DNA of 64,000 bases from Adhaeribacter terrigena (GTDB lineage: Bacteria; Bacteroidota; Bacteroidia; Cytophagales; Hymenobacteraceae): assembly GCF_016623615.1 (NCBI RefSeq), contig NZ_JAEHFX010000003.1, positions 434,001 to 498,000 on the forward strand, written 5' to 3'. Under the pieces are notes generated by a model that did no database searches, was not told where the DNA came from, and saw nothing but the letters and a program-made list of their open reading frames with translations. The stretch's first letter is position 1; every line of letters begins with the position of its first letter. The translations under genes were made by a program, and so were the position numbers. Positions 1-64,000 of this stretch are shown here, in pieces.

Positions 1-241
1 CTTTTGCACCGCGTACCATTGGAAAATCGTTCAGATCATTAAAACCCACGCTGCGGGAAATAATCACCGAGTGAGGCCCTGGCTGATCGCTCAGATTGGC
101 TTCTATAATAATTCTTGGTTCGGCATCCTTCAGGTCAATATCCAGCACTTTTTCGCAGGCCGATAGCCCGAGAAAAAGCGCTAATAAAACAAAGCGCAAA
201 ACTATATGGTTTTGCTTAAAAAAAGTCAGGTTCGGTATCAT
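1..241 (-). CDS. DUF4249-type lipoprotein, N-terminal part (cut by window edge)
   Basis: The reading frame begins with ATG at 241-239 and stays open to the left edge, giving about 80 residues. The start has a positively charged, hydrophobic signal sequence ending in a lipobox (LGLSAC), so the mature protein should be a lipoprotein starting at Cys29. The following segment (EKVLDIDLKDAEPRIIIEA) is typical of the N-terminus of DUF4249 proteins of Bacteroidota. Such proteins are commonly encoded directly after a TonB-dependent receptor. Its start codon overlaps the stop codon of the upstream receptor gene (TAATG), so the two are very likely co-transcribed and translationally coupled. The biochemical role of DUF4249 is not known; a function at the outer membrane alongside the receptor is inferred from context. 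Confidence 0.8.
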   Translation of the reverse strand, partial: MIPNLTFFKQNHIVLRFVLLALFLGLSACEKVLDIDLKDAEPRIIIEANLSDQPGPHSVIISRSVGFNDLNDFPMVRGAK

Positions 242-2586
242 TAGAATTTAAAGTTATAGCTGAAAGATGGCACCATTTTAAACAAGGCGACCTGTTTGGC
301 TTCGGTGCGGCTTGGGTCGGTTTCCGAAGGCTCGAACTGAATGACGTAAGCATTTTCGCGGCCATAAACGTTATAAATCGAAAAACTCCAGCTCGATTCA
401 AATTTCTCGGTTTTCTTCCGGATCCAGGTTGCGCCAATATCCAGCCGGTGATAAGCGGGCATGCGATATGCGTTGCGTTCGGTATACAGGTTTTCTATGC
501 GCCCGTTTATCATGTATTTACCGCCCGGAAACGTAATGGCATTGCCCGTGTAATAAACGAAAGTTGAAGAAAATGTCCATTTTTCGTTCAGGTTATAGAT
601 CCCAACTATTGAAATATCGTGCGTCCGGTCTTGTTTGGCCGGGTAATAGTTTCCGCTGTTTATTTCATCAAATTGGCGCTCGGAGCGGGATAAGGTATAA
701 CCCAGCCAGCCGTTGAATTTACCGTATTTCTTTTTCAGGAAAAATTCTACGCCGTAGGCCCGGCCCTCCCCGATCAGCAATTCGGCTTCCACGTTTTCGT
801 TGAAGGTCAGCTGGGCGCCGTCGCGGTAATCGAGTTGGTTTTTCAGGCTTTTGTAATAAACTTCGGTTGAGAATTCGTAGTGGTTATCTTTAAAATTCCG
901 GAAATAACCCAGGGAAACCTGATCGGCGATGCCCGGTTTTACGAACGTACCGGATGGCAGCCACAGGTCGGTCGGGCTGCCGGCGGTGGTATTGGAAAGC
1001 AAATGCAGGTATTGCGCGTTCCGCCCGTAAGACGCTTTTACCGAATGCACTTCGCTTAAGATATAACTCAGTGCCAGGCGTGGTTCCGGCACCACGTAGG
1101 TTTTTACAAATTTCCCGGCACCATGCACGGTTGTATCGATCGGTTCGCCTTCAGCGTTGTTGGTATAAAATGTACCCGGCCCTAAAACGCTGAAGCTGGA
1201 AACCCGCAGGCCGTAAGCCAGGTTCAGGTTTTCGGTAAACTTATAGTCGTGCGAAACATACGCCGCATTTTCCAGGGAATACCGGTTTGGCAGTTTCCGA
1301 CTGTTGATGCTGCTCGATTCGCCGGCAGAGATTGCGCCCGGTACAATTTCGTGGTGAATAGCATTTAAGCCGAATTTAACGATGCTGCGCGCATTCGGGT
1401 AATATTCAAAATCCTGCTTCAGGTTCAGATCGTTGATGCGGGAAATGATGTTGAATTTAGAAGTACCTGCATTTATGTTTACGTTATAATAGTAATTGCT
1501 GTAAATAAGCGAGGTGTTCGAAAACATTTTTTCGCTGAACAGGTGGTTCCAGCGCAGCGTACCGGTAGCATTTCCCCAATCAAAGCCGAATAGTTTCCGA
1601 AAGCCGAGCATATCTTTGCCGAAATAACCCGATAAATAGAGGCGGTTGTTTTCGTTCAGCCGGTAATTGGCTTTGGCATTGATGTCGTAGAAATAAAGCT
1701 GGGAATCGCGGATCGAGCTGTCGGATGAAAGTTTCAGGAAAATATCGGCATAGGAACGGCGCGCCGAGATCATGAACGAACCTTTATCTTTTACGATCGG
1801 ACCCTCCAGACTTAGCCGCGACGAAATTAAACCAATGCCGCCGCTCACGCCAAACTTCTGGTTATTGCCATCGTTCATTTTAATATCGAGCACCGACGAT
1901 AAACGCCCGCCGTATTCCGCCGGCATACCGCCTTTAAAAACCGTTACGTTCTTGATCGCATCGGAATTAAAAACCGAGAAAAAGCCCAGCAAATGCGAAG
2001 CGTTGTAAACCGGCGCTTCATCGAGCAAGATCAGGTTCTGGTCGGAGCTGCCGCCGCGCACGTAAAACCCGCCGTTGCCCTCTCCTGCCGATTTAATGCC
2101 CGGAATCAGCTGTAGGGTTTTGATCACGTCGCGTTCGCCCATTAAAACCGGGATGGTATTGATCTCGCGCATATCCAGTTTTTCAACGCCCATCTGGGTT
2201 TGCACCACATTTTCATTTTTGCGGGTGCTGGTAATTTCTACTTCCTGCAAGGTTCTTTCCTGCCCCGAAATGCCAAAATCAAGTTTAAGGTTCTGATTCA
2301 GCAAAATGGCTTTCTGATTGGGTTCGTAGCCGATGTACTGGGCCACCAGGGTGTATTTACCTTCGGGAAGGGAAAGCGAATAAAAGCCGTAGGAATTGGT
2401 TACAGCGCCGGTTGCTGGCAGTTCTTTTACCGCTACAGAAGCGCCGATCAGTTCTTCGCCGGTACGGGAATCGCGTACGTAGCCGCTGATCGTAAATTTA
2501 TTCTGAGCAAAAGAAGGAAAAAAACTGATCAGAAAAAACAAGAGCAAAAGTCCTCGCCTGGCATTAACGTGAAAAGATGGTAACAT
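241..2586 (-). CDS. TonB-dependent outer-membrane receptor with N-terminal carboxypeptidase-like regulatory domain
   Basis: An outer-membrane beta-barrel that should import a substrate using TonB energy. The ATG at 2586 is preferred over a TTG 36 bases upstream because it places a clean signal peptide (LLLLFFLISFFPSFAQ) at the N-terminus, giving 781 residues. Residues about 30-115 form a CarboxypepD_reg-like domain (ISGYVRDSRTGEELIGA). Next comes a plug domain with the pattern GGFYVRGGSSDQNLILLD and an AEYGGRLSSVLDIK motif, then the barrel, ending in an aromatic Phe. The family matches the group of TonB receptors that sit upstream of DUF4249 lipoproteins, as here. The substrate cannot be told from the sequence. 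The upstream region 2587-3052 is AT-rich and presumably holds the promoter. Confidence 0.9.
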   Translation of the reverse strand: MLPSFHVNARRGLLLLFFLISFFPSFAQNKFTISGYVRDSRTGEELIGASVAVKELPATGAVTNSYGFYSLSLPEGKYTLVAQYIGYEPNQKAILLNQNLKLDFGISGQERTLQEVEITSTRKNENVVQTQMGVEKLDMREINTIPVLMGERDVIKTLQLIPGIKSAGEGNGGFYVRGGSSDQNLILLDEAPVYNASHLLGFFSVFNSDAIKNVTVFKGGMPAEYGGRLSSVLDIKMNDGNNQKFGVSGGIGLISSRLSLEGPIVKDKGSFMISARRSYADIFLKLSSDSSIRDSQLYFYDINAKANYRLNENNRLYLSGYFGKDMLGFRKLFGFDWGNATGTLRWNHLFSEKMFSNTSLIYSNYYYNVNINAGTSKFNIISRINDLNLKQDFEYYPNARSIVKFGLNAIHHEIVPGAISAGESSSINSRKLPNRYSLENAAYVSHDYKFTENLNLAYGLRVSSFSVLGPGTFYTNNAEGEPIDTTVHGAGKFVKTYVVPEPRLALSYILSEVHSVKASYGRNAQYLHLLSNTTAGSPTDLWLPSGTFVKPGIADQVSLGYFRNFKDNHYEFSTEVYYKSLKNQLDYRDGAQLTFNENVEAELLIGEGRAYGVEFFLKKKYGKFNGWLGYTLSRSERQFDEINSGNYYPAKQDRTHDISIVGIYNLNEKWTFSSTFVYYTGNAITFPGGKYMINGRIENLYTERNAYRMPAYHRLDIGATWIRKKTEKFESSWSFSIYNVYGRENAYVIQFEPSETDPSRTEAKQVALFKMVPSFSYNFKF

Positions 2587-3052
2587 GAACAAGATAAGTG
2601 AATTAAGGTGCAAAGGTGCCAATTAAAAATGAATAGAAAATAGTTTTAGCGTTATTTTATATACCGTTTTGCTTTCCCATTAAACAAAACGCTTCCTGAG
2701 CGGTTGCTAAATTTAACCTTAAGAACGTATTTTTGTTTAAAAGAAATATAAATAAATTAAACAATAAAAAATAAATTAGTAAAGATTAATTTCAGCAATA
2801 GCATTAACGATACCCCGAAGCTAAAATAGATTTACAGAATTTTTACTTTGTTTCATATTATTTTTGTGCTTCATGAACATTGTAATTTCTAAAAAGCACA
2901 CTTAAACTCCGAAGCTTTTGCCGCTTTATTGCTACAACAGTTTTTCTGCCCGGAACCCTACCCTTCTGCATAAAAAAAACCTGAACTGCTTAACAGCCAG
3001 GTTTTTTAATTTTTAGTAATCAGGTAATAAATGAAGTAAAGTAAAGTTCTGT
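2587..3052. other. Intergenic, AT-rich; upstream region of the TonB receptor
   Basis: No reading frame with coding character was seen on either strand. It contains the terminator at 2972-3008 and presumably the promoter of the leftward receptor operon. I could not identify a convincing Bacteroidota promoter (TTG, about 19 bases, TAnnTTTG). Confidence 0.6.
2972..3008 (-). terminator. Rho-independent terminator downstream of the holin-family gene
   Basis: An A-run, AACCTG, loop, CAGGTT and a T-run form a short hairpin with T or A tracts on both sides. It lies 45 bases beyond the stop codon of the leftward gene at 3053-3427 and could work in both directions. Confidence 0.6.
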
Positions 3053-3427
3053 TTAATACTCCTGTTCTATTCTTTCCCGATCATCGTCGTTCATGGCACT
3101 GTCTACCAAGGTTCCGGCTGCCGCCAACGCAATTGCAACTATTAAGGCGGGCCAGAATCCATGCACTTTAAAATTATCTACCATTTTATCTACGAGCTTA
3201 ATTATAACTGCCGTAACGATTAACCGAACCAAAAATTCAAGAAAAAATAAGGTTACCAGGTTGAGTGGAAACCGAATGAGCAAGCCAATGGTGGCATTCA
3301 GAATTCCGATCAGGAATGCTACCCAAAGAGCCGTTTTGAAGCTTTTTACTTCGATCTGTGGCATCATGTAAGCCAGGAGCACCAGGACACCCGCACTTAC
3401 CAGCAGGTTTACAATAAATTCGATCAT
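3053..3427 (-). CDS. Phage-holin-family-IV (YvlD-like) small membrane protein
   Basis: A 124-residue integral membrane protein with four hydrophobic segments (about residues 5-25, 33-52, 55-80 and 90-112) and a charged C-terminal tail (NDDDRERIEQEY). The layout, including WVAFLIGILNATIGLLIRFP, matches the family named 'mycobacterial 4TMS phage holin, superfamily IV' (PF04020), which is widespread in bacterial chromosomes. Despite the name there is no phage gene nearby, and the family's function in Bacteroidota is not established. The gene has its own terminator at 2972-3008 and lies 70 bases downstream of msrA in the same direction, so it may be read from the msrA promoter. Confidence 0.75.
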   Translation of the reverse strand: MIEFIVNLLVSAGVLVLLAYMMPQIEVKSFKTALWVAFLIGILNATIGLLIRFPLNLVTLFFLEFLVRLIVTAVIIKLVDKMVDNFKVHGFWPALIVAIALAAAGTLVDSAMNDDDRERIEQEY

Positions 3428-3496
3428 AGTTTTATCAGGTTTGGTTTATTCAGATTGCAGCATACGGAAGCCGAAAATTTTGGGTAATATTCCACC

Positions 3497-4174
3497 TCAT
3501 TTTTTACCGGTTTTCTTCATCCGGCTTGCAAACTCCTTTTCAAATTTCAGCACCTTGGGCCTGGCTACGGAAACTACGTAAGGGTCTTTCGGATTCTTGG
3601 CGTAATAATTCTGGTGGTAGGTTTCGGCGGGCCAGAATTGGGTATAAGGCACCAGTTGCGTTACGATCTTATCTTTGTATTTACCGCTTTTGCTAAGCTG
3701 CGCCAGGTAATTTTCGGCTTGTTTTTTTTGTTGGGGCGAGTGATAAAATACCACCGAACGGTATTGCTTGCCAACATCTGGCCCTTGCCGGTTCAGCGTG
3801 GTCGGGTCGTGGGTGGCAAAGTGCACTTTCAGCAAGTCGGCATAAGAAATCTGCTGCGGGTCGAAGGTGATTTGTACCGATTCAGCGTGGCCGGTTTTCC
3901 CTGTGCTCACATTATTGTAAGTCGGGTTATTTTCTTTGCCGCCGCAATAGCCCGATACCACCCGCTGCACGCCTTGTAAACGCTCGAAGTACGCTTCTGT
4001 GCACCAGAAACAGCCGCCGGCAAAAGTTGCGATCTCCACCTTCCCAGCTACGTCTGCATCCAGGTTTTCAGGTTCCCTGGGTTTATCGGGCGGCGGTACT
4101 ACCTGCGCAAAACAGGAAAACGGTAGCAATATTGAGAGCAAAAGTATCTGCAGGAGTCCGGGTTTTAGCTTCAT
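3497..4174 (-). CDS. msrA: Peptide methionine sulfoxide reductase MsrA, exported
   Basis: Reduces the S-epimer of methionine sulfoxide in oxidised proteins. The catalytic motif GGCFWC places the nucleophilic Cys at about residue 55, followed by the EAYFERLQGV and SGYCGG motifs typical of MsrA. Later conserved parts (YADLLKVHFATHDPTTLNRQ and YRSVVFYHS) are also present. The ATG at 4174 is preferred to the one at 4210 because it begins directly with a signal peptide (LLLSILLPFSCFAQ). The enzyme therefore probably acts in the periplasm, with a proline-rich linker of about 20 residues before the catalytic domain. Only MsrA is present; no MsrB domain is fused or adjacent. Confidence 0.93.
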   Translation of the reverse strand: MKLKPGLLQILLLSILLPFSCFAQVVPPPDKPREPENLDADVAGKVEIATFAGGCFWCTEAYFERLQGVQRVVSGYCGGKENNPTYNNVSTGKTGHAESVQITFDPQQISYADLLKVHFATHDPTTLNRQGPDVGKQYRSVVFYHSPQQKKQAENYLAQLSKSGKYKDKIVTQLVPYTQFWPAETYHQNYYAKNPKDPYVVSVARPKVLKFEKEFASRMKKTGKK

Positions 4175-4277
4175 AAATCCTAGCGTTTTGTTTGTTCTAT
4201 TTAACCTCATCCAGCTAAAATTGTTGTGTCATGGTTTATTTGCTAAACATAATGTTCGCACCTGGGGAAACTTGCAT

Positions 4278-4309
4278 AAAAAAAGCCCGCAGCTTTTGCC
4301 GCGGGCTTT
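4278..4309 (-). terminator. Rho-independent terminator of the SRPBCC gene
   Basis: AAAGCCCGC, a ten-base loop and GCGGGCTTT form a perfect 9-bp GC-rich stem flanked by A and T runs. It lies 20 bases beyond the stop codon of the leftward gene at 4330-5343. Confidence 0.85.
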
Positions 4310-4329
4310 GGAAATCAGGGTAAATAAAA

Positions 4330-5343
4330 TTAAAGCGGATAATAGATTTCGGTGAGCCATTTGGCCGGATCTTTTTCTTTGCCCGGGTCGGTAACGTAAA
4401 CTTCCCAAGGCGAACCTTTTAACGCTTTTTTATTATCCGTAAGCCATTTATCCATGGCCATGTGCGCGCTATAAGTGCCTTCGTGTGGACCGAAATGTGT
4501 GGTAATGGCAACCGGGCCGCCTTTTATTTCTTTGGCTATAATATCGCCGTTGGTTTTACCGGCTTTGTTTACCGGAATAATTGCTTCAAATTCAATTGCT
4601 TTTGGGTCGTATTTGTGATACACAGCAGATGGGTGACCGGCAAATTCGAGTTTGCTCTTTTTCATTTCTGCCGCCATTTTACCGTAAAGTTCGCCTAATT
4701 TTTCAGAGAGTTGCTCCTGGATGCAAACGGCTTTCATGCTTAGAACCTGCTGGGCAGGTATCGTTTTCTCTTCAACGGTAAAAGCAGCAGCTGATGCGGC
4801 TGGCATGTTTTCTACCACGATTTTGAGGTTGTTCAGCCCTTTCTCGAAATCTTTACCCAGCATATCGTCCATGAATAAACCCATGTATTTAGAAGGCACG
4901 TACCACGTCCAGGGCATATCAGCACAATCTGAATCCATACTCCAGGTTACCTTGGTTCCATCTTCTACGGGTTCAAATTTGTACATCGCATAAGAAGTTC
5001 CCATATTACCAAAATCCATGGCCGTTTTAATAGTCTGGTTTGCCTGGCTTTCAGCAATTGTAAGGGCACCGTTGCCAACTTCGTTGCTCGTCCAGCTGTA
5101 TTTGGCGCCTACCCCAGCTTCCGGACCTTCGTAAGTGAGTTGTATATTTGGGTCCATTTGGTGCCACGGCGACCATTTCTCCCAGTTTTTCAGGTTGTTT
5201 ACCTGGTTAAAGGTTGTTTCGGCTTTAGCTTTCATTACAAGCGAGCGCTCCACATGCACTTTACCCGGCAGCAGAAAACTAACCGCGATCAACAAGGCGA
5301 TCAGGCCCAGAAAACCCAGTCCGAGTTTTTTCAAAAGTTTCAT
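4330..5343 (-). CDS. Membrane-anchored SRPBCC domain fused to a GyrI-like effector-binding domain
   Basis: A 337-residue protein. Residues about 5-27 form a single N-terminal membrane anchor. Residues about 28-180 match the polyketide cyclase/SRPBCC fold (VHVERSLVMKAKAE, then NWEKWSPWHQMDP and a YEGPEAGVGAKYSW stretch). Residues about 190-337 resemble the GyrI-like/AraC effector-binding fold (THFGPHEGTYSAHMAMDKWL and a final EIYYPL). Both folds bind small hydrophobic ligands, so a role in ligand binding or sensing near the membrane is inferred; no enzymatic residues are evident. The architecture is common in Bacteroidota. It is a stand-alone gene with its own terminator. Confidence 0.8.
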   Translation of the reverse strand: MKLLKKLGLGFLGLIALLIAVSFLLPGKVHVERSLVMKAKAETTFNQVNNLKNWEKWSPWHQMDPNIQLTYEGPEAGVGAKYSWTSNEVGNGALTIAESQANQTIKTAMDFGNMGTSYAMYKFEPVEDGTKVTWSMDSDCADMPWTWYVPSKYMGLFMDDMLGKDFEKGLNNLKIVVENMPAASAAAFTVEEKTIPAQQVLSMKAVCIQEQLSEKLGELYGKMAAEMKKSKLEFAGHPSAVYHKYDPKAIEFEAIIPVNKAGKTNGDIIAKEIKGGPVAITTHFGPHEGTYSAHMAMDKWLTDNKKALKGSPWEVYVTDPGKEKDPAKWLTEIYYPL

Positions 5344-5521
5344 AAAAGAATTAAGGGTTTGAAAAGTTTAAATTGCAACGCCGAATCTAATACTAATCCG
5401 GAAGCGGTGCAAACAATATTCCGTTAAGGCAATATTGTTTCCGTTAAATAAAAATTGCGCTAACTTTTTTACCCGGAAACGGTACTGTTTTAAGCAACAA
5501 AACACCACTTAATTTCTGAAT

Positions 5522-5785
5522 ATGAAAAATCCGATCTTGCGGATACTTCCGGCCCTGATCTTTACAGGAGTTGCCGCGTTGGCAATTGTCCAGCACCGCG
5601 ACTACGTGGAGGCCGGTATCTGGGCATTATTTGCTTTAGCTGTTGTGCTTCCGGCTTTGCCCGCCTCCGGCAATAATAAACGGACCTTGCAGTTGGTAGC
5701 CGTTGGTTTTATGGTGCTGGGAATAATTTTACTGGTGTTGCGGTTATTGAATATTTTGCCGGTTCCGCTAAGGCCATTGTCTTAG
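5522..5785 (+). CDS. Small integral membrane protein, unknown function
   Basis: An 87-residue protein with three predicted hydrophobic helices (about residues 5-22, 30-47 and 57-80) separated by very short loops, one containing SGNNKRT. The start ATG follows an AT-rich leader. I do not recognise a named family. It converges with the phosphoesterase gene on the other strand, with only 21 bases between the stop codons and no obvious terminator. It is probably a real gene given the clean hydrophobic pattern and codon use like its neighbours. Confidence 0.6.
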   Translation: MKNPILRILPALIFTGVAALAIVQHRDYVEAGIWALFALAVVLPALPASGNNKRTLQLVAVGFMVLGIILLVLRLLNILPVPLRPLS

Positions 5786-5806
5786 GTTTGAATCCTGCAA
5801 AAACTT

Positions 5807-6553
5807 TTAAAACGGCCGGCGGGGTTCGGCATAGAGTTTTTCCGGCGTTACCGATACCGTTTCCATTTCCGGATAGCGCAAGGCTGTTAATTTTCCGCCG
5901 AAAACGCAGCCGGTATCTATGTTGATGGTGTTGTTTAATAAAACGGGTTCGCGCACCGGCGTATGCCCGAAAACGATAAAGGGTTTTCCCATATAATCTT
6001 TGGCCCAATTGATCCTTTGTGGTAAGCCAAAATCATCGAGTTTGCCGGATGTGGGCCCAAATAAAGCCATTTCCCGGGCGCGCTTGCTGCCCGGAACGTG
6101 GAATTTTTCCGGCAAACCCGCGTGCGCGATCAGCAGTTTCTGCTCATCGAACCAAAGCAAATGCGGCAGCATTTCCAGGAAACGCCGGACGCGGATGGAA
6201 AACTGCGGCGGTTCTTTTTCGAGTTGCGCCAGCGTGGTGTCGAGCCCGTGGTTGATCTGTACATTCCGCCCCATGAGTTTGCGCATCAGTTTATCGTCGT
6301 GGTTACCAATTACGGCAAAAGCCCTGTGCTGCCCCACCGCGTGCATTACCAGTTTCAGCACGCCCGGCGAATCAGGTCCCCGGTCCACAAAATCGCCCAC
6401 AAAAGCTGGTTTCCTCCCTTCCGGATGGGAAATTTCGGGAGTATTGCCATGCGGGTGTTTCACATCATAACCAAGTTTTGCCAGCAGCGCCAGCAATTCC
6501 GGGTAACAGCCATGCACATCGCCAATAATATCTAAAAGTATGCTTTGCGGCAT
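5807..6553 (-). CDS. Metallophosphoesterase (PPP family, PrpE/ApaH-like)
   Basis: A 248-residue calcineurin-like phosphoesterase. The metal-binding motifs are all visible: GDVHG (residues 11-15), GDFVDRGP (53-60), GNHD (83-86), and further histidines in LLIAHAG and FGHTPV. This set is typical of bacterial PPP-type enzymes that hydrolyse phosphoproteins or diadenosine tetraphosphate; the substrate cannot be decided from sequence. It is a single-domain cytosolic protein without signal peptide, and stands alone between a convergent small gene and the ACP phosphodiesterase gene. A second, distinct PPP-type enzyme is encoded at 58313-59230 within the defence island. Confidence 0.87.
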   Translation of the reverse strand: MPQSILLDIIGDVHGCYPELLALLAKLGYDVKHPHGNTPEISHPEGRKPAFVGDFVDRGPDSPGVLKLVMHAVGQHRAFAVIGNHDDKLMRKLMGRNVQINHGLDTTLAQLEKEPPQFSIRVRRFLEMLPHLLWFDEQKLLIAHAGLPEKFHVPGSKRAREMALFGPTSGKLDDFGLPQRINWAKDYMGKPFIVFGHTPVREPVLLNNTINIDTGCVFGGKLTALRYPEMETVSVTPEKLYAEPRRPF

Positions 6554-6617
6554 CTTGGATCTGTAAATGCGTGAATTGAGATTGTTGAATTACAAAAAAA
6601 CCGAATGGTCATTAAAC

Positions 6618-7223
6618 TTACGGCAGGGGCTTTGGGTTACCGATCATGGCTATCCGGTTTTGGGAAAACGCTATCAGTTCCGGGAAAAAAAGTCTGAATT
6701 CTTGGGCATAAAGTTCGTAATTCTTTTCCAGTTCCAAGGCAGCGGTCTCCATCCCGGAATGAAACGTGGTTCGCCGGCTTAAACCCGTCAGGGCCTGGTT
6801 TATGCCCTTCAGTTCGGCGTAACTCAAAAGCCAGTTATGCTGCATCATGTGCGGTAGAAATTGCTTTACGCGCTCGGGTAAAATATGCCAGTGCTGCTGC
6901 AAAACGCTATACTTTTCTGCGGTAAAAGTGCTAAGGGGCTGGGGAGAAAAAGCTTCGAAATTGGCAGCCAGAAAATGGTCGTAAAACATATCGGCAATAA
7001 CCGGCGCGTATTTTCCGTATTCCGGCCGCAGGCGGTTTTTGGTAGCCGCCACAACGTCGTTTACATCGGTAAAAGCATCAATTTCGCGGTGCAGTAAAAT
7101 GCCTTGCCGAATGCCTTCCGAAAACTGTAAGATCTGTTTTCCGCGCACCGCATCGGCAATAAAATTCCCGATCATCAATTCCGTATCGGGGCCGGAAAGA
7201 AAAACATGAGCGAGGTAGTTCAA
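6618..7223 (-). CDS. Acyl carrier protein phosphodiesterase (AcpH family, DUF479)
   Basis: A 201-residue HD-like phosphodiesterase that would remove the 4'-phosphopantetheine group from holo-acyl carrier protein. The N-terminus MNYLAHVFLSG, followed by MIGNFIADAVRG, ILLHREIDAFTD and ADMFYDHFLA, is the standard AcpH signature with its metal-binding His and Asp residues. Length is normal for the family. The gene is transcribed leftward and ends 64 bases before the phosphoesterase gene start; coupling with that gene is possible but not required. Confidence 0.9.
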   Translation of the reverse strand: MNYLAHVFLSGPDTELMIGNFIADAVRGKQILQFSEGIRQGILLHREIDAFTDVNDVVAATKNRLRPEYGKYAPVIADMFYDHFLAANFEAFSPQPLSTFTAEKYSVLQQHWHILPERVKQFLPHMMQHNWLLSYAELKGINQALTGLSRRTTFHSGMETAALELEKNYELYAQEFRLFFPELIAFSQNRIAMIGNPKPLP

Positions 7224-7324
7224 GATTCTTTATAAAGTTTGTGATGTGAAAATGCGGAAATAACCCCGGATAAAAAAACACCCTGCATTGCCTGAATGTA
7301 TTTTTTTTCCGAATGCTAAAACAT

Positions 7325-7355
7325 AAAAAAAGCGCCGGAACTGCCGGCGCTTTTT
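7325..7355 (-). terminator. Rho-independent terminator of the Pmp3-domain lipoprotein gene
   Basis: AAGCGCCGG, a short loop and CCGGCGCTT make a strong GC-rich hairpin flanked by A and T runs. It lies about 30 bases beyond the stop of the leftward gene at 7384-7959. Confidence 0.85.
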
Positions 7356-7383
7356 GGTTGCAGCGCGCTGCTGAATTTTGGTT

Positions 7384-7959
7384 TTAAATGGTATCGGTTA
7401 CCACCAGTATAGCGTAGATCATGCCCGGGAAAAAGAACAGAAGCGTAAGCAGCAACGAGATCCAGAAACGACCGTTTAATCCGCCTTCGTGCAGCAAAAC
7501 GCCTACCGGCGGCAGGATAATGGCAAAGATCAGTTCCACAATATTTATAGTAGGTTGCAGGGCTTCCTGGTTACCCGCAGCGGCTTGTTTTTTAAGCTTT
7601 TTCAGTGCACTTTTTAATTCTTTTTTATCGGTTCTGGTAAGCTCGGAATTCAGCCGGGGAGCGGCTTCCGGGGCTTTTATTTCCAAGGCTTTTTCCTGAA
7701 AATTTACCTGCGGTTGTACGGCTGTGGGGGCAATTTCGGGAGTAGCGCTGGCCGTTAGATTTTCCGGCGTTTCTTCTGCTGCAATTTCCTGGTTTAGGAC
7801 TACCTGCTCCGGCTGGCTTTCAGTTTTGGCTAAGGCTTTTTCGGAATGGTAGCCCTGGCTGCGGCCCGAAAACTCGTACTGGCGGGCGGTATTACAGGAA
7901 AAAAATAATTGTCCGACAATGGTTACAGCCAGTAGGTAAAGTAGATTGTTTTTTTTCAT
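7384..7959 (-). CDS. Lipoprotein with C-terminal Pmp3/YqaE-like membrane domain
   Basis: A 191-residue protein that starts with a lipoprotein signal (VGQLFFSC, Cys at residue 22). A low-complexity Glu/Ala/Pro-rich stretch follows (about residues 35-105), then a Lys-rich segment (KKELKSALKKLKKQA). The final 50 residues carry a Pmp3/YqaE-like pair of helices (IFAIILPPVGVLLHEG, then a hydrophobic segment with FFPGMIYAI). Pmp3 proteins are normally about 55 residues of membrane protein; here the domain is appended to a lipoprotein-like leader, an arrangement known in Bacteroidota. The function is unknown; a link to envelope stress is only an inference from the Pmp3 family. Confidence 0.75.
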   Translation of the reverse strand: MKKNNLLYLLAVTIVGQLFFSCNTARQYEFSGRSQGYHSEKALAKTESQPEQVVLNQEIAAEETPENLTASATPEIAPTAVQPQVNFQEKALEIKAPEAAPRLNSELTRTDKKELKSALKKLKKQAAAGNQEALQPTINIVELIFAIILPPVGVLLHEGGLNGRFWISLLLTLLFFFPGMIYAILVVTDTI

Positions 7960-8231
7960 ACGTTTTAGATTTTATTTTAAAGAGTTAAGATTTTAAGCGA
8001 TTGGATCAGAACGGAAAAAAAGATTTCTGTCACCGGGATTATGCTTCCTTAACGCTTTTCCGGTAGTGGGGTTAGGTTGATGGAACAATAATGGGAAAAA
8101 ACGCAACAAAAAAATCTGAAAACGGTTTTCTAGCAACAGGCAACGGCTACGGTGGAATTAAATTTAAATCCATGTGCGTGCTGTATGTTCCACGAAACTT
8201 TTAAAACAAAAAAAAACGAAGCGTTATCATC

Positions 8232-8738
8232 ATGGAAAATTCCCAAAACAAAGCCGAAGGGCTGAAAATGCTGAAAGAAAAAATTAAGGATATTAAAGTG
8301 GCCATGCTTACTTCCGTAAATCCGGATGGTTCGCTCCATTCCCGCCCCATGCAAACGCAGGAAATAAAAGACGACGGGGCTTTATGGTTTTTTACGGGCA
8401 AAAATTCCGGCAAAATTCCTGAAATTAAAAATGATTCGCACGTGAGTTTAGGGTACGCAGATCCGGATAGTAATACCTACGTAGCCGTTTGTGGCAAAGC
8501 AACTTTGGTTTCAGACCAGGCGAAAATAGACGAACTCTGGAACGACATGCTTAAAGCCTGGTTTCCGGAAGGAAAATCTGACCCGAATATTATCCTGCTA
8601 AAAGTAACCATAACCAGCGCCGAATATTGGGATTCCCCGAGCAGCAATGCCGTGCAGCTTTTTGGCATGGTAAAAGCCATGGTTACCGGCGAAGCTTATA
8701 AACCAGGCCCCGGTGAACACGGAAAAATTACAGCCTAG
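8232..8738 (+). CDS. Pyridoxamine 5'-phosphate oxidase-family protein (general stress protein 26-like)
   Basis: A 168-residue split-barrel flavin-binding protein. It has the family pattern VAMLTSVNPDGSLHSRPMQTQ followed by LWFFTGKNSGK and a conserved YWDSPSS element near the C-terminus. These features match the general stress protein 26 branch (PF16242) rather than true PdxH. Members bind FMN or related cofactors, but the reaction is not settled. The start ATG is preceded by a purine-rich stretch. A terminator follows at 8753-8788. Confidence 0.87.
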   Translation: MENSQNKAEGLKMLKEKIKDIKVAMLTSVNPDGSLHSRPMQTQEIKDDGALWFFTGKNSGKIPEIKNDSHVSLGYADPDSNTYVAVCGKATLVSDQAKIDELWNDMLKAWFPEGKSDPNIILLKVTITSAEYWDSPSSNAVQLFGMVKAMVTGEAYKPGPGEHGKITA

Positions 8739-8752
8739 CATTTATGAAATTC

Positions 8753-8788
8753 TTAAAAAAAGGGGGTTAACAGCTCCCTTTTTTATTA
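8753..8788 (+). terminator. Rho-independent terminator
   Basis: An A-run with GGGGG, a short loop (TTAACAGCT) and CCC with a T-run lie 15 bases after the stop codon of the stress-protein gene. The stem is short but strongly flanked by A and T tracts. Confidence 0.6.
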
Positions 8789-8803
8789 AAAAACGCTATC
8801 TTT

Positions 8804-9550
8804 TTGCTTCCGAAAACTACCTGTAAATTGGAACCGAATTCCTCTTCTGCTATTACTACCATTACTATCCTGGGCCTGAAACCCGGAAACATCCGCTGGG
8901 GCCTGGCAAAAATGGGTACCATGCCTTTAATTTTGAAATCCGTGCCCGGTCTGAAATTCTTTAAAATGCTGGGCAGTGGTAACGGCTTAGGCTTTAGTTT
9001 AAAACCCAATTTCAACCGTTACGGCCTGCTTTGCACCTGGGAAAATGAAGCTGCCGCCGCAATTTTTTTTGCAGAGAACCAGGCGTTTTTAAATTACATC
9101 GAGCATACTTCGGAAAGCTGGACCATCTGGCTTAAGACCCTGCAAGCGCACGGACTCTGGGACGGCCTGAATCCTTTTTCCGAAACAGACCCGGCCATTA
9201 AAACAGATGGAAAAATTGCTGCACTAACCCGCGCTACCATCCGTTTAAAAGCCCTTCCTGCCTTCTGGAAACACGTTCCGCAAACGAGCCTTGCCTTAAA
9301 ACAAGCAGATGGTTTACTGTGTTCGGCTGGCTTGGGCGAATTGCCTTTTATCCGGCAGGCAACCTTCAGCGTATGGAAAAATGCTGAAGCCTTAAAAAAT
9401 TATGCCTATAAAAATGCGAGACACAAAGAGGTGATCAAACGCACCCGGGACGGGAATTGGTATAAAGAGGAATTATTTGCGCGGTTTGTACCGGTTAAAA
9501 CAGAAGGTTTGTGGAACGGGAACAATCCGGTAAAACTCGTGGAGCTTTAA
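8804..9550 (+). CDS. Spheroidene-monooxygenase-like (CrtA-like) protein
   Basis: A 248-residue protein resembling CrtA-like spheroidene monooxygenases, a dimeric alpha/beta-barrel fold. Indicators are RWGLAKMG near the N-terminus, FKMLGSGNGLGFSLKP in the first third, and the later RATIRLKALPAFWKHVP and FSVWKNAEALKNYAYKN segments ending in RDGNWYKEELFARFVP. Proteins of this kind are common in pigmented Cytophagales, but no carotenoid gene is near here, so the substrate is open. No ATG fits the N-terminus; a TTG at 8804 is the best start and lies just after the preceding terminator. Confidence 0.7.
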   Translation: MLPKTTCKLEPNSSSAITTITILGLKPGNIRWGLAKMGTMPLILKSVPGLKFFKMLGSGNGLGFSLKPNFNRYGLLCTWENEAAAAIFFAENQAFLNYIEHTSESWTIWLKTLQAHGLWDGLNPFSETDPAIKTDGKIAALTRATIRLKALPAFWKHVPQTSLALKQADGLLCSAGLGELPFIRQATFSVWKNAEALKNYAYKNARHKEVIKRTRDGNWYKEELFARFVPVKTEGLWNGNNPVKLVEL

Positions 9551-10158
9551 AATGTTTTAAGAAATAGTACTAAATTTTTTAAAGATTTTGCCGCTAACAA
9601 TTCATTTCTAAATAACAGATCCATATCCTTTTTTCGAAGGCTCTAAGGTTTCGGCGAATTTAATTTTAACAATAAATTCGTTTCCTTTCTTCCCCTGTTT
9701 CTTCCTCCATTCATAAAGCATAAAGTAAATCTATAACCAGATATTATTTCAATCCCTTACTGTTGATGCCTGTCGCTTCTCTCCTGATTTTGATAACACT
9801 ATTTAGGAGGTGATGCTTTATTTTTTCCTGCATATGGTAAAACCGTGGATAAAAACCAGAAATGATAAAACTTTAAAAAAATGTAGTTGTTACTTCAATA
9901 TTGAATTATTATTAATTTAAATAAATAAAATGCAACCTTTTCCTCTGTTTAATACTATATCATTTTACAACGAAATATTAAAAATATATAAATATAGCTC
10001 AAAAGCACCAGTTGCTAATGGAACAAGTTAGAGCCTATAATAGCAAATGCCTGCTTTAAAGAAAAACAATACACAAAATTATACTAACATCTTAAGCTGG
10101 TTCCTAATAAAGAAAAAAATTGAACCATTACTTAACGCGAGCTTAAATTTTTATTTAC
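9551..10158. other. Intergenic, AT-rich, no gene seen
   Basis: About 600 bases with runs of A and T and frequent stop codons in all frames. A short frame at 10047-10289 overlaps the start of the next gene and has no coding character. The region presumably holds the promoter of the first T9SS substrate gene. Confidence 0.6.
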
Positions 10159-11556
10159 ATGAGAAAGCTAATTTACATATTGGTCCTTGCGGTATTTTTC
10201 GGGCAGAGCGCAAGGGCACAGTTTTCTACTGTAACCAAATTAAATTCGGTAGGAATTTCCAGCGATACCAAAGAAAAACCTCAGTCTAAAGTCTGGATGC
10301 ACGCGGGAAAATACTGGACCGTATTGGCTAACTTCGACGGAACCCATGTCTGGCGCTTAGACGGGACCACCTGGACCAATGTACTTAAAATTTCACCTTC
10401 GGAATTTGGCCGGGCAGATTGCAAAGTTGCCGGTAATATTGTTCATATTTTCCTTTTCCGGAAAACAACTTCCTATTTAATTTCGGTTGAATATGAACCG
10501 GAAACAAGCACTTATAAACTTTGGTCAGACCAAACGTCGCGGGTTCCGGTTATAATAGATACCACCGCTGAAACTGCCACCATTGATATTGATACCAACC
10601 ACCGAATGTGGCTGGCCTCCGATAACGACTCGGCCATTATAAGCATGTGGAGCGATCCGCCCTACGCCAACTGGAGCAAGCCGGTTGTGATAATGTCTAA
10701 AGTACTGCCGGATGATATCGGAGCGGTGATTGCATTACCGATGTTAAAAAAGGTCGGGATTTTTTGGTCCAACCAACGCACCAAACGGTTCGGCTTTAAA
10801 TTACATGCCGATAATGCTCCCCCTGAAAACTGGTCTGCAGACGAAGTGCCGGCGGTGCAATCGGCCATAAATTTTGGCTCCGGCATGGCCGATGATCACA
10901 TGAACTTGTCCGTGGGCAGGGATGGCACCTTGTATTGCGCCGTAAAAACCAGTTATGACCGGCCCGGGTACCCAAGACTTGCGCTATTAATTCGCCGGCC
11001 ATCCGGTACCTGGGATAATCTGTACGAAGTTTCGGAAATCGGTACCAGGCCCATTGTATTACTAAACGAAGACATTGGTAAAATAAGGATCGTTTATTCT
11101 GCTGCCGAAGCCGGTGGCGATATTCTGTATAAGGAATCGTATACTTCTAAAATAAAGTTCAGCCCAACTTTCACGCTTCTTTCCGGCAAATACAACCACT
11201 GTAGCAGCATAAAAAACGGCAACTATTCCGAGTCTGTAATTTTATTTTCCGATCTGCTAAAAGCTTTTGGCGTAATAGTTACCGATGAAAAGAAAGAAAC
11301 GCCGGAACTGGCCATTAGTCCAAACCCCATGCATTCCGGTTCTTCTACCATCGTTTTCACTGTTCCGGCTAAAAGCGAATATTCCATAACCTTGTATAAT
11401 CTGGGGGGAAAACTGGTGCGTATACTGGAAGGCTATTCTATTGTTGAAGAAAAACATGCCATAGATCTGGAGGCTTCACAAATTCCTCTGGGACTTTATA
11501 TTCTCCGACTGCAAACCGACAAAGGCAGTAAAAGCTTAAAAATTATCCGCAACTGA
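10159..11556 (+). CDS. Secreted T9SS substrate with uncharacterised beta-rich N-terminal domain
   Basis: A 465-residue protein with signal peptide (VLAVFFGQSARAQ), a long domain (about residues 22-375) with repeated blades such as KVWMHAGKYW and TATIDIDTNHRMWLA, and a T9SS type A sorting domain (about 380-465: ISPNPM, YNLGGKLVR, GLYILRLQ, final KIIRN). The long domain may be a sialidase-like propeller, but this is only an inference from spaced Trp/Gly/Asp motifs. It is clearly paralogous to residues 1-370 of the giant protein at 13075-20163, sharing KPQSKVWMH, DDIGAV, DDHMN and LYCAVKTSYD. The protein should be exported by Sec and then attached to or released from the cell surface by T9SS. 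Confidence 0.85.
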   Translation: MRKLIYILVLAVFFGQSARAQFSTVTKLNSVGISSDTKEKPQSKVWMHAGKYWTVLANFDGTHVWRLDGTTWTNVLKISPSEFGRADCKVAGNIVHIFLFRKTTSYLISVEYEPETSTYKLWSDQTSRVPVIIDTTAETATIDIDTNHRMWLASDNDSAIISMWSDPPYANWSKPVVIMSKVLPDDIGAVIALPMLKKVGIFWSNQRTKRFGFKLHADNAPPENWSADEVPAVQSAINFGSGMADDHMNLSVGRDGTLYCAVKTSYDRPGYPRLALLIRRPSGTWDNLYEVSEIGTRPIVLLNEDIGKIRIVYSAAEAGGDILYKESYTSKIKFSPTFTLLSGKYNHCSSIKNGNYSESVILFSDLLKAFGVIVTDEKKETPELAISPNPMHSGSSTIVFTVPAKSEYSITLYNLGGKLVRILEGYSIVEEKHAIDLEASQIPLGLYILRLQTDKGSKSLKIIRN

Positions 11557-11838
11557 AAAATTACCTTGATAGATCATAAAACATTAAACGGTTTTACGAG
11601 TTTTTTAACTTACTACCATAGCGTTTTATTATAATTATTTCCTTCAGGCTACCGTGTTTAGAATAATCACTATACGGTAGGGTTTGAAGGCTAAAAAGTA
11701 CCACCCGCCCTTTCTCATCTCCTTCCGATCCAGCGTATTTATCAGTTCCCCTGCAAACCTGTTAGCTTCTAGTACTGGCTGGTTTTACCAATTGCTGCAA
11801 ATGATCCGGAACCTGCAAGAATTTTATTTTTTACGGCC

Positions 11839-12717
11839 TTGAGAAAGTTTATAATCAGCGCAATTCTGGGCGTAATGTTGGTGGCAAAAGTTACGGCTCA
11901 AATTGCCTCCACATCCCCCGTGGCATTACATTCCATTTCTGACTTTTACGGCGATAAACCCGGTACCACATCTCCTGACATGGTTTCAGCCACCGGGCAA
12001 AGATCTGTTCCTGATTCGGTAATGTTGGTTTCTACGGTAGATAAAACGGCCCAGGAGGCACATTCGGCAGTTTTAAGCTGGCACGCGTTTCCGGATGCGA
12101 CTTCGTACCAACTACAGGTAGCAACGGTTTCAGATTTTCAGGGCATGGTGGCCGATATAAGCAATATTACAGCGCTTTCCTATACGGTTTCCGGATTAAC
12201 TCACAACACGCAATATTTCTGGCGCGTGAAAGCTTTTATTGCTTCCGGAGAAAGCAACTGGTCTGCCGCCAGAAGTTTCTCCATTGGTTCACCACCGTCC
12301 TCTCCTGCAACAGGACTTCAGGGAACTACCGGCGAAGCAATAGCTTATCATGCAGCTTCCAATACTTCCGAAGCAAGCCGTCAGCCCGATTTACCGGTTT
12401 CCAGGCCTGCCAACGCCATTAAACCAACTCCGGCAATTGCAGCAGCTTCGAAGAGCCGTAAAAATGCTGCTTCATCCAGATATCCTGCTCCAGTTTCTAA
12501 TATAAATTTCATTATTCCGGCGCAAGGCGATTATACCCTTACGTTACACGACTTGTCCGGCAAACCGGTGTGCGTTCTAAAACAAGGCTACGCCAATTCC
12601 CGCGAGAGCCTTACAGTAGACCTGAAAGAATATAATTTACCCGACGGTATGTATATGGTAAAGTTATTTGCCAGTAAAAGCAGCCAGCAATATTTAAGGG
12701 TTAAAGTCGGCGATTAA
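11839..12717 (+). CDS. Secreted Fn3-like protein with T9SS-type C-terminus
   Basis: A 292-residue protein starting at TTG (11839), because this gives a signal peptide (ISAILGVMLVAKVTAQ) and no ATG is suitable. Residues about 70-155 form one Fn3-like repeat (LSWHAFPDATSYQLQVA and THNTQYFWRVKAF) very similar to those of the downstream giant protein. A Ser/Ala/Pro-rich linker follows. The last 80 residues resemble a T9SS sorting domain (YTLTLHDLSGKPVCVLKQGY and LPDGMYMVKLF), but the usual PNP motif is absent. It looks like a short member of the same paralogous set, perhaps produced by internal deletion. Confidence 0.7.
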   Translation: MRKFIISAILGVMLVAKVTAQIASTSPVALHSISDFYGDKPGTTSPDMVSATGQRSVPDSVMLVSTVDKTAQEAHSAVLSWHAFPDATSYQLQVATVSDFQGMVADISNITALSYTVSGLTHNTQYFWRVKAFIASGESNWSAARSFSIGSPPSSPATGLQGTTGEAIAYHAASNTSEASRQPDLPVSRPANAIKPTPAIAAASKSRKNAASSRYPAPVSNINFIIPAQGDYTLTLHDLSGKPVCVLKQGYANSRESLTVDLKEYNLPDGMYMVKLFASKSSQQYLRVKVGD

Positions 12718-13074
12718 ACAATCCTGAAAAAAACCGGCAATACCCTGACCTTGATATTTTTCGCAATAAGCAGCCCTTCCCTTCCGCTTCCGATCATTAA
12801 AAAGTACCCGATTAGTTTTTTGGTTTGAAACCCTAGCGTTTTTCATTCCACAGCTTCCCCAGGTTTCCTGCATCAGGTTGGGGCAAGTACTGTTCACCTG
12901 AAAACGCTAAGCTTTTGAGCTAAAAAAGTCGGGCTAGAAGCTTATGATCTTGAATCCACCATTGTACCCTTTGATATTTTATAATAAAAAAACAAACAGG
13001 CGCTCCCGTTTACGGATTACGCTTTAACAGCCCTGTTACAGATAGCCTAATTTCTGAATCTAAATCTATCTTCC
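12718..13074. other. Intergenic, no gene seen
   Basis: About 350 bases between two rightward T9SS-substrate genes. Frames are interrupted throughout and I saw no hairpin of terminator quality. The promoter of the giant gene is presumably here. Confidence 0.55.
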
Positions 13075-16000
13075 ATGAAAAAAATTATACTTCTACTGGC
13101 GCTGTCATTATTTTTTGCCCAGGATACGTTCGCTCAATTCTCTTCCGTAAAGCCGTTAAAGTCTTTTTCTTTAAGCACCAATACCCGGGAAAAACCTCAG
13201 TCCAAGGTCTGGATGCACGATGGCAAGCATTTTTCCGTATTGGCGAACAGCAGTGGTACCCACGTTTTCCGCCTGGATGGAGACTCTATCTGGACTAAAA
13301 CATTTACCCTCACATCAAACTCTTCAAGCCATGCAGACTGCAAAGTTGTAGGAAATGTGGTGCACGTTTTTCTTTTCCGGGGCAATAGTTCAGAACTGAT
13401 TTCCATCGAATATGTGGCATCCAACAGCACTTACAAACTCTGGGCTACCAGAACCTCTACAGTAGGTATATCAACCGATTCTGATGCTGAAACGGCTACA
13501 ATTGATATAGACGCTACCGGCCGGATGTGGGTGGCCTACGATACAGATAACTCCATTAAGGTGCGCTGGAGCAATTCGCCTTACTCCACGTGGAGCGCGC
13601 CCGTAGTGGTTGCCTCCGGGATTCTTCCGGACGACATCGGGGCCGTGATCGCTTTTCCGATGTTCAATAAAATCGGCGTTTTCTGGTCGAACCAGGATAC
13701 GCAGCGTTTCGGATTTAAAATGCACTCCGATACCGCCCCCGACTCGATCTGGTCTGCAGATGAAGTACCCGCTTCCCAATCAGCCCTGAATGTAGGCAAC
13801 GGTTTTTCCGACGATCACATGAATTTCAAGGTTGGCTCCAATGGTACACTCTACTGCGCGGTTAAAACCAGTTACGACAAGGCGGGCTACACCAAAATTT
13901 CACTGCTGGTGCGCCGCCCTAACGGCACCTGGGATAATATTTATAAAGTTTCTGAGATCGGCACCCGCGGAATTGTTCTGGTAAACGAATTAGTAGGAAA
14001 AATAAGGGTTATCTATACCGAAGACGAAGCCGACGGCGATATCTTCTATAGAGAATCATCGCTTTCTTCGATCTCATTTGGCTCTCAGCGAACCCTGATA
14101 GCCGGGAAATACAATAACCCAACCAGCATAAAAGGCAACCACACGTTTGAAGTAGCCATTATTGCTTCCACTTCTTCACAGGCCGTAAGCGTGCTCGCCA
14201 CCGATGATCCGCCCGTTCCGGAAGCACCAACCCTGAACCTTCCCGCAAACGGCGCCGGCAGTTTTCCGGTTGCCTCAAGCTTAAGCTGGAATGCCCCCTT
14301 ATTTGCAAAAACCTACCAGGTACAGGTAGCCACCAGTTCCACTTTCCAGAACCTTATTTACGATGGAACCAACATTACAAACACTTCCACTACCGTTCCG
14401 GGTTTAAACTGGAGCACGCAGTATTACTGGCGGGTCAGGGCTGCAAATCAATCGGGGGCAAGTCCCTGGTCGGTGGTAAGAAATTTCACTACCGAACCGA
14501 TTCCCTTGCCAGGTACGCCCGGACTGGTATCTCCGGTTAACAGCGCAACTCAGGTAAGTAATCCGCCGGTTTTTACCTGGAATGCAGCAAACTATGCTAC
14601 CACTTACCAGTTGCAGATTGCCACTTCATCCGGCTTTCAGACCATTGTTTCCGATGTAAATAATATTGCAAATCTCACACTTACAGCTCCCATTCTGAAC
14701 TGGAGCACCCAGTATTACTGGCGGGTCAGAGCTGTAAATGCCTCGGGCAATGGAAGCTGGTCTTCCGTCAGAAATTTTACTACGCGGCCCATACCCTTGC
14801 CAGAACCACCGGCACTTGCTAGCCCGGCCAAAGGCACTACCAACGTAGTCCTCCCGGCTGTACTCACCTGGAATGCGGGCAATTATGCCACAACCTATCA
14901 ATTACAACTAGCCAATTCCCACGAATTCTTAACGATTGTTTCCGACATAAATAACATAAGTGCGCTCACCAGAACGGTTTCCGGGTTAGACTGGAGCACT
15001 GAATATTTCTGGCGCGTAAGATCCATTAATACCTCGGGAACCAGCGCCTGGTCAGACACGAGTCGATTCATATCTGAAGCTATTCCAGTACCAGTTGCGC
15101 CAACATTGGTTTCGCCGGCAAGCAGCGCTATCAACATTCCTATAAGCACTACCTTAAGCTGGAATGCTGTAACGTATGCCCAATCCTACCAGATGCAGTT
15201 GTCTACTTCGCCAGATTTTCTGGCAATTGTTCAGGACAACAGTCAAATCAGCACTACTAATACCAACGTTTCAGGTTTAAATTACAGCACCCAATACTAC
15301 TGGCGGATCAGGGCTTCCAATACTTCCGGCGCGAGCAGCTGGTCGGCGGTCAGAAGTTTTACCACGGTGCCTCCCATACCAGCAGCCCCCGTTTTAGCTG
15401 CCCCGGCCGATATGGCAACCGGAATTGCCATTGCGCCAACCTTAAGCTGGAATGCTACTGCCCATGCCGCTACCTACCAGATGCAACTGTCCACAACTCC
15501 GGACTTTCTTACAACGGTTTCTAACGTAAGCAACCTTACAACTTTAAACACTTCTGTTTCAGGCCTGGCCTTCAGCACCCAATACTTCTGGCGCGTGAGA
15601 GCCACCAATATTACGGGTACCAGTCCCTGGTCTGTAGTGCGGAGCTTTACTACCATACCCATACCTATACCTGCAGCCCCGGCCCTATCTTCGCCATCTA
15701 ATGGTGCAACGGGGGTTGCTTTTTCACCAACCCTGAGCTGGAACGCGGTAACCTACGCCGAAACTTACCAAATGCAGCTTTCGGCTACTTCAGACTTTTT
15801 AAGCCCGGTTGCCGATGTAAGCAATTTAACTACGTTAAATACCATGGTATCTGCGCTGGCATACAGTACCCAATATTTCTGGCGCGTAAGAGCAAGCAAT
15901 ACTTCCGGAGCCGGAAGCTGGTCTGCCGTGAGAAGTTTTACCACGGTACCGCCCCCGCCTGTTCCCGGCGTCCCGTCTTTGAGTTCGCCATCTAGTGGCG

Positions 16001-19000
16001 CAACTTCCATTGCCATTGCCAGAAATTTTTCCTGGAACGCTTCCTCAAATGCTTATTACTACCAGTTGCAGTTGGCCACTACCTCAGATTTTCAGGCTTT
16101 ATTTAAAGATACCAGTAATATTACCACCCTATCCGTACCAATTTCCGGAATGGCCTACAGTACCAAATATTACTGGCGGGTAAGAGCTATCAATACGACC
16201 GGGGCAAGCAACTGGTCTTCGGTAAGAAGTTTCACCACAGTACCAGTTCCAATTCCGGCTGCGCCTACTCTGAACCTGCCGGCTACAGCGGCCACCGGTA
16301 TTGCCTTGCCTGCAGCGCTTAGCTGGAACGCAGTTTTGAACGCGGCCACTTACCGCGTACAGGTTGCGACCAGCTCCGGCTTTGGAACTATTGTTTCTGA
16401 TGTGAGCAATATCACTACGCTGAACAGCGCGGTTTCAGGCCTGAATTATAGCACGCAATATTTCTGGCGCGTAAGAGCCGTAAATAGTTCCGGCAGCAGC
16501 AGCTGGTCTTCCTCCCGAAGCTTTACTACCATGCCAATTCCTATGCCGGTTGCTCCGGTTTTAGTTGCGCCTGCCTCGTCTGCAACGGGAATTTCTAATC
16601 CGCCAACTTTAAGCTGGAATACCGGTGATTATGCAGAATCATACCAGTTACAGGTTGCTACCGCTGCAGACTTCCTTACCCCGGTTTCCGATATTGCCAA
16701 TATTACTACGCTGTCCAGTTCAGTTTCCGGCCTGAATTGGGTAACCCAATATTATTGGCGGGTAAGATCGGTAAATGCTTCCGGAGTAAGTAGCTGGTCG
16801 GAGGTGCGTAGTTTTACCACCATGCCTATACCAATTCCAGTAGCGCCGGCGCTTTCTTCGCCATCTAATGGCGCAACGGGAGTTGCCTATTCACCAACCC
16901 TGAGCTGGAACGCGGTAACCTATGCGGAAACCTATCAGGTGCAGTTAGCCACTACTTCAGATTTTATAAGCCCGGTATACGATATCAGTAATTTAACCAC
17001 TTTGAATACCGTAATTACGGCCCTGGCTTACAGTACCCAATATTTCTGGCGGGTAAGAGCATTGAATACTTCAGGAGCCGGAAGCTGGTCTGTCCTGCGA
17101 AGCTTTACCACCGTGCCGCCGCCACCATTGCCTGGTACGCCATCCCTGTCTTCGCCTTCCAGTGGGGCTACTGGTGTGGCTGTGGCCCGAAACTTTAGTT
17201 GGAATTCAGCTTCTAATGCTTATTATTATCAGCTCCAGTTTTCTACGGTTTCTAGCTTCGCAAGTATCTTTAAAGATACCAGCAATATTACCACGCGATC
17301 TGTTCCTATATCTGGTTTGGCCTACAGTACCAAATATTACTGGCGGGTGAGAGCCATCAATACAACCGGGATTGGCAGCTGGTCATCGGTACGGAGCTTT
17401 ACAACAGAATCAGTTCCGGCTCCGGCGGCGCCAGTGCAGAACTTACCGGCCAACGCTGCCACCACTATTACCCTGCCGGTTGCTTTAAGCTGGAATGCGG
17501 TTTTAAACGCTGCTACTTACCGCGTGCAGGTAGCTACAAGCTCGGGTTTCGGAACCATTGTAGCGGATGTGAGCAATATTACTGCGCTTAATACCACCGT
17601 TAACGGCCTGAATTTCAGTACCCAGTACTTCTGGCGCGTAAGAGCGATCAATGCTGCAGGAACAAGTAGCTGGTCAACGATACGGAGTTTTACTACCCAA
17701 GCAATTGCTTTACCTGGTCAGGCAACGCTGGCTTCTCCAGCTAATAATGCTTCTGCCGTAATGACCCCGGTGAGCCTTAACTGGAACGCGGGTCCTTATG
17801 GAGAATCCTACCATGTTCAGGTATCGGCGGCTGCCAATTTCCTTACACCGGCTTTTGATGTGAACAACATTACTTCTCTGAATACTACGGTAGCTGGTCT
17901 GGCTTACAATACCCTGTATTACTGGCGGGTGAGAACCAATAATGCTTCGGGCGTTAGCGCCTGGTCTGCAACCTGGAGTTTCACTACTGGTTCTCAGCCG
18001 GCAACGCTCGTGGGGCATTGGGAAATGGAAGAAACCAGTGGTGCTACGCTGAATGATGCGTCTTCCTTTAATAACCATGGCACCACGGTGAATAACCCAA
18101 CGAAGGTAGCCGGGGTTATTGGACAGGCATTACAATTAAACGGTACCAGTCAATATGCAACCGTCTCTTCCAGCGCCTCGCTGAATGTAAGCAATGCGGT
18201 AACCTTAGCGGCCTGGGTAAAACCGGAGCAAACGGGTTCTGCGCAGGTAATTATTAAAAAAGGAGTAACAGGAAGTGCCGACGGGTATGAGCTTTCGCTT
18301 ACCAGTACCAGCAAGATCATGTTCCGTTATAATCAGGTTTCGGCGGGAGATACTTATCGTTTACTTGCTACCACCCTGCACCCAAGCAATGGCAATACCT
18401 GGATGCATATTGCTGCCACCTTCGACGGTGTTTCTATGAAAATTTATGTAGATGGAAATTTAGACAAAACGCTTACTTTAAGTTCGCCTCCGGCAATTGG
18501 CAGCAATAACCTGCCGTTGTCCATTGGGGCTCAAAGCACCGGAACCAACCGGTTTAAAGGCGCCATAGACGAGCCGAGGGTGTACAATGTTGCTTTAAGT
18601 GCCGCCGATATCAATGCTCTGGCAACCATGCCGACCTTCAGACCGGTACCAAACACTCCTGCGCTGGTTGGCCCTGCCGACAATGTAAGTAATATCAGCC
18701 TTCCGGTAACGCTAAGCTGGAGCGCGGTAACCAATGCGGTATCTTATCAGGTGCAAGTGGCCCCAGCTCCAGATTTTGCCTCGCCCGCAGCAGATATCAG
18801 CAACATTACTGAGCTTAACGTTTCTGTTTCCGGCCTGAACTACAGTACCCCGTATTACTGGCGGGTCAGAGCCGTTAATTCTTCGGGAGAAAGCGGCTGG
18901 TCTTCTGCGCGAACATTTACCACCGAAGCTGTTGCTTTGCCTGGACCTCCAACCTTAGATGCCCCGGTTAATAATGCTACCGCAGTGGCAATTCCGGCCC

Positions 19001-20163
19001 TTTTAAGCTGGACTGCCGGAACCTATGCTACAACCTACCAGGTACAGGTTGCCACAACGTCAGCTTTTCTGAACCTGGTTTCGAATGAAACTAATATCAC
19101 CACGCTTTCTACTGCTGTTGCCGGCCTGGCTTATAATACAGTGTACTACTGGCGCGTAAGAACCGTTAATGCTGCCGGAACAAGCAGCTGGACAACTCCG
19201 CGCAGCTTTACTACCAAATCGCAGTCAACAACCCTGGTAGGTTTCTGGCAAATGGAAGAAACGACCGGTACCACCTTATTCGATGCCTCGGCGAACGCAA
19301 ATAACGCTACCACGGTAGGAAACCCGGCGAAGGTAGCCGGCGTGGCCGGGCAGGCATTGCAATTGAACGGTTCCAGTCAATATGCCACCGTGCCTTCCAG
19401 CGCATCGCTTAATATAAGCAATGCGATTACCTTAGCGGCCTGGATTAAACCGGAGCAAACAGGCTCGGCGCAGGTAATTATGAAAAAAGGTTTAACCGGC
19501 GATGCTGATGGTTATGAACTTTCGCTTACCAGTACCCGCAAAATCTTATTCAGGTACAACCAGGTTTCCGGCGGAAGTGATTACAAGGCCCAGTCTGCAA
19601 TACTTCACCCTACCGACGGCGCTACCTGGATGCATATTGCCGCGACTTTCGACGGCACTACCATAAAAATTTATGTAAACGGCGTACTCGATAGAACCGA
19701 AACCCTTAGTTCACCACCAGCTATAGCCAGCAACAACCTGCCACTGGCCATTGGCGGACAAAGCATTGGAAATAACCTGTTCAAAGGTGCTATTGATAAT
19801 CCGAAGATTTACAACGTGGCTTTAAGCAGCTCCGATATCAGCAGTCTGGCCAGTATTTCATCGGCCCGTATGGCCTCAGGAAGCCAGGAAAGTACCATAG
19901 AAAACCTGGTGGCCAGTCCAAATCCTTTTATGAATGCTACCAGCATCCATTTCACAGTTCCGGAAAGCGGAGCGTATTCGGTTACTTTATACAACATGGC
20001 AGGCCACCCTATAAAAGTGTTGCAAAAAGGGTATGCTAAAGCCGGAGAAAACCTTTCTATGGACCTGGATGGCTCAAAATTAACCCGCGGCCTGTATCTG
20101 GTTCGTCTGCAAAACAATAAAAAAAGCGAAACCTTAAAACTGGTGCACGACGTGTGCTATTGA
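13075..20163 (+). CDS. Giant secreted protein: 15 Fn3-like repeats, two LamG domains, T9SS sorting domain
   Basis: A 2362-residue surface or secreted protein. Order: signal peptide (FFAQDTFAQ, 1-21); an uncharacterised beta-rich domain shared with the 10159-11556 product (22-375); thirteen Fn3-like repeats of about 97 residues (381-1640), each with LSWNA, a YQxQxATS strand and TQYYWRVRA; a LamG/concanavalin-like domain (about 1643-1857, GHWEMEETSG and AWVKPEQTGSAQVI); two more Fn3-like repeats (1858-2050); a second, nearly identical LamG domain (2052-2265); and a T9SS sorting domain (2277-2362, SPNPF, YNMAGHPIKV, GLYLVRLQ). It is probably a cell-surface adhesin or carbohydrate-binding protein; no catalytic domain is visible. 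The last residues (DVCY) extend slightly beyond the usual lysine-rich end. A terminator follows at 20261. Confidence 0.9.
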   Translation: MKKIILLLALSLFFAQDTFAQFSSVKPLKSFSLSTNTREKPQSKVWMHDGKHFSVLANSSGTHVFRLDGDSIWTKTFTLTSNSSSHADCKVVGNVVHVFLFRGNSSELISIEYVASNSTYKLWATRTSTVGISTDSDAETATIDIDATGRMWVAYDTDNSIKVRWSNSPYSTWSAPVVVASGILPDDIGAVIAFPMFNKIGVFWSNQDTQRFGFKMHSDTAPDSIWSADEVPASQSALNVGNGFSDDHMNFKVGSNGTLYCAVKTSYDKAGYTKISLLVRRPNGTWDNIYKVSEIGTRGIVLVNELVGKIRVIYTEDEADGDIFYRESSLSSISFGSQRTLIAGKYNNPTSIKGNHTFEVAIIASTSSQAVSVLATDDPPVPEAPTLNLPANGAGSFPVASSLSWNAPLFAKTYQVQVATSSTFQNLIYDGTNITNTSTTVPGLNWSTQYYWRVRAANQSGASPWSVVRNFTTEPIPLPGTPGLVSPVNSATQVSNPPVFTWNAANYATTYQLQIATSSGFQTIVSDVNNIANLTLTAPILNWSTQYYWRVRAVNASGNGSWSSVRNFTTRPIPLPEPPALASPAKGTTNVVLPAVLTWNAGNYATTYQLQLANSHEFLTIVSDINNISALTRTVSGLDWSTEYFWRVRSINTSGTSAWSDTSRFISEAIPVPVAPTLVSPASSAINIPISTTLSWNAVTYAQSYQMQLSTSPDFLAIVQDNSQISTTNTNVSGLNYSTQYYWRIRASNTSGASSWSAVRSFTTVPPIPAAPVLAAPADMATGIAIAPTLSWNATAHAATYQMQLSTTPDFLTTVSNVSNLTTLNTSVSGLAFSTQYFWRVRATNITGTSPWSVVRSFTTIPIPIPAAPALSSPSNGATGVAFSPTLSWNAVTYAETYQMQLSATSDFLSPVADVSNLTTLNTMVSALAYSTQYFWRVRASNTSGAGSWSAVRSFTTVPPPPVPGVPSLSSPSSGATSIAIARNFSWNASSNAYYYQLQLATTSDFQALFKDTSNITTLSVPISGMAYSTKYYWRVRAINTTGASNWSSVRSFTTVPVPIPAAPTLNLPATAATGIALPAALSWNAVLNAATYRVQVATSSGFGTIVSDVSNITTLNSAVSGLNYSTQYFWRVRAVNSSGSSSWSSSRSFTTMPIPMPVAPVLVAPASSATGISNPPTLSWNTGDYAESYQLQVATAADFLTPVSDIANITTLSSSVSGLNWVTQYYWRVRSVNASGVSSWSEVRSFTTMPIPIPVAPALSSPSNGATGVAYSPTLSWNAVTYAETYQVQLATTSDFISPVYDISNLTTLNTVITALAYSTQYFWRVRALNTSGAGSWSVLRSFTTVPPPPLPGTPSLSSPSSGATGVAVARNFSWNSASNAYYYQLQFSTVSSFASIFKDTSNITTRSVPISGLAYSTKYYWRVRAINTTGIGSWSSVRSFTTESVPAPAAPVQNLPANAATTITLPVALSWNAVLNAATYRVQVATSSGFGTIVADVSNITALNTTVNGLNFSTQYFWRVRAINAAGTSSWSTIRSFTTQAIALPGQATLASPANNASAVMTPVSLNWNAGPYGESYHVQVSAAANFLTPAFDVNNITSLNTTVAGLAYNTLYYWRVRTNNASGVSAWSATWSFTTGSQPATLVGHWEMEETSGATLNDASSFNNHGTTVNNPTKVAGVIGQALQLNGTSQYATVSSSASLNVSNAVTLAAWVKPEQTGSAQVIIKKGVTGSADGYELSLTSTSKIMFRYNQVSAGDTYRLLATTLHPSNGNTWMHIAATFDGVSMKIYVDGNLDKTLTLSSPPAIGSNNLPLSIGAQSTGTNRFKGAIDEPRVYNVALSAADINALATMPTFRPVPNTPALVGPADNVSNISLPVTLSWSAVTNAVSYQVQVAPAPDFASPAADISNITELNVSVSGLNYSTPYYWRVRAVNSSGESGWSSARTFTTEAVALPGPPTLDAPVNNATAVAIPALLSWTAGTYATTYQVQVATTSAFLNLVSNETNITTLSTAVAGLAYNTVYYWRVRTVNAAGTSSWTTPRSFTTKSQSTTLVGFWQMEETTGTTLFDASANANNATTVGNPAKVAGVAGQALQLNGSSQYATVPSSASLNISNAITLAAWIKPEQTGSAQVIMKKGLTGDADGYELSLTSTRKILFRYNQVSGGSDYKAQSAILHPTDGATWMHIAATFDGTTIKIYVNGVLDRTETLSSPPAIASNNLPLAIGGQSIGNNLFKGAIDNPKIYNVALSSSDISSLASISSARMASGSQESTIENLVASPNPFMNATSIHFTVPESGAYSVTLYNMAGHPIKVLQKGYAKAGENLSMDLDGSKLTRGLYLVRLQNNKKSETLKLVHDVCY
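14215..18000 (+). repeat. Tandem array of 13 Fn3-like coding repeats (about 291 bp each)
   Basis: Thirteen in-frame units encode Fn3-like modules with the recurring words LSWNA, TQYYWRVRA and WSxVRSFTT. Units differ at many synonymous positions, so the array is not freshly homogenised. Two further units lie at about 18645-19225 between the LamG domains. Confidence 0.9.
15664..17998 (+). repeat. Higher-order duplication: two copies of a four-repeat block
   Basis: Repeats 6-9 and 10-13 of the Fn3 array are pairwise most similar: 6 with 10 (SSPSNGATGVA), 7 with 11 (SSPSSGAT and NAYYYQLQ) and 8 with 12 (NAVLNAATYRVQVATSSGFG). The offset of matching positions (15693 against 16860) is 1167 bases, exactly 389 codons. 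This indicates unequal crossing-over of a four-repeat block. Confidence 0.8.
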
Positions 20164-20260
20164 TCTGATAAAAAAAACTGCATTACCCTTAGTAAAACGG
20201 TATGTTCAGACATCTTGAAACTGTGGTTAGAAGAAAAGATTTATAGTCTGAACATCCATT

Positions 20261-20293
20261 AAAAAGGCCTCTGAGTTTCAGAGGCCTTTTTTT
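20261..20293 (+). terminator. Rho-independent terminator of the giant T9SS gene
   Basis: AAAGGCCTCTGA, a short loop and TCAGAGGCCTTT followed by more T form a near-perfect hairpin about 100 bases after the stop codon at 20163. Confidence 0.9.
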
Positions 20294-20370
20294 CAATTCG
20301 ATTGCTTTTGAAAGCAAAGTTTACCTGGCAGAATAAAACATTCCTTCAGAAATTCGAAATCGGGAAAAAC

Positions 20371-20409
20371 AAAAAAGCACTTCCGAAATATTCGAAAGTG
20401 CTTTTCTTT
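20371..20409. terminator. Bidirectional terminator hairpin
   Basis: GCACTT-CGAA arms around a short AT loop, with an A-run on the left and a T-run on the right, form a long stem (20377-20401). It lies in the gap between the T9SS region and the accessory region, with no leftward gene directly adjoining, so it may be a leftover from an earlier gene arrangement. Confidence 0.65.
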
Positions 20410-20494
20410 TTGAGCCCCTAAGCAGTGAATTATCGAACTTTTTAAATCAGGATATAATTAGTTTGGCTAATTTTTTTGAGCTAACTATTTAGTT

Positions 20495-20570
20495 CGATTC
20501 CCCTATGGACTACTGAAAAGGCCTTTATCGCAAGATGAAGACCTTTTTTATTTACTTTCGGACACTATTC
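20495..20570. other. Candidate attachment-site-like sequence, left copy
   Basis: This segment reads TTCGATTCCCC, then TGGACTACTGAAAAGGCCTT, a weak hairpin ending in a T-run, and two CGGACAC words. The first part looks like a tRNA 3' end, but no tRNA body precedes it. A diverged copy with the same internal spacing lies at 37686-37755 (TGGTCTACTAAAAAGGCCTT, hairpin, then repeated CGTAC words). I infer an old integrase attachment site plus terminator; no integrase gene remains in the window. Confidence 0.35.
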
Positions 20571-20669
20571 GGACACCAATCCATTAATTCCATTTCTGTG
20601 GGTATTTCCACCTACCCACTTTAAGCTTTCGCTTCAAATCTAACTCATCTTCAGAAAATCTTCGATTAA

Positions 20670-20939
20670 AAAGATATTCCGGAAAAGTTTAAAACCTATT
20701 GGGAAGTCGAAAGGAAAGACGCTTTGATTAGGTTAAGCCAAGAAGAAAATCTAGATGTAATAAAACTTGAGGAGGTGATCGGAAACTATCTCTTTACCGA
20801 AAAAAAACCAATGCGCGACGAGGTAATAGGAATGATAAACGACAGGCCCACTCTTAAGGAAAGAGGAACAGTAGCAGAAAGAATTACGAGCAGGATCTTA
20901 TCTTTTGTGGAGACATTCATCAATGGAATCACAAACTAA
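20670..20939 (+). pseudogene. 3' remnant of a type I restriction HsdR gene
   Basis: From 20670 the frame encodes DIPEKFKTYWEVERKDALIR and continues to VIGNYLFTEKKPMRDEVIGM, ending with AERITSRILSFVETFINGI. This is the C-terminal helical end of EcoEI-type HsdR subunits. A stop codon (TAA) lies immediately upstream at 20667, and no helicase or nuclease region precedes it, so only the last 90 codons survive. It differs from the C-terminus of the intact HsdR at 49912-53127, which belongs to another subfamily. It is therefore debris from an earlier restriction locus at this site. Confidence 0.65.
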
Positions 20940-21040
20940 ATTTGTAAAAATAATATTAAAAGCTAAAATTTATAAGTAACGCCTAATTTTATTTTAATTA
21001 AAGCAGTTTTGCAACTTTTACCATAATATAATCAATACCT

Positions 21041-21224
21041 TGAACGGCAGCTACGCCAGTTTCTCTACTTCTAATCTGGCAAAGCCAAATTCCTCCGTTA
21101 TTTTCCCCAGGATCTAAACACCCATCCCTTTTAAAAGGATAATTTTTTAGCGAAGGTGAAAATGCACGGTGTCGAAGAACTTACTTTCGGCGTCTAAAAA
21201 GGCATCGAACAGCATAATCACCCC
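21041..21224 (-). pseudogene. Decayed copy of the 3' end of dnaE (DNA polymerase III alpha)
   Basis: Read leftward, this stretch encodes FLDAESKFFDTVHF, a disrupted middle, then ILGKITEEFGFARLEVEKLA. The intact dnaE at 63522-64000 reads FLDAESNFFDTVHF and ILGKITEEFGFASLEVEKLA at the same places. Nucleotide similarity is high along the whole segment (for example TTATTTTCCCCAGGATC and GTCTAAAAAGG are shared). The copy has in-frame stops, two compensating single-base indels and a stop in place of the Lys codon near the end. It lies in the same orientation as the intact gene, 42 kb away, and probably marks an island boundary. Confidence 0.85.
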
Positions 21225-21888
21225 TCTTCTTAAACGCATCTTTTCTTGTAACTAAAATATTCCCTCCATTTATACTATTTAACTCATGTTTTGTCCACTT
21301 TTTAAGCCCAGTCCCACTCAGTAAAATAAAATGGTTTCAATAGTTTGAAGGTAGTTGAATAACACAGAAATCAATAAAAACTCAACATTTATAAAACTCT
21401 ACCATACAATCAATTTCTCAGATAGTTAACCATGTCCCTTTGCAAGTCCCATTTTTATTACTTAGTTGATCAATTTCTTAGAGTTAGCCATATTCTCATT
21501 AGTTAAAAGTAGGTTCATTATTTTAACTTTAGAAACGGCTATTTTTATGCTAACAACAGCCAAAGTCTTGCTCTATATTGCTCGTTATCTAATACTTTAT
21601 TATTATAAATTAAACCTATTAACTTACAAAATACTACTATCCACCATGGTTTTTATTACGTTCACTCAAAAAAACATAAAACACACCATTTTATAAAATC
21701 AAAACTTTATTTTTAGGAAATAACACACTGCTCTAATTATCTCTTTGCAAATCATTGTGCCTACCTAGGCAATTTTAAGATAATGTCGCTTGACTTAAGT
21801 GACAAAATAGTTTATAGCTCATATGTAATTAACTAATTAAATATGGGTAGAAATATTATTGGCTACAATCTTAAAAAATTCATTAGCA
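21225..21888. other. Intergenic, very AT-rich, no gene seen
   Basis: About 660 bases without convincing coding potential on either strand. A 76-codon frame at 21466-21696 starts with TTG, is made of Leu/Ile/Phe/Tyr from AT-rich codons, and matches nothing I recognise. The promoter of the RHS-associated gene should be near the right end. Confidence 0.55.
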
Positions 21889-24800
21889 ATGAGAAAACCT
21901 TATGCTTCCTTTTCAATGCTACATAATAGCATTCTTCGCAAAATAACAGCGTTATTTTTGATTTTTTCTATCCAACTATCTGTTAATCCGCCAATAACAT
22001 TTGGTAGTTCTGGGCCTAAACAACCTGAGTATTTAGGATACGAATCAGAGGCCAGCCCTGAAATGATAAACCCTTTAACAGGTGACTTTACGTACAACAT
22101 CCCTTTATTACATGTTCCTGGACCTGAAGGTGGCTTTTCCCTACCTTTAACCTATAGAGCTGGCGTTAAGCTTGAAGACGAAGCATCGTGGGTAGGTCTG
22201 GGATGGTCTTTAAACCCAGGTGCAATCGTTCGAACTGTAAATAACTATCCTGATGATGCATGGGGTGAAATCTCAACTTATCGCTCAGTTAATAATGATA
22301 GCAATATTAATTGGTCTGGCAAAATACCATCCATTCAAGACCAGGCAATTAAAGCTGAAACAAGTTTTCGTGGGACAATGCAACAAATTGCTGATGGCGT
22401 GGCTCGGCAATTTGTCTTAGGCTTATTAGCTAATCCAATGCTTCTATTAGTGGCTAGTATTTATGAATATATTGATAGTAATCTAAATCAGAATGAAAAT
22501 CCATCTGAGCCAACATTTGATTTTGAAAAAAAAGATGCGATGTATGGACCATTATATTTTGGATTTCAATATGAATGGCAAGATAATAATGGAATTCCTT
22601 ATAATTATGGCCCCAATTATTATAATCCAGTTTCTGGCACTTATAAAGCACCAGTTTTTAAAAATCTTTCTACATATACTCCCGGCAATTTAGAAACTGA
22701 TCAGTTTCAAGCGATTGCCTCAGATGTACATAGGCATGTTTTCCCTCCTGTCTCTTCGCAACATGATGTCGCAGGCCAAGAATCCTTTATAAATAGTGCA
22801 AAAGAACCTATAAGTATTGCTTACGATAATTACCAAGTAATGGGGCTAGGTGTTTCAGGCCAAATAAAACCATATCGTCTTGAAACCGGATCGGTTTGTC
22901 CACCCAGTTACTTAACTTATCGTTATCCTATCCAAAATAATTACGCTCTCCATTATAAATATAATGTCATTCCATTCTTGAGCGATTACAAGGTTGGCTT
23001 CCGTTACGAAAATTATCCAACTAATAATTATACACATCATACTTTCAATACGAATCAAACTGGAGCTACCGGCAATAGCACAACTATTTCTTTAACAGAT
23101 AGCAAGCTTTACAACCAATCAAGCAGAACTGAAACTAGCCGAAAGGGTTTAATAATAAACCAAGTAACAAACGGTTACAAGAGAAGCTTGATACAAGGAA
23201 AACATGTTGAATGGTATGCTAATTCAGAACTGCAAAATCCCCCTTCCGGGTTTATTGAATGCCCTGAGTCAAGTAATGGGAATCAAGTAGCAGGGCCGAA
23301 TCAGAATATGCGGGCTAATAATCCCAAAAGAATTGGAGCTTTTTCTGTTACAGCAGAAAATGGCACTACCTACCACTACTCTCTTCCCGTTTATAGTTTT
23401 GGCAGTAAAACGGTTCGTCAGCACTCCAATAATCCTTACCCAGCACAGCTTACTACGTTTAATTATAATGAAACTCCAAATTCAAATAGCTTTGCTCAAG
23501 CATGGCTATTAACTGCTATTACTGGTCCGGACTATGTGGATAAAGGCCAGCTGGGCAAAATAGATAAAGAGGATTTAGGATATTGGGTAAAAATGGAATA
23601 TGGTCGCTACAACGATTATTTCGACTGGCGCAAACCCTACATGTACCCTGAGCCAACTCCGATGCTAACCGGATATCGAGATTTTGACAATAGTGCAATT
23701 TATTCTTATTCTCAAGGTACAAGAGAAGGATATTACCTTAATGCCATAAAGACAAGGACCCATACAGCACTCTTTATAAAAGAAGAAAGATCAGACGCAT
23801 TGGCTAACTCTTTTTCGAGCCTATTATCTTTAAAACTCTCTGAAATCATATTGCTAAAAAACGAAAATTTAGATAAGCTAACTAACGGTTTAGATGGTAA
23901 TACACCATCATTTGGCTTGAATACAAATAATAATGCTAGTAATTCTACTTCAACATCCCCTCGCAGAGCTGCTGCCGTTTATGACATGAAAGATATTAAC
24001 GCCGTGCCAGCAATTCAAAATTATATCTATAGCAATATGGTTAGACGGATTGTATTTTCTTATGACTATTCCCTCTGTCCAGGGAATCCGAACTCTGCAA
24101 GTGGTAAATTTGCTGGTAATAAATTAACCCTAAAAAATGTAAAAACGTACCTCGCAGGCAATATACTAGAGAATGCTGGATATAAGTTTGACTATGGAGA
24201 CAATAATCCTATTTATAATTTAGATAAGTACGATGCATTTGGATATTATAAATCAAATGGTGGCTGGTCTGATGAAATGAAAAAGCCTTCATCCACCTAT
24301 TGGCAAGCAGATCAAGATGGCGCCGCGTGGTCCATTAAGCATATTGTAAATCCATTGGGCTCTTCTATTACAGTACACTATGAACGAGACACATATAGTC
24401 GTATTTCAGAAATTTTTTTGACCTCTGATAAACCTGGTGATGGTATTCGGGTCAAGAGAATAGATTTATCGGATGGCAATACTCAATATAGCACTCGTTA
24501 CTTCTATACCGAAGGACCTGGGTATGGCAGAAGCACAGGTGTAGTAACAAAGGAACCAAGTTCATATAAAAACACTGGCACTCCTAATTTTAATGCATTT
24601 GATTATCCTGCTACACCTGTTCTTTATAGCAAAGTAACAGCTCTTACTGGCCCATTCATAAACGACATCAATAATTTTGATGCGAAAACAGAGTATTACT
24701 TTTATACTCCTGAAAGCACAATGCTTTCTGTTCTACGAAATACCTCAACGGATAATACCGGCGCAGGAGGAAAATTAACGAATGTGCTGAATACTATAAC

Positions 24801-26706
24801 TGTAAACACAGGACTTATTGGGCAGCCCAAAGCAATTTATAAATATAATAAACATGGCGAACTGGAGGTGAAGAGCATTTATAATTATTCAACAACTATA
24901 CCACGTAATACTAATAATAATCTAGATCAAGGAAAATTTACCGAGAGTACTATCGCAGCCGAATATTTCCAAAATGAGCATGTTTTTACTAGAACTATTA
25001 AAACTTTTATTCCCACAGTTCTTACTTCAATTACAATAACGCACAATAATATTACTTCAACTAATACAAACGAAGTATGGGATTTCTTTACTTCCAAAGT
25101 CTTAGAAACATCATCAACAAGTTCAACGGGGATTATATACTGGAATAAGAAGAATCCAGCATATGAAGTAATTAGTTCAGGGCAAAATAAAAAATATCCT
25201 GAAATGGGGTTAAAAGGAGAAAATAGTACTTATAAAAACATGTTAGTCCAAGAAGCAGCGAATTATACATTTAAAAAATCTGCTTCTGGCTCAATGATAC
25301 CGCTTCATGCACAAATACAATCCTGGAAAAAAGATTGGAATAGTTATAGAGAATTTAATTCAGTTACCTGGAAGTATGAAGATAGTAATAACGGTCCCCA
25401 AGTCTGGCGATCTCATCAAACTTTTGATTGGAATGCAAATCCGTTAAATTCTGATGGTACGATTAGCAATTTTATTGATTTCAACTGGAGCCAGCAGGAT
25501 CTGATTACCCAAAATCCTAATTGGGTAATCAATAATGAGGTCACCCGTTATGATAATTATTCAAAAGTTTTGGAAATAAAGGATATCAATAACAGTTATC
25601 ACTCCATCAAGAATGACCAAGCAAATAACTTAAGTATTGCTAGTATAAACAATGCAAAATATACTGAAACAGCGTATTCAGGTGCTGAAGATGGCGCCTT
25701 AAATCAATTAGCACCTTATAATTACGTCTTTGGGGGAGAAATAAAATCCGGAGGCTTAATTACTGATGGCAATGCCCATTCAGGGAAATACAGCATAAGA
25801 ATTGGCCAAGGAGAACCAGGATTTACATACCAAGCAACTATTGGCTCGGAAATCAGGCCACAAAAATATCGTGCTGCTGTATGGACTCTAAATAATGCTG
25901 GTTCTGCAATTAGATTGGTTGCCAAAGCTTGCAATGGTTCTACCTGCACAGAAATTCAATCAATTAATTCTGGACATACTAACAATATTGAAGCTGGAGG
26001 CTGGAAACTTTTAAATCTGGTGTTTGAAGTTACTCCAGCCCAAGCTGGACAAACATTAGTAGTAACATGTGAAAACTCAGCTCCTACTTATCTCTTCATA
26101 GATGATTTCCGGTTTCATCCCATAGATGCTCCCTTAGTTGCTACAAATTATGACCCTATTACCTGGCAGCCGACATATACTCTAAACAATGATAATCTAT
26201 TTACCCAAATTGAATACAATATCAAATATAAGCCAAGATATATTTATAAAGAAGTAGCAAATTCAGGAAAGATTAAAGCAAAGGAATTTGAGTATAATGA
26301 TGCGCCTCATAAGGTTTACTATAATACCCCTATAACTGGATCTTTCTCAAAAAAATGTCCTCCATCTTCAACCCCTTCACCTTCTTCTACTACTTATACA
26401 TTACCTGCTGGTCGCGTTTCATCTGAATTCTCCCAGCAAGATGCTCAAGATAAAGCTCAACCTTTATTGACCCAAGAAGGACAGTCATACGCGAATAATA
26501 CAGGTAGCTGCAATTGTAAACCTAATGGTACAGTCTTGTATTATGAATGCGAAACTCATCATTCAGGTGTTTGCAAAAGATATGCTATAAAAGTGGTCAA
26601 TAATCCAACCACAGGCTATTGTGGTACGATTCGAGAAGAAGTACCTGCTCTACAAACACAAGGGCCGTGTGATCCCAATGTACCGTGTGATATCGGACTT
26701 GAATAA
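21889..26706 (+). CDS. Large secreted RHS-associated surface protein with C-terminal DUF5977-like segment
   Basis: About 1605 residues. The ATG at 21889 is chosen over a TTG at 21859 because it directly precedes a membrane-export segment (ITALFLIFSIQLSV). The N-terminal block reads SPEMINPLTGDFTYNIPLLH, then GPEGGFSLPLTYRAG and EASWVGLGWSLNPGAI, which is the opening of many large Bacteroidota proteins found next to RHS proteins. Around residue 1300-1430 lies a possible carbohydrate-binding-like beta-sandwich (AHSGKYSIRIGQGEPGF to YLFIDDFRFHP). Near the C-terminus, PAGRVSSEFSQQDAQDKAQ and GQSYANNTGSC resemble DUF5977, followed by Cys-rich residues. It lies 91 bases upstream of the LRR-RHS toxin gene in the same direction; a joint function in assembly or display of the toxin is inferred, not shown. 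Confidence 0.75.
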   Translation: MRKPYASFSMLHNSILRKITALFLIFSIQLSVNPPITFGSSGPKQPEYLGYESEASPEMINPLTGDFTYNIPLLHVPGPEGGFSLPLTYRAGVKLEDEASWVGLGWSLNPGAIVRTVNNYPDDAWGEISTYRSVNNDSNINWSGKIPSIQDQAIKAETSFRGTMQQIADGVARQFVLGLLANPMLLLVASIYEYIDSNLNQNENPSEPTFDFEKKDAMYGPLYFGFQYEWQDNNGIPYNYGPNYYNPVSGTYKAPVFKNLSTYTPGNLETDQFQAIASDVHRHVFPPVSSQHDVAGQESFINSAKEPISIAYDNYQVMGLGVSGQIKPYRLETGSVCPPSYLTYRYPIQNNYALHYKYNVIPFLSDYKVGFRYENYPTNNYTHHTFNTNQTGATGNSTTISLTDSKLYNQSSRTETSRKGLIINQVTNGYKRSLIQGKHVEWYANSELQNPPSGFIECPESSNGNQVAGPNQNMRANNPKRIGAFSVTAENGTTYHYSLPVYSFGSKTVRQHSNNPYPAQLTTFNYNETPNSNSFAQAWLLTAITGPDYVDKGQLGKIDKEDLGYWVKMEYGRYNDYFDWRKPYMYPEPTPMLTGYRDFDNSAIYSYSQGTREGYYLNAIKTRTHTALFIKEERSDALANSFSSLLSLKLSEIILLKNENLDKLTNGLDGNTPSFGLNTNNNASNSTSTSPRRAAAVYDMKDINAVPAIQNYIYSNMVRRIVFSYDYSLCPGNPNSASGKFAGNKLTLKNVKTYLAGNILENAGYKFDYGDNNPIYNLDKYDAFGYYKSNGGWSDEMKKPSSTYWQADQDGAAWSIKHIVNPLGSSITVHYERDTYSRISEIFLTSDKPGDGIRVKRIDLSDGNTQYSTRYFYTEGPGYGRSTGVVTKEPSSYKNTGTPNFNAFDYPATPVLYSKVTALTGPFINDINNFDAKTEYYFYTPESTMLSVLRNTSTDNTGAGGKLTNVLNTITVNTGLIGQPKAIYKYNKHGELEVKSIYNYSTTIPRNTNNNLDQGKFTESTIAAEYFQNEHVFTRTIKTFIPTVLTSITITHNNITSTNTNEVWDFFTSKVLETSSTSSTGIIYWNKKNPAYEVISSGQNKKYPEMGLKGENSTYKNMLVQEAANYTFKKSASGSMIPLHAQIQSWKKDWNSYREFNSVTWKYEDSNNGPQVWRSHQTFDWNANPLNSDGTISNFIDFNWSQQDLITQNPNWVINNEVTRYDNYSKVLEIKDINNSYHSIKNDQANNLSIASINNAKYTETAYSGAEDGALNQLAPYNYVFGGEIKSGGLITDGNAHSGKYSIRIGQGEPGFTYQATIGSEIRPQKYRAAVWTLNNAGSAIRLVAKACNGSTCTEIQSINSGHTNNIEAGGWKLLNLVFEVTPAQAGQTLVVTCENSAPTYLFIDDFRFHPIDAPLVATNYDPITWQPTYTLNNDNLFTQIEYNIKYKPRYIYKEVANSGKIKAKEFEYNDAPHKVYYNTPITGSFSKKCPPSSTPSPSSTTYTLPAGRVSSEFSQQDAQDKAQPLLTQEGQSYANNTGSCNCKPNGTVLYYECETHHSGVCKRYAIKVVNNPTTGYCGTIREEVPALQTQGPCDPNVPCDIGLE

Positions 26707-26797
26707 TACTTTTTTACATGAAAGAATACAAATTTTCTGTTGTTAAGGATACCATTTTTATTATTCTCTATTCTGGAATATTTTAAAGTATTGTTTT

Positions 26798-29700
26798 ATG
26801 AAAAAACTATTAGTGCTAATTATATCGTTTTTTTCAACAATAACTGTCGGCTTTTGTCAGGCTTACGAAGGAACCGTTCCTGATATAGACGAATATAATG
26901 CCCTAGTGGAGTTATATAATTCAACAGAGGGGCCAAATTGGAACAATAATAACAATTGGTTAAATGGTACATCTAATACTGATTTTAGTAGTTGGCATGG
27001 GTTAACAGTTGACAATGGTGATGTTATTTTCATTGATTTATCAAGCAATAATCTCAATGGCTATTTACCTGACGGTTTACAGAAGCTCCAAAAATTACAA
27101 TTTCTAATATTAAAGGAAAATAATGTCACTGGAAAGATTCCAGAGTGGATAAAAGAATTTAGAGATCTTAAGAATTTGAATTTAGCGAGCAATACTTTTG
27201 ATGGCGATATTCCGGAGCAGGTTGGATATTTAGAAAATCTAACTAACCTTAATTTAGGGAATAACAAACTCACTGGTACAATTCCATCTAAAGTAGGTGA
27301 TTTAGGCGCTTTAGAATTTTTAAATTTAGCTGATAATAGTTTAGAGGGTGAAATTCCGAAAGAAATTGGAAATCTAACATTTCTTCAAGACTTAAATTTA
27401 TCTGGAAATTCTCTTGTTGGTAAAATTCCCTATCAACTCTTCAATTTAACTAAACTTAAGTATTTTCTTATTAATAATAATCAATTAACTGGCCCTATAC
27501 CCTCATCTATTTCTAATTTAACTAATCTAATTAATATTAATTTTTCTAATAATCGCTTAAGCGGCATAATACCAACTACAATAGGGAACATACAAACACT
27601 AATGTATATAGACCTTGCAGGGAATTACTTCTCTGGTGAGCTACCAATTTCGATTCAACAACTCACTCAGTTAAATTTGCTTGCAATTAATAATAATCAG
27701 CTTTCAGCTCTTCCTCACTTAAATAACCTATCAAATAAAAGCTCTATTACTTTACACTTAGGAGGAAATAAAATTGATTTATATGACATAGACCCATATT
27801 TTATAAGCCAATCAGCCACTAATTTTGGTGTATTTACATATTCCCCTCAAGATCCTATAGTAAGAACAGAAGTACAAACCTTTACACCTGGGTTATCGGC
27901 TAGACTCGAAGTTACTCAGGGGAACAGTAAATTTAATTATCAATGGCAACGGCAAGTAAATAATGCATGGGTAGACATTCCTGGACAAACTTCATACTCT
28001 TATCTCATTAATGTTACTTCGTCTAATGACCAAGGCTTATATCGTTGCATGATTTCACATGATTGGGCAACACAGGTAACACATGCAAGTAAAGAGATTT
28101 ATTTAAAAATTAGACAAAATTCTGTTATTCCTTATGCCCCATATAATCCTTCAGATAATCTAGAAATTTCATGGGTAATGGAAACTACTTTTGATGCAAA
28201 CGGGAATGAAATAAGCAAAACGAAAGAATTCTCTGATGGCTTTGGGAGACCTATTCAAACCCAATTTAAGGATTTCACGAATGAGCATATCTTAGCAACC
28301 CAAACAATTTATGATTCCAGAGGCCGCACTGCAATAACTACTTTGCCAGCACCTATTAATAATGAAGCATTTAATTATAGACCTAATTTTGTAACAGACC
28401 TGGCTGGAGGCATATACAACCCAAGTAGCTTTGAAGACTCCAAAGAAACTATGCCTGACCCACTCGGTTCCTCAGCAATAGGAACTTTGGGCTGGTATTA
28501 TAGCTCAAACAATACATTTGAGCTTTCTACTCCTCAAACTAGCTTTCCGTATTCAAGAACTGCTTACTATGATGGGCCACTTGGCGGTGTAAAAAGTAAC
28601 ACTTTACCAGGAGATTCACATAGGATGGGTTTAGGAAAGGAATTAAAAACGCGGGAAATGCCTATTTTAAGTGAAATGGATCATTATGTAGCGCTACGTT
28701 CTCATTTTATTACAAATTCAACTATTCCAAATAATACCCTTTTTTCTAAAGGCACCAAAGTAATTACGATTGATGCCTTAGGTAAAGAAACTATTAGCTT
28801 CAAAGACGGGAATGGTAACACTATTGCAACTTGTATTTCTGAATATCTGCCAAATCCATTAAATGTTAGTTTCAATTTAAGTAAACAAGTTGGCTCTTCC
28901 TATCCTGAATTTATGGATATACATGTTGCAACTGGCAATTCCCCTTTAATTTCAATTACGGTAACTGGGGTAACGAGTGGTAGCATTAAGTATATAAATG
29001 TGATTACTGGCGCTACAGGTACTTCGGCTGTTTCTTCTGGTGGATCTATAAGTTTTTCGTTAGTCCCAGGCTTCTATCGACTAACATCTTTAACTGGCAC
29101 CCAATCAGTTACTTATCCATTATATTATAGTCAATTCAGTTACAATTATTATGATGATGCTGGAAGACTTGTGGCTTCAGTTGATCCCAAAGGAGTTAAT
29201 AGAGGCTCTATTGGTTATCCAAATTTTGTTAAATTATATAAATACGGCGCTACTGGTAATCTTTTACAAACTAATAGCAATGATGAAGGTGTTACAGAAT
29301 TTGTGTATAGAAAAGACGGTAAGCTAAAGTTTTCACAAAGTGCGCAACAAAAATTAGAGAATACTTTTTCTTTTATTAATTATGATAAAGCCGGTAGAAT
29401 AATAGAAACCGGAAAATATACAACCCTTTTAGTTTTACCACCTTCCCAAACCACATTATTTGAAAGTCAATTAACGACCTCCGTTCCTTCGATCAATAGC
29501 GTGTTAGACCCATATCTACTTGAGTTTACTGATTTAGGAGGAGCATTAAATCAGACACATTGTAGCCAAATAACCAGAACGTGGTATGATTTACCTTTCA
29601 CTGATTCAGAATTGGGAACGCGTACACAACGATTTCTAATTGGCAGGGTATCTAAAACGCAAAATGAAAACGCGACTACCTGGTATAGTTATGATGATCA

Positions 29701-32536
29701 GGGACGATTAGAGTGGATGATTACTAAAACTGGGCTTGGCACTAAAACATTTGATTATACCTACGATTTTAATGGAAACTTATTACAAGCGGTTTACCAA
29801 AAAAATGTTGTGGGGGAGCAATTTTATCATAAGTATACTTATGATGCAGACCGCAGATTAAGCATGGTTCAAACGAGCGGTGATAATACTTATTGGAGAA
29901 AACAAGCAACTTATACCTATTACCTGCACGGCCCGCTTAAAAGAGTGGAACTAGGATTTTCATTACAAGGAATTGATTATACCTATACCATTCAGGGTTG
30001 GCTTAAATCAATAAATAATGCTGATCCTACCCAAGACCCAGGTAATGATGGCACTAATGGAATAAGGCCGGATCTGTTTGGCATGACCTTGGAATATTTT
30101 AGTGGTGATTATACTGCTTCGAGTTATCAGGCGAACAATGTAGCTGCCGGAGGCAATAGGTTTGATGGCTTAATTAGCGCTTCATATTGGCATACTTTAG
30201 GGCAACGTCCTATTGGGTATGCTTATACTTACGATAAAAAGAACCAGTTCGAGAATGCCTCTTTTGGAAGTTTAACAGGCAGTATTACTAACAGGCAGTT
30301 TACCCCAGATCCGGTTGATGCATTTAAAGAGAAGCCAGAGTATGATTTGAATGGGAATTTAACTTTAATGAAGCGAACTGATAAATTTGGGACTATCAAT
30401 GCGGGGTTTAATTACGAGTACAGGGCAAATACGAATAGACTAAGCAGTATTTATCAAAACAATGCTCAGATAATGAGTTTTGGCTACGATGCAGAAGGAA
30501 AAACGATAAGTGAAAATAATATAAATGGTAACCAGTATTTTACCTATGATGCCTACGGACAGGTTACAGATATTCATCAGGATGCTGGAAGAACCAAGTT
30601 ATTGCTTAAAATTGATTACGACGACAGAGGGAAACGATTACGGAAACGGAGCTACGATGCAAATGGTACTTTAGCGCTCACAACTTGGTATGTGAATGAT
30701 GGGAATGGGAATGTAGCAAGTATTTACGAAGAAAAACCAGGAAGTACCCTAAAGCGCACTGAAGTACCGGTTTATGGCTCAAGCCGCATTGGGATGTGGC
30801 GGCGAAACCCAGATAATACTTCCTCTTACAATTATGAATTAACCGATCATTTAGGAAGTACGAGGTTGGTATTCCGGGAGCCGTCTACAACTTCACAGAC
30901 AACCGGTATGGAACCTACTGCCCCCGGAAATGGAGGTGGTGAACAGTCCAGAATGGCACAGGGAGAAGACGAATTTGAAAATGTTGCAACAACCAGACAT
31001 CTGGATATTGCCCGGGCAAGAACTGGAAGTTATGCGGCGTTGCTGAGTTTAGCGCGGGGAAAACGCGAAGGGCCCGCAAAGAATATTGCAGTTAAGCAAG
31101 GTGATAGTATAAGCGTAGAGGCTTTTGGCTATTATGAAACCGCCAAAAAACGTAAGCATTGGCTACCTGAAAGCCTTGCTCCTGCTTTGAGTATTCTGGG
31201 TTTAGGGATAGACCAAAAACAGGAAGCAGGTAATGCCTCTCCACAAGGAAGAATAAACCCAGTTATTGGTGCAGGTATTGGCTTTGCTCCGGGTGCAATT
31301 TCAAAACGAAAAAAAGAAATGCCTCTGGCTTATCTGCAATTGCAAGTTTATGATGCTGACAGCAATCTAGTTGAAACCAAAAGGGAATTACTAAGCACCG
31401 CGGCGACACTTGGTTATGAGCAATTAAGCATAGCTTACAAAGCAGAACAAGATGGTTACGTGCGGATTGCCGTTTTGAATGAAAGCACCGTAGATACCTG
31501 GTTTGATGACATGCGTGTAAGTTTTACGGGTATTGAAGTGGTTGAAGAAAACCATATGTACCCATACGGCCAGCAAATGGAGGAAATGAGTTATGTAGTA
31601 AATGGCGCTTCAGCTTACCGGCATGGCTTCCAGGGGATGTACGCAGAACGGGATAAAGAAACCGGACTAAATAATTTTGACTTGCGGATGTATAATGGAA
31701 GTATTGGCCGGTGGTTAGCACCTGACCCCTACGGACAAAATATTTCTCCTTATACAGGCATGGGTAATAACCCAGTAAACCAAATTGACCCAGATGGTGG
31801 CTGGAGCGAGTTAGCATCTATGGCACTTGGAGCTGGAATTGGTGCAGGATTTGGCGTTTATACAGCCTACCAGCATGGCGCTCGGGGTGAGGACTTAGTT
31901 TGGGCTGGTGCTTTTGGAGCAGTCGGTGGAGCTATTGCAGGTGGATTTGCACATAATATTGACTATAATAGTATTGGTAACTTCTTTAGTAAAATCGGTA
32001 ATGAATTTTCCAGTTTAATTGGGAAAAATTCTATAGGACCAATTTTCGCTAATTCCAATGCAAACATTGATTTTATCCTAACTAATACAAATTTAATATA
32101 TAACATTCAAACAGGAGGTCGAAAATTTCCTTCTTTTAACACCCTTTGGACAAATTACCCCCATGATATTGATGGAGAGCATCAACATCCAAGTTCAAAT
32201 CCTTTATATCAAAATCAATGCGCAATTAGATTATCTGAAAGTCTAATTAAGTCTGGTGTTTCACTAAAGGGATATCCAAAAGACGATTTAGATGCAGATC
32301 ATAAGAAATGGGCTCTTACTGCTAATAGACTCAAATATTATTTGTCGAAAAACTTCTTAAACTATGAAAAAAATATTGCGCAAGATGTATTTGAGAAAAA
32401 ATATTGGAATAAAACTGGAATAATATATATCGCGCCTCCAGAAGGGGGAATAGGACATATAGATATTTTTAATAAAGGAAATACAGGTTCTGGTTATTAT
32501 GAAGGTAGCAGTATTTGGTTTTGGGAAATTAAATAG
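26798..32536 (+). CDS. LRR-Ig-RHS polymorphic toxin with C-terminal Tae4-like amidase domain
   Basis: A 1912-residue secreted protein. Order: signal peptide (residues 1-20); leucine-rich repeats (about 80-335) of the plant-receptor-like type LxxLxLxxNxLxGxIP; an Ig-like domain (about 355-445); RHS/YD repeats (about 460-1640) with the hyperconserved end DLRMYNGSIGRWLAPDP near residue 1628, followed by SPYTGMGNNPVNQIDPDGG; then a Gly-rich hydrophobic segment (about 1670-1715). The C-terminal domain (about 1775-1912) has FPSFNTLWTNYP, NQCAIRLSESL (Cys1808), KTGIIYIAPP, GHIDIFN (His1887) and a final WFWEI. This pattern matches type VI amidase effector 4 (Tae4), a cysteine peptidase that cuts peptidoglycan peptides. 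A small exported protein follows 9 bases downstream and is the likely immunity factor. No T9SS sorting domain is present, so the delivery route is unclear. Confidence 0.85.
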   Translation: MKKLLVLIISFFSTITVGFCQAYEGTVPDIDEYNALVELYNSTEGPNWNNNNNWLNGTSNTDFSSWHGLTVDNGDVIFIDLSSNNLNGYLPDGLQKLQKLQFLILKENNVTGKIPEWIKEFRDLKNLNLASNTFDGDIPEQVGYLENLTNLNLGNNKLTGTIPSKVGDLGALEFLNLADNSLEGEIPKEIGNLTFLQDLNLSGNSLVGKIPYQLFNLTKLKYFLINNNQLTGPIPSSISNLTNLININFSNNRLSGIIPTTIGNIQTLMYIDLAGNYFSGELPISIQQLTQLNLLAINNNQLSALPHLNNLSNKSSITLHLGGNKIDLYDIDPYFISQSATNFGVFTYSPQDPIVRTEVQTFTPGLSARLEVTQGNSKFNYQWQRQVNNAWVDIPGQTSYSYLINVTSSNDQGLYRCMISHDWATQVTHASKEIYLKIRQNSVIPYAPYNPSDNLEISWVMETTFDANGNEISKTKEFSDGFGRPIQTQFKDFTNEHILATQTIYDSRGRTAITTLPAPINNEAFNYRPNFVTDLAGGIYNPSSFEDSKETMPDPLGSSAIGTLGWYYSSNNTFELSTPQTSFPYSRTAYYDGPLGGVKSNTLPGDSHRMGLGKELKTREMPILSEMDHYVALRSHFITNSTIPNNTLFSKGTKVITIDALGKETISFKDGNGNTIATCISEYLPNPLNVSFNLSKQVGSSYPEFMDIHVATGNSPLISITVTGVTSGSIKYINVITGATGTSAVSSGGSISFSLVPGFYRLTSLTGTQSVTYPLYYSQFSYNYYDDAGRLVASVDPKGVNRGSIGYPNFVKLYKYGATGNLLQTNSNDEGVTEFVYRKDGKLKFSQSAQQKLENTFSFINYDKAGRIIETGKYTTLLVLPPSQTTLFESQLTTSVPSINSVLDPYLLEFTDLGGALNQTHCSQITRTWYDLPFTDSELGTRTQRFLIGRVSKTQNENATTWYSYDDQGRLEWMITKTGLGTKTFDYTYDFNGNLLQAVYQKNVVGEQFYHKYTYDADRRLSMVQTSGDNTYWRKQATYTYYLHGPLKRVELGFSLQGIDYTYTIQGWLKSINNADPTQDPGNDGTNGIRPDLFGMTLEYFSGDYTASSYQANNVAAGGNRFDGLISASYWHTLGQRPIGYAYTYDKKNQFENASFGSLTGSITNRQFTPDPVDAFKEKPEYDLNGNLTLMKRTDKFGTINAGFNYEYRANTNRLSSIYQNNAQIMSFGYDAEGKTISENNINGNQYFTYDAYGQVTDIHQDAGRTKLLLKIDYDDRGKRLRKRSYDANGTLALTTWYVNDGNGNVASIYEEKPGSTLKRTEVPVYGSSRIGMWRRNPDNTSSYNYELTDHLGSTRLVFREPSTTSQTTGMEPTAPGNGGGEQSRMAQGEDEFENVATTRHLDIARARTGSYAALLSLARGKREGPAKNIAVKQGDSISVEAFGYYETAKKRKHWLPESLAPALSILGLGIDQKQEAGNASPQGRINPVIGAGIGFAPGAISKRKKEMPLAYLQLQVYDADSNLVETKRELLSTAATLGYEQLSIAYKAEQDGYVRIAVLNESTVDTWFDDMRVSFTGIEVVEENHMYPYGQQMEEMSYVVNGASAYRHGFQGMYAERDKETGLNNFDLRMYNGSIGRWLAPDPYGQNISPYTGMGNNPVNQIDPDGGWSELASMALGAGIGAGFGVYTAYQHGARGEDLVWAGAFGAVGGAIAGGFAHNIDYNSIGNFFSKIGNEFSSLIGKNSIGPIFANSNANIDFILTNTNLIYNIQTGGRKFPSFNTLWTNYPHDIDGEHQHPSSNPLYQNQCAIRLSESLIKSGVSLKGYPKDDLDADHKKWALTANRLKYYLSKNFLNYEKNIAQDVFEKKYWNKTGIIYIAPPEGGIGHIDIFNKGNTGSGYYEGSSIWFWEIK

Positions 32537-32545
32537 AATTCAATT

Positions 32546-33025
32546 ATGATTAATATTATTATTTTATCTGTTCTTTATTTTCAAAGTATTTTCCAGTCAG
32601 AATCTATAAATGGATGTTGGTTACCAGAAGAATATGTATTTGCCGCAACCCAGAAACATTCAAATAATATTGAGCAATACCTAAAACCTATTGAAGGATT
32701 TGATATTTCAAATAAAGGTTTTTTGATTTTAACTTATAAAGGAGAAGTAAGTCCGATTAAAGTAAAACAAATAACTGACTGTAATAACAGGAAGATATAC
32801 AAATTGTTAAATTTCAAGTATTACATAAATCAAAAATACAATTCTAAAGCACTAGTCGATAAGTATGAAAAATCAAACTTGTTAATCTTAAAAGATGGTG
32901 AAAAATTACTTCTAGAGATTCATTTTGAGGGCCATGTAAAAAAAGTATATTTTGTTGATAAGTATAAAAATTATGAATTTAAAAATATTAGGGAATCTAA
33001 GGAAGCTTTAAAAAACTTAAATTAA
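32546..33025 (+). CDS. Candidate immunity protein for the RHS-Tae4 toxin
   Basis: A 159-residue protein with an N-terminal hydrophobic segment (IIILSVLYFQSIFQ) that looks like a signal peptide, so it would act in the periplasm where a peptidoglycan amidase acts. The rest is Lys-, Asn- and Ile-rich and contains GCWLPEEYVF near the start, a pattern seen in small lipocalin-like or unknown secreted proteins. I recognise no named family. The case for immunity is positional: it begins 9 bases after the toxin gene stop in the same direction, has the expected size and location, and shares the AT-rich composition of the toxin's 3' end. Direct evidence is lacking. Confidence 0.55.
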   Translation: MINIIILSVLYFQSIFQSESINGCWLPEEYVFAATQKHSNNIEQYLKPIEGFDISNKGFLILTYKGEVSPIKVKQITDCNNRKIYKLLNFKYYINQKYNSKALVDKYEKSNLLILKDGEKLLLEIHFEGHVKKVYFVDKYKNYEFKNIRESKEALKNLN

Positions 33026-33026
33026 A

Positions 33027-33050
33027 TTTTTGCCATTAAAATGGCAAAAT
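33027..33050. terminator. Hairpin after the putative immunity gene
   Basis: ATTTTGCCAT, a TAAA loop and ATGGCAAAAT form a perfect 10-bp stem immediately after the stop codon at 33025. It lacks a clean T-run, so it is a weak terminator or a transcript-end structure. Confidence 0.5.
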
Positions 33051-33149
33051 TTAATGACATAGATTATATCACGTTAGCTGTGGTAATTAAATTGCTTCAA
33101 AAAAATGAAAAATAAGGAGTTTTCAATTAATTAATATTAAAACAAGAAG

Positions 33150-33620
33150 ATGAAAAATTTACCTTATAAACTTTTAATATTATTGTCAACTTTCATCTCC
33201 TCTTGCCAAGATGAGGATTCCCAGCCTCAAAAACCAAGGCTAACAGGCAAATGGAAAGCAGCATATTTTAAAGAAGCTTTGTATTCATTGCCAGATATGA
33301 CTCCTTTCCCTGGCAACACATCTGAGCCCTATTTGTATCAGAACGATGCTACTATTGAATTTCGATCTGATAATGTACTTGCTTTTACCTACAAAGATAC
33401 GTCAGGAAGCTCCGGGCCTGTCTATTGGACTTCAAGCTGTAATTATACACTTAGTGGAAATAAAATAATTTTGAGCAATTTCAACCCAAATGAAGGCTAT
33501 TTCCGAACAAACTTTTTGTATATAGATTCTCTTACAACAAACCGATTAGTTTTCAGAGATTCAACAGTGTTAAAAGATTTTGGTCAGTTGAAAGTCCGTA
33601 TTATTACTGCTACTAAATAA
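33150..33620 (+). CDS. Small lipocalin-like lipoprotein, unknown function
   Basis: A 156-residue protein with a lipoprotein signal (LLSTFISSC, Cys19) and acidic residues after the Cys, which in Bacteroidota are associated with surface export of lipoproteins. The body has LTGKWKAAYFKEAL at the start, a strand-rich pattern (TIEFRSDNVLAFTY, CNYTLSGNKIILS) and a final FGQLKVRIITA; this is the plan of lipocalin-like lipoproteins of the phylum. It lies 125 bases after the putative immunity gene. It may be a second immunity or accessory gene, or an unrelated lipoprotein. Confidence 0.6.
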   Translation: MKNLPYKLLILLSTFISSCQDEDSQPQKPRLTGKWKAAYFKEALYSLPDMTPFPGNTSEPYLYQNDATIEFRSDNVLAFTYKDTSGSSGPVYWTSSCNYTLSGNKIILSNFNPNEGYFRTNFLYIDSLTTNRLVFRDSTVLKDFGQLKVRIITATK

Positions 33621-33636
33621 TCAAAACATTTTTGTC

Positions 33637-33830
33637 TTATTTACAAGTAAACACAAATGAAGCAACATAATCTTTATCTACTGTTTGGGAGTCAAAACTC
33701 CAGCTATATGCTTGATATATAGTTAGAGTTTTATAGTTAAAAAGGATACCATTTTTAATGAAATAAGTTAAGATGAACTTTTCAGCTTTCGTCTTAATTC
33801 TATTTAAGCAATAGGTTATAAATACTTTGT
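33637..33830 (-). pseudogene. Possible C-terminal remnant of an unknown gene
   Basis: Read leftward just after the stop codon of the GEVED/PKD gene, one frame stays open for more than 60 codons and ends with TAA at 33639-33637. It encodes RIKTKAEKFILTYFIKNG and later TIYQAYSWSFDSQTVDKDYV, ending SFVFTCK. The residue mix looks like protein rather than random AT-rich translation, but no start codon is present and the family is not recognised. It could be the tail of a displaced immunity or toxin gene. Confidence 0.25.
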
Positions 33831-36800
33831 TTATTCGATCAATATCTTTTTTATTACACCTATTTCTTCATTATTAATCTTAAGCAGATACATTCCTTTG
33901 GGTAAATATTTTAAATCCATTGGAATAAGTCCTCCATTACCCGAGTACATTTTGGTAGCCAAAACCTGCCCAACCATATTTTGTATTTCTAACTGACAGC
34001 TACCTTTCAAAACGGTAGGGATTTCAATAGAAAAAGTACCATTACTTGGGTTAGGGTAAACGTTTACCTTTTTAACAAGATCAGTTTTATCATCTTTTAT
34101 TCCTACCACATTCGTAATCATTTCAATCTTATCCTGAATCATAATAGCATAATCTTCTGCCTGACCAGCTCTTGCAGATCCGCATGGTGATGGATGACTG
34201 AAATCCTGATCCAGATCTACAATCCGGAATCTTAGCCACGTATTCCTCACTGCCGTTCTTGGTACTACTATAATAGCTGAGTGTAAGCCTTTATTAAATG
34301 TAGAGGCGACTTCTTCAACTGTTCCAGAAAAATTTCCATCATTATTAAAGTCAATAAATGCCTCCATTGTTTCAAAACGGTTGGGATTCGTTTGTACATT
34401 TAGTAAAAAGCTACCTGGTGTAGTAACGGCATTAGCTGCACAAGTAAAGTCTTTATATCCTTCAGAAGAATTTCCCGAAGACTGGTTTACATTTAAAAAC
34501 TGTACGTTTAAAATTCCTTCTCCGAAAATGTTCGAAGGTGACGTTGATACGCAACCGGCTTGAGCATTCGGTGGAGCGATAATAGAAACAATTCTTTTTA
34601 CCGAATGACAACCAGCTGCATTACATGCTGTAAGCATTACTGCATAATTTCCGGGTCCGGAAAAAGTATGGGTAGGGTTTTGCAGACTTGAACTATTAGC
34701 TCCACCCGAAGCATTGTCTCCGAAATCCCAGCTCCAGGTTGTTGCAATGCCAACGGACTGGTCTGTAAATGTAAGCTGTGGATTGCAGGAAGAATAGCTG
34801 CTCGGGCTAAAAGATGCAATCGGTTTACCAGCGTTAGGAACAATAATAACAGCATAATCTTCTACCTGGCCGAATACGGATGCATCGCAAGGTCCAATTG
34901 CATCGCTTGATACTCGCAAACGTAAAGGAGTATTCAAAACGGTATTCATTGGTACTGTAAAACTGCCGGTATGCACCTTCATCATGCTTGATGTGAAAGC
35001 AAGTTCAGTAACTGAATTTAAAGCCCCATCGTTATTAAAATCGATCCACATTTTAACATTGGAATTTTGAAAAGGACCGGTGTTGATAGTTACAGGATAA
35101 CTAGTCCCTTGCATTAATGTAGTTTGCTGACTGCAAGAGTAATCTTCATATCCGTTTCCAGCGGGCGAGCTGTAATTGATAGTATTAAGGGCAAAGGAAT
35201 AAATACCCTGTTTATTGCGAGGTGTACGATCATAAGTACCAGGCCGACAGGCAATACTTCGCGGTCCTTGACTACTCAAAATGGTTATATAATCAATTTT
35301 TACTATAGAATCGCAACCAAACTCATTACAAACTTTGAGACTTACAGCATATTTTCCTGGACTACTAAAGTTATGGGTTGGATGCTCTAATGTAGAGTTA
35401 TTTGAGCTCCCCGATGCAGGGTCACCAAAATTCCAGTACCATGTTAATGGAGCGTTTGCGCTACTGTCTGAAAATAAAACAGTATTACTACAAACAGTTT
35501 GATTATAGGTTGAGAATAAAGCTGTAGGCGGTTGATTATTTGGAACAATATTAATCGTATAATCCTCCATTTCAACAGATGTAAAATCTACACATGGGAC
35601 TATAACCCCACCTACTGGCCTGGCTGCTACTCGCATACGAGTTGGGCCAGGCTTAGCATTATTAGGAATTTGAATATTCCTAGTCAAATTGGTTATTCCA
35701 GTTCCGTAACAAATTAACTCCCGATAATCATCAAAATCTCCATCCTGGTTAAAGTCAATCCATGCATAAATTTGAGAGTTAAAATGATTAGTTGTACTTG
35801 AAAAACTATATGTACTCCCTAATATTACTGCTGTTGATAGGTTCGTGTAATCACCATATGCATTGGGTTCAACAGAAGAATTATTATTCAGAGAATTGAA
35901 ACTTACATTTAAAATTGCAGCCCCCGAGCTATTCCAATTAGGTATGCAATATTGCGGACAAGGTTTCCGAATATAGATATTTTGCTTCTTAATAAGTGTA
36001 TCGCATCCATTAACGTTACAGGAAATTAATTTTACGGTATATGCTCCCGTTGCTGTATAAAGATGTAGCGGATTTTGTTGAGTATTAATAATTGAACCAT
36101 CGCCAAACTCCCATTGCCAGGAAGTTGGGGCATTTTGGCTCTGGTCGGTAAACTGTACTAAGGTATCACAAAGTGTGTTAAAATTGGTTGAAAAAATTGT
36201 AATTGGCTTATTGGTATTTGGAAGAATAATTATGGTATAATCTTCAACTTGGCCATTCGTCCTGTTAGCACAAGGGCCATTTGGGGAGCCTTGTGAATCT
36301 GTTATTACTCTCATCCTAAGAGGTATATTCTTTAACCCGTTATTCTGTATTACAATAAAGCCGCTCGGATTTACTGTTCCAAGTTTCGTAAAAACAAGTT
36401 CATTTGTCGAGAAACTACCATCATTATTATAATCAATGTAAATCCATGAATCCTGTGAGTTATTTGAACCATTTGTAATGGAAACAGAATAAGTATTACT
36501 CTCTTGAACAGTAACCGATTTTGTACAGCTAAAATTTTCATATCCTACAGAACCATCGGCCGAAGCATTGGTCATTAAGCCGTTACCAAAATTAAAATTG
36601 GTAATGCCATACCCACAACAATAGTTTGTAGTAATTGGAGAGCAACTGGCAGCTACCGGTACATTTGTATGATAATTGATATAATTATTACGGGTTAAAG
36701 AATCGCAGCCGTTAGCATTACAGACTTTCAATTTTATGGTATAGGTTCCGGTAGTAGCATAAGTATGGATGGGATTGGCTAAACTAGAAGTAGATCCATC

Positions 36801-37469
36801 GCCGAAATACCAGAAATAAGAAGTTGCTCCGTTCTGTGTTTGGTTTTGAAACTGCACCGTAGGCGAACAAGTAACCGGATTATTCACCGAAAAAGCAACG
36901 GCTGGTTTATTTGTATTCGGTAAAACCGTTATCCCATAATCTTCAACCTGCGAATACTGCGGTGTAGAGCATGGTGTTGGCAAGAGTGAAGAAAAGTTAT
37001 CGGCCGAAACCCGCAAACGCAACAATGTATTTTTTATTACGGAAGCGCTTACAGGAATGGTGAATGAACCGATATGCACTTTCGCATTTACTGAAGAAAA
37101 GATCAATTCTGTAGTATTATCGAAAATGCCATTGTTGTTCATATCCAGCCACACCTTCACATTTTCATTTAGGTTCGGATTGGTAGTAACGGAAATGGTT
37201 GTGCTTACGCCTTCCAAAATAGTAGCTTTTTGGGTGCAGGAATAATCCTGATAGCCTGCCGGAGCACCGCCGGTTGTTGGGTAGGAAATACCAGTTGTTC
37301 CGCTACCAATAGTCACATTGTAAATGCCCATCCCGAAAGGAAAAGAGGAAGCCGGGGCATTGCCGGGCGTGCAGCTATTAGCTACCGGGCATTGAGCTTT
37401 TGAATAAAATGGGTAATAAGCAAGTAAAATGAAAAGACCTACAAGGAATCGTATCATATATTTACTCAT
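33831..37469 (-). CDS. Secreted GEVED/PKD repeat protein with T9SS sorting domain
   Basis: A 1212-residue protein. A signal peptide (VGLFILLAYYPFYSKAQ) is followed by five GEVED domains alternating with four PKD domains. Each GEVED unit contains a DxNNDGxF-type calcium-binding-like loop and ends in GQVEDYxIxIxPN; each PKD unit has a WxFGDGS or WNFGDP core, HxFSxPGxYxVxL and CNxxGCDS. The C-terminal 70 residues are a T9SS type A sorting domain (NVYPNPSNGTFSIEIP, LPKGMYLLKINN). GEVED domains occur in secreted adhesins and peptidases of Bacteroidota; no catalytic domain is visible here, so an adhesin or matrix role is inferred. It is transcribed opposite to the RHS genes and stands alone. Confidence 0.85.
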   Translation of the reverse strand: MSKYMIRFLVGLFILLAYYPFYSKAQCPVANSCTPGNAPASSFPFGMGIYNVTIGSGTTGISYPTTGGAPAGYQDYSCTQKATILEGVSTTISVTTNPNLNENVKVWLDMNNNGIFDNTTELIFSSVNAKVHIGSFTIPVSASVIKNTLLRLRVSADNFSSLLPTPCSTPQYSQVEDYGITVLPNTNKPAVAFSVNNPVTCSPTVQFQNQTQNGATSYFWYFGDGSTSSLANPIHTYATTGTYTIKLKVCNANGCDSLTRNNYINYHTNVPVAASCSPITTNYCCGYGITNFNFGNGLMTNASADGSVGYENFSCTKSVTVQESNTYSVSITNGSNNSQDSWIYIDYNNDGSFSTNELVFTKLGTVNPSGFIVIQNNGLKNIPLRMRVITDSQGSPNGPCANRTNGQVEDYTIIILPNTNKPITIFSTNFNTLCDTLVQFTDQSQNAPTSWQWEFGDGSIINTQQNPLHLYTATGAYTVKLISCNVNGCDTLIKKQNIYIRKPCPQYCIPNWNSSGAAILNVSFNSLNNNSSVEPNAYGDYTNLSTAVILGSTYSFSSTTNHFNSQIYAWIDFNQDGDFDDYRELICYGTGITNLTRNIQIPNNAKPGPTRMRVAARPVGGVIVPCVDFTSVEMEDYTINIVPNNQPPTALFSTYNQTVCSNTVLFSDSSANAPLTWYWNFGDPASGSSNNSTLEHPTHNFSSPGKYAVSLKVCNEFGCDSIVKIDYITILSSQGPRSIACRPGTYDRTPRNKQGIYSFALNTINYSSPAGNGYEDYSCSQQTTLMQGTSYPVTINTGPFQNSNVKMWIDFNNDGALNSVTELAFTSSMMKVHTGSFTVPMNTVLNTPLRLRVSSDAIGPCDASVFGQVEDYAVIIVPNAGKPIASFSPSSYSSCNPQLTFTDQSVGIATTWSWDFGDNASGGANSSSLQNPTHTFSGPGNYAVMLTACNAAGCHSVKRIVSIIAPPNAQAGCVSTSPSNIFGEGILNVQFLNVNQSSGNSSEGYKDFTCAANAVTTPGSFLLNVQTNPNRFETMEAFIDFNNDGNFSGTVEEVASTFNKGLHSAIIVVPRTAVRNTWLRFRIVDLDQDFSHPSPCGSARAGQAEDYAIMIQDKIEMITNVVGIKDDKTDLVKKVNVYPNPSNGTFSIEIPTVLKGSCQLEIQNMVGQVLATKMYSGNGGLIPMDLKYLPKGMYLLKINNEEIGVIKKILIE

Positions 37470-37685
37470 TTAAGGTGAGATATGAGTAAATATAAATATT
37501 AATTAACACATTGTTAAATAATAACATAAAAAAAACAATCCTCTTTATTAAGCCTTCAAATTCTCTAAGGATGTCAACGTGAATCTTCTTCCCTTATAAA
37601 TTTACAAATATTAAGAACTTCTATTAATGGAAAAAGGCGTTTAAAGCCGCAAAATCCTTGTGGATAAAGTTCGATATTTCATTCC

Positions 37686-37755
37686 TTTGGTCTACTAAAA
37701 AGGCCTTCAGTTAACTCTGAAGGCCTTTTTTATTTAACTTGCGTACATATTTACG
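37686..37755. other. Candidate attachment-site-like sequence, right copy
   Basis: TGGTCTACTAAAAAGGCCTT, a hairpin with T-run, TTTATTTAACTT and then two CGTAC words. The element at 20495-20570 has the same order and the same distance between parts. It separates the GEVED/PKD gene from the CBASS operon, so it may mark the left edge of the defence island. No integrase gene is present, so this remains an inference. Confidence 0.35.
37697..37733. terminator. Strong hairpin terminator between GEVED/PKD gene and CBASS
   Basis: AAAAAGGCCTTCAG, a TTAACT loop and CTGAAGGCCTTTTTT form a near-perfect hairpin with A and T runs. It is placed to stop leftward transcription from the CBASS operon (last stop codon at 37790) before the upstream region of the GEVED/PKD gene. 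Confidence 0.85.
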
Positions 37756-37789
37756 TACTAATTTCAATATCGAGTGGAGTTGAATAATA

Positions 37790-38203
37790 TTAATGTTCTA
37801 CACCTCCTCCGAGCCATTCTCCTAGAGAGTGCCATACCTCGTAATGATATAGCCATAGTGATGCCCAGCCTACTATAGTATCAGAGATAAGCCTGGCAGG
37901 TGTCCACTCTCTTGATTTTGGGTAATACAGACACAAGGAGCCATCTGCGTAAGTATGTTTTATCTTACCGTTCTCCTCCCGTGGAAAAAGTAAAGGGCTG
38001 ATAACTCTGACTTTAGGTGCTTGGTTTTGAAAATAGGTAATGCTGATAAAGTACAAATCACTTAAAGCTGAAGGTCTGAGATGCCCTTTCGCTTCGAAAC
38101 CGCCTCTCTTCCACACGACATCCCATTCAGGGAACTTGCAGCGAAATGCTGCATACTGTTGAGTAATTGTGTACTGCCTATGCATTTTATTATCAGCCCC
38201 CAT
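37790..38203 (-). CDS. E2-like ubiquitin-conjugating fold protein of a type II short CBASS
   Basis: A 137-residue protein with the bacterial E2-like pattern found in CBASS and related operons. The core is PKVRVISPLL followed by HTYADGSLCLYYP, which puts the likely catalytic Cys at residue 91 and the conserved His at 83. A helix with WASLWLYHYEVW and a final GEWLGGG, typical of this family, follows. There is no fused E1 or JAB domain, which fits the E2-only short type II layout. In the one studied E2-only system the protein conjugates to or primes the CD-NTase; the same is inferred here. The gene overlaps the CD-NTase gene end by 11 bases. Confidence 0.85.
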   Translation of the reverse strand: MGADNKMHRQYTITQQYAAFRCKFPEWDVVWKRGGFEAKGHLRPSALSDLYFISITYFQNQAPKVRVISPLLFPREENGKIKHTYADGSLCLYYPKSREWTPARLISDTIVGWASLWLYHYEVWHSLGEWLGGGVEH

Positions 38204-39338
38204 AAAAATTATTTCTCCCGATATTGGTTATGCTCACTCCGGAAGCTCCCGTTAAAAGCCCGGTATTCCTTACAAGTCCAATCGATCCACTGTTACGAGC
38301 CTTCTCAACGTATAATACTTGCTCTCTTAAAGCGGATAGGCTTACCGTATCTCCGAAAGCAGGCTTTATTATTTCCACAGCCTTATGTATTCCAGCGGGA
38401 GAGTGAAGTTGATCCCAAAGCTTTTTAAAATCTCGTGAAAACGATACAAATGCTTTATATAGCTCTGGCTCCTTCTCCCATTTATCACTAAATTTTTCAG
38501 CTGGATTGGCTGGGTTGACAATTTCTAATACTTGCCCCTGTAGTAAAGGAACAGCTCTGTTTATTCCATCTATTATTGATCTGATAGCTTGATACTCCGA
38601 TGTCTGGCCACTATAGAATGTTGCTGCCAAGGTGGTTAAGATAATACTTGACGTTGCTAATTCTGGTTTATCTTGAAAGTAGACGTCTCTATACCTTTTG
38701 ATAAGCTGAACAGCCTGCTGCAAAGGCTGCTTGAATTGGTATGGAATATTATCAGGTAATTTTTCAACACTTCTTGCTTTTTCTAAGAGAAGCAAATCTT
38801 CTTTCACATATTTGGTTTCAAACCATTGCGCATAACCTCTCGGATTGCTGGGTGTCCAGTCCTTTAGAATTCGATCAGGAACCATAATTCTGTTATTGTC
38901 ATGATTGGCTTCATAGAAACCTGGCAGAATGTCCATGTGAAATTCATTGGCATAATTCAATCTGATGCATCTATTTTTTCTCTCAACCATAGGGGCATAA
39001 GTTCCATTTTCTTTTAAGCGCCTTACTATTTCATTTAAAGTGCTTATTGGGTTAAACCTTTCATAGGGTCCTTCAAAATGCAAAACAATATCAAGATCAA
39101 ACTCACTTCCCGAAAAAGGCTTTACAGTTGTACCTATCCTAAATGAGCCTTGTGGGTAAATATCAAAGGGCACATCTTTGAAAAAACCAGTATCGGTACT
39201 TATCCAATCTGATACTGAACGATAACTTCTCTCTGCAGACTCTCTTCTAGTATCATCTAGTTGCAGCGATTCGGCAATGCGGTTCAGCAAGTCATCTATT
39301 TGCTGATTAATGGTTTGAGGTATGGAATTGTTATTCAT
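38193..39338 (-). CDS. CD-NTase (cGAS/DncV-like nucleotidyltransferase) of CBASS
   Basis: A 381-residue enzyme that should synthesise a cyclic oligonucleotide alarm signal upon phage infection. The nucleotidyltransferase signature is complete: GSFRIGT at residues 64-70, the metal-binding pair Asp81 and Asp83 in EFDLDIVL, and the third Asp136 in FHMDILPG. The C-terminal part (about residues 200-330) fits the helical OAS1-like domain. The protein ends in FYGG: a free Gly-Gly terminus, the kind of tail that ubiquitin-like transfer uses, in accord with the E2-like partner downstream. It lies 2 bases after the effector gene. The product nucleotide cannot be predicted from sequence alone. Confidence 0.9.
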   Translation of the reverse strand: MNNNSIPQTINQQIDDLLNRIAESLQLDDTRRESAERSYRSVSDWISTDTGFFKDVPFDIYPQGSFRIGTTVKPFSGSEFDLDIVLHFEGPYERFNPISTLNEIVRRLKENGTYAPMVERKNRCIRLNYANEFHMDILPGFYEANHDNNRIMVPDRILKDWTPSNPRGYAQWFETKYVKEDLLLLEKARSVEKLPDNIPYQFKQPLQQAVQLIKRYRDVYFQDKPELATSSIILTTLAATFYSGQTSEYQAIRSIIDGINRAVPLLQGQVLEIVNPANPAEKFSDKWEKEPELYKAFVSFSRDFKKLWDQLHSPAGIHKAVEIIKPAFGDTVSLSALREQVLYVEKARNSGSIGLVRNTGLLTGASGVSITNIGRNNFYGG

Positions 39339-39340
39339 AG

Positions 39341-40165
39341 TTAATTTAATTTAAAGTCCTTGTTAAAGAGGGTGTTGGTATGCTCAGCTACTGCGAACGG
39401 CTTTGCACCATTTGCTCTACCTAGCCTTTTGATTGTATCTTCATCAACCCATTGGTAATTTGAGTTTGCTGTGGGTAAAAGGCTTTTAAGCTCTTGTTGT
39501 TGTTTTTCAGTTGGTATTAACTCATAAACTTCATGAATAAGAATTTCTGGACACTGATAGTAAGTGGACCAGTGCAGGTAAAAAGGGTTTTGATGCAAAT
39601 ATCTATAGTTGATATGCGGGAAATTCTCTCTCGATAGGTAGCCTGGTTGGACTAACTCTTCGCAGAACTCCCGCCAGTTCGAAATCTCTCTATCTTGTTT
39701 TGATTCGAACCAACTAATGAATTTGTGAAGGTTCTTTCCCATTACCCTTATCCGTAGATCATGCCTACTTGTGTCACAAATGGGTATTTCCTTATCATCT
39801 AGGATGTCTAATTGATTGAAAAGCATGGAAGATTCAGGAAGGCACTTATAAACTCCCCCTACAGGCTGCAGTTGATCAATATTTCTACCTTTTACAAGAA
39901 GATATTTACCATCCACATATATTTTGAAGAGGTAAGCAACTGATACTCTTATATAAGTATTAGGATAGCGCATTCTGGCAAACAGGCATACCCAAAGTTT
40001 ATCCTTGAGATCAAGATAAGTTTTGATGACCATGCCGATAATCCCACCAATTCCACCAATAGCTAAGTCGCTTAGGAGGTCTGAGGTTGGTTCGTGTGGA
40101 ATGAAGGAGCCTCCCCAGATTTTAAATGCTATTAAAATACCAAGTGCGGTAACGTATTTTATCAT
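39341..40165 (-). CDS. CBASS effector: transmembrane protein with SMODS-associated NUDIX-like domain
   Basis: A 274-residue protein with two N-terminal hydrophobic segments (about residues 3-22 and 28-50, the second Gly/Ile-rich) followed by a soluble region. The motif VAYLFKIYVDGKYLLVKG and then IDQLQPVGGVYK is the start of the SMODS-associated NUDIX domain (S-NUDIX) known from CBASS operons. The rest of the domain extends to the C-terminus. By analogy to other TM effectors, binding the cyclic nucleotide should trigger membrane damage and abortive infection; this is inferred. It is the first gene of the three-gene operon. Confidence 0.85.
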   Translation of the reverse strand: MIKYVTALGILIAFKIWGGSFIPHEPTSDLLSDLAIGGIGGIIGMVIKTYLDLKDKLWVCLFARMRYPNTYIRVSVAYLFKIYVDGKYLLVKGRNIDQLQPVGGVYKCLPESSMLFNQLDILDDKEIPICDTSRHDLRIRVMGKNLHKFISWFESKQDREISNWREFCEELVQPGYLSRENFPHINYRYLHQNPFYLHWSTYYQCPEILIHEVYELIPTEKQQQELKSLLPTANSNYQWVDEDTIKRLGRANGAKPFAVAEHTNTLFNKDFKLN

Positions 40166-40201
40166 ATATTTAGCTGTTATTATAATCTTGTTTACAGTAC
40201 A

Positions 40202-40265
40202 AAAACCGTTAGTATAATTTTTATTGGACTTTAATTAGACTACAAAAAGCGTTACTAACGGTTTT
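40202..40265. promoter_or_regulatory. Perfect 13-bp inverted repeat upstream of CBASS
   Basis: AAAACCGTTAGTA at 40202-40214 is matched by TACTAACGGTTTT at 40253-40265, with 38 bases between the arms. It lies within 37-100 bases upstream of the CBASS effector start codon and before the truncated rightward gene at 40293. Its place between divergent starts suggests an operator for a dimeric regulator; an mRNA or DNA hairpin is the alternative. Confidence 0.45.
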
Positions 40266-40292
40266 GAGTATATACTTGAAAACTGACTACCT

Positions 40293-40403
40293 ATGGGTTG
40301 GAAAGAATTTGAAAATGAGTCCACGGATGATCTCCTTGAAATGATCAAATGGAGAAGTAATGAAGAAGAATGTAAATCTTCAGCACAAAGTGGACTAAAT
40401 TGA
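40293..40403 (+). pseudogene. 5' remnant of a gene cut by the IS3-family element
   Basis: An ATG at 40293 opens a frame (GWKEFENESTDDLLEMIKWR, then SNEEECKSSA) that runs straight into the left terminal repeat of the IS and stops at 40403 within it. About 31 native codons remain. The acidic DDLLEMIKWR segment resembles the N-terminus of some sigma-70-like factors, but the fragment is too short to decide. The rest of the gene does not clearly continue on the other side of the IS in the same frame, so a deletion may have accompanied insertion. Confidence 0.5.
40387..40396 (+). repeat. IS3-family left terminal inverted repeat
   Basis: AAAGTGGACT, the reverse complement of 41902-41911. The perfect match extends two bases further outward (AC), to 40385. 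Confidence 0.75.
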
Positions 40404-40451
40404 CGTAGCGACTTATGTGGGGTTTAGGTTTAAAAAGACCACCTAAATCTC

Positions 40452-40808
40452 ATGAAAATGGAAAAGCAAAAACAGAGCGCCAGCAGTATTGTGCGCGAGA
40501 TCAAACGCAAAACCCGGCGGGTATTTTCTTCTGAAGAAAAGATCCAGATCGTCCTGGAAGGCTTACGCGGCGAAGACTCTATTGCCGGCCTGTGCCGCAA
40601 GCATGGCATCCACGAAAACAACTACTACAACTGGAGCAAAGAATTCCTGGAAGCTGGCAAGAAGCGCCTGAGCGGGGATACCGAGCGCAGTGCATCCACT
40701 TCTGAAGTAAAGGATCTCAAGGAAGAGAATATGCAGCTTAAAGACTTGGTAGCCGAACTCTCGATCCAGGTCCGGGTACTTAAAAAAAGTTTGCGCGGCT
40801 TAGAATAG
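40452..40808 (+). CDS. IS3-family transposase OrfA (HTH protein)
   Basis: A 118-residue protein with a helix-turn-helix (about residues 20-70: FSSEEKIQIVLEGLRGEDSI and CRKHGIHENNYYNWSKEF) followed by a leucine-zipper-like coiled coil (DLKEENMQLKDLVAELSIQV). This is standard for OrfA, which binds the IS ends. A run of seven A (40782-40788) near its end could allow a -1 shift into the frame of OrfB, which is open from that point. The gene ends 20 bases before the ATG of OrfB. Confidence 0.9.
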   Translation: MKMEKQKQSASSIVREIKRKTRRVFSSEEKIQIVLEGLRGEDSIAGLCRKHGIHENNYYNWSKEFLEAGKKRLSGDTERSASTSEVKDLKEENMQLKDLVAELSIQVRVLKKSLRGLE

Positions 40809-40828
40809 GGAAGCGATACCGGAAGTAT

Positions 40829-41818
40829 ATGCGCTATTCAGCTGCTGAAAAACTGGAGATCATCCGCCTGGTGGATGGCTCCGACATAGGCGTTACCCGC
40901 ACGTTAAAAGAACTGGGCATTCATAAAAGCACTTTCTACAACTGGTATGAAAAATACCAGCAATCAGGCCCGGAAGGGTTAATAAACCAGCCTGCAAGTC
41001 CGAAACAAGTATGGAACCGCATTCCCAAAAGGGAACGGGAAAAGGTAGTGGAAATAGCCCTGGAGAAGAGCCATTATTCGGCCCGGGAAGTGGCCTGGCA
41101 CATTACCGACCAATACGGCTATTATATCTCTGAATCGAGCGTTTACCGCATTTTAAGGGAATATGACCTGTTGACTGCTCCGGCCCACATTGTGCTTTCG
41201 GCCAGTGATTCCTTCAAGGATAAGACCAGCAGGCCTAACCAGATGTGGCAGACAGATTTTACCTACTTTAAGGTCATTGGCTGGGGCTGGTATTACCTTT
41301 CCACCGTACTGGATGACTACAGCCGTTACATCGTTGGCTGGGAGCTTTGCCAGGGAATGAAAGCCGAAGATGCGCAGCGCACGATAGAGAAAGCTATTTT
41401 ACATGCTGGAGTAGCAAAGGAAAACCGGCCGAAGCTGCTTTGTGACAACGGTAGCAGCTACATTGCCAGTGAGTTTAACAGCTTTTTGAAAGAAGAGAAG
41501 ATCCAGGTGGTTCACGGAAGGCCGCTGCACCCGCAAACGCAAGGGAAGATCGAACGCTATAACCGCAGCTTAAAGAACGTGGTCAAACTGGAAAACTACT
41601 ATAGTCCTGAAGAACTGGAAAGGGCCGTAGAAAGCTTTGTAGAGCATTATAATTACCATCGCTACCACGAAGCTATTGACAACCTTACCCCGGCCCAGAA
41701 ATATTACCACCAGGCAGAAAAGGTGCTCAGGCAGCGCCAAATTACTAAAAAAAGGACGCTGAAAAAACGACGAGAGCAGCACCGGAGAGCAGCTGCAACA
41801 AAACAATTAGTGACTTAA
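40829..41818 (+). CDS. IS3-family transposase OrfB (DDE integrase)
   Basis: A 329-residue protein with an N-terminal helix-turn-helix (IIRLVDGSDIGVTRTLKELG and HKSTFYNWYEKYQ) and a complete retroviral-type integrase core. The catalytic residues are the Asp in WQTDFTYFK, the Asp in LLCDNGSSYI and the Glu in QGKIERYNRSLK. A basic C-terminal tail (KKRTLKKRREQHRR) follows. The frame has no disruption, so the element may still be active. It lies in the -1 frame relative to OrfA, as expected for production of an OrfAB fusion by frameshifting, although OrfB also has its own ATG. Confidence 0.92.
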   Translation: MRYSAAEKLEIIRLVDGSDIGVTRTLKELGIHKSTFYNWYEKYQQSGPEGLINQPASPKQVWNRIPKREREKVVEIALEKSHYSAREVAWHITDQYGYYISESSVYRILREYDLLTAPAHIVLSASDSFKDKTSRPNQMWQTDFTYFKVIGWGWYYLSTVLDDYSRYIVGWELCQGMKAEDAQRTIEKAILHAGVAKENRPKLLCDNGSSYIASEFNSFLKEEKIQVVHGRPLHPQTQGKIERYNRSLKNVVKLENYYSPEELERAVESFVEHYNYHRYHEAIDNLTPAQKYYHQAEKVLRQRQITKKRTLKKRREQHRRAAATKQLVT

Positions 41819-41890
41819 AAGCTTTATTAATTTTTTCTTTTTTTAACTTTAAACAAATAAATCAGAACAAGCCAAATCCCACATTAAAAG

Positions 41891-42604
41891 TTGGCCCTAA
41901 AAGTCCACTTTGTTTTGACGACGTACAATTTCACAAAGCAACATATATTGGACATGATCCACAAATCTGACCATAGAGAGTTTTTTTCAAATAACTTATT
42001 TGAAAAAAACACGACTATTATTGATGTTGGATGCGGTCCTTTGACTGCAGGCCTTGCCTATGCTGATTTTATTAATAGGGAGAGCAATAACCAAACAAAA
42101 GTAACCTATTTTGGAGTAGATATTTCTTCCCAGATTTTAAACAAGGCTAAAGATTTTGCTAGTTCTCCTGTCTTTACACCTGGTTCCAAATTTTCATTTC
42201 ATAGAAATTGGAATGAGGTATCTCTAAACTTGGAGAATGATCAGCCTATTCTTTTTATTTTTAGTTACTTGTTTGCGAATCTGAACGAAGAACAAACTGA
42301 TGACTTGGCGAATTTCACTCAAGCTATTATTGATCAATACCAAGCATCAAACCCTATTTTCCTGCTTTTCCAAAATCCTGATGATTATGAAAAAAATAAA
42401 ATGTTTTACCGATTTAAGAAAAACGTAAGTATTAGCGTTATTGGAGAAGGTAATGACCATGTGCTTTATAGAACCAAAAACTATTCGAACAGTTTCTATG
42501 ACCCAAGTCAAGAGTTCGTAAAGTATGTTGTAATGGCAAGTCCTTCTACAAATAATAGGTTAATTCTCCATAGTTTTCTAAACGGCCAATTCCCAAATAA
42601 TTAA
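41891..42604 (+). CDS. SAM-dependent methyltransferase, 5' end replaced by IS sequence
   Basis: A class I methyltransferase with motif I IIDVGCGPLTAGL (about residues 43-55) and the acidic loop TYFGVDIS (about 72-79). The later PILFIFSYLFANL fits the strand-4 region. The only start available is a TTG at 41891 inside the right end of the IS, so the first seven codons come from the IS and the native N-terminus has been lost or is shortened. The gene is followed after one base by an AlkB-like gene, so the two form an operon. The target (DNA, RNA, protein or small molecule) cannot be told from sequence. Expression may now depend on the IS. Confidence 0.75.
   Translation: MALKVHFVLTTYNFTKQHILDMIHKSDHREFFSNNLFEKNTTIIDVGCGPLTAGLAYADFINRESNNQTKVTYFGVDISSQILNKAKDFASSPVFTPGSKFSFHRNWNEVSLNLENDQPILFIFSYLFANLNEEQTDDLANFTQAIIDQYQASNPIFLLFQNPDDYEKNKMFYRFKKNVSISVIGEGNDHVLYRTKNYSNSFYDPSQEFVKYVVMASPSTNNRLILHSFLNGQFPNN
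41902..41911 (-). repeat. IS3-family right terminal inverted repeat
   Basis: AGTCCACTTT, matching the left end in inverted orientation. It overlaps the first codons of the downstream methyltransferase reading frame. Confidence 0.75.
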
Positions 42605-42605
42605 T

Positions 42606-43211
42606 ATGCAATTAGGCTTTTTCCATACCGAAGAACCAAAAGTAAATCTTCCGGCAATCAATGGGCTTGAATATATGCCAAAGTTTATCTCTAAACCAGA
42701 ACATGAAAGTTTATTAAAAAAAATAGATTCTGAGCCATGGCTTTTAGATCTTAAAAGAAGAGTACAACATTATGGATATAAGTACGATTATCAAAAGAGA
42801 TCTATTGATCCAAGTATGAAAGTTGGTGAATTACCAGAGTGGGCTTTGGATATAGGTTCTCGGATGTATAATTATGGGATATTAAGTTTCATGCCAGATC
42901 AGGTCATAGTAAATGAGTATGAGCCTTGCCAAGGAATTGCCCAGCATATTGATTGCGAGCCATGCTTTGAAAACACTATTGTTTCTCTTAGTTTGGGTTC
43001 TTCCTGTTTAATGGATTTCTACCCTAAGAATGATTTAAAACAAAAAGAGTCTTTACATCTTGAACCTCAGAGTTTACTAGTATTAAGAGGTGAGGCCAGA
43101 TATAATTGGTTACATGGCATTGCTGGAAGGAAGTCAGATTTAATTAATGGCATTAAACATAGCAGAAAAAGAAGGGTTTCCCTTACCTTCAGGAAAGTAA
43201 TTTTAATTTAA
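42606..43211 (+). CDS. AlkB-like 2-oxoglutarate/Fe(II) dioxygenase
   Basis: A 201-residue dioxygenase of the AlkB family, which removes alkyl groups from nucleic acid bases or proteins by oxidation. The iron ligands are His114 and Asp116 in QHIDCEP and His170 in NWLHGIAG; the 2-oxoglutarate-binding arginine lies in RKRRVSLTFRKV. NEYEPCQGIAQHID and VLRGEARYNWLHGI are typical AlkB stretches. It begins one base after the methyltransferase stop codon (TAATATG), so translation is probably coupled. The pairing of a methyltransferase and an AlkB-type demethylase is reminiscent of ALKBH8, where the two activities act on tRNA wobble uridine, but here the substrate is unknown. Confidence 0.88.
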   Translation: MQLGFFHTEEPKVNLPAINGLEYMPKFISKPEHESLLKKIDSEPWLLDLKRRVQHYGYKYDYQKRSIDPSMKVGELPEWALDIGSRMYNYGILSFMPDQVIVNEYEPCQGIAQHIDCEPCFENTIVSLSLGSSCLMDFYPKNDLKQKESLHLEPQSLLVLRGEARYNWLHGIAGRKSDLINGIKHSRKRRVSLTFRKVILI

Positions 43212-43268
43212 ATACCCCGAAAAACTTAATTAGCCAATAGTAATTTAATATTATACGATAAAATGGAT

Positions 43269-44405
43269 TTAGTATGGAATACCAAATTCTACAGCTATAT
43301 CTTGATTAATTTTAGAAAAAGGTCTCTTTGACAGATCCTCTTTTTTCATGTAATTTCTATTTAAAAATCTTAAAATATCTTCTCTATTTCGGAAAAGCTT
43401 TCCTTCAAAATTAATAATATATTCTTGGATAAGACTTTCATTATATATAAGTGCTGATTGTAACATCTCAACAATTAAATCCTTATGCATTTCAAACAAA
43501 TCGATAGTCTTAAAAACTTTATGAGTTTGGTTTGCTCTTCTTAAATTTTTTCTTTCACAACCAACTCTGTGAATAAGATCTAAACTAAACCCATCTAAAT
43601 TTCCATAAAATAATGAGATATAGTCTTTAATTTCTTTTTTTCTAATTCCATCTAAAAGTTTCTTATCTTTTAGTTTAACGGTAAATTTCAAATAATCATC
43701 TAAGCCTTCTAAATAGGGATGCAGGTTATTACCTAAAGTAAAAGCAGCATCATGTTTTAAGCCTGAATTACAAATATGACAAGAAGGGATTAAGTTGTAA
43801 AAAGAAAGAGCTAAATATGGGTAAGTTGCTTTATCAAAGAAATGATCAAACTCAGGGCGAACTAATCTTTCCTCCCCTTTTGTCAAAGTGAATGTAAAAC
43901 CTCGGTTACAATAAGGACATACGTTAACATTTACTGCCTCAGCCAGTTTATATGCATCATATTTATAAGGGATACCTGCTTTTACTTTGGACTTACTAAT
44001 TTTTGGCTTTGTGATAAAAGCATCATAATTAAATACATACCGTATATGATCGCCAAACTTCTTATCCGGATCGCCCTTTTTCATATATTCAATATTTGGA
44101 TAAACTCCTTTTGATATCCTTGTTTTGACATTAGCTATTACCTTCGATAGCTGTTTAGGGTCACCCTGGATAATTATTTTTAGCCATTTATAATTATCCT
44201 TTTTTAAATCTTGAAAAAATTTTTCACATAAAGGGTCACTTGTCAAAGAACTTTTTAACAATTGTATTCTATTATCTATTCTTTTTTTTAATGAAGATTC
44301 ATTTTTAATTTTTTGGCTGCCTAAAGTAAAACTATTCTCTACTAACCTATTATAATGATTATCTAAGAAAACGTTAGAATTCTTCCCTAAATCAATTTTG
44401 AACAT
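43269..44405 (-). CDS. HNH endonuclease, Septu-like (PtuB-like)
   Basis: A 378-residue protein. An N-terminal helical region (1-155) is followed by a zinc-supported HNH nuclease: CPYC at 163-166, FDHFFDK with Asp187 and His188, and CHICN at 209-213 with a nearby His218. The C-terminal region (about 230-378) is helical. The gene directly follows an ATPase gene with a 2-base gap, which is the layout of Septu (PtuA ATPase, PtuB HNH). The protein is larger than typical PtuB proteins, so this may be a long subtype or a related ATPase-HNH system. Codons are strongly AT-rich compared with the adjacent type I restriction genes. Confidence 0.8.
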   Translation of the reverse strand: MFKIDLGKNSNVFLDNHYNRLVENSFTLGSQKIKNESSLKKRIDNRIQLLKSSLTSDPLCEKFFQDLKKDNYKWLKIIIQGDPKQLSKVIANVKTRISKGVYPNIEYMKKGDPDKKFGDHIRYVFNYDAFITKPKISKSKVKAGIPYKYDAYKLAEAVNVNVCPYCNRGFTFTLTKGEERLVRPEFDHFFDKATYPYLALSFYNLIPSCHICNSGLKHDAAFTLGNNLHPYLEGLDDYLKFTVKLKDKKLLDGIRKKEIKDYISLFYGNLDGFSLDLIHRVGCERKNLRRANQTHKVFKTIDLFEMHKDLIVEMLQSALIYNESLIQEYIINFEGKLFRNREDILRFLNRNYMKKEDLSKRPFSKINQDIAVEFGIPY

Positions 44406-44407
44406 CT

Positions 44408-46369
44408 TTATTTATTTTTTAATACCTTAATATCCCTTTCCAAAGTTGTTAACCTTTCATTAATGTTAATCATATTAATGGAAAGCCGATCCCTTAACAT
44501 ACTTATTAATTTTGCCTTAATTAGAGGCTCTCCAATTAAATTAATAATGGTTTCAATTATATTTTGATTATGATCAATTTCCTTAAAATCTCCATTTAAC
44601 TGCTCAATAACCCAATTGATCTTTGATTTAGCAAAATCACCAATCGTGCCTTGGTTCATAAAAAAAGAGTCAGATAATAGTGTATGTATATTGGAAGCAA
44701 ACGTTTGTTTTTTTTCTTCTAAGCTATCTTGTACTTCAGTCTCAAGATTATTCCAACTTCTTTTTAGAAATACTAAATTTGTACTAGGAATATCAGATGC
44801 AATTAAAGGAGAATTTGAAGCAAGAATAATATGAATAGTCCTTTTATCTTTAATGTTTGCTGAAGAATATATTAACGGGATAAAATCCAATAAAATTTTA
44901 ATAAATTGGCGTTGCCAATTTGGATGGAGAAAGTTTTCACCTTCATCAATCATAATAACAACATCTTTTTTAAGTTGTCTATTATTAAATCGTTGATTAT
45001 CAATTAAGCTATAAAACCTTGAATAAATATTTAAGAGTGCTTTTTCTCCAGAGCTTAATGAACGCCAAGAAAAGTTAAGATAAGGTAACAAGCTAAAAGA
45101 AGATTTATAAATATTAAAAAACTTCTGTGCTAAACTAAAATTATCCTTTATTTCTAAGTACAAAAAATAAGTCTTTAAATTATAAGATGCTTGGTAAGAA
45201 ACCTTTAATTTACCTGATTTAACTGATTGCTCTAAATAGTTGATAAATTTTAGAACACCTGTGGGCCAATCAATAATTTGATCACTAACTTTTATAGGAT
45301 TACCATTTTTCAGAGATTCAATAATCTCATTTAATAAAGTCTTAATTGTTTCAACCGTATTTTTTTTAATCTTTAATAATTCTTTAATTCTTTTCTGTGA
45401 TAAACTAATTAACTTTACTCTATCAGAATAAGAGGCTTCCGTTAAAAGATTAATAAATGCTTCCACACTAAAGGCAATAAGAGCCTTTTTATGATATGAA
45501 GTTTCTGTATCCTCCTCTTTTCTAGCTAATAATAAAATATCATTTGCTATTTTTTTAAATTCAGGCAAAATGTCTAAATATAGTTTTTCTTCATAAGATG
45601 AACTGGCCCCTAAGTACTTTGCTTTAGAACTAATTAATAAAACCTCAGGTAATGGGAATGGGATTACTTTATTAAATTTAGTATTACTAAGGAAATCCAA
45701 CTGACGTTGCAATTCTTCAGTTTGAAATATTTCTACTTCACTTTTGGCTTGAGATTTATAATCATAGTGACTTTCTTTTACTCGTATTAAATCATTTCTA
45801 ATTAAAAAATTTGTGGAAATATTATTTAGGCCACTAAGACTTACTTCATCTTTTCCATCAAAAATATTTGAGAAAAATATAAAGCTAGTATTAACAAATT
45901 CCTTAATTTGTTCACCATTTCTACCAGGTGAATCTAATTCCTCTCCATTATCACCTGAAGTATACGATTTAATAATAAATCCCTTTTCTTTAAAATTACC
46001 CTTTTCAATTTTAAGTATTTTATCGTGGTAAATAATGTTTTTGGAATCAGATGTTCTAAATGCAAATATACAAGTGCTGTTAACCCCTATTTGCCCCTCT
46101 AATAGATTTTCCTTAATAAAATCAAAAAAAGAAGTTTTACCGACCCCATTCTCACCTATGATAGCACTAACATCTGATATATTTGCTATTCCATTTTGAT
46201 CAGACTCATCCCTATGGTTATAGAATCCTTCAAGGTAGAACGGATTATCAGTTATGTTCAAGGATTTTTGATCTTCATCATAGTGAAATCGATAAGGGCC
46301 TCCTAAATTGAAAGGTAGATTTTGTATATTATTCCTATATTTTTTGATCCAAACGAAATATAAATGCAT
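44408..46369 (-). CDS. AAA/ABC-type ATPase, Septu-like (PtuA-like)
   Basis: A 653-residue ATPase. Walker A is GENGVGKTS at residues 72-80, an ABC-type signature SLSSGEKALLNIYSRF occurs at about 437-450, Walker B is VVIMIDEGENFLHP at about 465-478, and a switch-like SNSPLIASDIP follows. The middle part (about 200-430) is helical and probably coiled-coil. This is the plan of SMC-like/OLD-like ATPases of defence systems. It is encoded first in a two-gene operon with the HNH nuclease, so the pair is best read as Septu-like. No reverse transcriptase or retron RNA was seen next to it. Composition is AT-rich, suggesting separate acquisition. Confidence 0.82.
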   Translation of the reverse strand: MHLYFVWIKKYRNNIQNLPFNLGGPYRFHYDEDQKSLNITDNPFYLEGFYNHRDESDQNGIANISDVSAIIGENGVGKTSFFDFIKENLLEGQIGVNSTCIFAFRTSDSKNIIYHDKILKIEKGNFKEKGFIIKSYTSGDNGEELDSPGRNGEQIKEFVNTSFIFFSNIFDGKDEVSLSGLNNISTNFLIRNDLIRVKESHYDYKSQAKSEVEIFQTEELQRQLDFLSNTKFNKVIPFPLPEVLLISSKAKYLGASSSYEEKLYLDILPEFKKIANDILLLARKEEDTETSYHKKALIAFSVEAFINLLTEASYSDRVKLISLSQKRIKELLKIKKNTVETIKTLLNEIIESLKNGNPIKVSDQIIDWPTGVLKFINYLEQSVKSGKLKVSYQASYNLKTYFLYLEIKDNFSLAQKFFNIYKSSFSLLPYLNFSWRSLSSGEKALLNIYSRFYSLIDNQRFNNRQLKKDVVIMIDEGENFLHPNWQRQFIKILLDFIPLIYSSANIKDKRTIHIILASNSPLIASDIPSTNLVFLKRSWNNLETEVQDSLEEKKQTFASNIHTLLSDSFFMNQGTIGDFAKSKINWVIEQLNGDFKEIDHNQNIIETIINLIGEPLIKAKLISMLRDRLSINMININERLTTLERDIKVLKNK

Positions 46370-46610
46370 AATTAAATTATGTTCCTTTTTCTAATCTATG
46401 TTATAGATAATTACTACTTTCAAAAATGCTTCGGTAGTTATGAATTCTTATATGACTTAATTTATGTGATTCAAGGTTTCTACAATAAGCAGCGAACTTA
46501 AACATTATATTAGAGAAACACCATATATTGTATGCAATTTGTTACCACCATATTGCAAAACCAAGCAAATTTTAATAGCTTGAACCCCTAAACACCATTT
46601 ACCCTTATCC

Positions 46611-48698
46611 ATGGAGAACCTGGAACAAATTGAGCGCCGGCTTTGGTCGGCTGCTGACCAATTACGTGCAAATTCTAAACTTACCTCTACCGAATATTCA
46701 ATGCCGGTGCTGGGGCTTATTTTCCTGCGCCACGCTTTTAACCGCTTCCTGGTTGTAAAAGACGAAGTTGAAGCTAACCTACCAAAACGTCAAGGCGTAA
46801 CCCGCCCGATTACCAAAGAAGACTTTACCCGCAAAAGCGCATTATTCCTGCAGCTGGAATCTCAATATGAACACATGCTGAACCTGCCTTCCGATAAGGA
46901 TATTGCTCAAGCTATTATTTACGGCATGCAGCTGATTGAGCAGGACTACCCTACCCTAGCCGGCGTATTGCCTAAAGATTACCAGATCTTTGAAAGCGAC
47001 CTGCTGAAGAGCCTGCTCAAAACGTTTAACGACGAGGCTTTGCGCACTGCCTCCGGCGATATGTTCGGTCGGATCTACGAGTACTTCCTGATGAAATTTG
47101 CGATGCAGGGCGCGCAGGATAACGGCGAATTCTTTACCCCGCCCTCATTGGTGCAAACCATTGTAAACTTAATTGAGCCGGACCACGGTATTGTAACGGA
47201 CCCGGCCTGCGGTTCTGGTGGAATGTTTGTGCAAACCAGCCATTTCCTGGAAAAGGTAGGTAAACCAGCTCACGAAGCAGTTTCTTTTTTCGGGCAGGAG
47301 AAAACGGCGGCTACTATTAAGTTAGCGAAAATGAACCTTGCCGTACACGGCCTGGAAGGTCGCATCGAAGAAGGCAACAGCTTCTACGAAGACAAGCACA
47401 ATTTACTGGCCCGCGCCGATTTCGTGATGGCCAATCCGCCGTTCAACGTGGACGAGGTGGATGCCGAAAAAATTAAGAACGACCCACGCTTGGAATTTGG
47501 CTTGCCTGGTGTAAACAAAAGCAAAAAAGTAAGCAACGGCAACTACCTCTGGATCTCCTACTTCCACAGCTACCTTACTGATACTGGTCGCGCTGGTTTT
47601 GTAATGTCGTCGCAGGCTTCCAGTGCGGGGCACGGCGAAAAGGATGTGCGACGCAAGCTCGTTGAAACCGGCGACGTGGATATGATGGTGGCTATCCGCT
47701 CGAACTTCTTTTATACCCGTACCGTGCCTTGCGAATTGTGGTTCCTGGACAAAGGCAAACCTACTGATCGCAAAGACCAGGTTCTGATGTTGGATGCCCG
47801 CAACATTTTCCGGAAAGTAACCCGCAAAGTGTACGATTTTTCTGAAGAACAATTGCAGAACCTTACGGCCATAACCTGGCTTTACCGAGGCCAGCAAGAC
47901 CGCTATTTAGGACTCCTGAACAAATATCTGAACCGGGTTTGTGAAGAATGCACTATTATTCCGTTGGACCTGCAAAGTTTTGAGAAGAACCTGCACGACC
48001 TGCAAACTGAAGTGCTGACTTTCCTGGAAACGGTCCCAAAAACGGCAGAAAAACTACCAGACCTTACTGCCGCTTTACAGGAATGGAAAACGGCAGATGC
48101 TGCTTACCGGGAAGACCGCCAGAACTTAGTGCAGGAATTGGCCAACTACTGCAATACTTGGTGCCCAAGCGTAATGGCAAACAACGAATGGCAACACCAG
48201 GCGAGCAAAGCGTTCGGGCCATTATCTGAAAAAGGGAAAGGTTTAGGCAAACAGCTGGACTTGCTTTACAAACTAGCTTTGCGTATCCTCGATATTGCCG
48301 AAAAGGAACTGGATGCAAAAAACAATGCTGACTACGACAACAAAGCCGTAAACAAACTCCGGAAAGAACTAGACGGACGCCGCCACCAGGCAACCGAACA
48401 ACTGAAGCTGGCGGTTTATTTTTATAAGCAAGTGGTTTGGCTGCAAAGCCGTTTCCCGGAGGCGAAACTTCAGAATGTGGAAGGCCTGGTGAAACTGGTA
48501 AGCCGGAAAGAGATTGAAGATAACGATTGGAGCTTAACGCCTGCCAGATACGTAGGCGTTGCACCAAAGGAAATAGACGAAGATTTCGACTTTGAAGAAA
48601 CACTGCGTGATATTCATATTGAATTGGCAGGCTTAAATGAAGATGCTGCTGAGCTTGCTTTAGCTATTCAAAGAAACTTTGAGGAGTTAGGAATATGA
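46611..48698 (+). CDS. hsdM: Type I restriction-modification methyltransferase subunit HsdM
   Basis: A 695-residue N6-adenine methyltransferase. The N-terminal helical domain (EQIERRLWSAADQLRANSKL) is typical of HsdM. The SAM motif is TDPACGSGGMF at about residue 196-206 and the catalytic motif is NPPF at about 275. The C-terminal extension (about 470-695) is long and helical, with Gln/Glu/Lys-rich segments, so the protein is larger than common 500-residue HsdM. Its stop overlaps the start of hsdS by 4 bases (ATGA), so the genes are translationally coupled. It is divergently transcribed from the Septu-like operon, with a 241-base promoter region between. Confidence 0.95.
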   Translation: MENLEQIERRLWSAADQLRANSKLTSTEYSMPVLGLIFLRHAFNRFLVVKDEVEANLPKRQGVTRPITKEDFTRKSALFLQLESQYEHMLNLPSDKDIAQAIIYGMQLIEQDYPTLAGVLPKDYQIFESDLLKSLLKTFNDEALRTASGDMFGRIYEYFLMKFAMQGAQDNGEFFTPPSLVQTIVNLIEPDHGIVTDPACGSGGMFVQTSHFLEKVGKPAHEAVSFFGQEKTAATIKLAKMNLAVHGLEGRIEEGNSFYEDKHNLLARADFVMANPPFNVDEVDAEKIKNDPRLEFGLPGVNKSKKVSNGNYLWISYFHSYLTDTGRAGFVMSSQASSAGHGEKDVRRKLVETGDVDMMVAIRSNFFYTRTVPCELWFLDKGKPTDRKDQVLMLDARNIFRKVTRKVYDFSEEQLQNLTAITWLYRGQQDRYLGLLNKYLNRVCEECTIIPLDLQSFEKNLHDLQTEVLTFLETVPKTAEKLPDLTAALQEWKTADAAYREDRQNLVQELANYCNTWCPSVMANNEWQHQASKAFGPLSEKGKGLGKQLDLLYKLALRILDIAEKELDAKNNADYDNKAVNKLRKELDGRRHQATEQLKLAVYFYKQVVWLQSRFPEAKLQNVEGLVKLVSRKEIEDNDWSLTPARYVGVAPKEIDEDFDFEETLRDIHIELAGLNEDAAELALAIQRNFEELGI

Positions 48699-49915
48699 GT
48701 TGGAAAGATATCAGAGTTGGAGACTATTTAACGGTACTTACTGATTACCACGCAAATGGTGCTTATGAAAAATTAAAGAAAAATGTTACCCTTAAATATG
48801 AACCGGATTATGCTTTAATGATCAGGACATTAAATTTTGAAAGAGGAGATTTTAAAGATGATCTTATTTACCTAAATGAAGAGGAGTATGAGTTTCTAGC
48901 AAAGTCAAAGGTTAAGCCCTATGACATTGTTATGAATAAAATTGCTAATGCAGGTTCGGTTTATTTGATGCCTAATCTAGGCCAGCCTGTTTCACTTGCA
49001 ATGAATCTCTTTTTATTGAGGTTTGATGAAAGAGTAGATCAAAAATTTATGTTCTACTTAATGAAAGTCAATGAACCTTATATAAAAACTTTTACTAATG
49101 GATCGACTACAAAAACTATTACAAAAGATGCGGTTAAGAACCTAAACTTCAAACTTCCTCCTCTCCCAACCCAGCAAAAAATAGCTTCCATTCTTTCTGC
49201 TTACGATGACCTGATAGAGAACAACCTGAAGCGGATTGCATTGCTGGAAAAATCGGCGCGGCTGCTTTACGAAGAATGGTTTGTGCGCCTCCGCTTCCCC
49301 GGCTACGAACATACCAAAATAGAAAATGGTATCCCTGAAGGCTGGAAAAGTCAGACTGCTTATGAATCAATGGAAATTATGAGCGGTGGTACTCCTAAAA
49401 CTTCAAACCCAAATTTTTACGACGGGGAGATTCCGTTTTATACACCCAAGGATGCCTCAGATAATTTTTATGTCTTAGAAACGCTTAAAACGCTAACTGA
49501 ACAAGGATTAAAAAACTGTAATAGCAAATTTTATCCGAAAGACACTCTTTTTATTACTGCCAGAGGAACGGTAGGTAAATTAAATTTAGCGCAACAGCCA
49601 ATGGCAATGAACCAATCTTGTTATGCACTAAAAGGTAAATTTTACATAACCCAAAAGTTTCTTTATTGCGCTATGGCTGACGCTGTAGAACGAATTAAAA
49701 GCCACGCCGTGGGTTCGGTCTTCGATGCAATTGTTGTTGATACCTTCAAAATGATTACATTAAATATTCCAACTGAAAATTTAGTGAACATATTTGAAGA
49801 AACTATAAGACCTGTATTTGTACAAACTGAAACGCTATTACTTCAGACTAAAAAACTAAAACAAGCCCGCAACCTACTTTTACCTAAACTGATTAACGGC
49901 GAAATACCCGTATGA
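48695..49915 (+). CDS. hsdS: Type I restriction-modification specificity subunit HsdS
   Basis: A 406-residue protein with two target-recognition domains. The first TRD (about 1-150) and the second (about 215-365) are each followed by a conserved helical spacer (LPTQQKIASILSAYDDLIEN and, at the end, LKQARNLLLPKLINGEIPV). The second TRD begins with PEGWKSQTAYESMEIMSGGT, as usual. The TRDs determine the bipartite DNA sequence recognised, which cannot be predicted here. The start overlaps hsdM and the stop overlaps hsdR by 4 bases each, so the three genes form a tight operon. The TRD codons are more AT-rich than the spacers, as expected for exchanged domains. Confidence 0.93.
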   Translation: MSWKDIRVGDYLTVLTDYHANGAYEKLKKNVTLKYEPDYALMIRTLNFERGDFKDDLIYLNEEEYEFLAKSKVKPYDIVMNKIANAGSVYLMPNLGQPVSLAMNLFLLRFDERVDQKFMFYLMKVNEPYIKTFTNGSTTKTITKDAVKNLNFKLPPLPTQQKIASILSAYDDLIENNLKRIALLEKSARLLYEEWFVRLRFPGYEHTKIENGIPEGWKSQTAYESMEIMSGGTPKTSNPNFYDGEIPFYTPKDASDNFYVLETLKTLTEQGLKNCNSKFYPKDTLFITARGTVGKLNLAQQPMAMNQSCYALKGKFYITQKFLYCAMADAVERIKSHAVGSVFDAIVVDTFKMITLNIPTENLVNIFEETIRPVFVQTETLLLQTKKLKQARNLLLPKLINGEIPV

Positions 49916-52900
49916 ACGATCTGAGCGAAGACAACTTAGTGCAGCAAGCCACCGCCCAATTCCTGCAGGAGCACTTGGGCTGGGAAACAGTATTTGCTTA
50001 CAACCAGGAAGTGCTGGGACAAGATGGAACCTTGGGCCGTATTACCCGGCAAGAAGTTTACTTGAAACGTTACCTTCGCACAGCTCTGGAGGAGCTCAAC
50101 AGAGATCTTAACTTACCGCCAGTTGCTTTCGATACTGCTATCAGGGATATTACCGAAACTCGGGCTGGGCATAACGTTAACATCCGCCTTAACCGCGAGA
50201 AATATCAGATTTTTAAAAACGGTGTTCCTGTAGAGTACCGCAACGCGAAAGGTGAAATTGAAAAACGCCGTCTACGCATATTCGATTTCGAAAATCCCGA
50301 AAACAACCATTTTCTGGCCGTGCGAGAGCTTTGGGTTTACGGTTCCATTTACCACCGTCGCCCCGATATTGTCGGTTTTGTAAACGGCCTACCGCTGCTT
50401 TTTATCGAGCTTAAAAATGCCAACGTCCACATAAACAGCGCTTATAAAGACAACTTCTCCGATTACAAAAACACCATTCCGCACCTTTTCGATGCCAACG
50501 CCTTTGTAATTATCAGCAATGCCCTTGAAGCCAAAGTAGGTTCCGTAACCGGCAAGCTCGGCCATTTCCACGAATGGAAGCGCCTGGAAGAAGAAGCCCC
50601 CGGCGTAGTACAGCTGGAAACGCTTTTAAAAGGCCTTTGCACCAAAGCAAACTTTATGGATCTCTTCGAAAACTTCATCCTGTTCGACGAGAGCCGCGGC
50701 AGCCTGGCCAAAATTGTAGCTAAAAACCACCAGTTCCTGGGCGTAAATCGCGCTGTAGCGGCCGTGCAAGATCGCCAAAACCGGAACGGTCAGCTCGGGG
50801 TTTTTTGGCATACGCAGGGCTCCGGCAAATCGTACTCTATGGTGTTCTTCTCCGAGAAAGTTCGCCGCAAATTGCCCGGTAATTTCACCTTCCTCATCGT
50901 TACCGACCGCACCGACCTCGATAATCAGATCTACCGCACCTATGCCGGCACCGGCATAGTAGATAATAAGGCAAACACCTGCCGGCCATCTTCGGGCAAG
51001 CATTTACAGGAACTCTTCAAAGCTGATAAACCCTATTTGTTTTCGCTCATAAACCTCTTTAACCAGGAAGTTTCCGAAGAAAATCCCTACACCCGCCGCT
51101 CCGACGTAATCGTAGTTTCCGACGAAGCCCACCGCAGCCAGTACGGCCGCCTAGCCCTTAACATGCGGTCGGCTTTGCCCAATGCGCACTACATCGGTTT
51201 TACCGGTACCCCGCTTTTCAAGAACGACGAAATCACCAAACGCATCTTCGGCGATTACGTGTCCACTTACGATTTCCAGCGGGCTGTGGAAGATGGTGCT
51301 ACCGTACCCTTATATTTCGATAGTCGCGGCGAAAAACTGCAACTGGAAACCACCGAAATAAACAACAGGATTGCTGAAAAACTGGAAGAGCTGGAACTTG
51401 ACCTGAACCAAGACGAACAGGCACTGCTGGAAAAACAACTGGGCCGCGATTACCATATTCTAACCGCCTCCAGCCGTCTCACGCCCATTGCCCAGGATTT
51501 TGTAAACCATTATACCACCCAATGGGAAAGCGGCAAAGCTATGTTTGTCTGCCTCGATAAGCTCACCACCGTTAAAATGTATAACCTGGTGCAGCAATTC
51601 TGGGAAGCAGAGAAACAAGCATTGCAACAGCAACTGGAAGAAAGCAACAATGCCGCCGAAATGCAGGAACTGCGCCGGAAACTAACCTGGATGCAGGAAA
51701 CCCAAATGGCCGTGGTAGTAAGCGAGGAACAAGGCGAAATTGAGAAATTCCGGAAAGAAGGTCTCGAAATTCTGCCGCACCGCCAACTCGAAAAACAAGG
51801 CTTCGAAACGCCCGATGGCAAACGCATAGACCTGGAAACCGCCTTCAAGAAAGACGAAAATCCTTTCCGGGTTGCTTTTGTTTGTGCCATGTGGCTTACC
51901 GGTTTCGATGTGCCAAGTTTAAGCACGCTTTATTTAGATAAGCCACTTAAAGCCCATACCTTAATGCAGGCCATAGCCCGCGCCAATCGCGTACACGAAG
52001 GTAAAAACAATGGCCTGATCGTAGATTATTGCGGCATCCTGAAAAGCCTGCGCGAAGCCCTTGCACTTTTTGCATCCGGTACCCCTCAGGATGATACCCT
52101 AAACCCAAACCCGGACCCCGTAAAACCAAACGAAGAATTGCTTTCCGATCTGGAAACCTCTATCCTTATGGTACGCAATTTACTTTCGGAACGTGGCTTT
52201 GAGTTAGATAATATTTTCGATAAGAGTGCCGCGTTTAGCCAGGCTTCCGCTATTCTGGCTGCTAAAGAAGCCATAAACCAAAGCGAAGAAACCCGCAAGC
52301 GTTTCGAGATCCTTGCCCGGGAAGTATTTAAGAAATTCAAGGCCTGCCTTACCATTCCTGGTGTAAAAGCTTTCGGCAAAGATTACGATACCATAAACTT
52401 CATTTACAAAACCCTGCAGGCAGATAAAGAGAAAGCTAATATATCGGACATCCTGCGCGAACTAGGTCAGGTAGTAAACGTAGCAATTGGTACCGCTTCT
52501 ATGGCTGCAGAGAACGGAAAACTTTACGACATTAGTAAAATAGACTTTGAACTGCTGCGGAAAGAATTTGCCAAATCGAAAAAGAAAAACAGTACTGTTC
52601 ATGACCTGAAAACTTATATCGAACAGAAACTGGCGAAGATGATGCGGAACAACCCGACTCGCATTGATTATTATAAACGCTACCAGGAAATAATCGCCGA
52701 CTACAACTTCGAAAAAGACCGCAAAACGATAGAGGAAACCTTCGAAAAACTGATGAAGTTTATGCAGGACCTCAACGAGGAGGAAAAGCGCGGAATGCGC
52801 GAAGGCCTGTCAGAAGAAAACTTGGCTTTGTTCGATCAGCTCCAGAAACCTAACCTTGCAAAAAAAGATATGGAAAAGCTGAAGCAAGTGGCCAAAGAAT

Positions 52901-53127
52901 TGCTACAGGGCTTAAAAGATCAGAAAGACAAATACCAACAGTGGCGCAATAACGAAGCATCCAAAGCTGATGTAAGGACCTTCATCCTGAACTATTTATG
53001 GGATGAAGAAAAAGGTCTGCCAGGATCGTTTAACCAGGAAGAAATACAGGAAAAAGCCAAAACCCTCTACAGCTTCATTTACGACCATTATCCAAATTTC
53101 GGAGGTCCGGATTCAGCTGCAGCTTAG
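49912..53127 (+). CDS. hsdR: Type I restriction endonuclease subunit HsdR
   Basis: A 1071-residue motor-nuclease of the EcoR124-like type. The nuclease core is RRPDIVGFVNGLPLLFIELK (about residues 150-167: Asp, then Glu-x-Lys). Helicase motif I is TQGSGKSYS at about 300, motif II is DEAHRSQ at 404, and motif VI includes QAIARANRV. The C-terminal helical domain (about 730-1071) holds the HsdM-binding part. It begins in a 4-base overlap with hsdS. It moves DNA past the methylase and cuts unmethylated invading DNA. The sequence is complete and uninterrupted, so the system looks functional. Confidence 0.95.
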   Translation: MNDLSEDNLVQQATAQFLQEHLGWETVFAYNQEVLGQDGTLGRITRQEVYLKRYLRTALEELNRDLNLPPVAFDTAIRDITETRAGHNVNIRLNREKYQIFKNGVPVEYRNAKGEIEKRRLRIFDFENPENNHFLAVRELWVYGSIYHRRPDIVGFVNGLPLLFIELKNANVHINSAYKDNFSDYKNTIPHLFDANAFVIISNALEAKVGSVTGKLGHFHEWKRLEEEAPGVVQLETLLKGLCTKANFMDLFENFILFDESRGSLAKIVAKNHQFLGVNRAVAAVQDRQNRNGQLGVFWHTQGSGKSYSMVFFSEKVRRKLPGNFTFLIVTDRTDLDNQIYRTYAGTGIVDNKANTCRPSSGKHLQELFKADKPYLFSLINLFNQEVSEENPYTRRSDVIVVSDEAHRSQYGRLALNMRSALPNAHYIGFTGTPLFKNDEITKRIFGDYVSTYDFQRAVEDGATVPLYFDSRGEKLQLETTEINNRIAEKLEELELDLNQDEQALLEKQLGRDYHILTASSRLTPIAQDFVNHYTTQWESGKAMFVCLDKLTTVKMYNLVQQFWEAEKQALQQQLEESNNAAEMQELRRKLTWMQETQMAVVVSEEQGEIEKFRKEGLEILPHRQLEKQGFETPDGKRIDLETAFKKDENPFRVAFVCAMWLTGFDVPSLSTLYLDKPLKAHTLMQAIARANRVHEGKNNGLIVDYCGILKSLREALALFASGTPQDDTLNPNPDPVKPNEELLSDLETSILMVRNLLSERGFELDNIFDKSAAFSQASAILAAKEAINQSEETRKRFEILAREVFKKFKACLTIPGVKAFGKDYDTINFIYKTLQADKEKANISDILRELGQVVNVAIGTASMAAENGKLYDISKIDFELLRKEFAKSKKKNSTVHDLKTYIEQKLAKMMRNNPTRIDYYKRYQEIIADYNFEKDRKTIEETFEKLMKFMQDLNEEEKRGMREGLSEENLALFDQLQKPNLAKKDMEKLKQVAKELLQGLKDQKDKYQQWRNNEASKADVRTFILNYLWDEEKGLPGSFNQEEIQEKAKTLYSFIYDHYPNFGGPDSAAA

Positions 53128-53152
53128 TTTTAAATTCTTAAAATCTGATACT

Positions 53153-53587
53153 ATGATTAAAATTTCGCCTTCCATAAATTGCACAACCGCACAACTAAAA
53201 TATTATTGTTGTACTGATGGGATAGACCAAGTAAGAGGTGAAGTAATAATTGAAGTTGAGTTAATAAAAAATCATAAAGACTATCCTGATAATAGTAATT
53301 GGCTGCTTGAATTTGTAGTTCCAACTGCCAATCAAGCGTACAATCCATTAGATGTCAAGAAGATACATATAGATCTTGCAGAATATATTAATATCAATCC
53401 AGTAACTGAAGATTATTTAGTATTGGACTTTGATTTTGGAATAAATCCCGCCCAAGCTGGAGCCATTTTTAAGGGCCTTATTTACCACATGGGTGATAAC
53501 GGCTTGTTTGACTATGGTTATGAGATTTCTGGAGTAACCCAGTTTGTCCCTGAAGGAGTTATGTTAAGCGATTTTATGGAAGATTGA
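53153..53587 (+). CDS. Hypothetical protein, 144 residues
   Basis: A small acidic protein beginning at ATG 53153, 25 bases after hsdR. It contains a mixed alpha/beta pattern (KISPSINCTTAQLKYYCC, then GEVIIEVELIKNH, LVLDFDFGINPAQAG and VTQFVPEGVMLSDFMED) and no signal peptide or membrane segment. I do not recognise the family. The codons are AT-rich, unlike hsdR. Its position after the restriction operon and before two nuclease genes suggests a defence-linked role, but this is only context. Confidence 0.55.
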   Translation: MIKISPSINCTTAQLKYYCCTDGIDQVRGEVIIEVELIKNHKDYPDNSNWLLEFVVPTANQAYNPLDVKKIHIDLAEYININPVTEDYLVLDFDFGINPAQAGAIFKGLIYHMGDNGLFDYGYEISGVTQFVPEGVMLSDFMED

Positions 53588-53663
53588 GAAGCTCAGTAAT
53601 TATGTAGATCTTAAAATTGTATATCATTTTTAATCTTTAAATTTTTATTAATATTTCATTCAA

Positions 53664-54095
53664 ATGTTTACAAGACAGGATAGGTTAAAGATATTTAATC
53701 AAAAAAAGAAAAAGGTTGAACGAAGAACTAATAAGGAGGGAATAATTACAGAAAAGGTAATTCCTGGTTTTGAAAATACAACTTTTGAGCAATTCGAGGA
53801 ATGGTTTGATGAAACAACATTTAACCAAGGGTGCAATTACTGTGGCACAACCAACCATAGAAGTTTAGAGCTTTATCAAATGCAACGCGCTGGTTTAAGA
53901 CCAGATGCTACCCGTGGAGGTAAAAGAGGGAAACGACTCGAATTAGATAGAGTTGATCCTCGCCAGCCCTATGATAACTTACAAAATCTTGTATGGTGCT
54001 GCTATTGGTGTAATAATGCCAAATCCAATTTCTTTACTGCTGAGGAATTCAAACCAATTGCAGTTGCAATGAGAGCTGCACTATCAGCTATATAG
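53664..54095 (+). CDS. Small HNH endonuclease
   Basis: A 143-residue protein with the layout of a stand-alone HNH nuclease: CNYCG at residues 57-61, LELDRVDPRQPYDNLQNLVW at about 92-111, and CYWCNNAKS at 113-121. The two CxxC pairs bind zinc and the DRVD region replaces the usual H-D of the beta-beta-alpha fold, as seen in other restriction-type HNH proteins. The N-terminus is basic and could bind DNA. It sits between the type I restriction operon and the GIY-YIG and McrBC genes, so a DNA-cutting role in defence is likely, but its target is not known. Confidence 0.75.
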   Translation: MFTRQDRLKIFNQKKKKVERRTNKEGIITEKVIPGFENTTFEQFEEWFDETTFNQGCNYCGTTNHRSLELYQMQRAGLRPDATRGGKRGKRLELDRVDPRQPYDNLQNLVWCCYWCNNAKSNFFTAEEFKPIAVAMRAALSAI

Positions 54096-54114
54096 TTCTT
54101 ACTCAGAATAAACT

Positions 54115-54615
54115 ATGAAATCACGTCTTAAAACGGTTATCATAAATTGGCATGGGCCATTTCGGTCTCTAGAAGATATTACCCCAGAACAGAAAGGCAA
54201 TGGTTTATACTTTCTTTGGGGCAAAACAAAGGGGCAAAAAAACCATCGGTTTCAGTACATCGGAATAACTGAACAAAACTTTACTGACCGTTTTAAGGAC
54301 CCTAATCATAGATGTCATGAACTCCGGTTCCCAGAAAGTAGCATCTGGCTAGGTCATATACATTATCCCTCTCGTTACAAACGAAACTTACTTGAACTAG
54401 GTGAGAATTGTTTATGTCATTTTGCTGCTCCTGATAAGAATAAAAATAAACTATATCAGCCTAGAAAACCGGGATGCATCATCTCTCAATGGTGTACTCA
54501 GGAGGGAATACCCCGTTTAAGGAGGCCTTCACTGCCAGATTATATGCCAGAAATGCTTTGGTGGGATACAGAACGGTGGAGAACTGGGAATATGAAGGTT
54601 TGGGGGTTGGATTAA
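54115..54615 (+). CDS. GIY-YIG-fold nuclease-like protein
   Basis: A 166-residue protein whose residues 30-100 match the GIY-YIG nuclease pattern: GLYFLWG (Gly30, Tyr32), FQYIGIT (Tyr48, Gly50), the arginine in TDRFKD (Arg59), and LLELGENCL with the candidate catalytic Glu (94 or 97). No extra domain is seen; the C-terminal part (RRPSLPDYMPEMLWWDTERW) is aromatic. It begins 19 bases after the HNH gene and precedes mcrB by 57 bases, all rightward, so it could belong to one operon with McrBC. Confidence 0.7.
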   Translation: MKSRLKTVIINWHGPFRSLEDITPEQKGNGLYFLWGKTKGQKNHRFQYIGITEQNFTDRFKDPNHRCHELRFPESSIWLGHIHYPSRYKRNLLELGENCLCHFAAPDKNKNKLYQPRKPGCIISQWCTQEGIPRLRRPSLPDYMPEMLWWDTERWRTGNMKVWGLD

Positions 54616-54672
54616 TAAGCATCGATTTTTTCCCAATTCTCTGGAAAGAGCCAAGAAACTGAAAAAAGCAAC

Positions 54673-56994
54673 ATGCCCAATATACAATTAAACCCTCTCC
54701 TCACCCCACAGGTAGTAGCCATTCTGAATAAATGTTTATTTAGCTATTCCGAAGCTTGCAAAAACGGTAATTGGGTAAACGAGGAAATCTATAAATTTGA
54801 ATTTGCCCAATGGTTAACTTCAAGAGTTGATTTTAATTACCAGACTAATGAGCAAATTCTGGATATTTGCTTAGAAAGCCAGCAACAGCGTTACACTAAT
54901 ACCTCAACCAAAGGCGTAAATTTCCTTTTATCTGCCGGAAATGAAAAAAGAAGCATCTTTTTAACTCCTTCTGATATTGATCTATTCAGGAAGGCCGCTC
55001 AAGGAACGTTATTATCAGAGAAAGACCTTGAAAACCGAGGAATAAGTTATACAGGTTTAACCGGGTGGCTAGGCACACTTTTCCCTAACCAATATGTACC
55101 TGTAGTAGCGCTCGAAGAAGTTGACGCTATCATTAAAATTTGGAATCTTCAAAAACACCCTCAAAAAGGTTACCCTGGCTTCGTTGCTAATCAAGAATTC
55201 GGGAAGGCCATAGTAGCATACATCAAGCATTACGCCCAAGAAATTACGATTCTGTTTAATAAACAGTTAGTCAATCCTTTAAACCTTGAAACTTTGTATA
55301 ATTGGGTGGCGCAGGATTTTACAATTTTTATTAAACGAAGGTTAATAAATCAGAACAACTTCCCTCCAAGTATCCCCGATCCTAAACCTGGACCTCCTAC
55401 CAAAACTATGACAATACAATACCCATTGAACACGATTCTTTTCGGCCCTCCGGGTACTGGGAAGACCTACAATACTAAGCAATATGCAATTCAGCTAATT
55501 GAGAATTTATCTGAAGAAGAATGTTCAAAAAAATATCCTGACCGCCAATCCTTAAATGCACGGTTTGACCTTTTTCAGGACCGAAAACAAATAGAATTTG
55601 TTACTTTCCACCAGTCCTTTACTTACGAAGACTTTATTGAAGGTATCAAACCAGTTCTTCCTAAAACAAATGGGAATGAAGAGATTAAAGAAGCTAATTC
55701 AGGCAAACTAACCTATGAAATAGCCGACGGCATTTTCAAAACTATTTGCGAAAGGGCGGAAAGCTATATGAATTACACTCCTGAAAACCAGCCCGAAAGT
55801 TTTAAAACGGAAATGAGCCAGGGTTTTCAAAGAGCAAATTTCTACAAAATGTCAATTGGTAATACAGCCAATTCGGAAGATGATGAGATTTACCAATATT
55901 GTATTGAGAACGGCTGCATTGCTTTAGGTTGGGGCGGAGAAATAGATTTTAGGGGAGTAAATAATAGAAAGGATATAAAAGATCGGTTAGATGAGGAAGG
56001 AGTTGAAAGAAGTCCTTATGAATCTACTGCCGTTAAGATGTTTGTTGTAGATATGAAACCGGGAGATTTTGTTTTTATATCATCCGGTAATTTTAAGATC
56101 CGGGCCATTGCTCAAATCAGCGGCGGGTATTATTTTCAAAAGGATTCGCCAATCAGATACAGCCAATTCCGGGAAGTAAAATGGCTGATTACCAATATTA
56201 ACTTACCTGTTACTGAAGTTTACAATAAGGCCTTCTCCCAACAAACAATTTACGGTTTAAATAAGAATCTCATTAACCAGGACTATTTCCAAACTTCTGC
56301 TGTTTTACCTAATAAAGAAGAATTTCACAGAAATCATGTACTGGTTATTGATGAGATAAACAGAGGTAATGTATCACAGATATTTGGAGAGCTAATTACC
56401 CTGATTGAATCAGATAAAAGGTCAGGTGATAGCGAGAGTCTAATGATTAAACTTCCTTATTCAAAAGAGGATTTTTCAGTACCTAATAATTTATACATTA
56501 TCGGAACCATGAACACTGCCGACCGCAGCGTAGAAGCCTTAGACACTGCTTTACGCCGCCGTTTCAGCTTTGTAGAGATGCCACCGCAATACGAACTTCC
56601 GGAAATAAACCGGGAAGTGGAAGGATACAACCTAGCTAACATTCTCCAGAAAATTAATCAGCGAATTGAAAAGCTATTAAGTAAGGACAACCTGATCGGG
56701 CATAGCTACTTTATGACAGCTAACAGCCTGAAAGACCTGCGGGCAGTTTTTCAGTATAAAATAATACCGTTATTGCAGGAATACTTTTTCGGTGATTTTG
56801 GGAAGATAGGTTTAGTATTAGGCGAAGGCTTTTTTCAAACGTCTGAAAATACTGACAATAATATTTTCGCAACTTTCCGAAACTACGACCCTTCAGGCTT
56901 AGCTGAAAAAGAAGTTTACCACCTAATAAACGTGCTGGATGAGAAAAAACTGAATGACAACCAGTTTAAAGCAGCCTTGGATGCACTAGTTTAA
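54673..56994 (+). CDS. mcrB: McrB-type GTPase with EVE-like reader domain inside the AAA module
   Basis: A 773-residue motor subunit of a modification-dependent restriction system. Residues 1-240 form an N-terminal domain of unknown fold. The McrB AAA module starts with Walker A GPPGTGKT at about 257-264 and VTFHQSFTYEDFIEGIKPV. Between this and Walker B (HVLVIDEINRGN, about 554-565) lies an insert of about 155 residues (about 388-545) that looks like an EVE-like base-reading domain: GCIALGWGGEIDF, MKPGDFVFIS and IRAIAQISGGYYF, ending REVKWL. The McrB signature MNTADRS is at about 613. It lies 5 bases before mcrC. The insert could recognise a modified base and couple it to GTP hydrolysis; this is inferred. 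Confidence 0.88.
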   Translation: MPNIQLNPLLTPQVVAILNKCLFSYSEACKNGNWVNEEIYKFEFAQWLTSRVDFNYQTNEQILDICLESQQQRYTNTSTKGVNFLLSAGNEKRSIFLTPSDIDLFRKAAQGTLLSEKDLENRGISYTGLTGWLGTLFPNQYVPVVALEEVDAIIKIWNLQKHPQKGYPGFVANQEFGKAIVAYIKHYAQEITILFNKQLVNPLNLETLYNWVAQDFTIFIKRRLINQNNFPPSIPDPKPGPPTKTMTIQYPLNTILFGPPGTGKTYNTKQYAIQLIENLSEEECSKKYPDRQSLNARFDLFQDRKQIEFVTFHQSFTYEDFIEGIKPVLPKTNGNEEIKEANSGKLTYEIADGIFKTICERAESYMNYTPENQPESFKTEMSQGFQRANFYKMSIGNTANSEDDEIYQYCIENGCIALGWGGEIDFRGVNNRKDIKDRLDEEGVERSPYESTAVKMFVVDMKPGDFVFISSGNFKIRAIAQISGGYYFQKDSPIRYSQFREVKWLITNINLPVTEVYNKAFSQQTIYGLNKNLINQDYFQTSAVLPNKEEFHRNHVLVIDEINRGNVSQIFGELITLIESDKRSGDSESLMIKLPYSKEDFSVPNNLYIIGTMNTADRSVEALDTALRRRFSFVEMPPQYELPEINREVEGYNLANILQKINQRIEKLLSKDNLIGHSYFMTANSLKDLRAVFQYKIIPLLQEYFFGDFGKIGLVLGEGFFQTSENTDNNIFATFRNYDPSGLAEKEVYHLINVLDEKKLNDNQFKAALDALV

Positions 56995-56999
56995 TAAGA

Positions 57000-58265
57000 A
57001 TGATTTTTTCCGGCAAACTTATTACCGTTTTCGAGCACCAAGTGCTTAAACTCGATCAGGAAGTTGATGGAGTGAAGTTTGATGAGTCAAAATTAAAAGC
57101 GCTCCAGGCCTTTTATGGAGATAAAGGTGTACCTTATTTTTCGCTGGTACATAAAGGGGTAAAGTTTAATGAAAACGTTGGGGTGCTGCAGGTAGGTAAT
57201 TTAACTATAGAAGTGCTCCCGAAAGCCGACAAAAGCGAGAATAAAAAGCAATGGCATGAAATGCTGATTGGGATGTTAAAAGCCGTTGGCATATTTGATA
57301 TTCAGGCACCAAGCAGCAGCAACTTAAAACTTAAAACAAATTCAATCCTAGACCTTTATTTTGCTTTGTTCCTACAGGAAATTGAATATCTGCTGCACCG
57401 TGGTCTGGTGAAGCGCTATCGTAAAACTGAAAGCAATTCTACCGCATTAAAAGGCAGTATTCAGTTTGCCCAGCACATTCAGAAAAACCTTGTGCATCAG
57501 GAACGATTTTATGTGCGGCATACTACTTACGATGTGCAGCACCAATTGCACCAGATCCTTTACAAAACGCTTGTATTGATTAACCGCATAAATACCAATC
57601 CGGAACTTCAAAGCAAAATAGGATCACTACTGCTTAATTTTCCGGAACAGCTCGAGCTTAAAGTTACCGAAGCAATTTTTGAAAAAATAACCTATAACCG
57701 GAAAACGGAGGGTTACCGGAAAGCAGTTGATATAGCAAAACTCCTTTTGCTTAATTATCATCCGGATGTAAGTAAGGGAGCCAACTATGTGTTGGCCTTA
57801 ATGTTCGATATGAATTTGCTATGGGAGCGATTTGTATATGTAAGCCTTAGGAAAGGCCTGCGAGTAAACAAACCGGACTTTACCATTGCCTCCCAGACTT
57901 CGAAATACTTTTGGCAGCCTGAAAAAGGATTTAGAAGTAAGATTATCCCGGACATTGTCCTTAATAAGGACATTCCGGGATGTGTGGTTTTAGATACCAA
58001 ATGGAAAAACCTGAATGGATATAATCCTTCTCCAGATGATCTGCGACAGCTTTATGTTTATCATGAATATTACAAAGCGGTCAAAGTCGCTTTAGTTTAT
58101 CCGGGTTCAACTCAAAACCAAACAAAAGGCCGCTACCTTCACCTTGACACAGGTGATAAAACAGAAAAAGAATGCAGTGTAATTTCCTTAAGTGTAAAGG
58201 AAAATATTGTAGACTGGCAGAGCTCAATTTATTCTGAGTTGGCAAATTGGATCACAAATACTTAA
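57000..58265 (+). CDS. mcrC: McrC-type nuclease subunit
   Basis: A 421-residue protein of the McrC family, which binds the McrB ring and cuts modified DNA. The N-terminal part (about 1-250) has VLQVGNLTIEVLPK and the conserved GLVKRYRKTESNSTALKGSI; the C-terminal part is a PD-(D/E)XK nuclease with PDIVL and CVVLDTKWK at about 315-335. Length is normal. The ATG follows the mcrB stop by 5 bases and the two are almost certainly co-translated. The system would act on DNA bearing modified bases recognised by McrB. Confidence 0.92.
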   Translation: MIFSGKLITVFEHQVLKLDQEVDGVKFDESKLKALQAFYGDKGVPYFSLVHKGVKFNENVGVLQVGNLTIEVLPKADKSENKKQWHEMLIGMLKAVGIFDIQAPSSSNLKLKTNSILDLYFALFLQEIEYLLHRGLVKRYRKTESNSTALKGSIQFAQHIQKNLVHQERFYVRHTTYDVQHQLHQILYKTLVLINRINTNPELQSKIGSLLLNFPEQLELKVTEAIFEKITYNRKTEGYRKAVDIAKLLLLNYHPDVSKGANYVLALMFDMNLLWERFVYVSLRKGLRVNKPDFTIASQTSKYFWQPEKGFRSKIIPDIVLNKDIPGCVVLDTKWKNLNGYNPSPDDLRQLYVYHEYYKAVKVALVYPGSTQNQTKGRYLHLDTGDKTEKECSVISLSVKENIVDWQSSIYSELANWITNT

Positions 58266-58312
58266 GACATCCCCTTGCTGGGTAAAGAAATTTAAAACTT
58301 AAATTCTACTAT

Positions 58313-59230
58313 ATGTACGACATCATTGGTGATATCCACGGCCATGCGGATACTCTAGAGCAGTTGCTTCAGAAACTTGGCTACGAAAATATTGAAGGCT
58401 TTTACCGGCACCCAAACCGGAAAGTAATTTTCGTAGGTGATTATATAGATAGAGGTCCAAAGATCCGGGAAACACTTGAGTTAGTAAAGGCCATGGCAGA
58501 TAATGATCAGGCAATTGCTCTAATGGGCAATCACGAATTCAATGCCATCCTTTACAACTTACAGGATGCTGCCGGAAATTATCTGCGGGAACATTCTGAA
58601 AAAAACCAGCACCAGCACATACACACGCTCGAACAATTCGCTTGCAATATGCAAGAGTATCATCAATACATTTCCTGGTTCAAAACTTTACCCCTGTTTT
58701 ACGAGGACAAGCAAATCAGAGTGGTTCATGCATGCTGGGATGAAGAACATATCCATTCCCTTCAAAATGCATTGCCGGAAGGCCGGCTAACTGACCAGCT
58801 ATTGCTTAATGAATACCAAAAAGGCACACCACTTTATGAAGCCTTGGAAGTAACACTGAAGGGCAAGGAATTACAAATGCCTGACCGACTAACATTCAGG
58901 GACAAAGATGGACACGAGCGGACTGAGTTGCGGATAAAATGGTGGATGAACCCGGATAAAGTTACCTACCGGCAGTACAGTGTACAGCATTATGATTCTT
59001 TAACGGATCAGGAAATTCCTGCTGAATTGATTAATAACCAAAAGTATTATCCAGAATCTATGAAGCCGGTATTCTTTGGGCACTACTGGTTACCAGGTTC
59101 TGCGGAACTGAGCGTTTATGAAAAGAATGTTTGCTGCGTAGATTATAGTGTGGCAAATAAAGGCAAGCTGGTGGCTTACCGCTGGAATGGTGAAACCTCC
59201 CTAGACCACCGGAATATGCACCACATTTAA
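58313..59230 (+). CDS. Metallophosphoesterase (PPP-type), island-linked
   Basis: A 305-residue phosphoesterase with the PPP metal motifs GDIHGH (6-11), GDYIDRGP (42-49), GNHEFNA (72-78), a His in VVHACWD and another in FFGHYWLPG. It lacks a signal peptide. This is a different subgroup from the one at 5807-6553: it has a longer middle region (about 85-250) with many Gln and His residues. It follows mcrC by 47 bases in the same direction. Its substrate could be a phosphoprotein, a dinucleoside polyphosphate or RNA; sequence does not decide. A role as signal hydrolase for the neighbouring defence systems is only speculation. Confidence 0.85.
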   Translation: MYDIIGDIHGHADTLEQLLQKLGYENIEGFYRHPNRKVIFVGDYIDRGPKIRETLELVKAMADNDQAIALMGNHEFNAILYNLQDAAGNYLREHSEKNQHQHIHTLEQFACNMQEYHQYISWFKTLPLFYEDKQIRVVHACWDEEHIHSLQNALPEGRLTDQLLLNEYQKGTPLYEALEVTLKGKELQMPDRLTFRDKDGHERTELRIKWWMNPDKVTYRQYSVQHYDSLTDQEIPAELINNQKYYPESMKPVFFGHYWLPGSAELSVYEKNVCCVDYSVANKGKLVAYRWNGETSLDHRNMHHI

Positions 59231-59244
59231 TCCCTTTCTAAGCT

Positions 59245-59811
59245 ATGGCCCAAAGAGTAAATTATTCTGCCTATAAGGCTACCGAATTCACCTGCCCGGA
59301 TTGTAGCTGGACTGGCCTAGGGGAAGAAGCCTGCCTAAACTTTGAAATGGTTATGGATCTCGAGTGTCCAAAGTGCTTTAAGATGCTGGCAATCATAGAT
59401 GCTCCTACTTACGGTGAGATCTTACACAAAGGAAAGGAATGCGACCGTGAAAGATTAAAGCAGGAAATAAAATTCAAGGAAAACTTTCAAAGGGTCTGCC
59501 TTAAATCTGCAGATCAATTACCGGATATTAAGGGAGACAGTATCTCCTTTACTTTCAGATCTGATACTATAGATGGAGAAGATCTCAATATTATCGAGCA
59601 CCAGGACCAAACTATCTGGCAGGAACCGATGCTGTTTGAGGGGTATGAAAGGTTTATGGAAATAGGAAATTTAATGAAGGAAAAATATGGAGTTAGAATG
59701 GTTGATCTAATACCAGATCAGACCGCTGAACTTTTCCTCTACGGGGATAAATTGAAAGCCCCAGCTATTATTGCAGCATATAGAATTAGTCTAAAGAAGA
59801 GTTCCGGGTAG
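59245..59811 (+). CDS. Zinc-ribbon protein, unknown function
   Basis: A 188-residue protein with two CxxC pairs near the N-terminus (CPDCSW at about 18 and CPKCF at about 41), which form a zinc ribbon. The remainder (SADQLPDIKGDSISFTFRSD and VDLIPDQTAELFLYGDKL) is alpha/beta and unclassified. It begins 14 bases after the phosphoesterase and is followed by the deiminase-like gene 20 bases on, so the three look like one transcription unit. I do not recognise the family. Confidence 0.6.
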   Translation: MAQRVNYSAYKATEFTCPDCSWTGLGEEACLNFEMVMDLECPKCFKMLAIIDAPTYGEILHKGKECDRERLKQEIKFKENFQRVCLKSADQLPDIKGDSISFTFRSDTIDGEDLNIIEHQDQTIWQEPMLFEGYERFMEIGNLMKEKYGVRMVDLIPDQTAELFLYGDKLKAPAIIAAYRISLKKSSG

Positions 59812-59831
59812 ATTCAGAATATATTTCATTG

Positions 59832-60734
59832 GTGAAGGATTTAGCAAGACAATTCACAAACTTATCAAATCCATTTCTGAAAGTGTTAAAAGACGCTGAT
59901 ACCAATTTAGTTTATTTTTCCGCGCATCTGGAAACCAATGAACGTTATCTTCCTTTCTGGCAGCGGTTAGAACCAATACTACAAAGTGAGAACATTACTT
60001 ATAAAATGCTGGAGGGCACAAAAGACATTTGGTGCCGGGATTTTATGCCTTTACAGGTTGCAATGAATGAGTTCATTCAGTTCCGATACACCCCTGATTA
60101 TTGCGATGATTCCGCCTGGGAGCATACGGTTACGAAGCCTGTCGACTTAAAACTTGATCCTCGCTTTCGGATTCAGAATTCAGATTTGATTCTGGATGGA
60201 GGCAATGTGGTCAGGTATAATGGCAAAGTTATTCTAACGGATAAGGTCCTTAAAGACAATCCTGGTTTTTCAAAAAGCGATATGATAGAACTGCTAAAGG
60301 AGTTGTTAAGGGCTGAAGAAATCTTCATTATCCCTCAACAGCCTTATGATATGACTGGCCATGCTGATGGAATGGTTCGCTTTCTGAATGACAGAACCAT
60401 GCTAGTGAGTGATTATCAAAACGAAAGTATATCCTGGAAAAAGAAATACGCTGCAGCACTCAATAATACAAAGCTTAACGTAATTGATTTCCCTACTGTA
60501 GTTCTCGATGAGAAGAACGAGTATGGTGACTATACCGCCCGAGGCTGCTACATTAATTTTGCCCAAGTTGGAAATACAATCCTACTCCCCTTCTTTGACC
60601 TTCCGGAAGACCAACTGGCCCTAAAAGAGTTGGTGAAGCTTTACCCAAATCAAAAAATAATACATGTTGAATCAAATGAGATTGCCCAAGATGGAGGGGT
60701 CCTTAATTGTATTACCTGGAATATAAAAAGGTAA
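59832..60734 (+). CDS. Agmatine deiminase-family (peptidyl-arginine-deiminase-like) protein
   Basis: A 300-residue guanidine-group hydrolase of the PPAD/agmatine deiminase family. Conserved parts are KDIWCRDFMPL (Asp), LDGGNVV, MTGHADGMVRF (His) and the C-terminal GGVLNCITWN with the nucleophilic Cys at about 293. A GTG at 59832 is chosen as start; a TTG one codon earlier is equally possible. True agmatine deiminases act in polyamine synthesis, but this copy sits in a defence island next to unusual neighbours and is shorter than the usual 340-370 residues, so its substrate is uncertain. Confidence 0.8.
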   Translation: MKDLARQFTNLSNPFLKVLKDADTNLVYFSAHLETNERYLPFWQRLEPILQSENITYKMLEGTKDIWCRDFMPLQVAMNEFIQFRYTPDYCDDSAWEHTVTKPVDLKLDPRFRIQNSDLILDGGNVVRYNGKVILTDKVLKDNPGFSKSDMIELLKELLRAEEIFIIPQQPYDMTGHADGMVRFLNDRTMLVSDYQNESISWKKKYAAALNNTKLNVIDFPTVVLDEKNEYGDYTARGCYINFAQVGNTILLPFFDLPEDQLALKELVKLYPNQKIIHVESNEIAQDGGVLNCITWNIKR

Positions 60735-60864
60735 TTTTATCTGCTAAAGCTACCACTCCACCTGACCGAATTACCTACCAGTGAAATGAAGAAAGCTCGA
60801 TTTGGAGAAGTAAGTTTTATTTAATTTTGAATAAATAAGTTTAACACCAACAGTCAGTTGAAGA

Positions 60865-61617
60865 ATGGTTACTTTTAAATTTGAAAATCTCCAAGGAGAG
60901 GATTGTGTATCAGCTTACAAAGCCTTAAAAGCCAATTCTAAAGTTCTGTTCGAAACAGCTGATAATGCAGCAGCAAAAGGAAATTATGGAGTGGCAAGAT
61001 CTCTGTTAATATTGGGGTCGGAAGAATTTATTAAAGGAGCTATTCTTTACCTGAATAGTATAGGAATTCTGCTATTCAAAATTAATGATATTAGAAAAGC
61101 TTTAAACAATCATAAGGAAAGGCATGAAGTAGCTATGTTGATTCAGCTTTTTAAACTTGCAGATACTTTTATCCAAGTTCAGGAATATAAACCAACATCT
61201 TCATCAAGGTTTAAATGGCTGAATAAAGCTCTTTCTATACTTGGTCAGGCTAAAATTGTGCTAGATGGACTTGGAGAAACAAGAAGTGATTTGGATTGGT
61301 GGGATAGCGCGAACGAATTTAAAAACGCAGGTCTGTATGTAGATTATAAGGAACAACTATTGCTTCCTAAAATTATATCTGAATCAGACTACTCGCTTGC
61401 TAAAATAAAGGTTAAGGACTTTACAAAACGGTTTTCCCTTTTCCATATTTTTTTAGATAGAGCACCAATTAAAGAAAGGAAAGCGCTTATAAAAGATTTA
61501 AATGATGGGATTAATCTATATGTCAGTTCAGTGAACAAGCGAAATATAGTTAAAGCCCAAAATAAAGCTTCAGTTAATTCAGATAAAGAATTGACGGAAA
61601 ACATTTTAATAGGCTAG
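60865..61617 (+). CDS. abiV: AbiV-family abortive infection protein (HEPN fold)
   Basis: A 250-residue protein of the AbiV family. The family signature is ARSLLILGSEEFIKGAILY at about residues 44-62 (Glu-Glu and Lys of the HEPN-like helix), followed by a histidine-containing LNNHKERHEVAM and, further on, KNAGLYVDYKEQLLLP. AbiV was first described in Lactococcus, where it stops phage growth by blocking translation. The gene stands alone, convergent with the WYL regulator gene, and is AT-rich. Its regulation by the neighbouring WYL protein is possible but not shown. Confidence 0.85.
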   Translation: MVTFKFENLQGEDCVSAYKALKANSKVLFETADNAAAKGNYGVARSLLILGSEEFIKGAILYLNSIGILLFKINDIRKALNNHKERHEVAMLIQLFKLADTFIQVQEYKPTSSSRFKWLNKALSILGQAKIVLDGLGETRSDLDWWDSANEFKNAGLYVDYKEQLLLPKIISESDYSLAKIKVKDFTKRFSLFHIFLDRAPIKERKALIKDLNDGINLYVSSVNKRNIVKAQNKASVNSDKELTENILIG

Positions 61618-61752
61618 CAAAGCTTTTCTTATAAATCTTTCCCAATAAAGTAAAAAGTGTATAAACAGCGAAACGAAAAGAACTTTGAATAGCCTTTAGT
61701 TAGTCTTAGTGATTAGTATAATCTAAGCTATTAAACCGATTTATTAAAACTA

Positions 61753-62763
61753 TCATTCATATTGTAATTGCGCCTGCCTTAATTTATTAGCGATTTCCTT
61801 TTGCAATTCTTTTGGACAAATTACCTTAACTTTATTTCCAAAGCTTAAAATTGTAGAAATCAATTCATAGTTTGAAACAACATTAAGTTTAATTCTAAGT
61901 TCTCTATCATTATCAACTAAAATTTCTTGAGTTGAATGTAAGTATTGGGTTTTAATATAGTATCCTGAGGACGGTTTAAATGATAAAATTACTTCCTCAA
62001 CTATTCCATCTGTTAATGAGATACCAATTGTATTTCTAAAATAAGTGTCAGAATCAATAGATTCTTGGTCATTATATTTTTCGTTATCTTTTAAGACTAA
62101 ACTAATTATCCTATCTAAAGCAAATGTTCTTACCTCAGCCTTATCGTGTTGAAGTCCCACTAAATACCACCTGTTCCGGTACTCTTTAAGCAGGTATGGA
62201 CTAATGGTTCTTAAACTAGACTGCTGGTCCTGAAATTTTTGGTAGGATACCAATAACACAGTTTTGGAACTAATAGCATTAGAAATACTATTTAAATATT
62301 CTCCACCTTTTGAAAAGGGAGCTTTCTCAAAATCAATAAAAGCGTTAAAATCACTACTACTTAAAGAAGGAACAAACTCTACTAAATTTATTACCTTCTC
62401 AACGTTTGCTGAAAACTCTTTAAACATTGCGATTTCTTTGTATTGCCTTAAAGTTGTAGCTACCAGTTTTAAGGCATTTAGGTCTTCTGAATTTAGCGGC
62501 AACTTTTCTAGAGTAAAGTCAGGATCAGTATAGTAATACCCACCATGTAACTTCGAAAATGCAATTGGTGCATTATAATTGAGTTGCTCACTATTCCTCA
62601 TCAAATAGATATCGTTATCGATTGTACGTTTCTTAATTTTGATATCACTCTTTTCAAGGATTTTCTGAATAAGCGCTTCCTTAGACCAATATATTCTGGA
62701 TCTATTTCTCAGGCAAGCATCAATTATTCTAATGCGGGAAAGGAGGTCTTTATTGACAGGCAT
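61753..62763 (-). CDS. WYL-domain transcriptional regulator
   Basis: A 336-residue regulator. An N-terminal helix-turn-helix (about 1-60: NKDLLSRIRIIDACLRNRS and ALIQKILEKSDIKIKKRT) is followed by a WYL domain (about 140-225: SPYLLKEYRNRWYLVGLQ, then FALDRI) and a C-terminal WCX-type dimerisation segment. WYL proteins bind nucleic acids or ligands and often repress defence systems such as BREX and CBASS. It is transcribed away from the YegP gene and toward AbiV. The target promoters in this window are unknown; the inverted repeat at 40202-40265 is one candidate, but far away. Confidence 0.88.
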   Translation of the reverse strand: MPVNKDLLSRIRIIDACLRNRSRIYWSKEALIQKILEKSDIKIKKRTIDNDIYLMRNSEQLNYNAPIAFSKLHGGYYYTDPDFTLEKLPLNSEDLNALKLVATTLRQYKEIAMFKEFSANVEKVINLVEFVPSLSSSDFNAFIDFEKAPFSKGGEYLNSISNAISSKTVLLVSYQKFQDQQSSLRTISPYLLKEYRNRWYLVGLQHDKAEVRTFALDRIISLVLKDNEKYNDQESIDSDTYFRNTIGISLTDGIVEEVILSFKPSSGYYIKTQYLHSTQEILVDNDRELRIKLNVVSNYELISTILSFGNKVKVICPKELQKEIANKLRQAQLQYE

Positions 62764-62826
62764 GAAAATATATTAGTTTTAATTAAATTTTTTCTCTGAA
62801 TACATATACACTGCGTTCATCTAAAA

Positions 62827-62834
62827 TAGCTTTG
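62827..62834 (+). promoter_or_regulatory. Putative Bacteroidota -7 promoter element for yegP
   Basis: TAGCTTTG fits the TAnnTTTG consensus of Bacteroidota primary promoters and lies 22 bases upstream of the yegP start codon. A good TTG at the -33 position is lacking, so confidence is limited. Confidence 0.35.
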
Positions 62835-62856
62835 AGAAACCAAAATAACAAACGAT

Positions 62857-63195
62857 ATGGCAAGTTTACCAAAGTACCAAGTATTTAAGAGTACAAGTAA
62901 CAGTGAATATTATTACCGGCTGCGCTCCAGTAATAATGAAATTATTTTAAACGGTGAAGGTTACAAGTCGAAGCAATCGTGCTACGATGGCATTAATGCA
63001 GTTAGAATTAATGCACTAATCGATAGCAGATATGACCGCAAAGACAGTTACAGCAATTATACCTTCAATCTAAAAGCTGGAAATGGAGAAATTATTGGTC
63101 GGAGCGAAAATTATAATTCTTCTTATGGAAGAGATAATGGTATTGCAGCGGTGAAACGGGATGCTCCAGTTGCGCAGATTGAAGATTTAACTTAA
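62857..63195 (+). CDS. YegP/DUF1508-family protein
   Basis: A 112-residue protein with two tandem DUF1508 repeats, about residues 5-50 (YQVFKSTSNSEYYYRLRSSN, then NEIILNGEGYKSKQSC) and 60-105 (YTFNLKAGNGEIIGRSENY and RDNGIAAVKRDAP). This is the standard YegP layout. The function is not established. It is transcribed rightward, divergent from the WYL gene, and is followed by a short gene of another conserved family. It probably belongs to the chromosome backbone rather than to the island. Confidence 0.88.
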   Translation: MASLPKYQVFKSTSNSEYYYRLRSSNNEIILNGEGYKSKQSCYDGINAVRINALIDSRYDRKDSYSNYTFNLKAGNGEIIGRSENYNSSYGRDNGIAAVKRDAPVAQIEDLT

Positions 63196-63219
63196 GTATT
63201 TACTTAAATTTTTAGAAAG

Positions 63220-63390
63220 ATGGCTAAGAACCCTCCAAATGGTGACGGACACAGAATAGGTGCCGTAAAAGATCGTGTTCAGGTATTTAATCCGCAGAAT
63301 GAACGCTGGACTAAAATTAATAGTAATACGGGAAAGTTTATGGATCAAAAAGCAGATGGTAAACCCTTTAAAGGAGTTACTAAAAAGTAA
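63220..63390 (+). CDS. Conserved small protein, 56 residues
   Basis: A short reading frame with the start MAKNPPNGDGHRIGAVKDR, then VQVFNPQNERWTKIN, TGKFMDQKADGKPFKGV and a Lys-rich end. A protein of this form (NPPNGDGHR... TGKFMDxK... FKGV) is a very common short orphan in bacteria, so it is a genuine gene. Its function is unknown. It starts 24 bases after yegP in the same direction and ends before a terminator at 63410-63449. Confidence 0.8.
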   Translation: MAKNPPNGDGHRIGAVKDRVQVFNPQNERWTKINSNTGKFMDQKADGKPFKGVTKK

Positions 63391-63409
63391 TTTGATTAAA
63401 AACTTTCTA

Positions 63410-63449
63410 AAGGAGTGGTACACAAAGTATCCACTCCTTCTTTTTTTTG
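63410..63449 (+). terminator. Rho-independent terminator
   Basis: AAGGAGTGG, a 12-base loop and CCACTCCTT followed by a T-run form a strong hairpin about 20 bases after the stop codon of the small gene at 63390. Confidence 0.88.
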
Positions 63450-63521
63450 TGCATCATAAAAAGTGTCTGAAAATGAGAAGTTTATAAGTTATCGATTTTT
63501 AATTGTCTCACTAAATTCACA

Positions 63522-64000
63522 TTAATACCTTGGATCACTCTGAAATGGCAATTTCGCCAGCTTCTCTACTTCTAAACTCGCAAAACCAAATTCCTCGGTT
63601 ATTTTCCCCAGGATCAGGTAAACGCCCATGCCATTGAAGGGATAATTCTTGAGCGATGGCGGGAAATGCACCGTGTCGAAGAAGTTACTTTCAGCGTCTA
63701 AAAAGGTACCGAACTGCATAATTTCCCCGCGCACCGTGCGCACGTATTTGGTACATACCAGGTTGCCGACCATCCTCACTTTTTTACCGATATTCCCGAC
63801 CATTTCCGGCGCCATTATTTCTCCCCGGAATTCCGTTTTCAGCAACTCAAACGGCGACATCGAAACCGAAAAATCAAGCAGTTCAATTTCGTCGTAAGCA
63901 TCTTCCAGCAGGCTGTGGTAAAGGGTGGGCAAATGGAATTCTTTCGGTGTTAATTGGAACATACAAGTTTCCTGCGCAGCGGGTTTATTGTTGAGTAATT
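63522..64000 (-). CDS. dnaE: DNA polymerase III alpha subunit (dnaE), 3' part (cut by window edge)
   Basis: The C-terminal about 160 residues of a replicative polymerase; the frame remains open through the right edge, so the ATG at 63962 is not the start. The OB-fold-like region contains IMAPEMVGNIGKKVRMVGNL, FGTFLDAESNFFDTVHFPP, GVYLILGKITEEFGFASLEV and the ending LPFQSDPRY, which is the usual end of Bacteroidota DnaE proteins. It is the intact partner of the pseudogene copy at 21041-21224. The 3' end of this gene and the yegP/small-gene pair mark the right border of the island. Confidence 0.85.
   Translation of the reverse strand, partial: LLNNKPAAQETCMFQLTPKEFHLPTLYHSLLEDAYDEIELLDFSVSMSPFELLKTEFRGEIMAPEMVGNIGKKVRMVGNLVCTKYVRTVRGEIMQFGTFLDAESNFFDTVHFPPSLKNYPFNGMGVYLILGKITEEFGFASLEVEKLAKLPFQSDPRY

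Follow-up and report, generated by a model that had tools for sequence, protein, structure and literature searches.

The window analysed here, a stretch of 64,000 nucleotides from Adhaeribacter terrigena, encodes an McrBC pair with a Type I restriction operon (hsdM, hsdS and hsdR) upstream of it (Table 1). An association with Type I restriction is described for the K-12-type branch of McrBC systems in the available text of Bell et al. 2024 (PMC11090510). The first gene of the pair is one unbroken frame that starts with ATG and occupies exactly the positions listed, and three features assign its product to McrB: a Walker A/B core that aligns with solved McrB motors (phmmer E 3.2e-56 for 6ut3 and E 2e-35 for 6hz4), the NxxD signature, and an adjoining McrC with a nuclease motif. 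This McrC shows a PD...DTK motif, with PD at residue 317 and DTK at residue 332 (PDIVL...DTKWK). It is the sole Pfam McrBC match in its genome, and a relative of it is present in all 19 loci picked for a context search.

Table 1. Positions, in the window, of the McrBC genes, of the parts of McrB and of the neighbouring Type I genes
Feature	Position	Strand	Residues	Basis or remark
hsdM	46611-48698			Type I restriction operon
hsdS	48695-49915			Type I restriction operon
hsdR	49912-53127			Type I restriction operon
McrB (N-terminal domain, split AAA+ GTPase core, inserted reader)	54673-56994	+		773 aa
N-terminal domain	54673-55362	+	~1-230	identity with relatives
Walker A, GPPGTGKT	55444-55467	+	258-265	motif
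McrB motif FHQSFTYEDFIEGIKP, N-terminal of the insert	55606-55653	+	312-327	motif and alignment
Helix alpha2, DGIFKTICERAES, final core element ahead of the insert	55726-55764	+	352-364	6ut3 alignment
Insert relative to the AAA+ core, linkers counted	55768-56331	+	~366-553	core alignment
Predicted YTH/EVE-like reader fold	55837-56262	+	~389-530	model and profile matches
Walker B, VLVIDEINRGN	56338-56370	+	556-566	motif and alignment
McrB signature NxxD inside MNTADRS	56509-56529	+	613-619	motif
McrC partner nuclease	57000-58265	+		Pfam McrBC, E 1.5e-57

The AAA+ core of this McrB is split. Its two halves match the Thermococcus gammatolerans motor up to residue 362 and then again from residue 555, Pfam AAA_5 and AAA each give two discontinuous matches, and alignment with 6ut3/6ut5 locates the insert between helix alpha2 and strand beta3, the strand of Walker B. 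The positions of the two Walker motifs bear out the initial annotation, which had put a reader-like insert between them. The short strings on which it relied are all present in the translation, IALGWGG at residues 416-422, GGYYF at 484-488 and VKWL at 502-505, together with GDFVFIS and RAIAQISGGYYF. The foreign stretch it had drawn at residues 388-545 is real, and its bounds are refined here to those of Table 1, with the folded reader occupying a shorter part of the insert.

In T. gammatolerans McrB, 64 residues separate the matched end of alpha2 from Walker B (286 to 351 in 6ut5), and in E. coli McrB the match to the window core resumes 19 residues past the FHQS motif; the alpha2-Walker B junction is therefore apparently permissive for extra sequence. 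The insert rejoins the core about six residues N-terminal of D560, which would be the expected Mg-binding Asp of Walker B. In AAA+ folds the alpha2-beta3 junction lies at the end of the sheet distant from the nucleotide, and from this topology we infer that the insert attaches at the distal end of strand beta3. The earlier proposal that the sensor adjoins the nucleotide site finds no support in this topology, which puts the junction at the far end of the sheet. The full-length model is of low confidence (pLDDT 48.4) and too poor for placing the insert; helices dominate its N-terminal domain. That domain has no match in Pfam or NCBIfam, and comparison of its profile with EVE by hhalign gives 0.2%; these searches lend no support to the suggestion that it might be a second reader, although one relative (L050) does have two readers.

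Fold and family of the insert

Modelled alone, residues 377-554 give a pLDDT of 82.9 and a pTM of 0.80 from an alignment of 4 sequences, 3 of them relatives, with elements in the order beta-alpha-beta-alpha-alpha-beta-beta-beta-beta; the five models differ, their mean pLDDT running from 82.9 down to 62.5. All 35 Foldseek matches of this model in the PDB at E<=0.001 are YTH domains, led by 4rcj_A (E 7.8e-5), with TM-scores by query length that are modest (0.39-0.50 in the first 35 rows). VIA superposes the model on YTHDF2 (7z8w_B) with Z 9.9 and an rmsd of 3.4 over 131 aligned residues, and on PH1033, which we take to be an EVE-type protein, with Z 9.1; the YTH domain of T. gammatolerans McrB does not figure in the 50 entries that VIA lists, an absence that carries no weight. 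Among profile collections, the PADLOC model PDC-S02 matches the insert (E 6e-11) through the N-terminal part of the model, and the other half of all four PDC-S02 relatives scanned (L040, L041, L047 and L049) contains Mrr_cat, at E 6.4e-18 or better. Judged from these matches, the insert is a homologue of the domain that Mrr-type restriction enzymes have at their N-terminus. Each of the PDC-S02 proteins scanned is one protein of some 330-350 aa without an AAA+ motor, and the homologous reader domain is N-terminal in them and inside the motor in the window McrB, which in turn lacks Mrr_cat. As the initial annotation had supposed, the insert is predicted to form a separate, YTH/EVE-like fold and not a part of the AAA module, and the PDC-S02, Foldseek and VIA matches together support the view that the AAA core has such a fold set into it. 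The insert is conserved in five aligned relatives, at 66, 36, 36, 35 and 31% identity with flanks counted.

We term the insert YTH/EVE-like from its fold alone and do not file it under Pfam EVE or YTH. The window insert has no match in Pfam, EVE (PF01878) and YTH (PF04146) included; among 17 members of the insert family, two touch EVE below the cut-off (best E 0.025) and none matches YTH. The YTH family was likewise matched in none of 80 genomes and none of 14 controls, which makes that search uninformative. Searches of PDB sequences with insert profiles, taken as far as E 10, yielded neither a YTH nor an EVE chain, so the link of the insert to solved readers rests on comparison of folds. By hhalign, a profile of 37 rows of the insert family meets a profile of 24 Pfam-EVE proteins (from 30 loci fetched) at a probability of 92.5%, as against 0.1-0.2% for two controls (the second insert family described below and the N-terminal domain); the 7 internal readers alone reach 35%.

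Five aromatic residues are conserved in the reader: Y391, W420, Y486, F488 and W504. Across the 37 rows, F, W, Y or H make up 94, 94, 89, 92 and 100%, respectively, of the residues present at these positions. All 11 rows of internal readers have Tyr at position 486 and Trp at position 504, and at position 420 all 11 have W, F, Y or H. This conservation suggests an aromatic base pocket in the insert, and is consistent with a pocket like that of VcaM4I, whose W82 and Y130 are named in the accessible text on that enzyme (PMC7897488).

Distribution of the reader and of a second insert family

Reader domains of this family occur both inside and outside McrB motors. In 395 genomes of the phylum, 31 have some match to the search profile and 5 are matched over the whole alignment plus flanks, counts that are biased towards internal readers by a profile built from them. 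Among the loci examined other than those on plasmids, 11 distinct McrBs have the reader between the Walker A and Walker B motifs, and at 12 distinct places in McrB-like proteins it precedes Walker A; one relative (L050/L071, genome G402) has two readers in one protein, an N-terminal and an internal copy. The family is found besides in PDC-S02-type and other proteins. A search of 72,556 plasmid records gives 104 with a match to the insert, 62 from Klebsiella, and the position of the reader was checked at five plasmid McrB loci. In four, from E. coli (L129), Niallia (L130), Sinorhizobium (L131) and Acinetobacter (L132), it follows Walker A and precedes Walker B; in the fifth, from Runella (L133), the profile finds no reader. 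Among the plasmid matches listed, most are annotated simply as 'AAA family ATPase'. This brings the McrBs examined that have an internal reader to 15, the window McrB included, in Bacteroidota, Pseudomonadota and Bacillota; the idea that the reader is unique to the window genome was discarded in view of the 14 others. The E. coli McrBC pair (L129:4038-7498, from a plasmid of strain AW1.7) is present in 10 of 5,426 complete E. coli genomes at at least 99% identity, seven times on a plasmid and three times on the chromosome. In viral contigs, searches with the insert and with the entire window McrB gave no relative that could be confirmed, and a tblastn search of annotated phages with the insert found nothing at E 0.1.

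The same junction houses a second family of inserts. Among 46 McrBs chosen by likeness to the window McrB, 11 have the reader, 27 have some other large insert, with 111-195 residues separating alpha2 and Walker B, 3 have an insert ahead of the FHQS motif, and 5 have none (17-39 residues). A less biased sample was drawn from 198 genomes of the phylum, 20 of which have McrC, at 24 places in all; a Walker A and Walker B pair is present at 20 places; three of the others are truncated by contig ends and one (L135) has no pair. The distance from FHQS to Walker B is 152-247 in 10 of these 20 McrBs and 47-52 in 9, and the remaining one (L154) has no FHQS match and a short distance from Walker A to Walker B of 78. 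Half of these Bacteroidota McrBs (10 of 20) accordingly have a large junction insert, which is the reader in two (one of them the window McrB), a member of the second family in seven (two of which, L144 and L145, themselves supply rows of its profile), and of unassigned type in L146; in L143, an insert lies ahead of the FHQS motif instead. Compared with the reader by hhalign, the second family, in a profile that leaves out three reader-type rows and two others, scores 0.2-0.3%, and the two are evidently unrelated by this measure. The second family has nothing reliable in the PDB (best E 0.039) or in Pfam, where single members touch unrelated families (best E 0.0039).

Trees of reader and motor differ in shape. 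A tree of 41 readers, in which seven rows are labelled Mrr and four of these were scanned for Mrr_cat, puts the 15 internal readers on one side (96/93) together with L097, a short, long-branched ORF, and the AU test does not reject grouping all 15 in a single clade (p-AU 0.529); the tree is compatible with the internal readers being one lineage. Of the two copies in L050, the N-terminal one falls with N-terminal readers and the internal one with internal readers. In a tree of the motor core without the insert (44 rows, 11 of them internal-reader McrBs and 33 not, with L082 and L083 left out for a long branch and a shortened sequence), the internal-reader McrBs do not form a single clade, at 6 changes, 2 of which are forced by well-supported branches (AU p 0.037). 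A shorter-core tree of 46 rows needs 4 changes, only 1 of them forced, and weak forks are numerous in both motor-core trees. These trees suggest that the reader has been exchanged between motors.

Identities also vary along the protein. The window McrB and L021 share 67% over residues 241-330, 66% over the insert, 44% over 646-700 and 40% over 701-773, whereas with L006, the insert of which differs from the window reader, the values are 53%, 27% (half aligned), 71% and 58%. This pattern suggests that the window McrB is a mosaic in build. The N-terminal domain varies as well: the first 240 residues of L021 are 28% identical to those of the window McrB, with no blastp match at 1e-3, and L005 is 50% identical over residues 1-240 and has a second-family insert, which is 25% identical to that of the window over the part that aligns. 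L022 and L072 have an N-terminal domain weakly like that of the window McrB, and an extra N-terminal EVE domain suspected in them scores 1.4% against EVE and 47.5% against the reader family by hhalign.

Proposed mode of action and relation to known McrB proteins

We consider it likely that the window encodes a type IV, modification-dependent McrBC system in which the target-recognition module lies inside the motor subunit. We propose that the inserted reader, held on flexible linkers, would flip a modified base and hold it in its aromatic pocket, and that an McrB hexamer would display six such readers round its ring, tethering hexamers to modified DNA. Once joined by McrC, which would stimulate their hydrolysis of GTP, the hexamers bound to DNA would translocate and cleave incoming DNA that is modified (phage DNA), in the manner of known McrBC systems. 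For the McrBC structures of T. gammatolerans and E. coli, the available part of the paper by their authors (PMC7680126) argues against DNA threading the central channel, assigns density at the outer edge of the ring in T. gammatolerans to its N-terminal domains, and does not settle how translocation is achieved.

A bolder proposal, which we regard as doubtful, joins two claims: that the alpha2-Walker B junction is a dedicated reader socket into which at least two unrelated families are swapped while the motor stays constant, and that GTP hydrolysis in a subunit is gated by whether its own reader has captured a modified base. Gating is conceivable because the exit linker of the reader enters beta3 directly, with D560 only about six residues further on. 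If this were true, recognition and motor firing would be coupled in one segment of the polypeptide and not by way of a remote N-terminal domain.

The insert might instead bind nucleic acid as a YTH/EVE-like domain and read RNA or some other feature, as other EVE-superfamily domains are predicted to do in CoCoNuTs, which are relatives of McrB. Domains with a YTH/EVE fold may bind RNA, or nucleic acid that is unmodified. Most of the named YTH structures that the model matches are eukaryotic m6A readers, several of them solved with RNA, and RNA targeting is predicted for CoCoNuTs, in the NxD branch, in the open part of Bell et al. 2024 (PMC11090510). Yet the motif of the window McrB is NxxD (MNTADRS) and not NxD, the close family of the insert is fused to Mrr-type nucleases, and the YTH domain of T. 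gammatolerans McrB targets 6mA in DNA (PMC7680126, available text), and we judge this reading to be quite improbable. A similarly small probability attaches to the view that the insert is structural, stabilizing the oligomer, or is a degenerated reader, and that the N-terminal domain provides specificity, as it does in E. coli McrB. The window McrB does have a separate N-terminal domain, and the junction might serve assembly, since an unrelated domain can occupy it; set against this, Y486 and W504 are retained throughout the internal-reader rows, and the insert is kept while the N-terminal domain varies, as in L021 (66% against 28%), with L005 showing the reverse. That the arrangement reflects chance or annotation, through fused or frameshifted genes or accidental reader-like motifs, has a negligible probability given a single, conserved open frame, a separate predicted fold, and 14 further McrBs with an internal reader from three phyla.

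A likely modified-DNA reader inside the motor sets the window McrB apart from E. coli and T. gammatolerans McrB. E. coli K-12 McrB, with an N-terminal DUF3578, resembles it in the NxxD AAA+ GTPase core, the McrC downstream and the Type I genes nearby, and differs in having, by alignment, almost no extra residues between FHQS and Walker B, and in the place of its reader, which the accessible text of PMC11090510 puts at the N-terminus. T. gammatolerans McrB (6ut3/6ut5) shares with the window McrB both a YTH-type reader on an McrB motor and extra residues at the alpha2-Walker B junction, and differs in that its YTH domain is N-terminal and, according to the available text of PMC7680126, recognizes 6mA DNA. 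We considered 6mA as the likely target of the window reader by this analogy. Type I methyltransferases usually make 6mA, and a 6mA reader beside a Type I system would need some means of sparing the host; the candidate was set aside.

That McrB GTPase domains carry inserts is already known: one sentence in the open text of Bell et al. 2024 (PMC11090510) notes that they frequently carry insertions 'likely encoding specificity domains', and the same text announces a later publication that is to cover the K-12-type branch along with others. Earlier, Bell et al. 2020 (PMC7641849, in its available part) reported that, among EVE proteins belonging to defence systems, EVE-McrB is the most frequent architecture. 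In the open-licence literature, surveyed largely through listings and abstracts, we found neither the insertion point and fold of an internal reader nor a second insert family, and we therefore take the internal-reader McrB to be a probable new form of a kind of insertion already on record. Relative to the accessible text of these sources, what is added here is the insertion point, the predicted YTH/EVE-like fold and the second family.

How recognition of a modified base reaches the McrBC GTPase is unsettled, and a reader embedded in the motor would offer a shorter, testable path for this coupling. An E. coli plasmid carries the same architecture, so that it could be studied in laboratory strains with T-even phages. 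More broadly, the alpha2-Walker B junction is a place to inspect in defence genes that are annotated only as 'AAA family ATPase'.

Other insertions in the McrB motor

The junction between helix alpha2 and Walker B, which in the window's McrB holds a YTH/EVE-like reader domain, is occupied in other McrBs by a second domain family (loci L025, L027, L031, L034, L036 and L039, among others). These inserts span about 100-180 aa, carry the pattern FDxxYxxFI...TK..L...YYAV, and are matched by 7 of the 20 Bacteroidota McrBs with a Walker A and Walker B pair in our even sample; comparison of the family with PDB and Pfam gave no reliable match.

A third insertion site lies further upstream, where about 100 additional residues separate Walker A from the FHQS motif (L028, L038 and L077, and also L143). 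In the tree built from the short core of the motor without inserts (46 rows), L028, L038 and L077 form one group with support of 100/100, while in the longer-core tree (44 rows) L038 is placed elsewhere. Both L038 and L077 have an N-terminal reader besides the insert ahead of the FHQS motif.

McrBs with several reader-type or inserted domains

The McrB of L050/L071 (genome G402) carries a reader at its N-terminus and another within the GTPase, and the two fall in separate parts of the tree of 41 readers. The McrB of L053/L137 (genome G301) combines an EVE-profile match (residues 222-338 in the L053 protein), a second N-terminal reader, and a second-family insert within the motor.

Genes around mcrBC

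Between hsdR and mcrB the window encodes an HNH endonuclease-like protein and a 166-aa protein, and a 194-aa ORF overlaps the end of hsdR; CBASS-like genes and a two-gene candidate defence system lie elsewhere in the window (see table). From its appearance the 166-aa protein may be a GIY-YIG nuclease, but a Pfam search with it gave no match; family searches with the 194-aa ORF assigned it to none with confidence.

Additional defence-related and hsdR-mcrB features of the window
Feature	Position	Strand	Remarks
CBASS-like genes (E2-like protein, oligonucleotide cyclase, 2TM effector)	37790-40165	-	PADLOC matches
PDC-M62 candidate defence system, two genes	43269-46369	-	ATPase and partner with weaker PtuB-type matches
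194-aa ORF	53003-53587	+	overlaps hsdR end
HNH endonuclease-like protein	53664-54095	+	PHROG endonuclease VII, E 3.6e-8
166-aa protein	54115-54615	+	between hsdR and mcrB

Among relatives, hsdS and hsdR homologs of a Type I restriction operon flank mcrB and mcrC in L026, L027 and L032, and on a Runella plasmid (L133) a pglZ gene annotated as BREX-1 directly follows the mcrB/mcrC-like pair.
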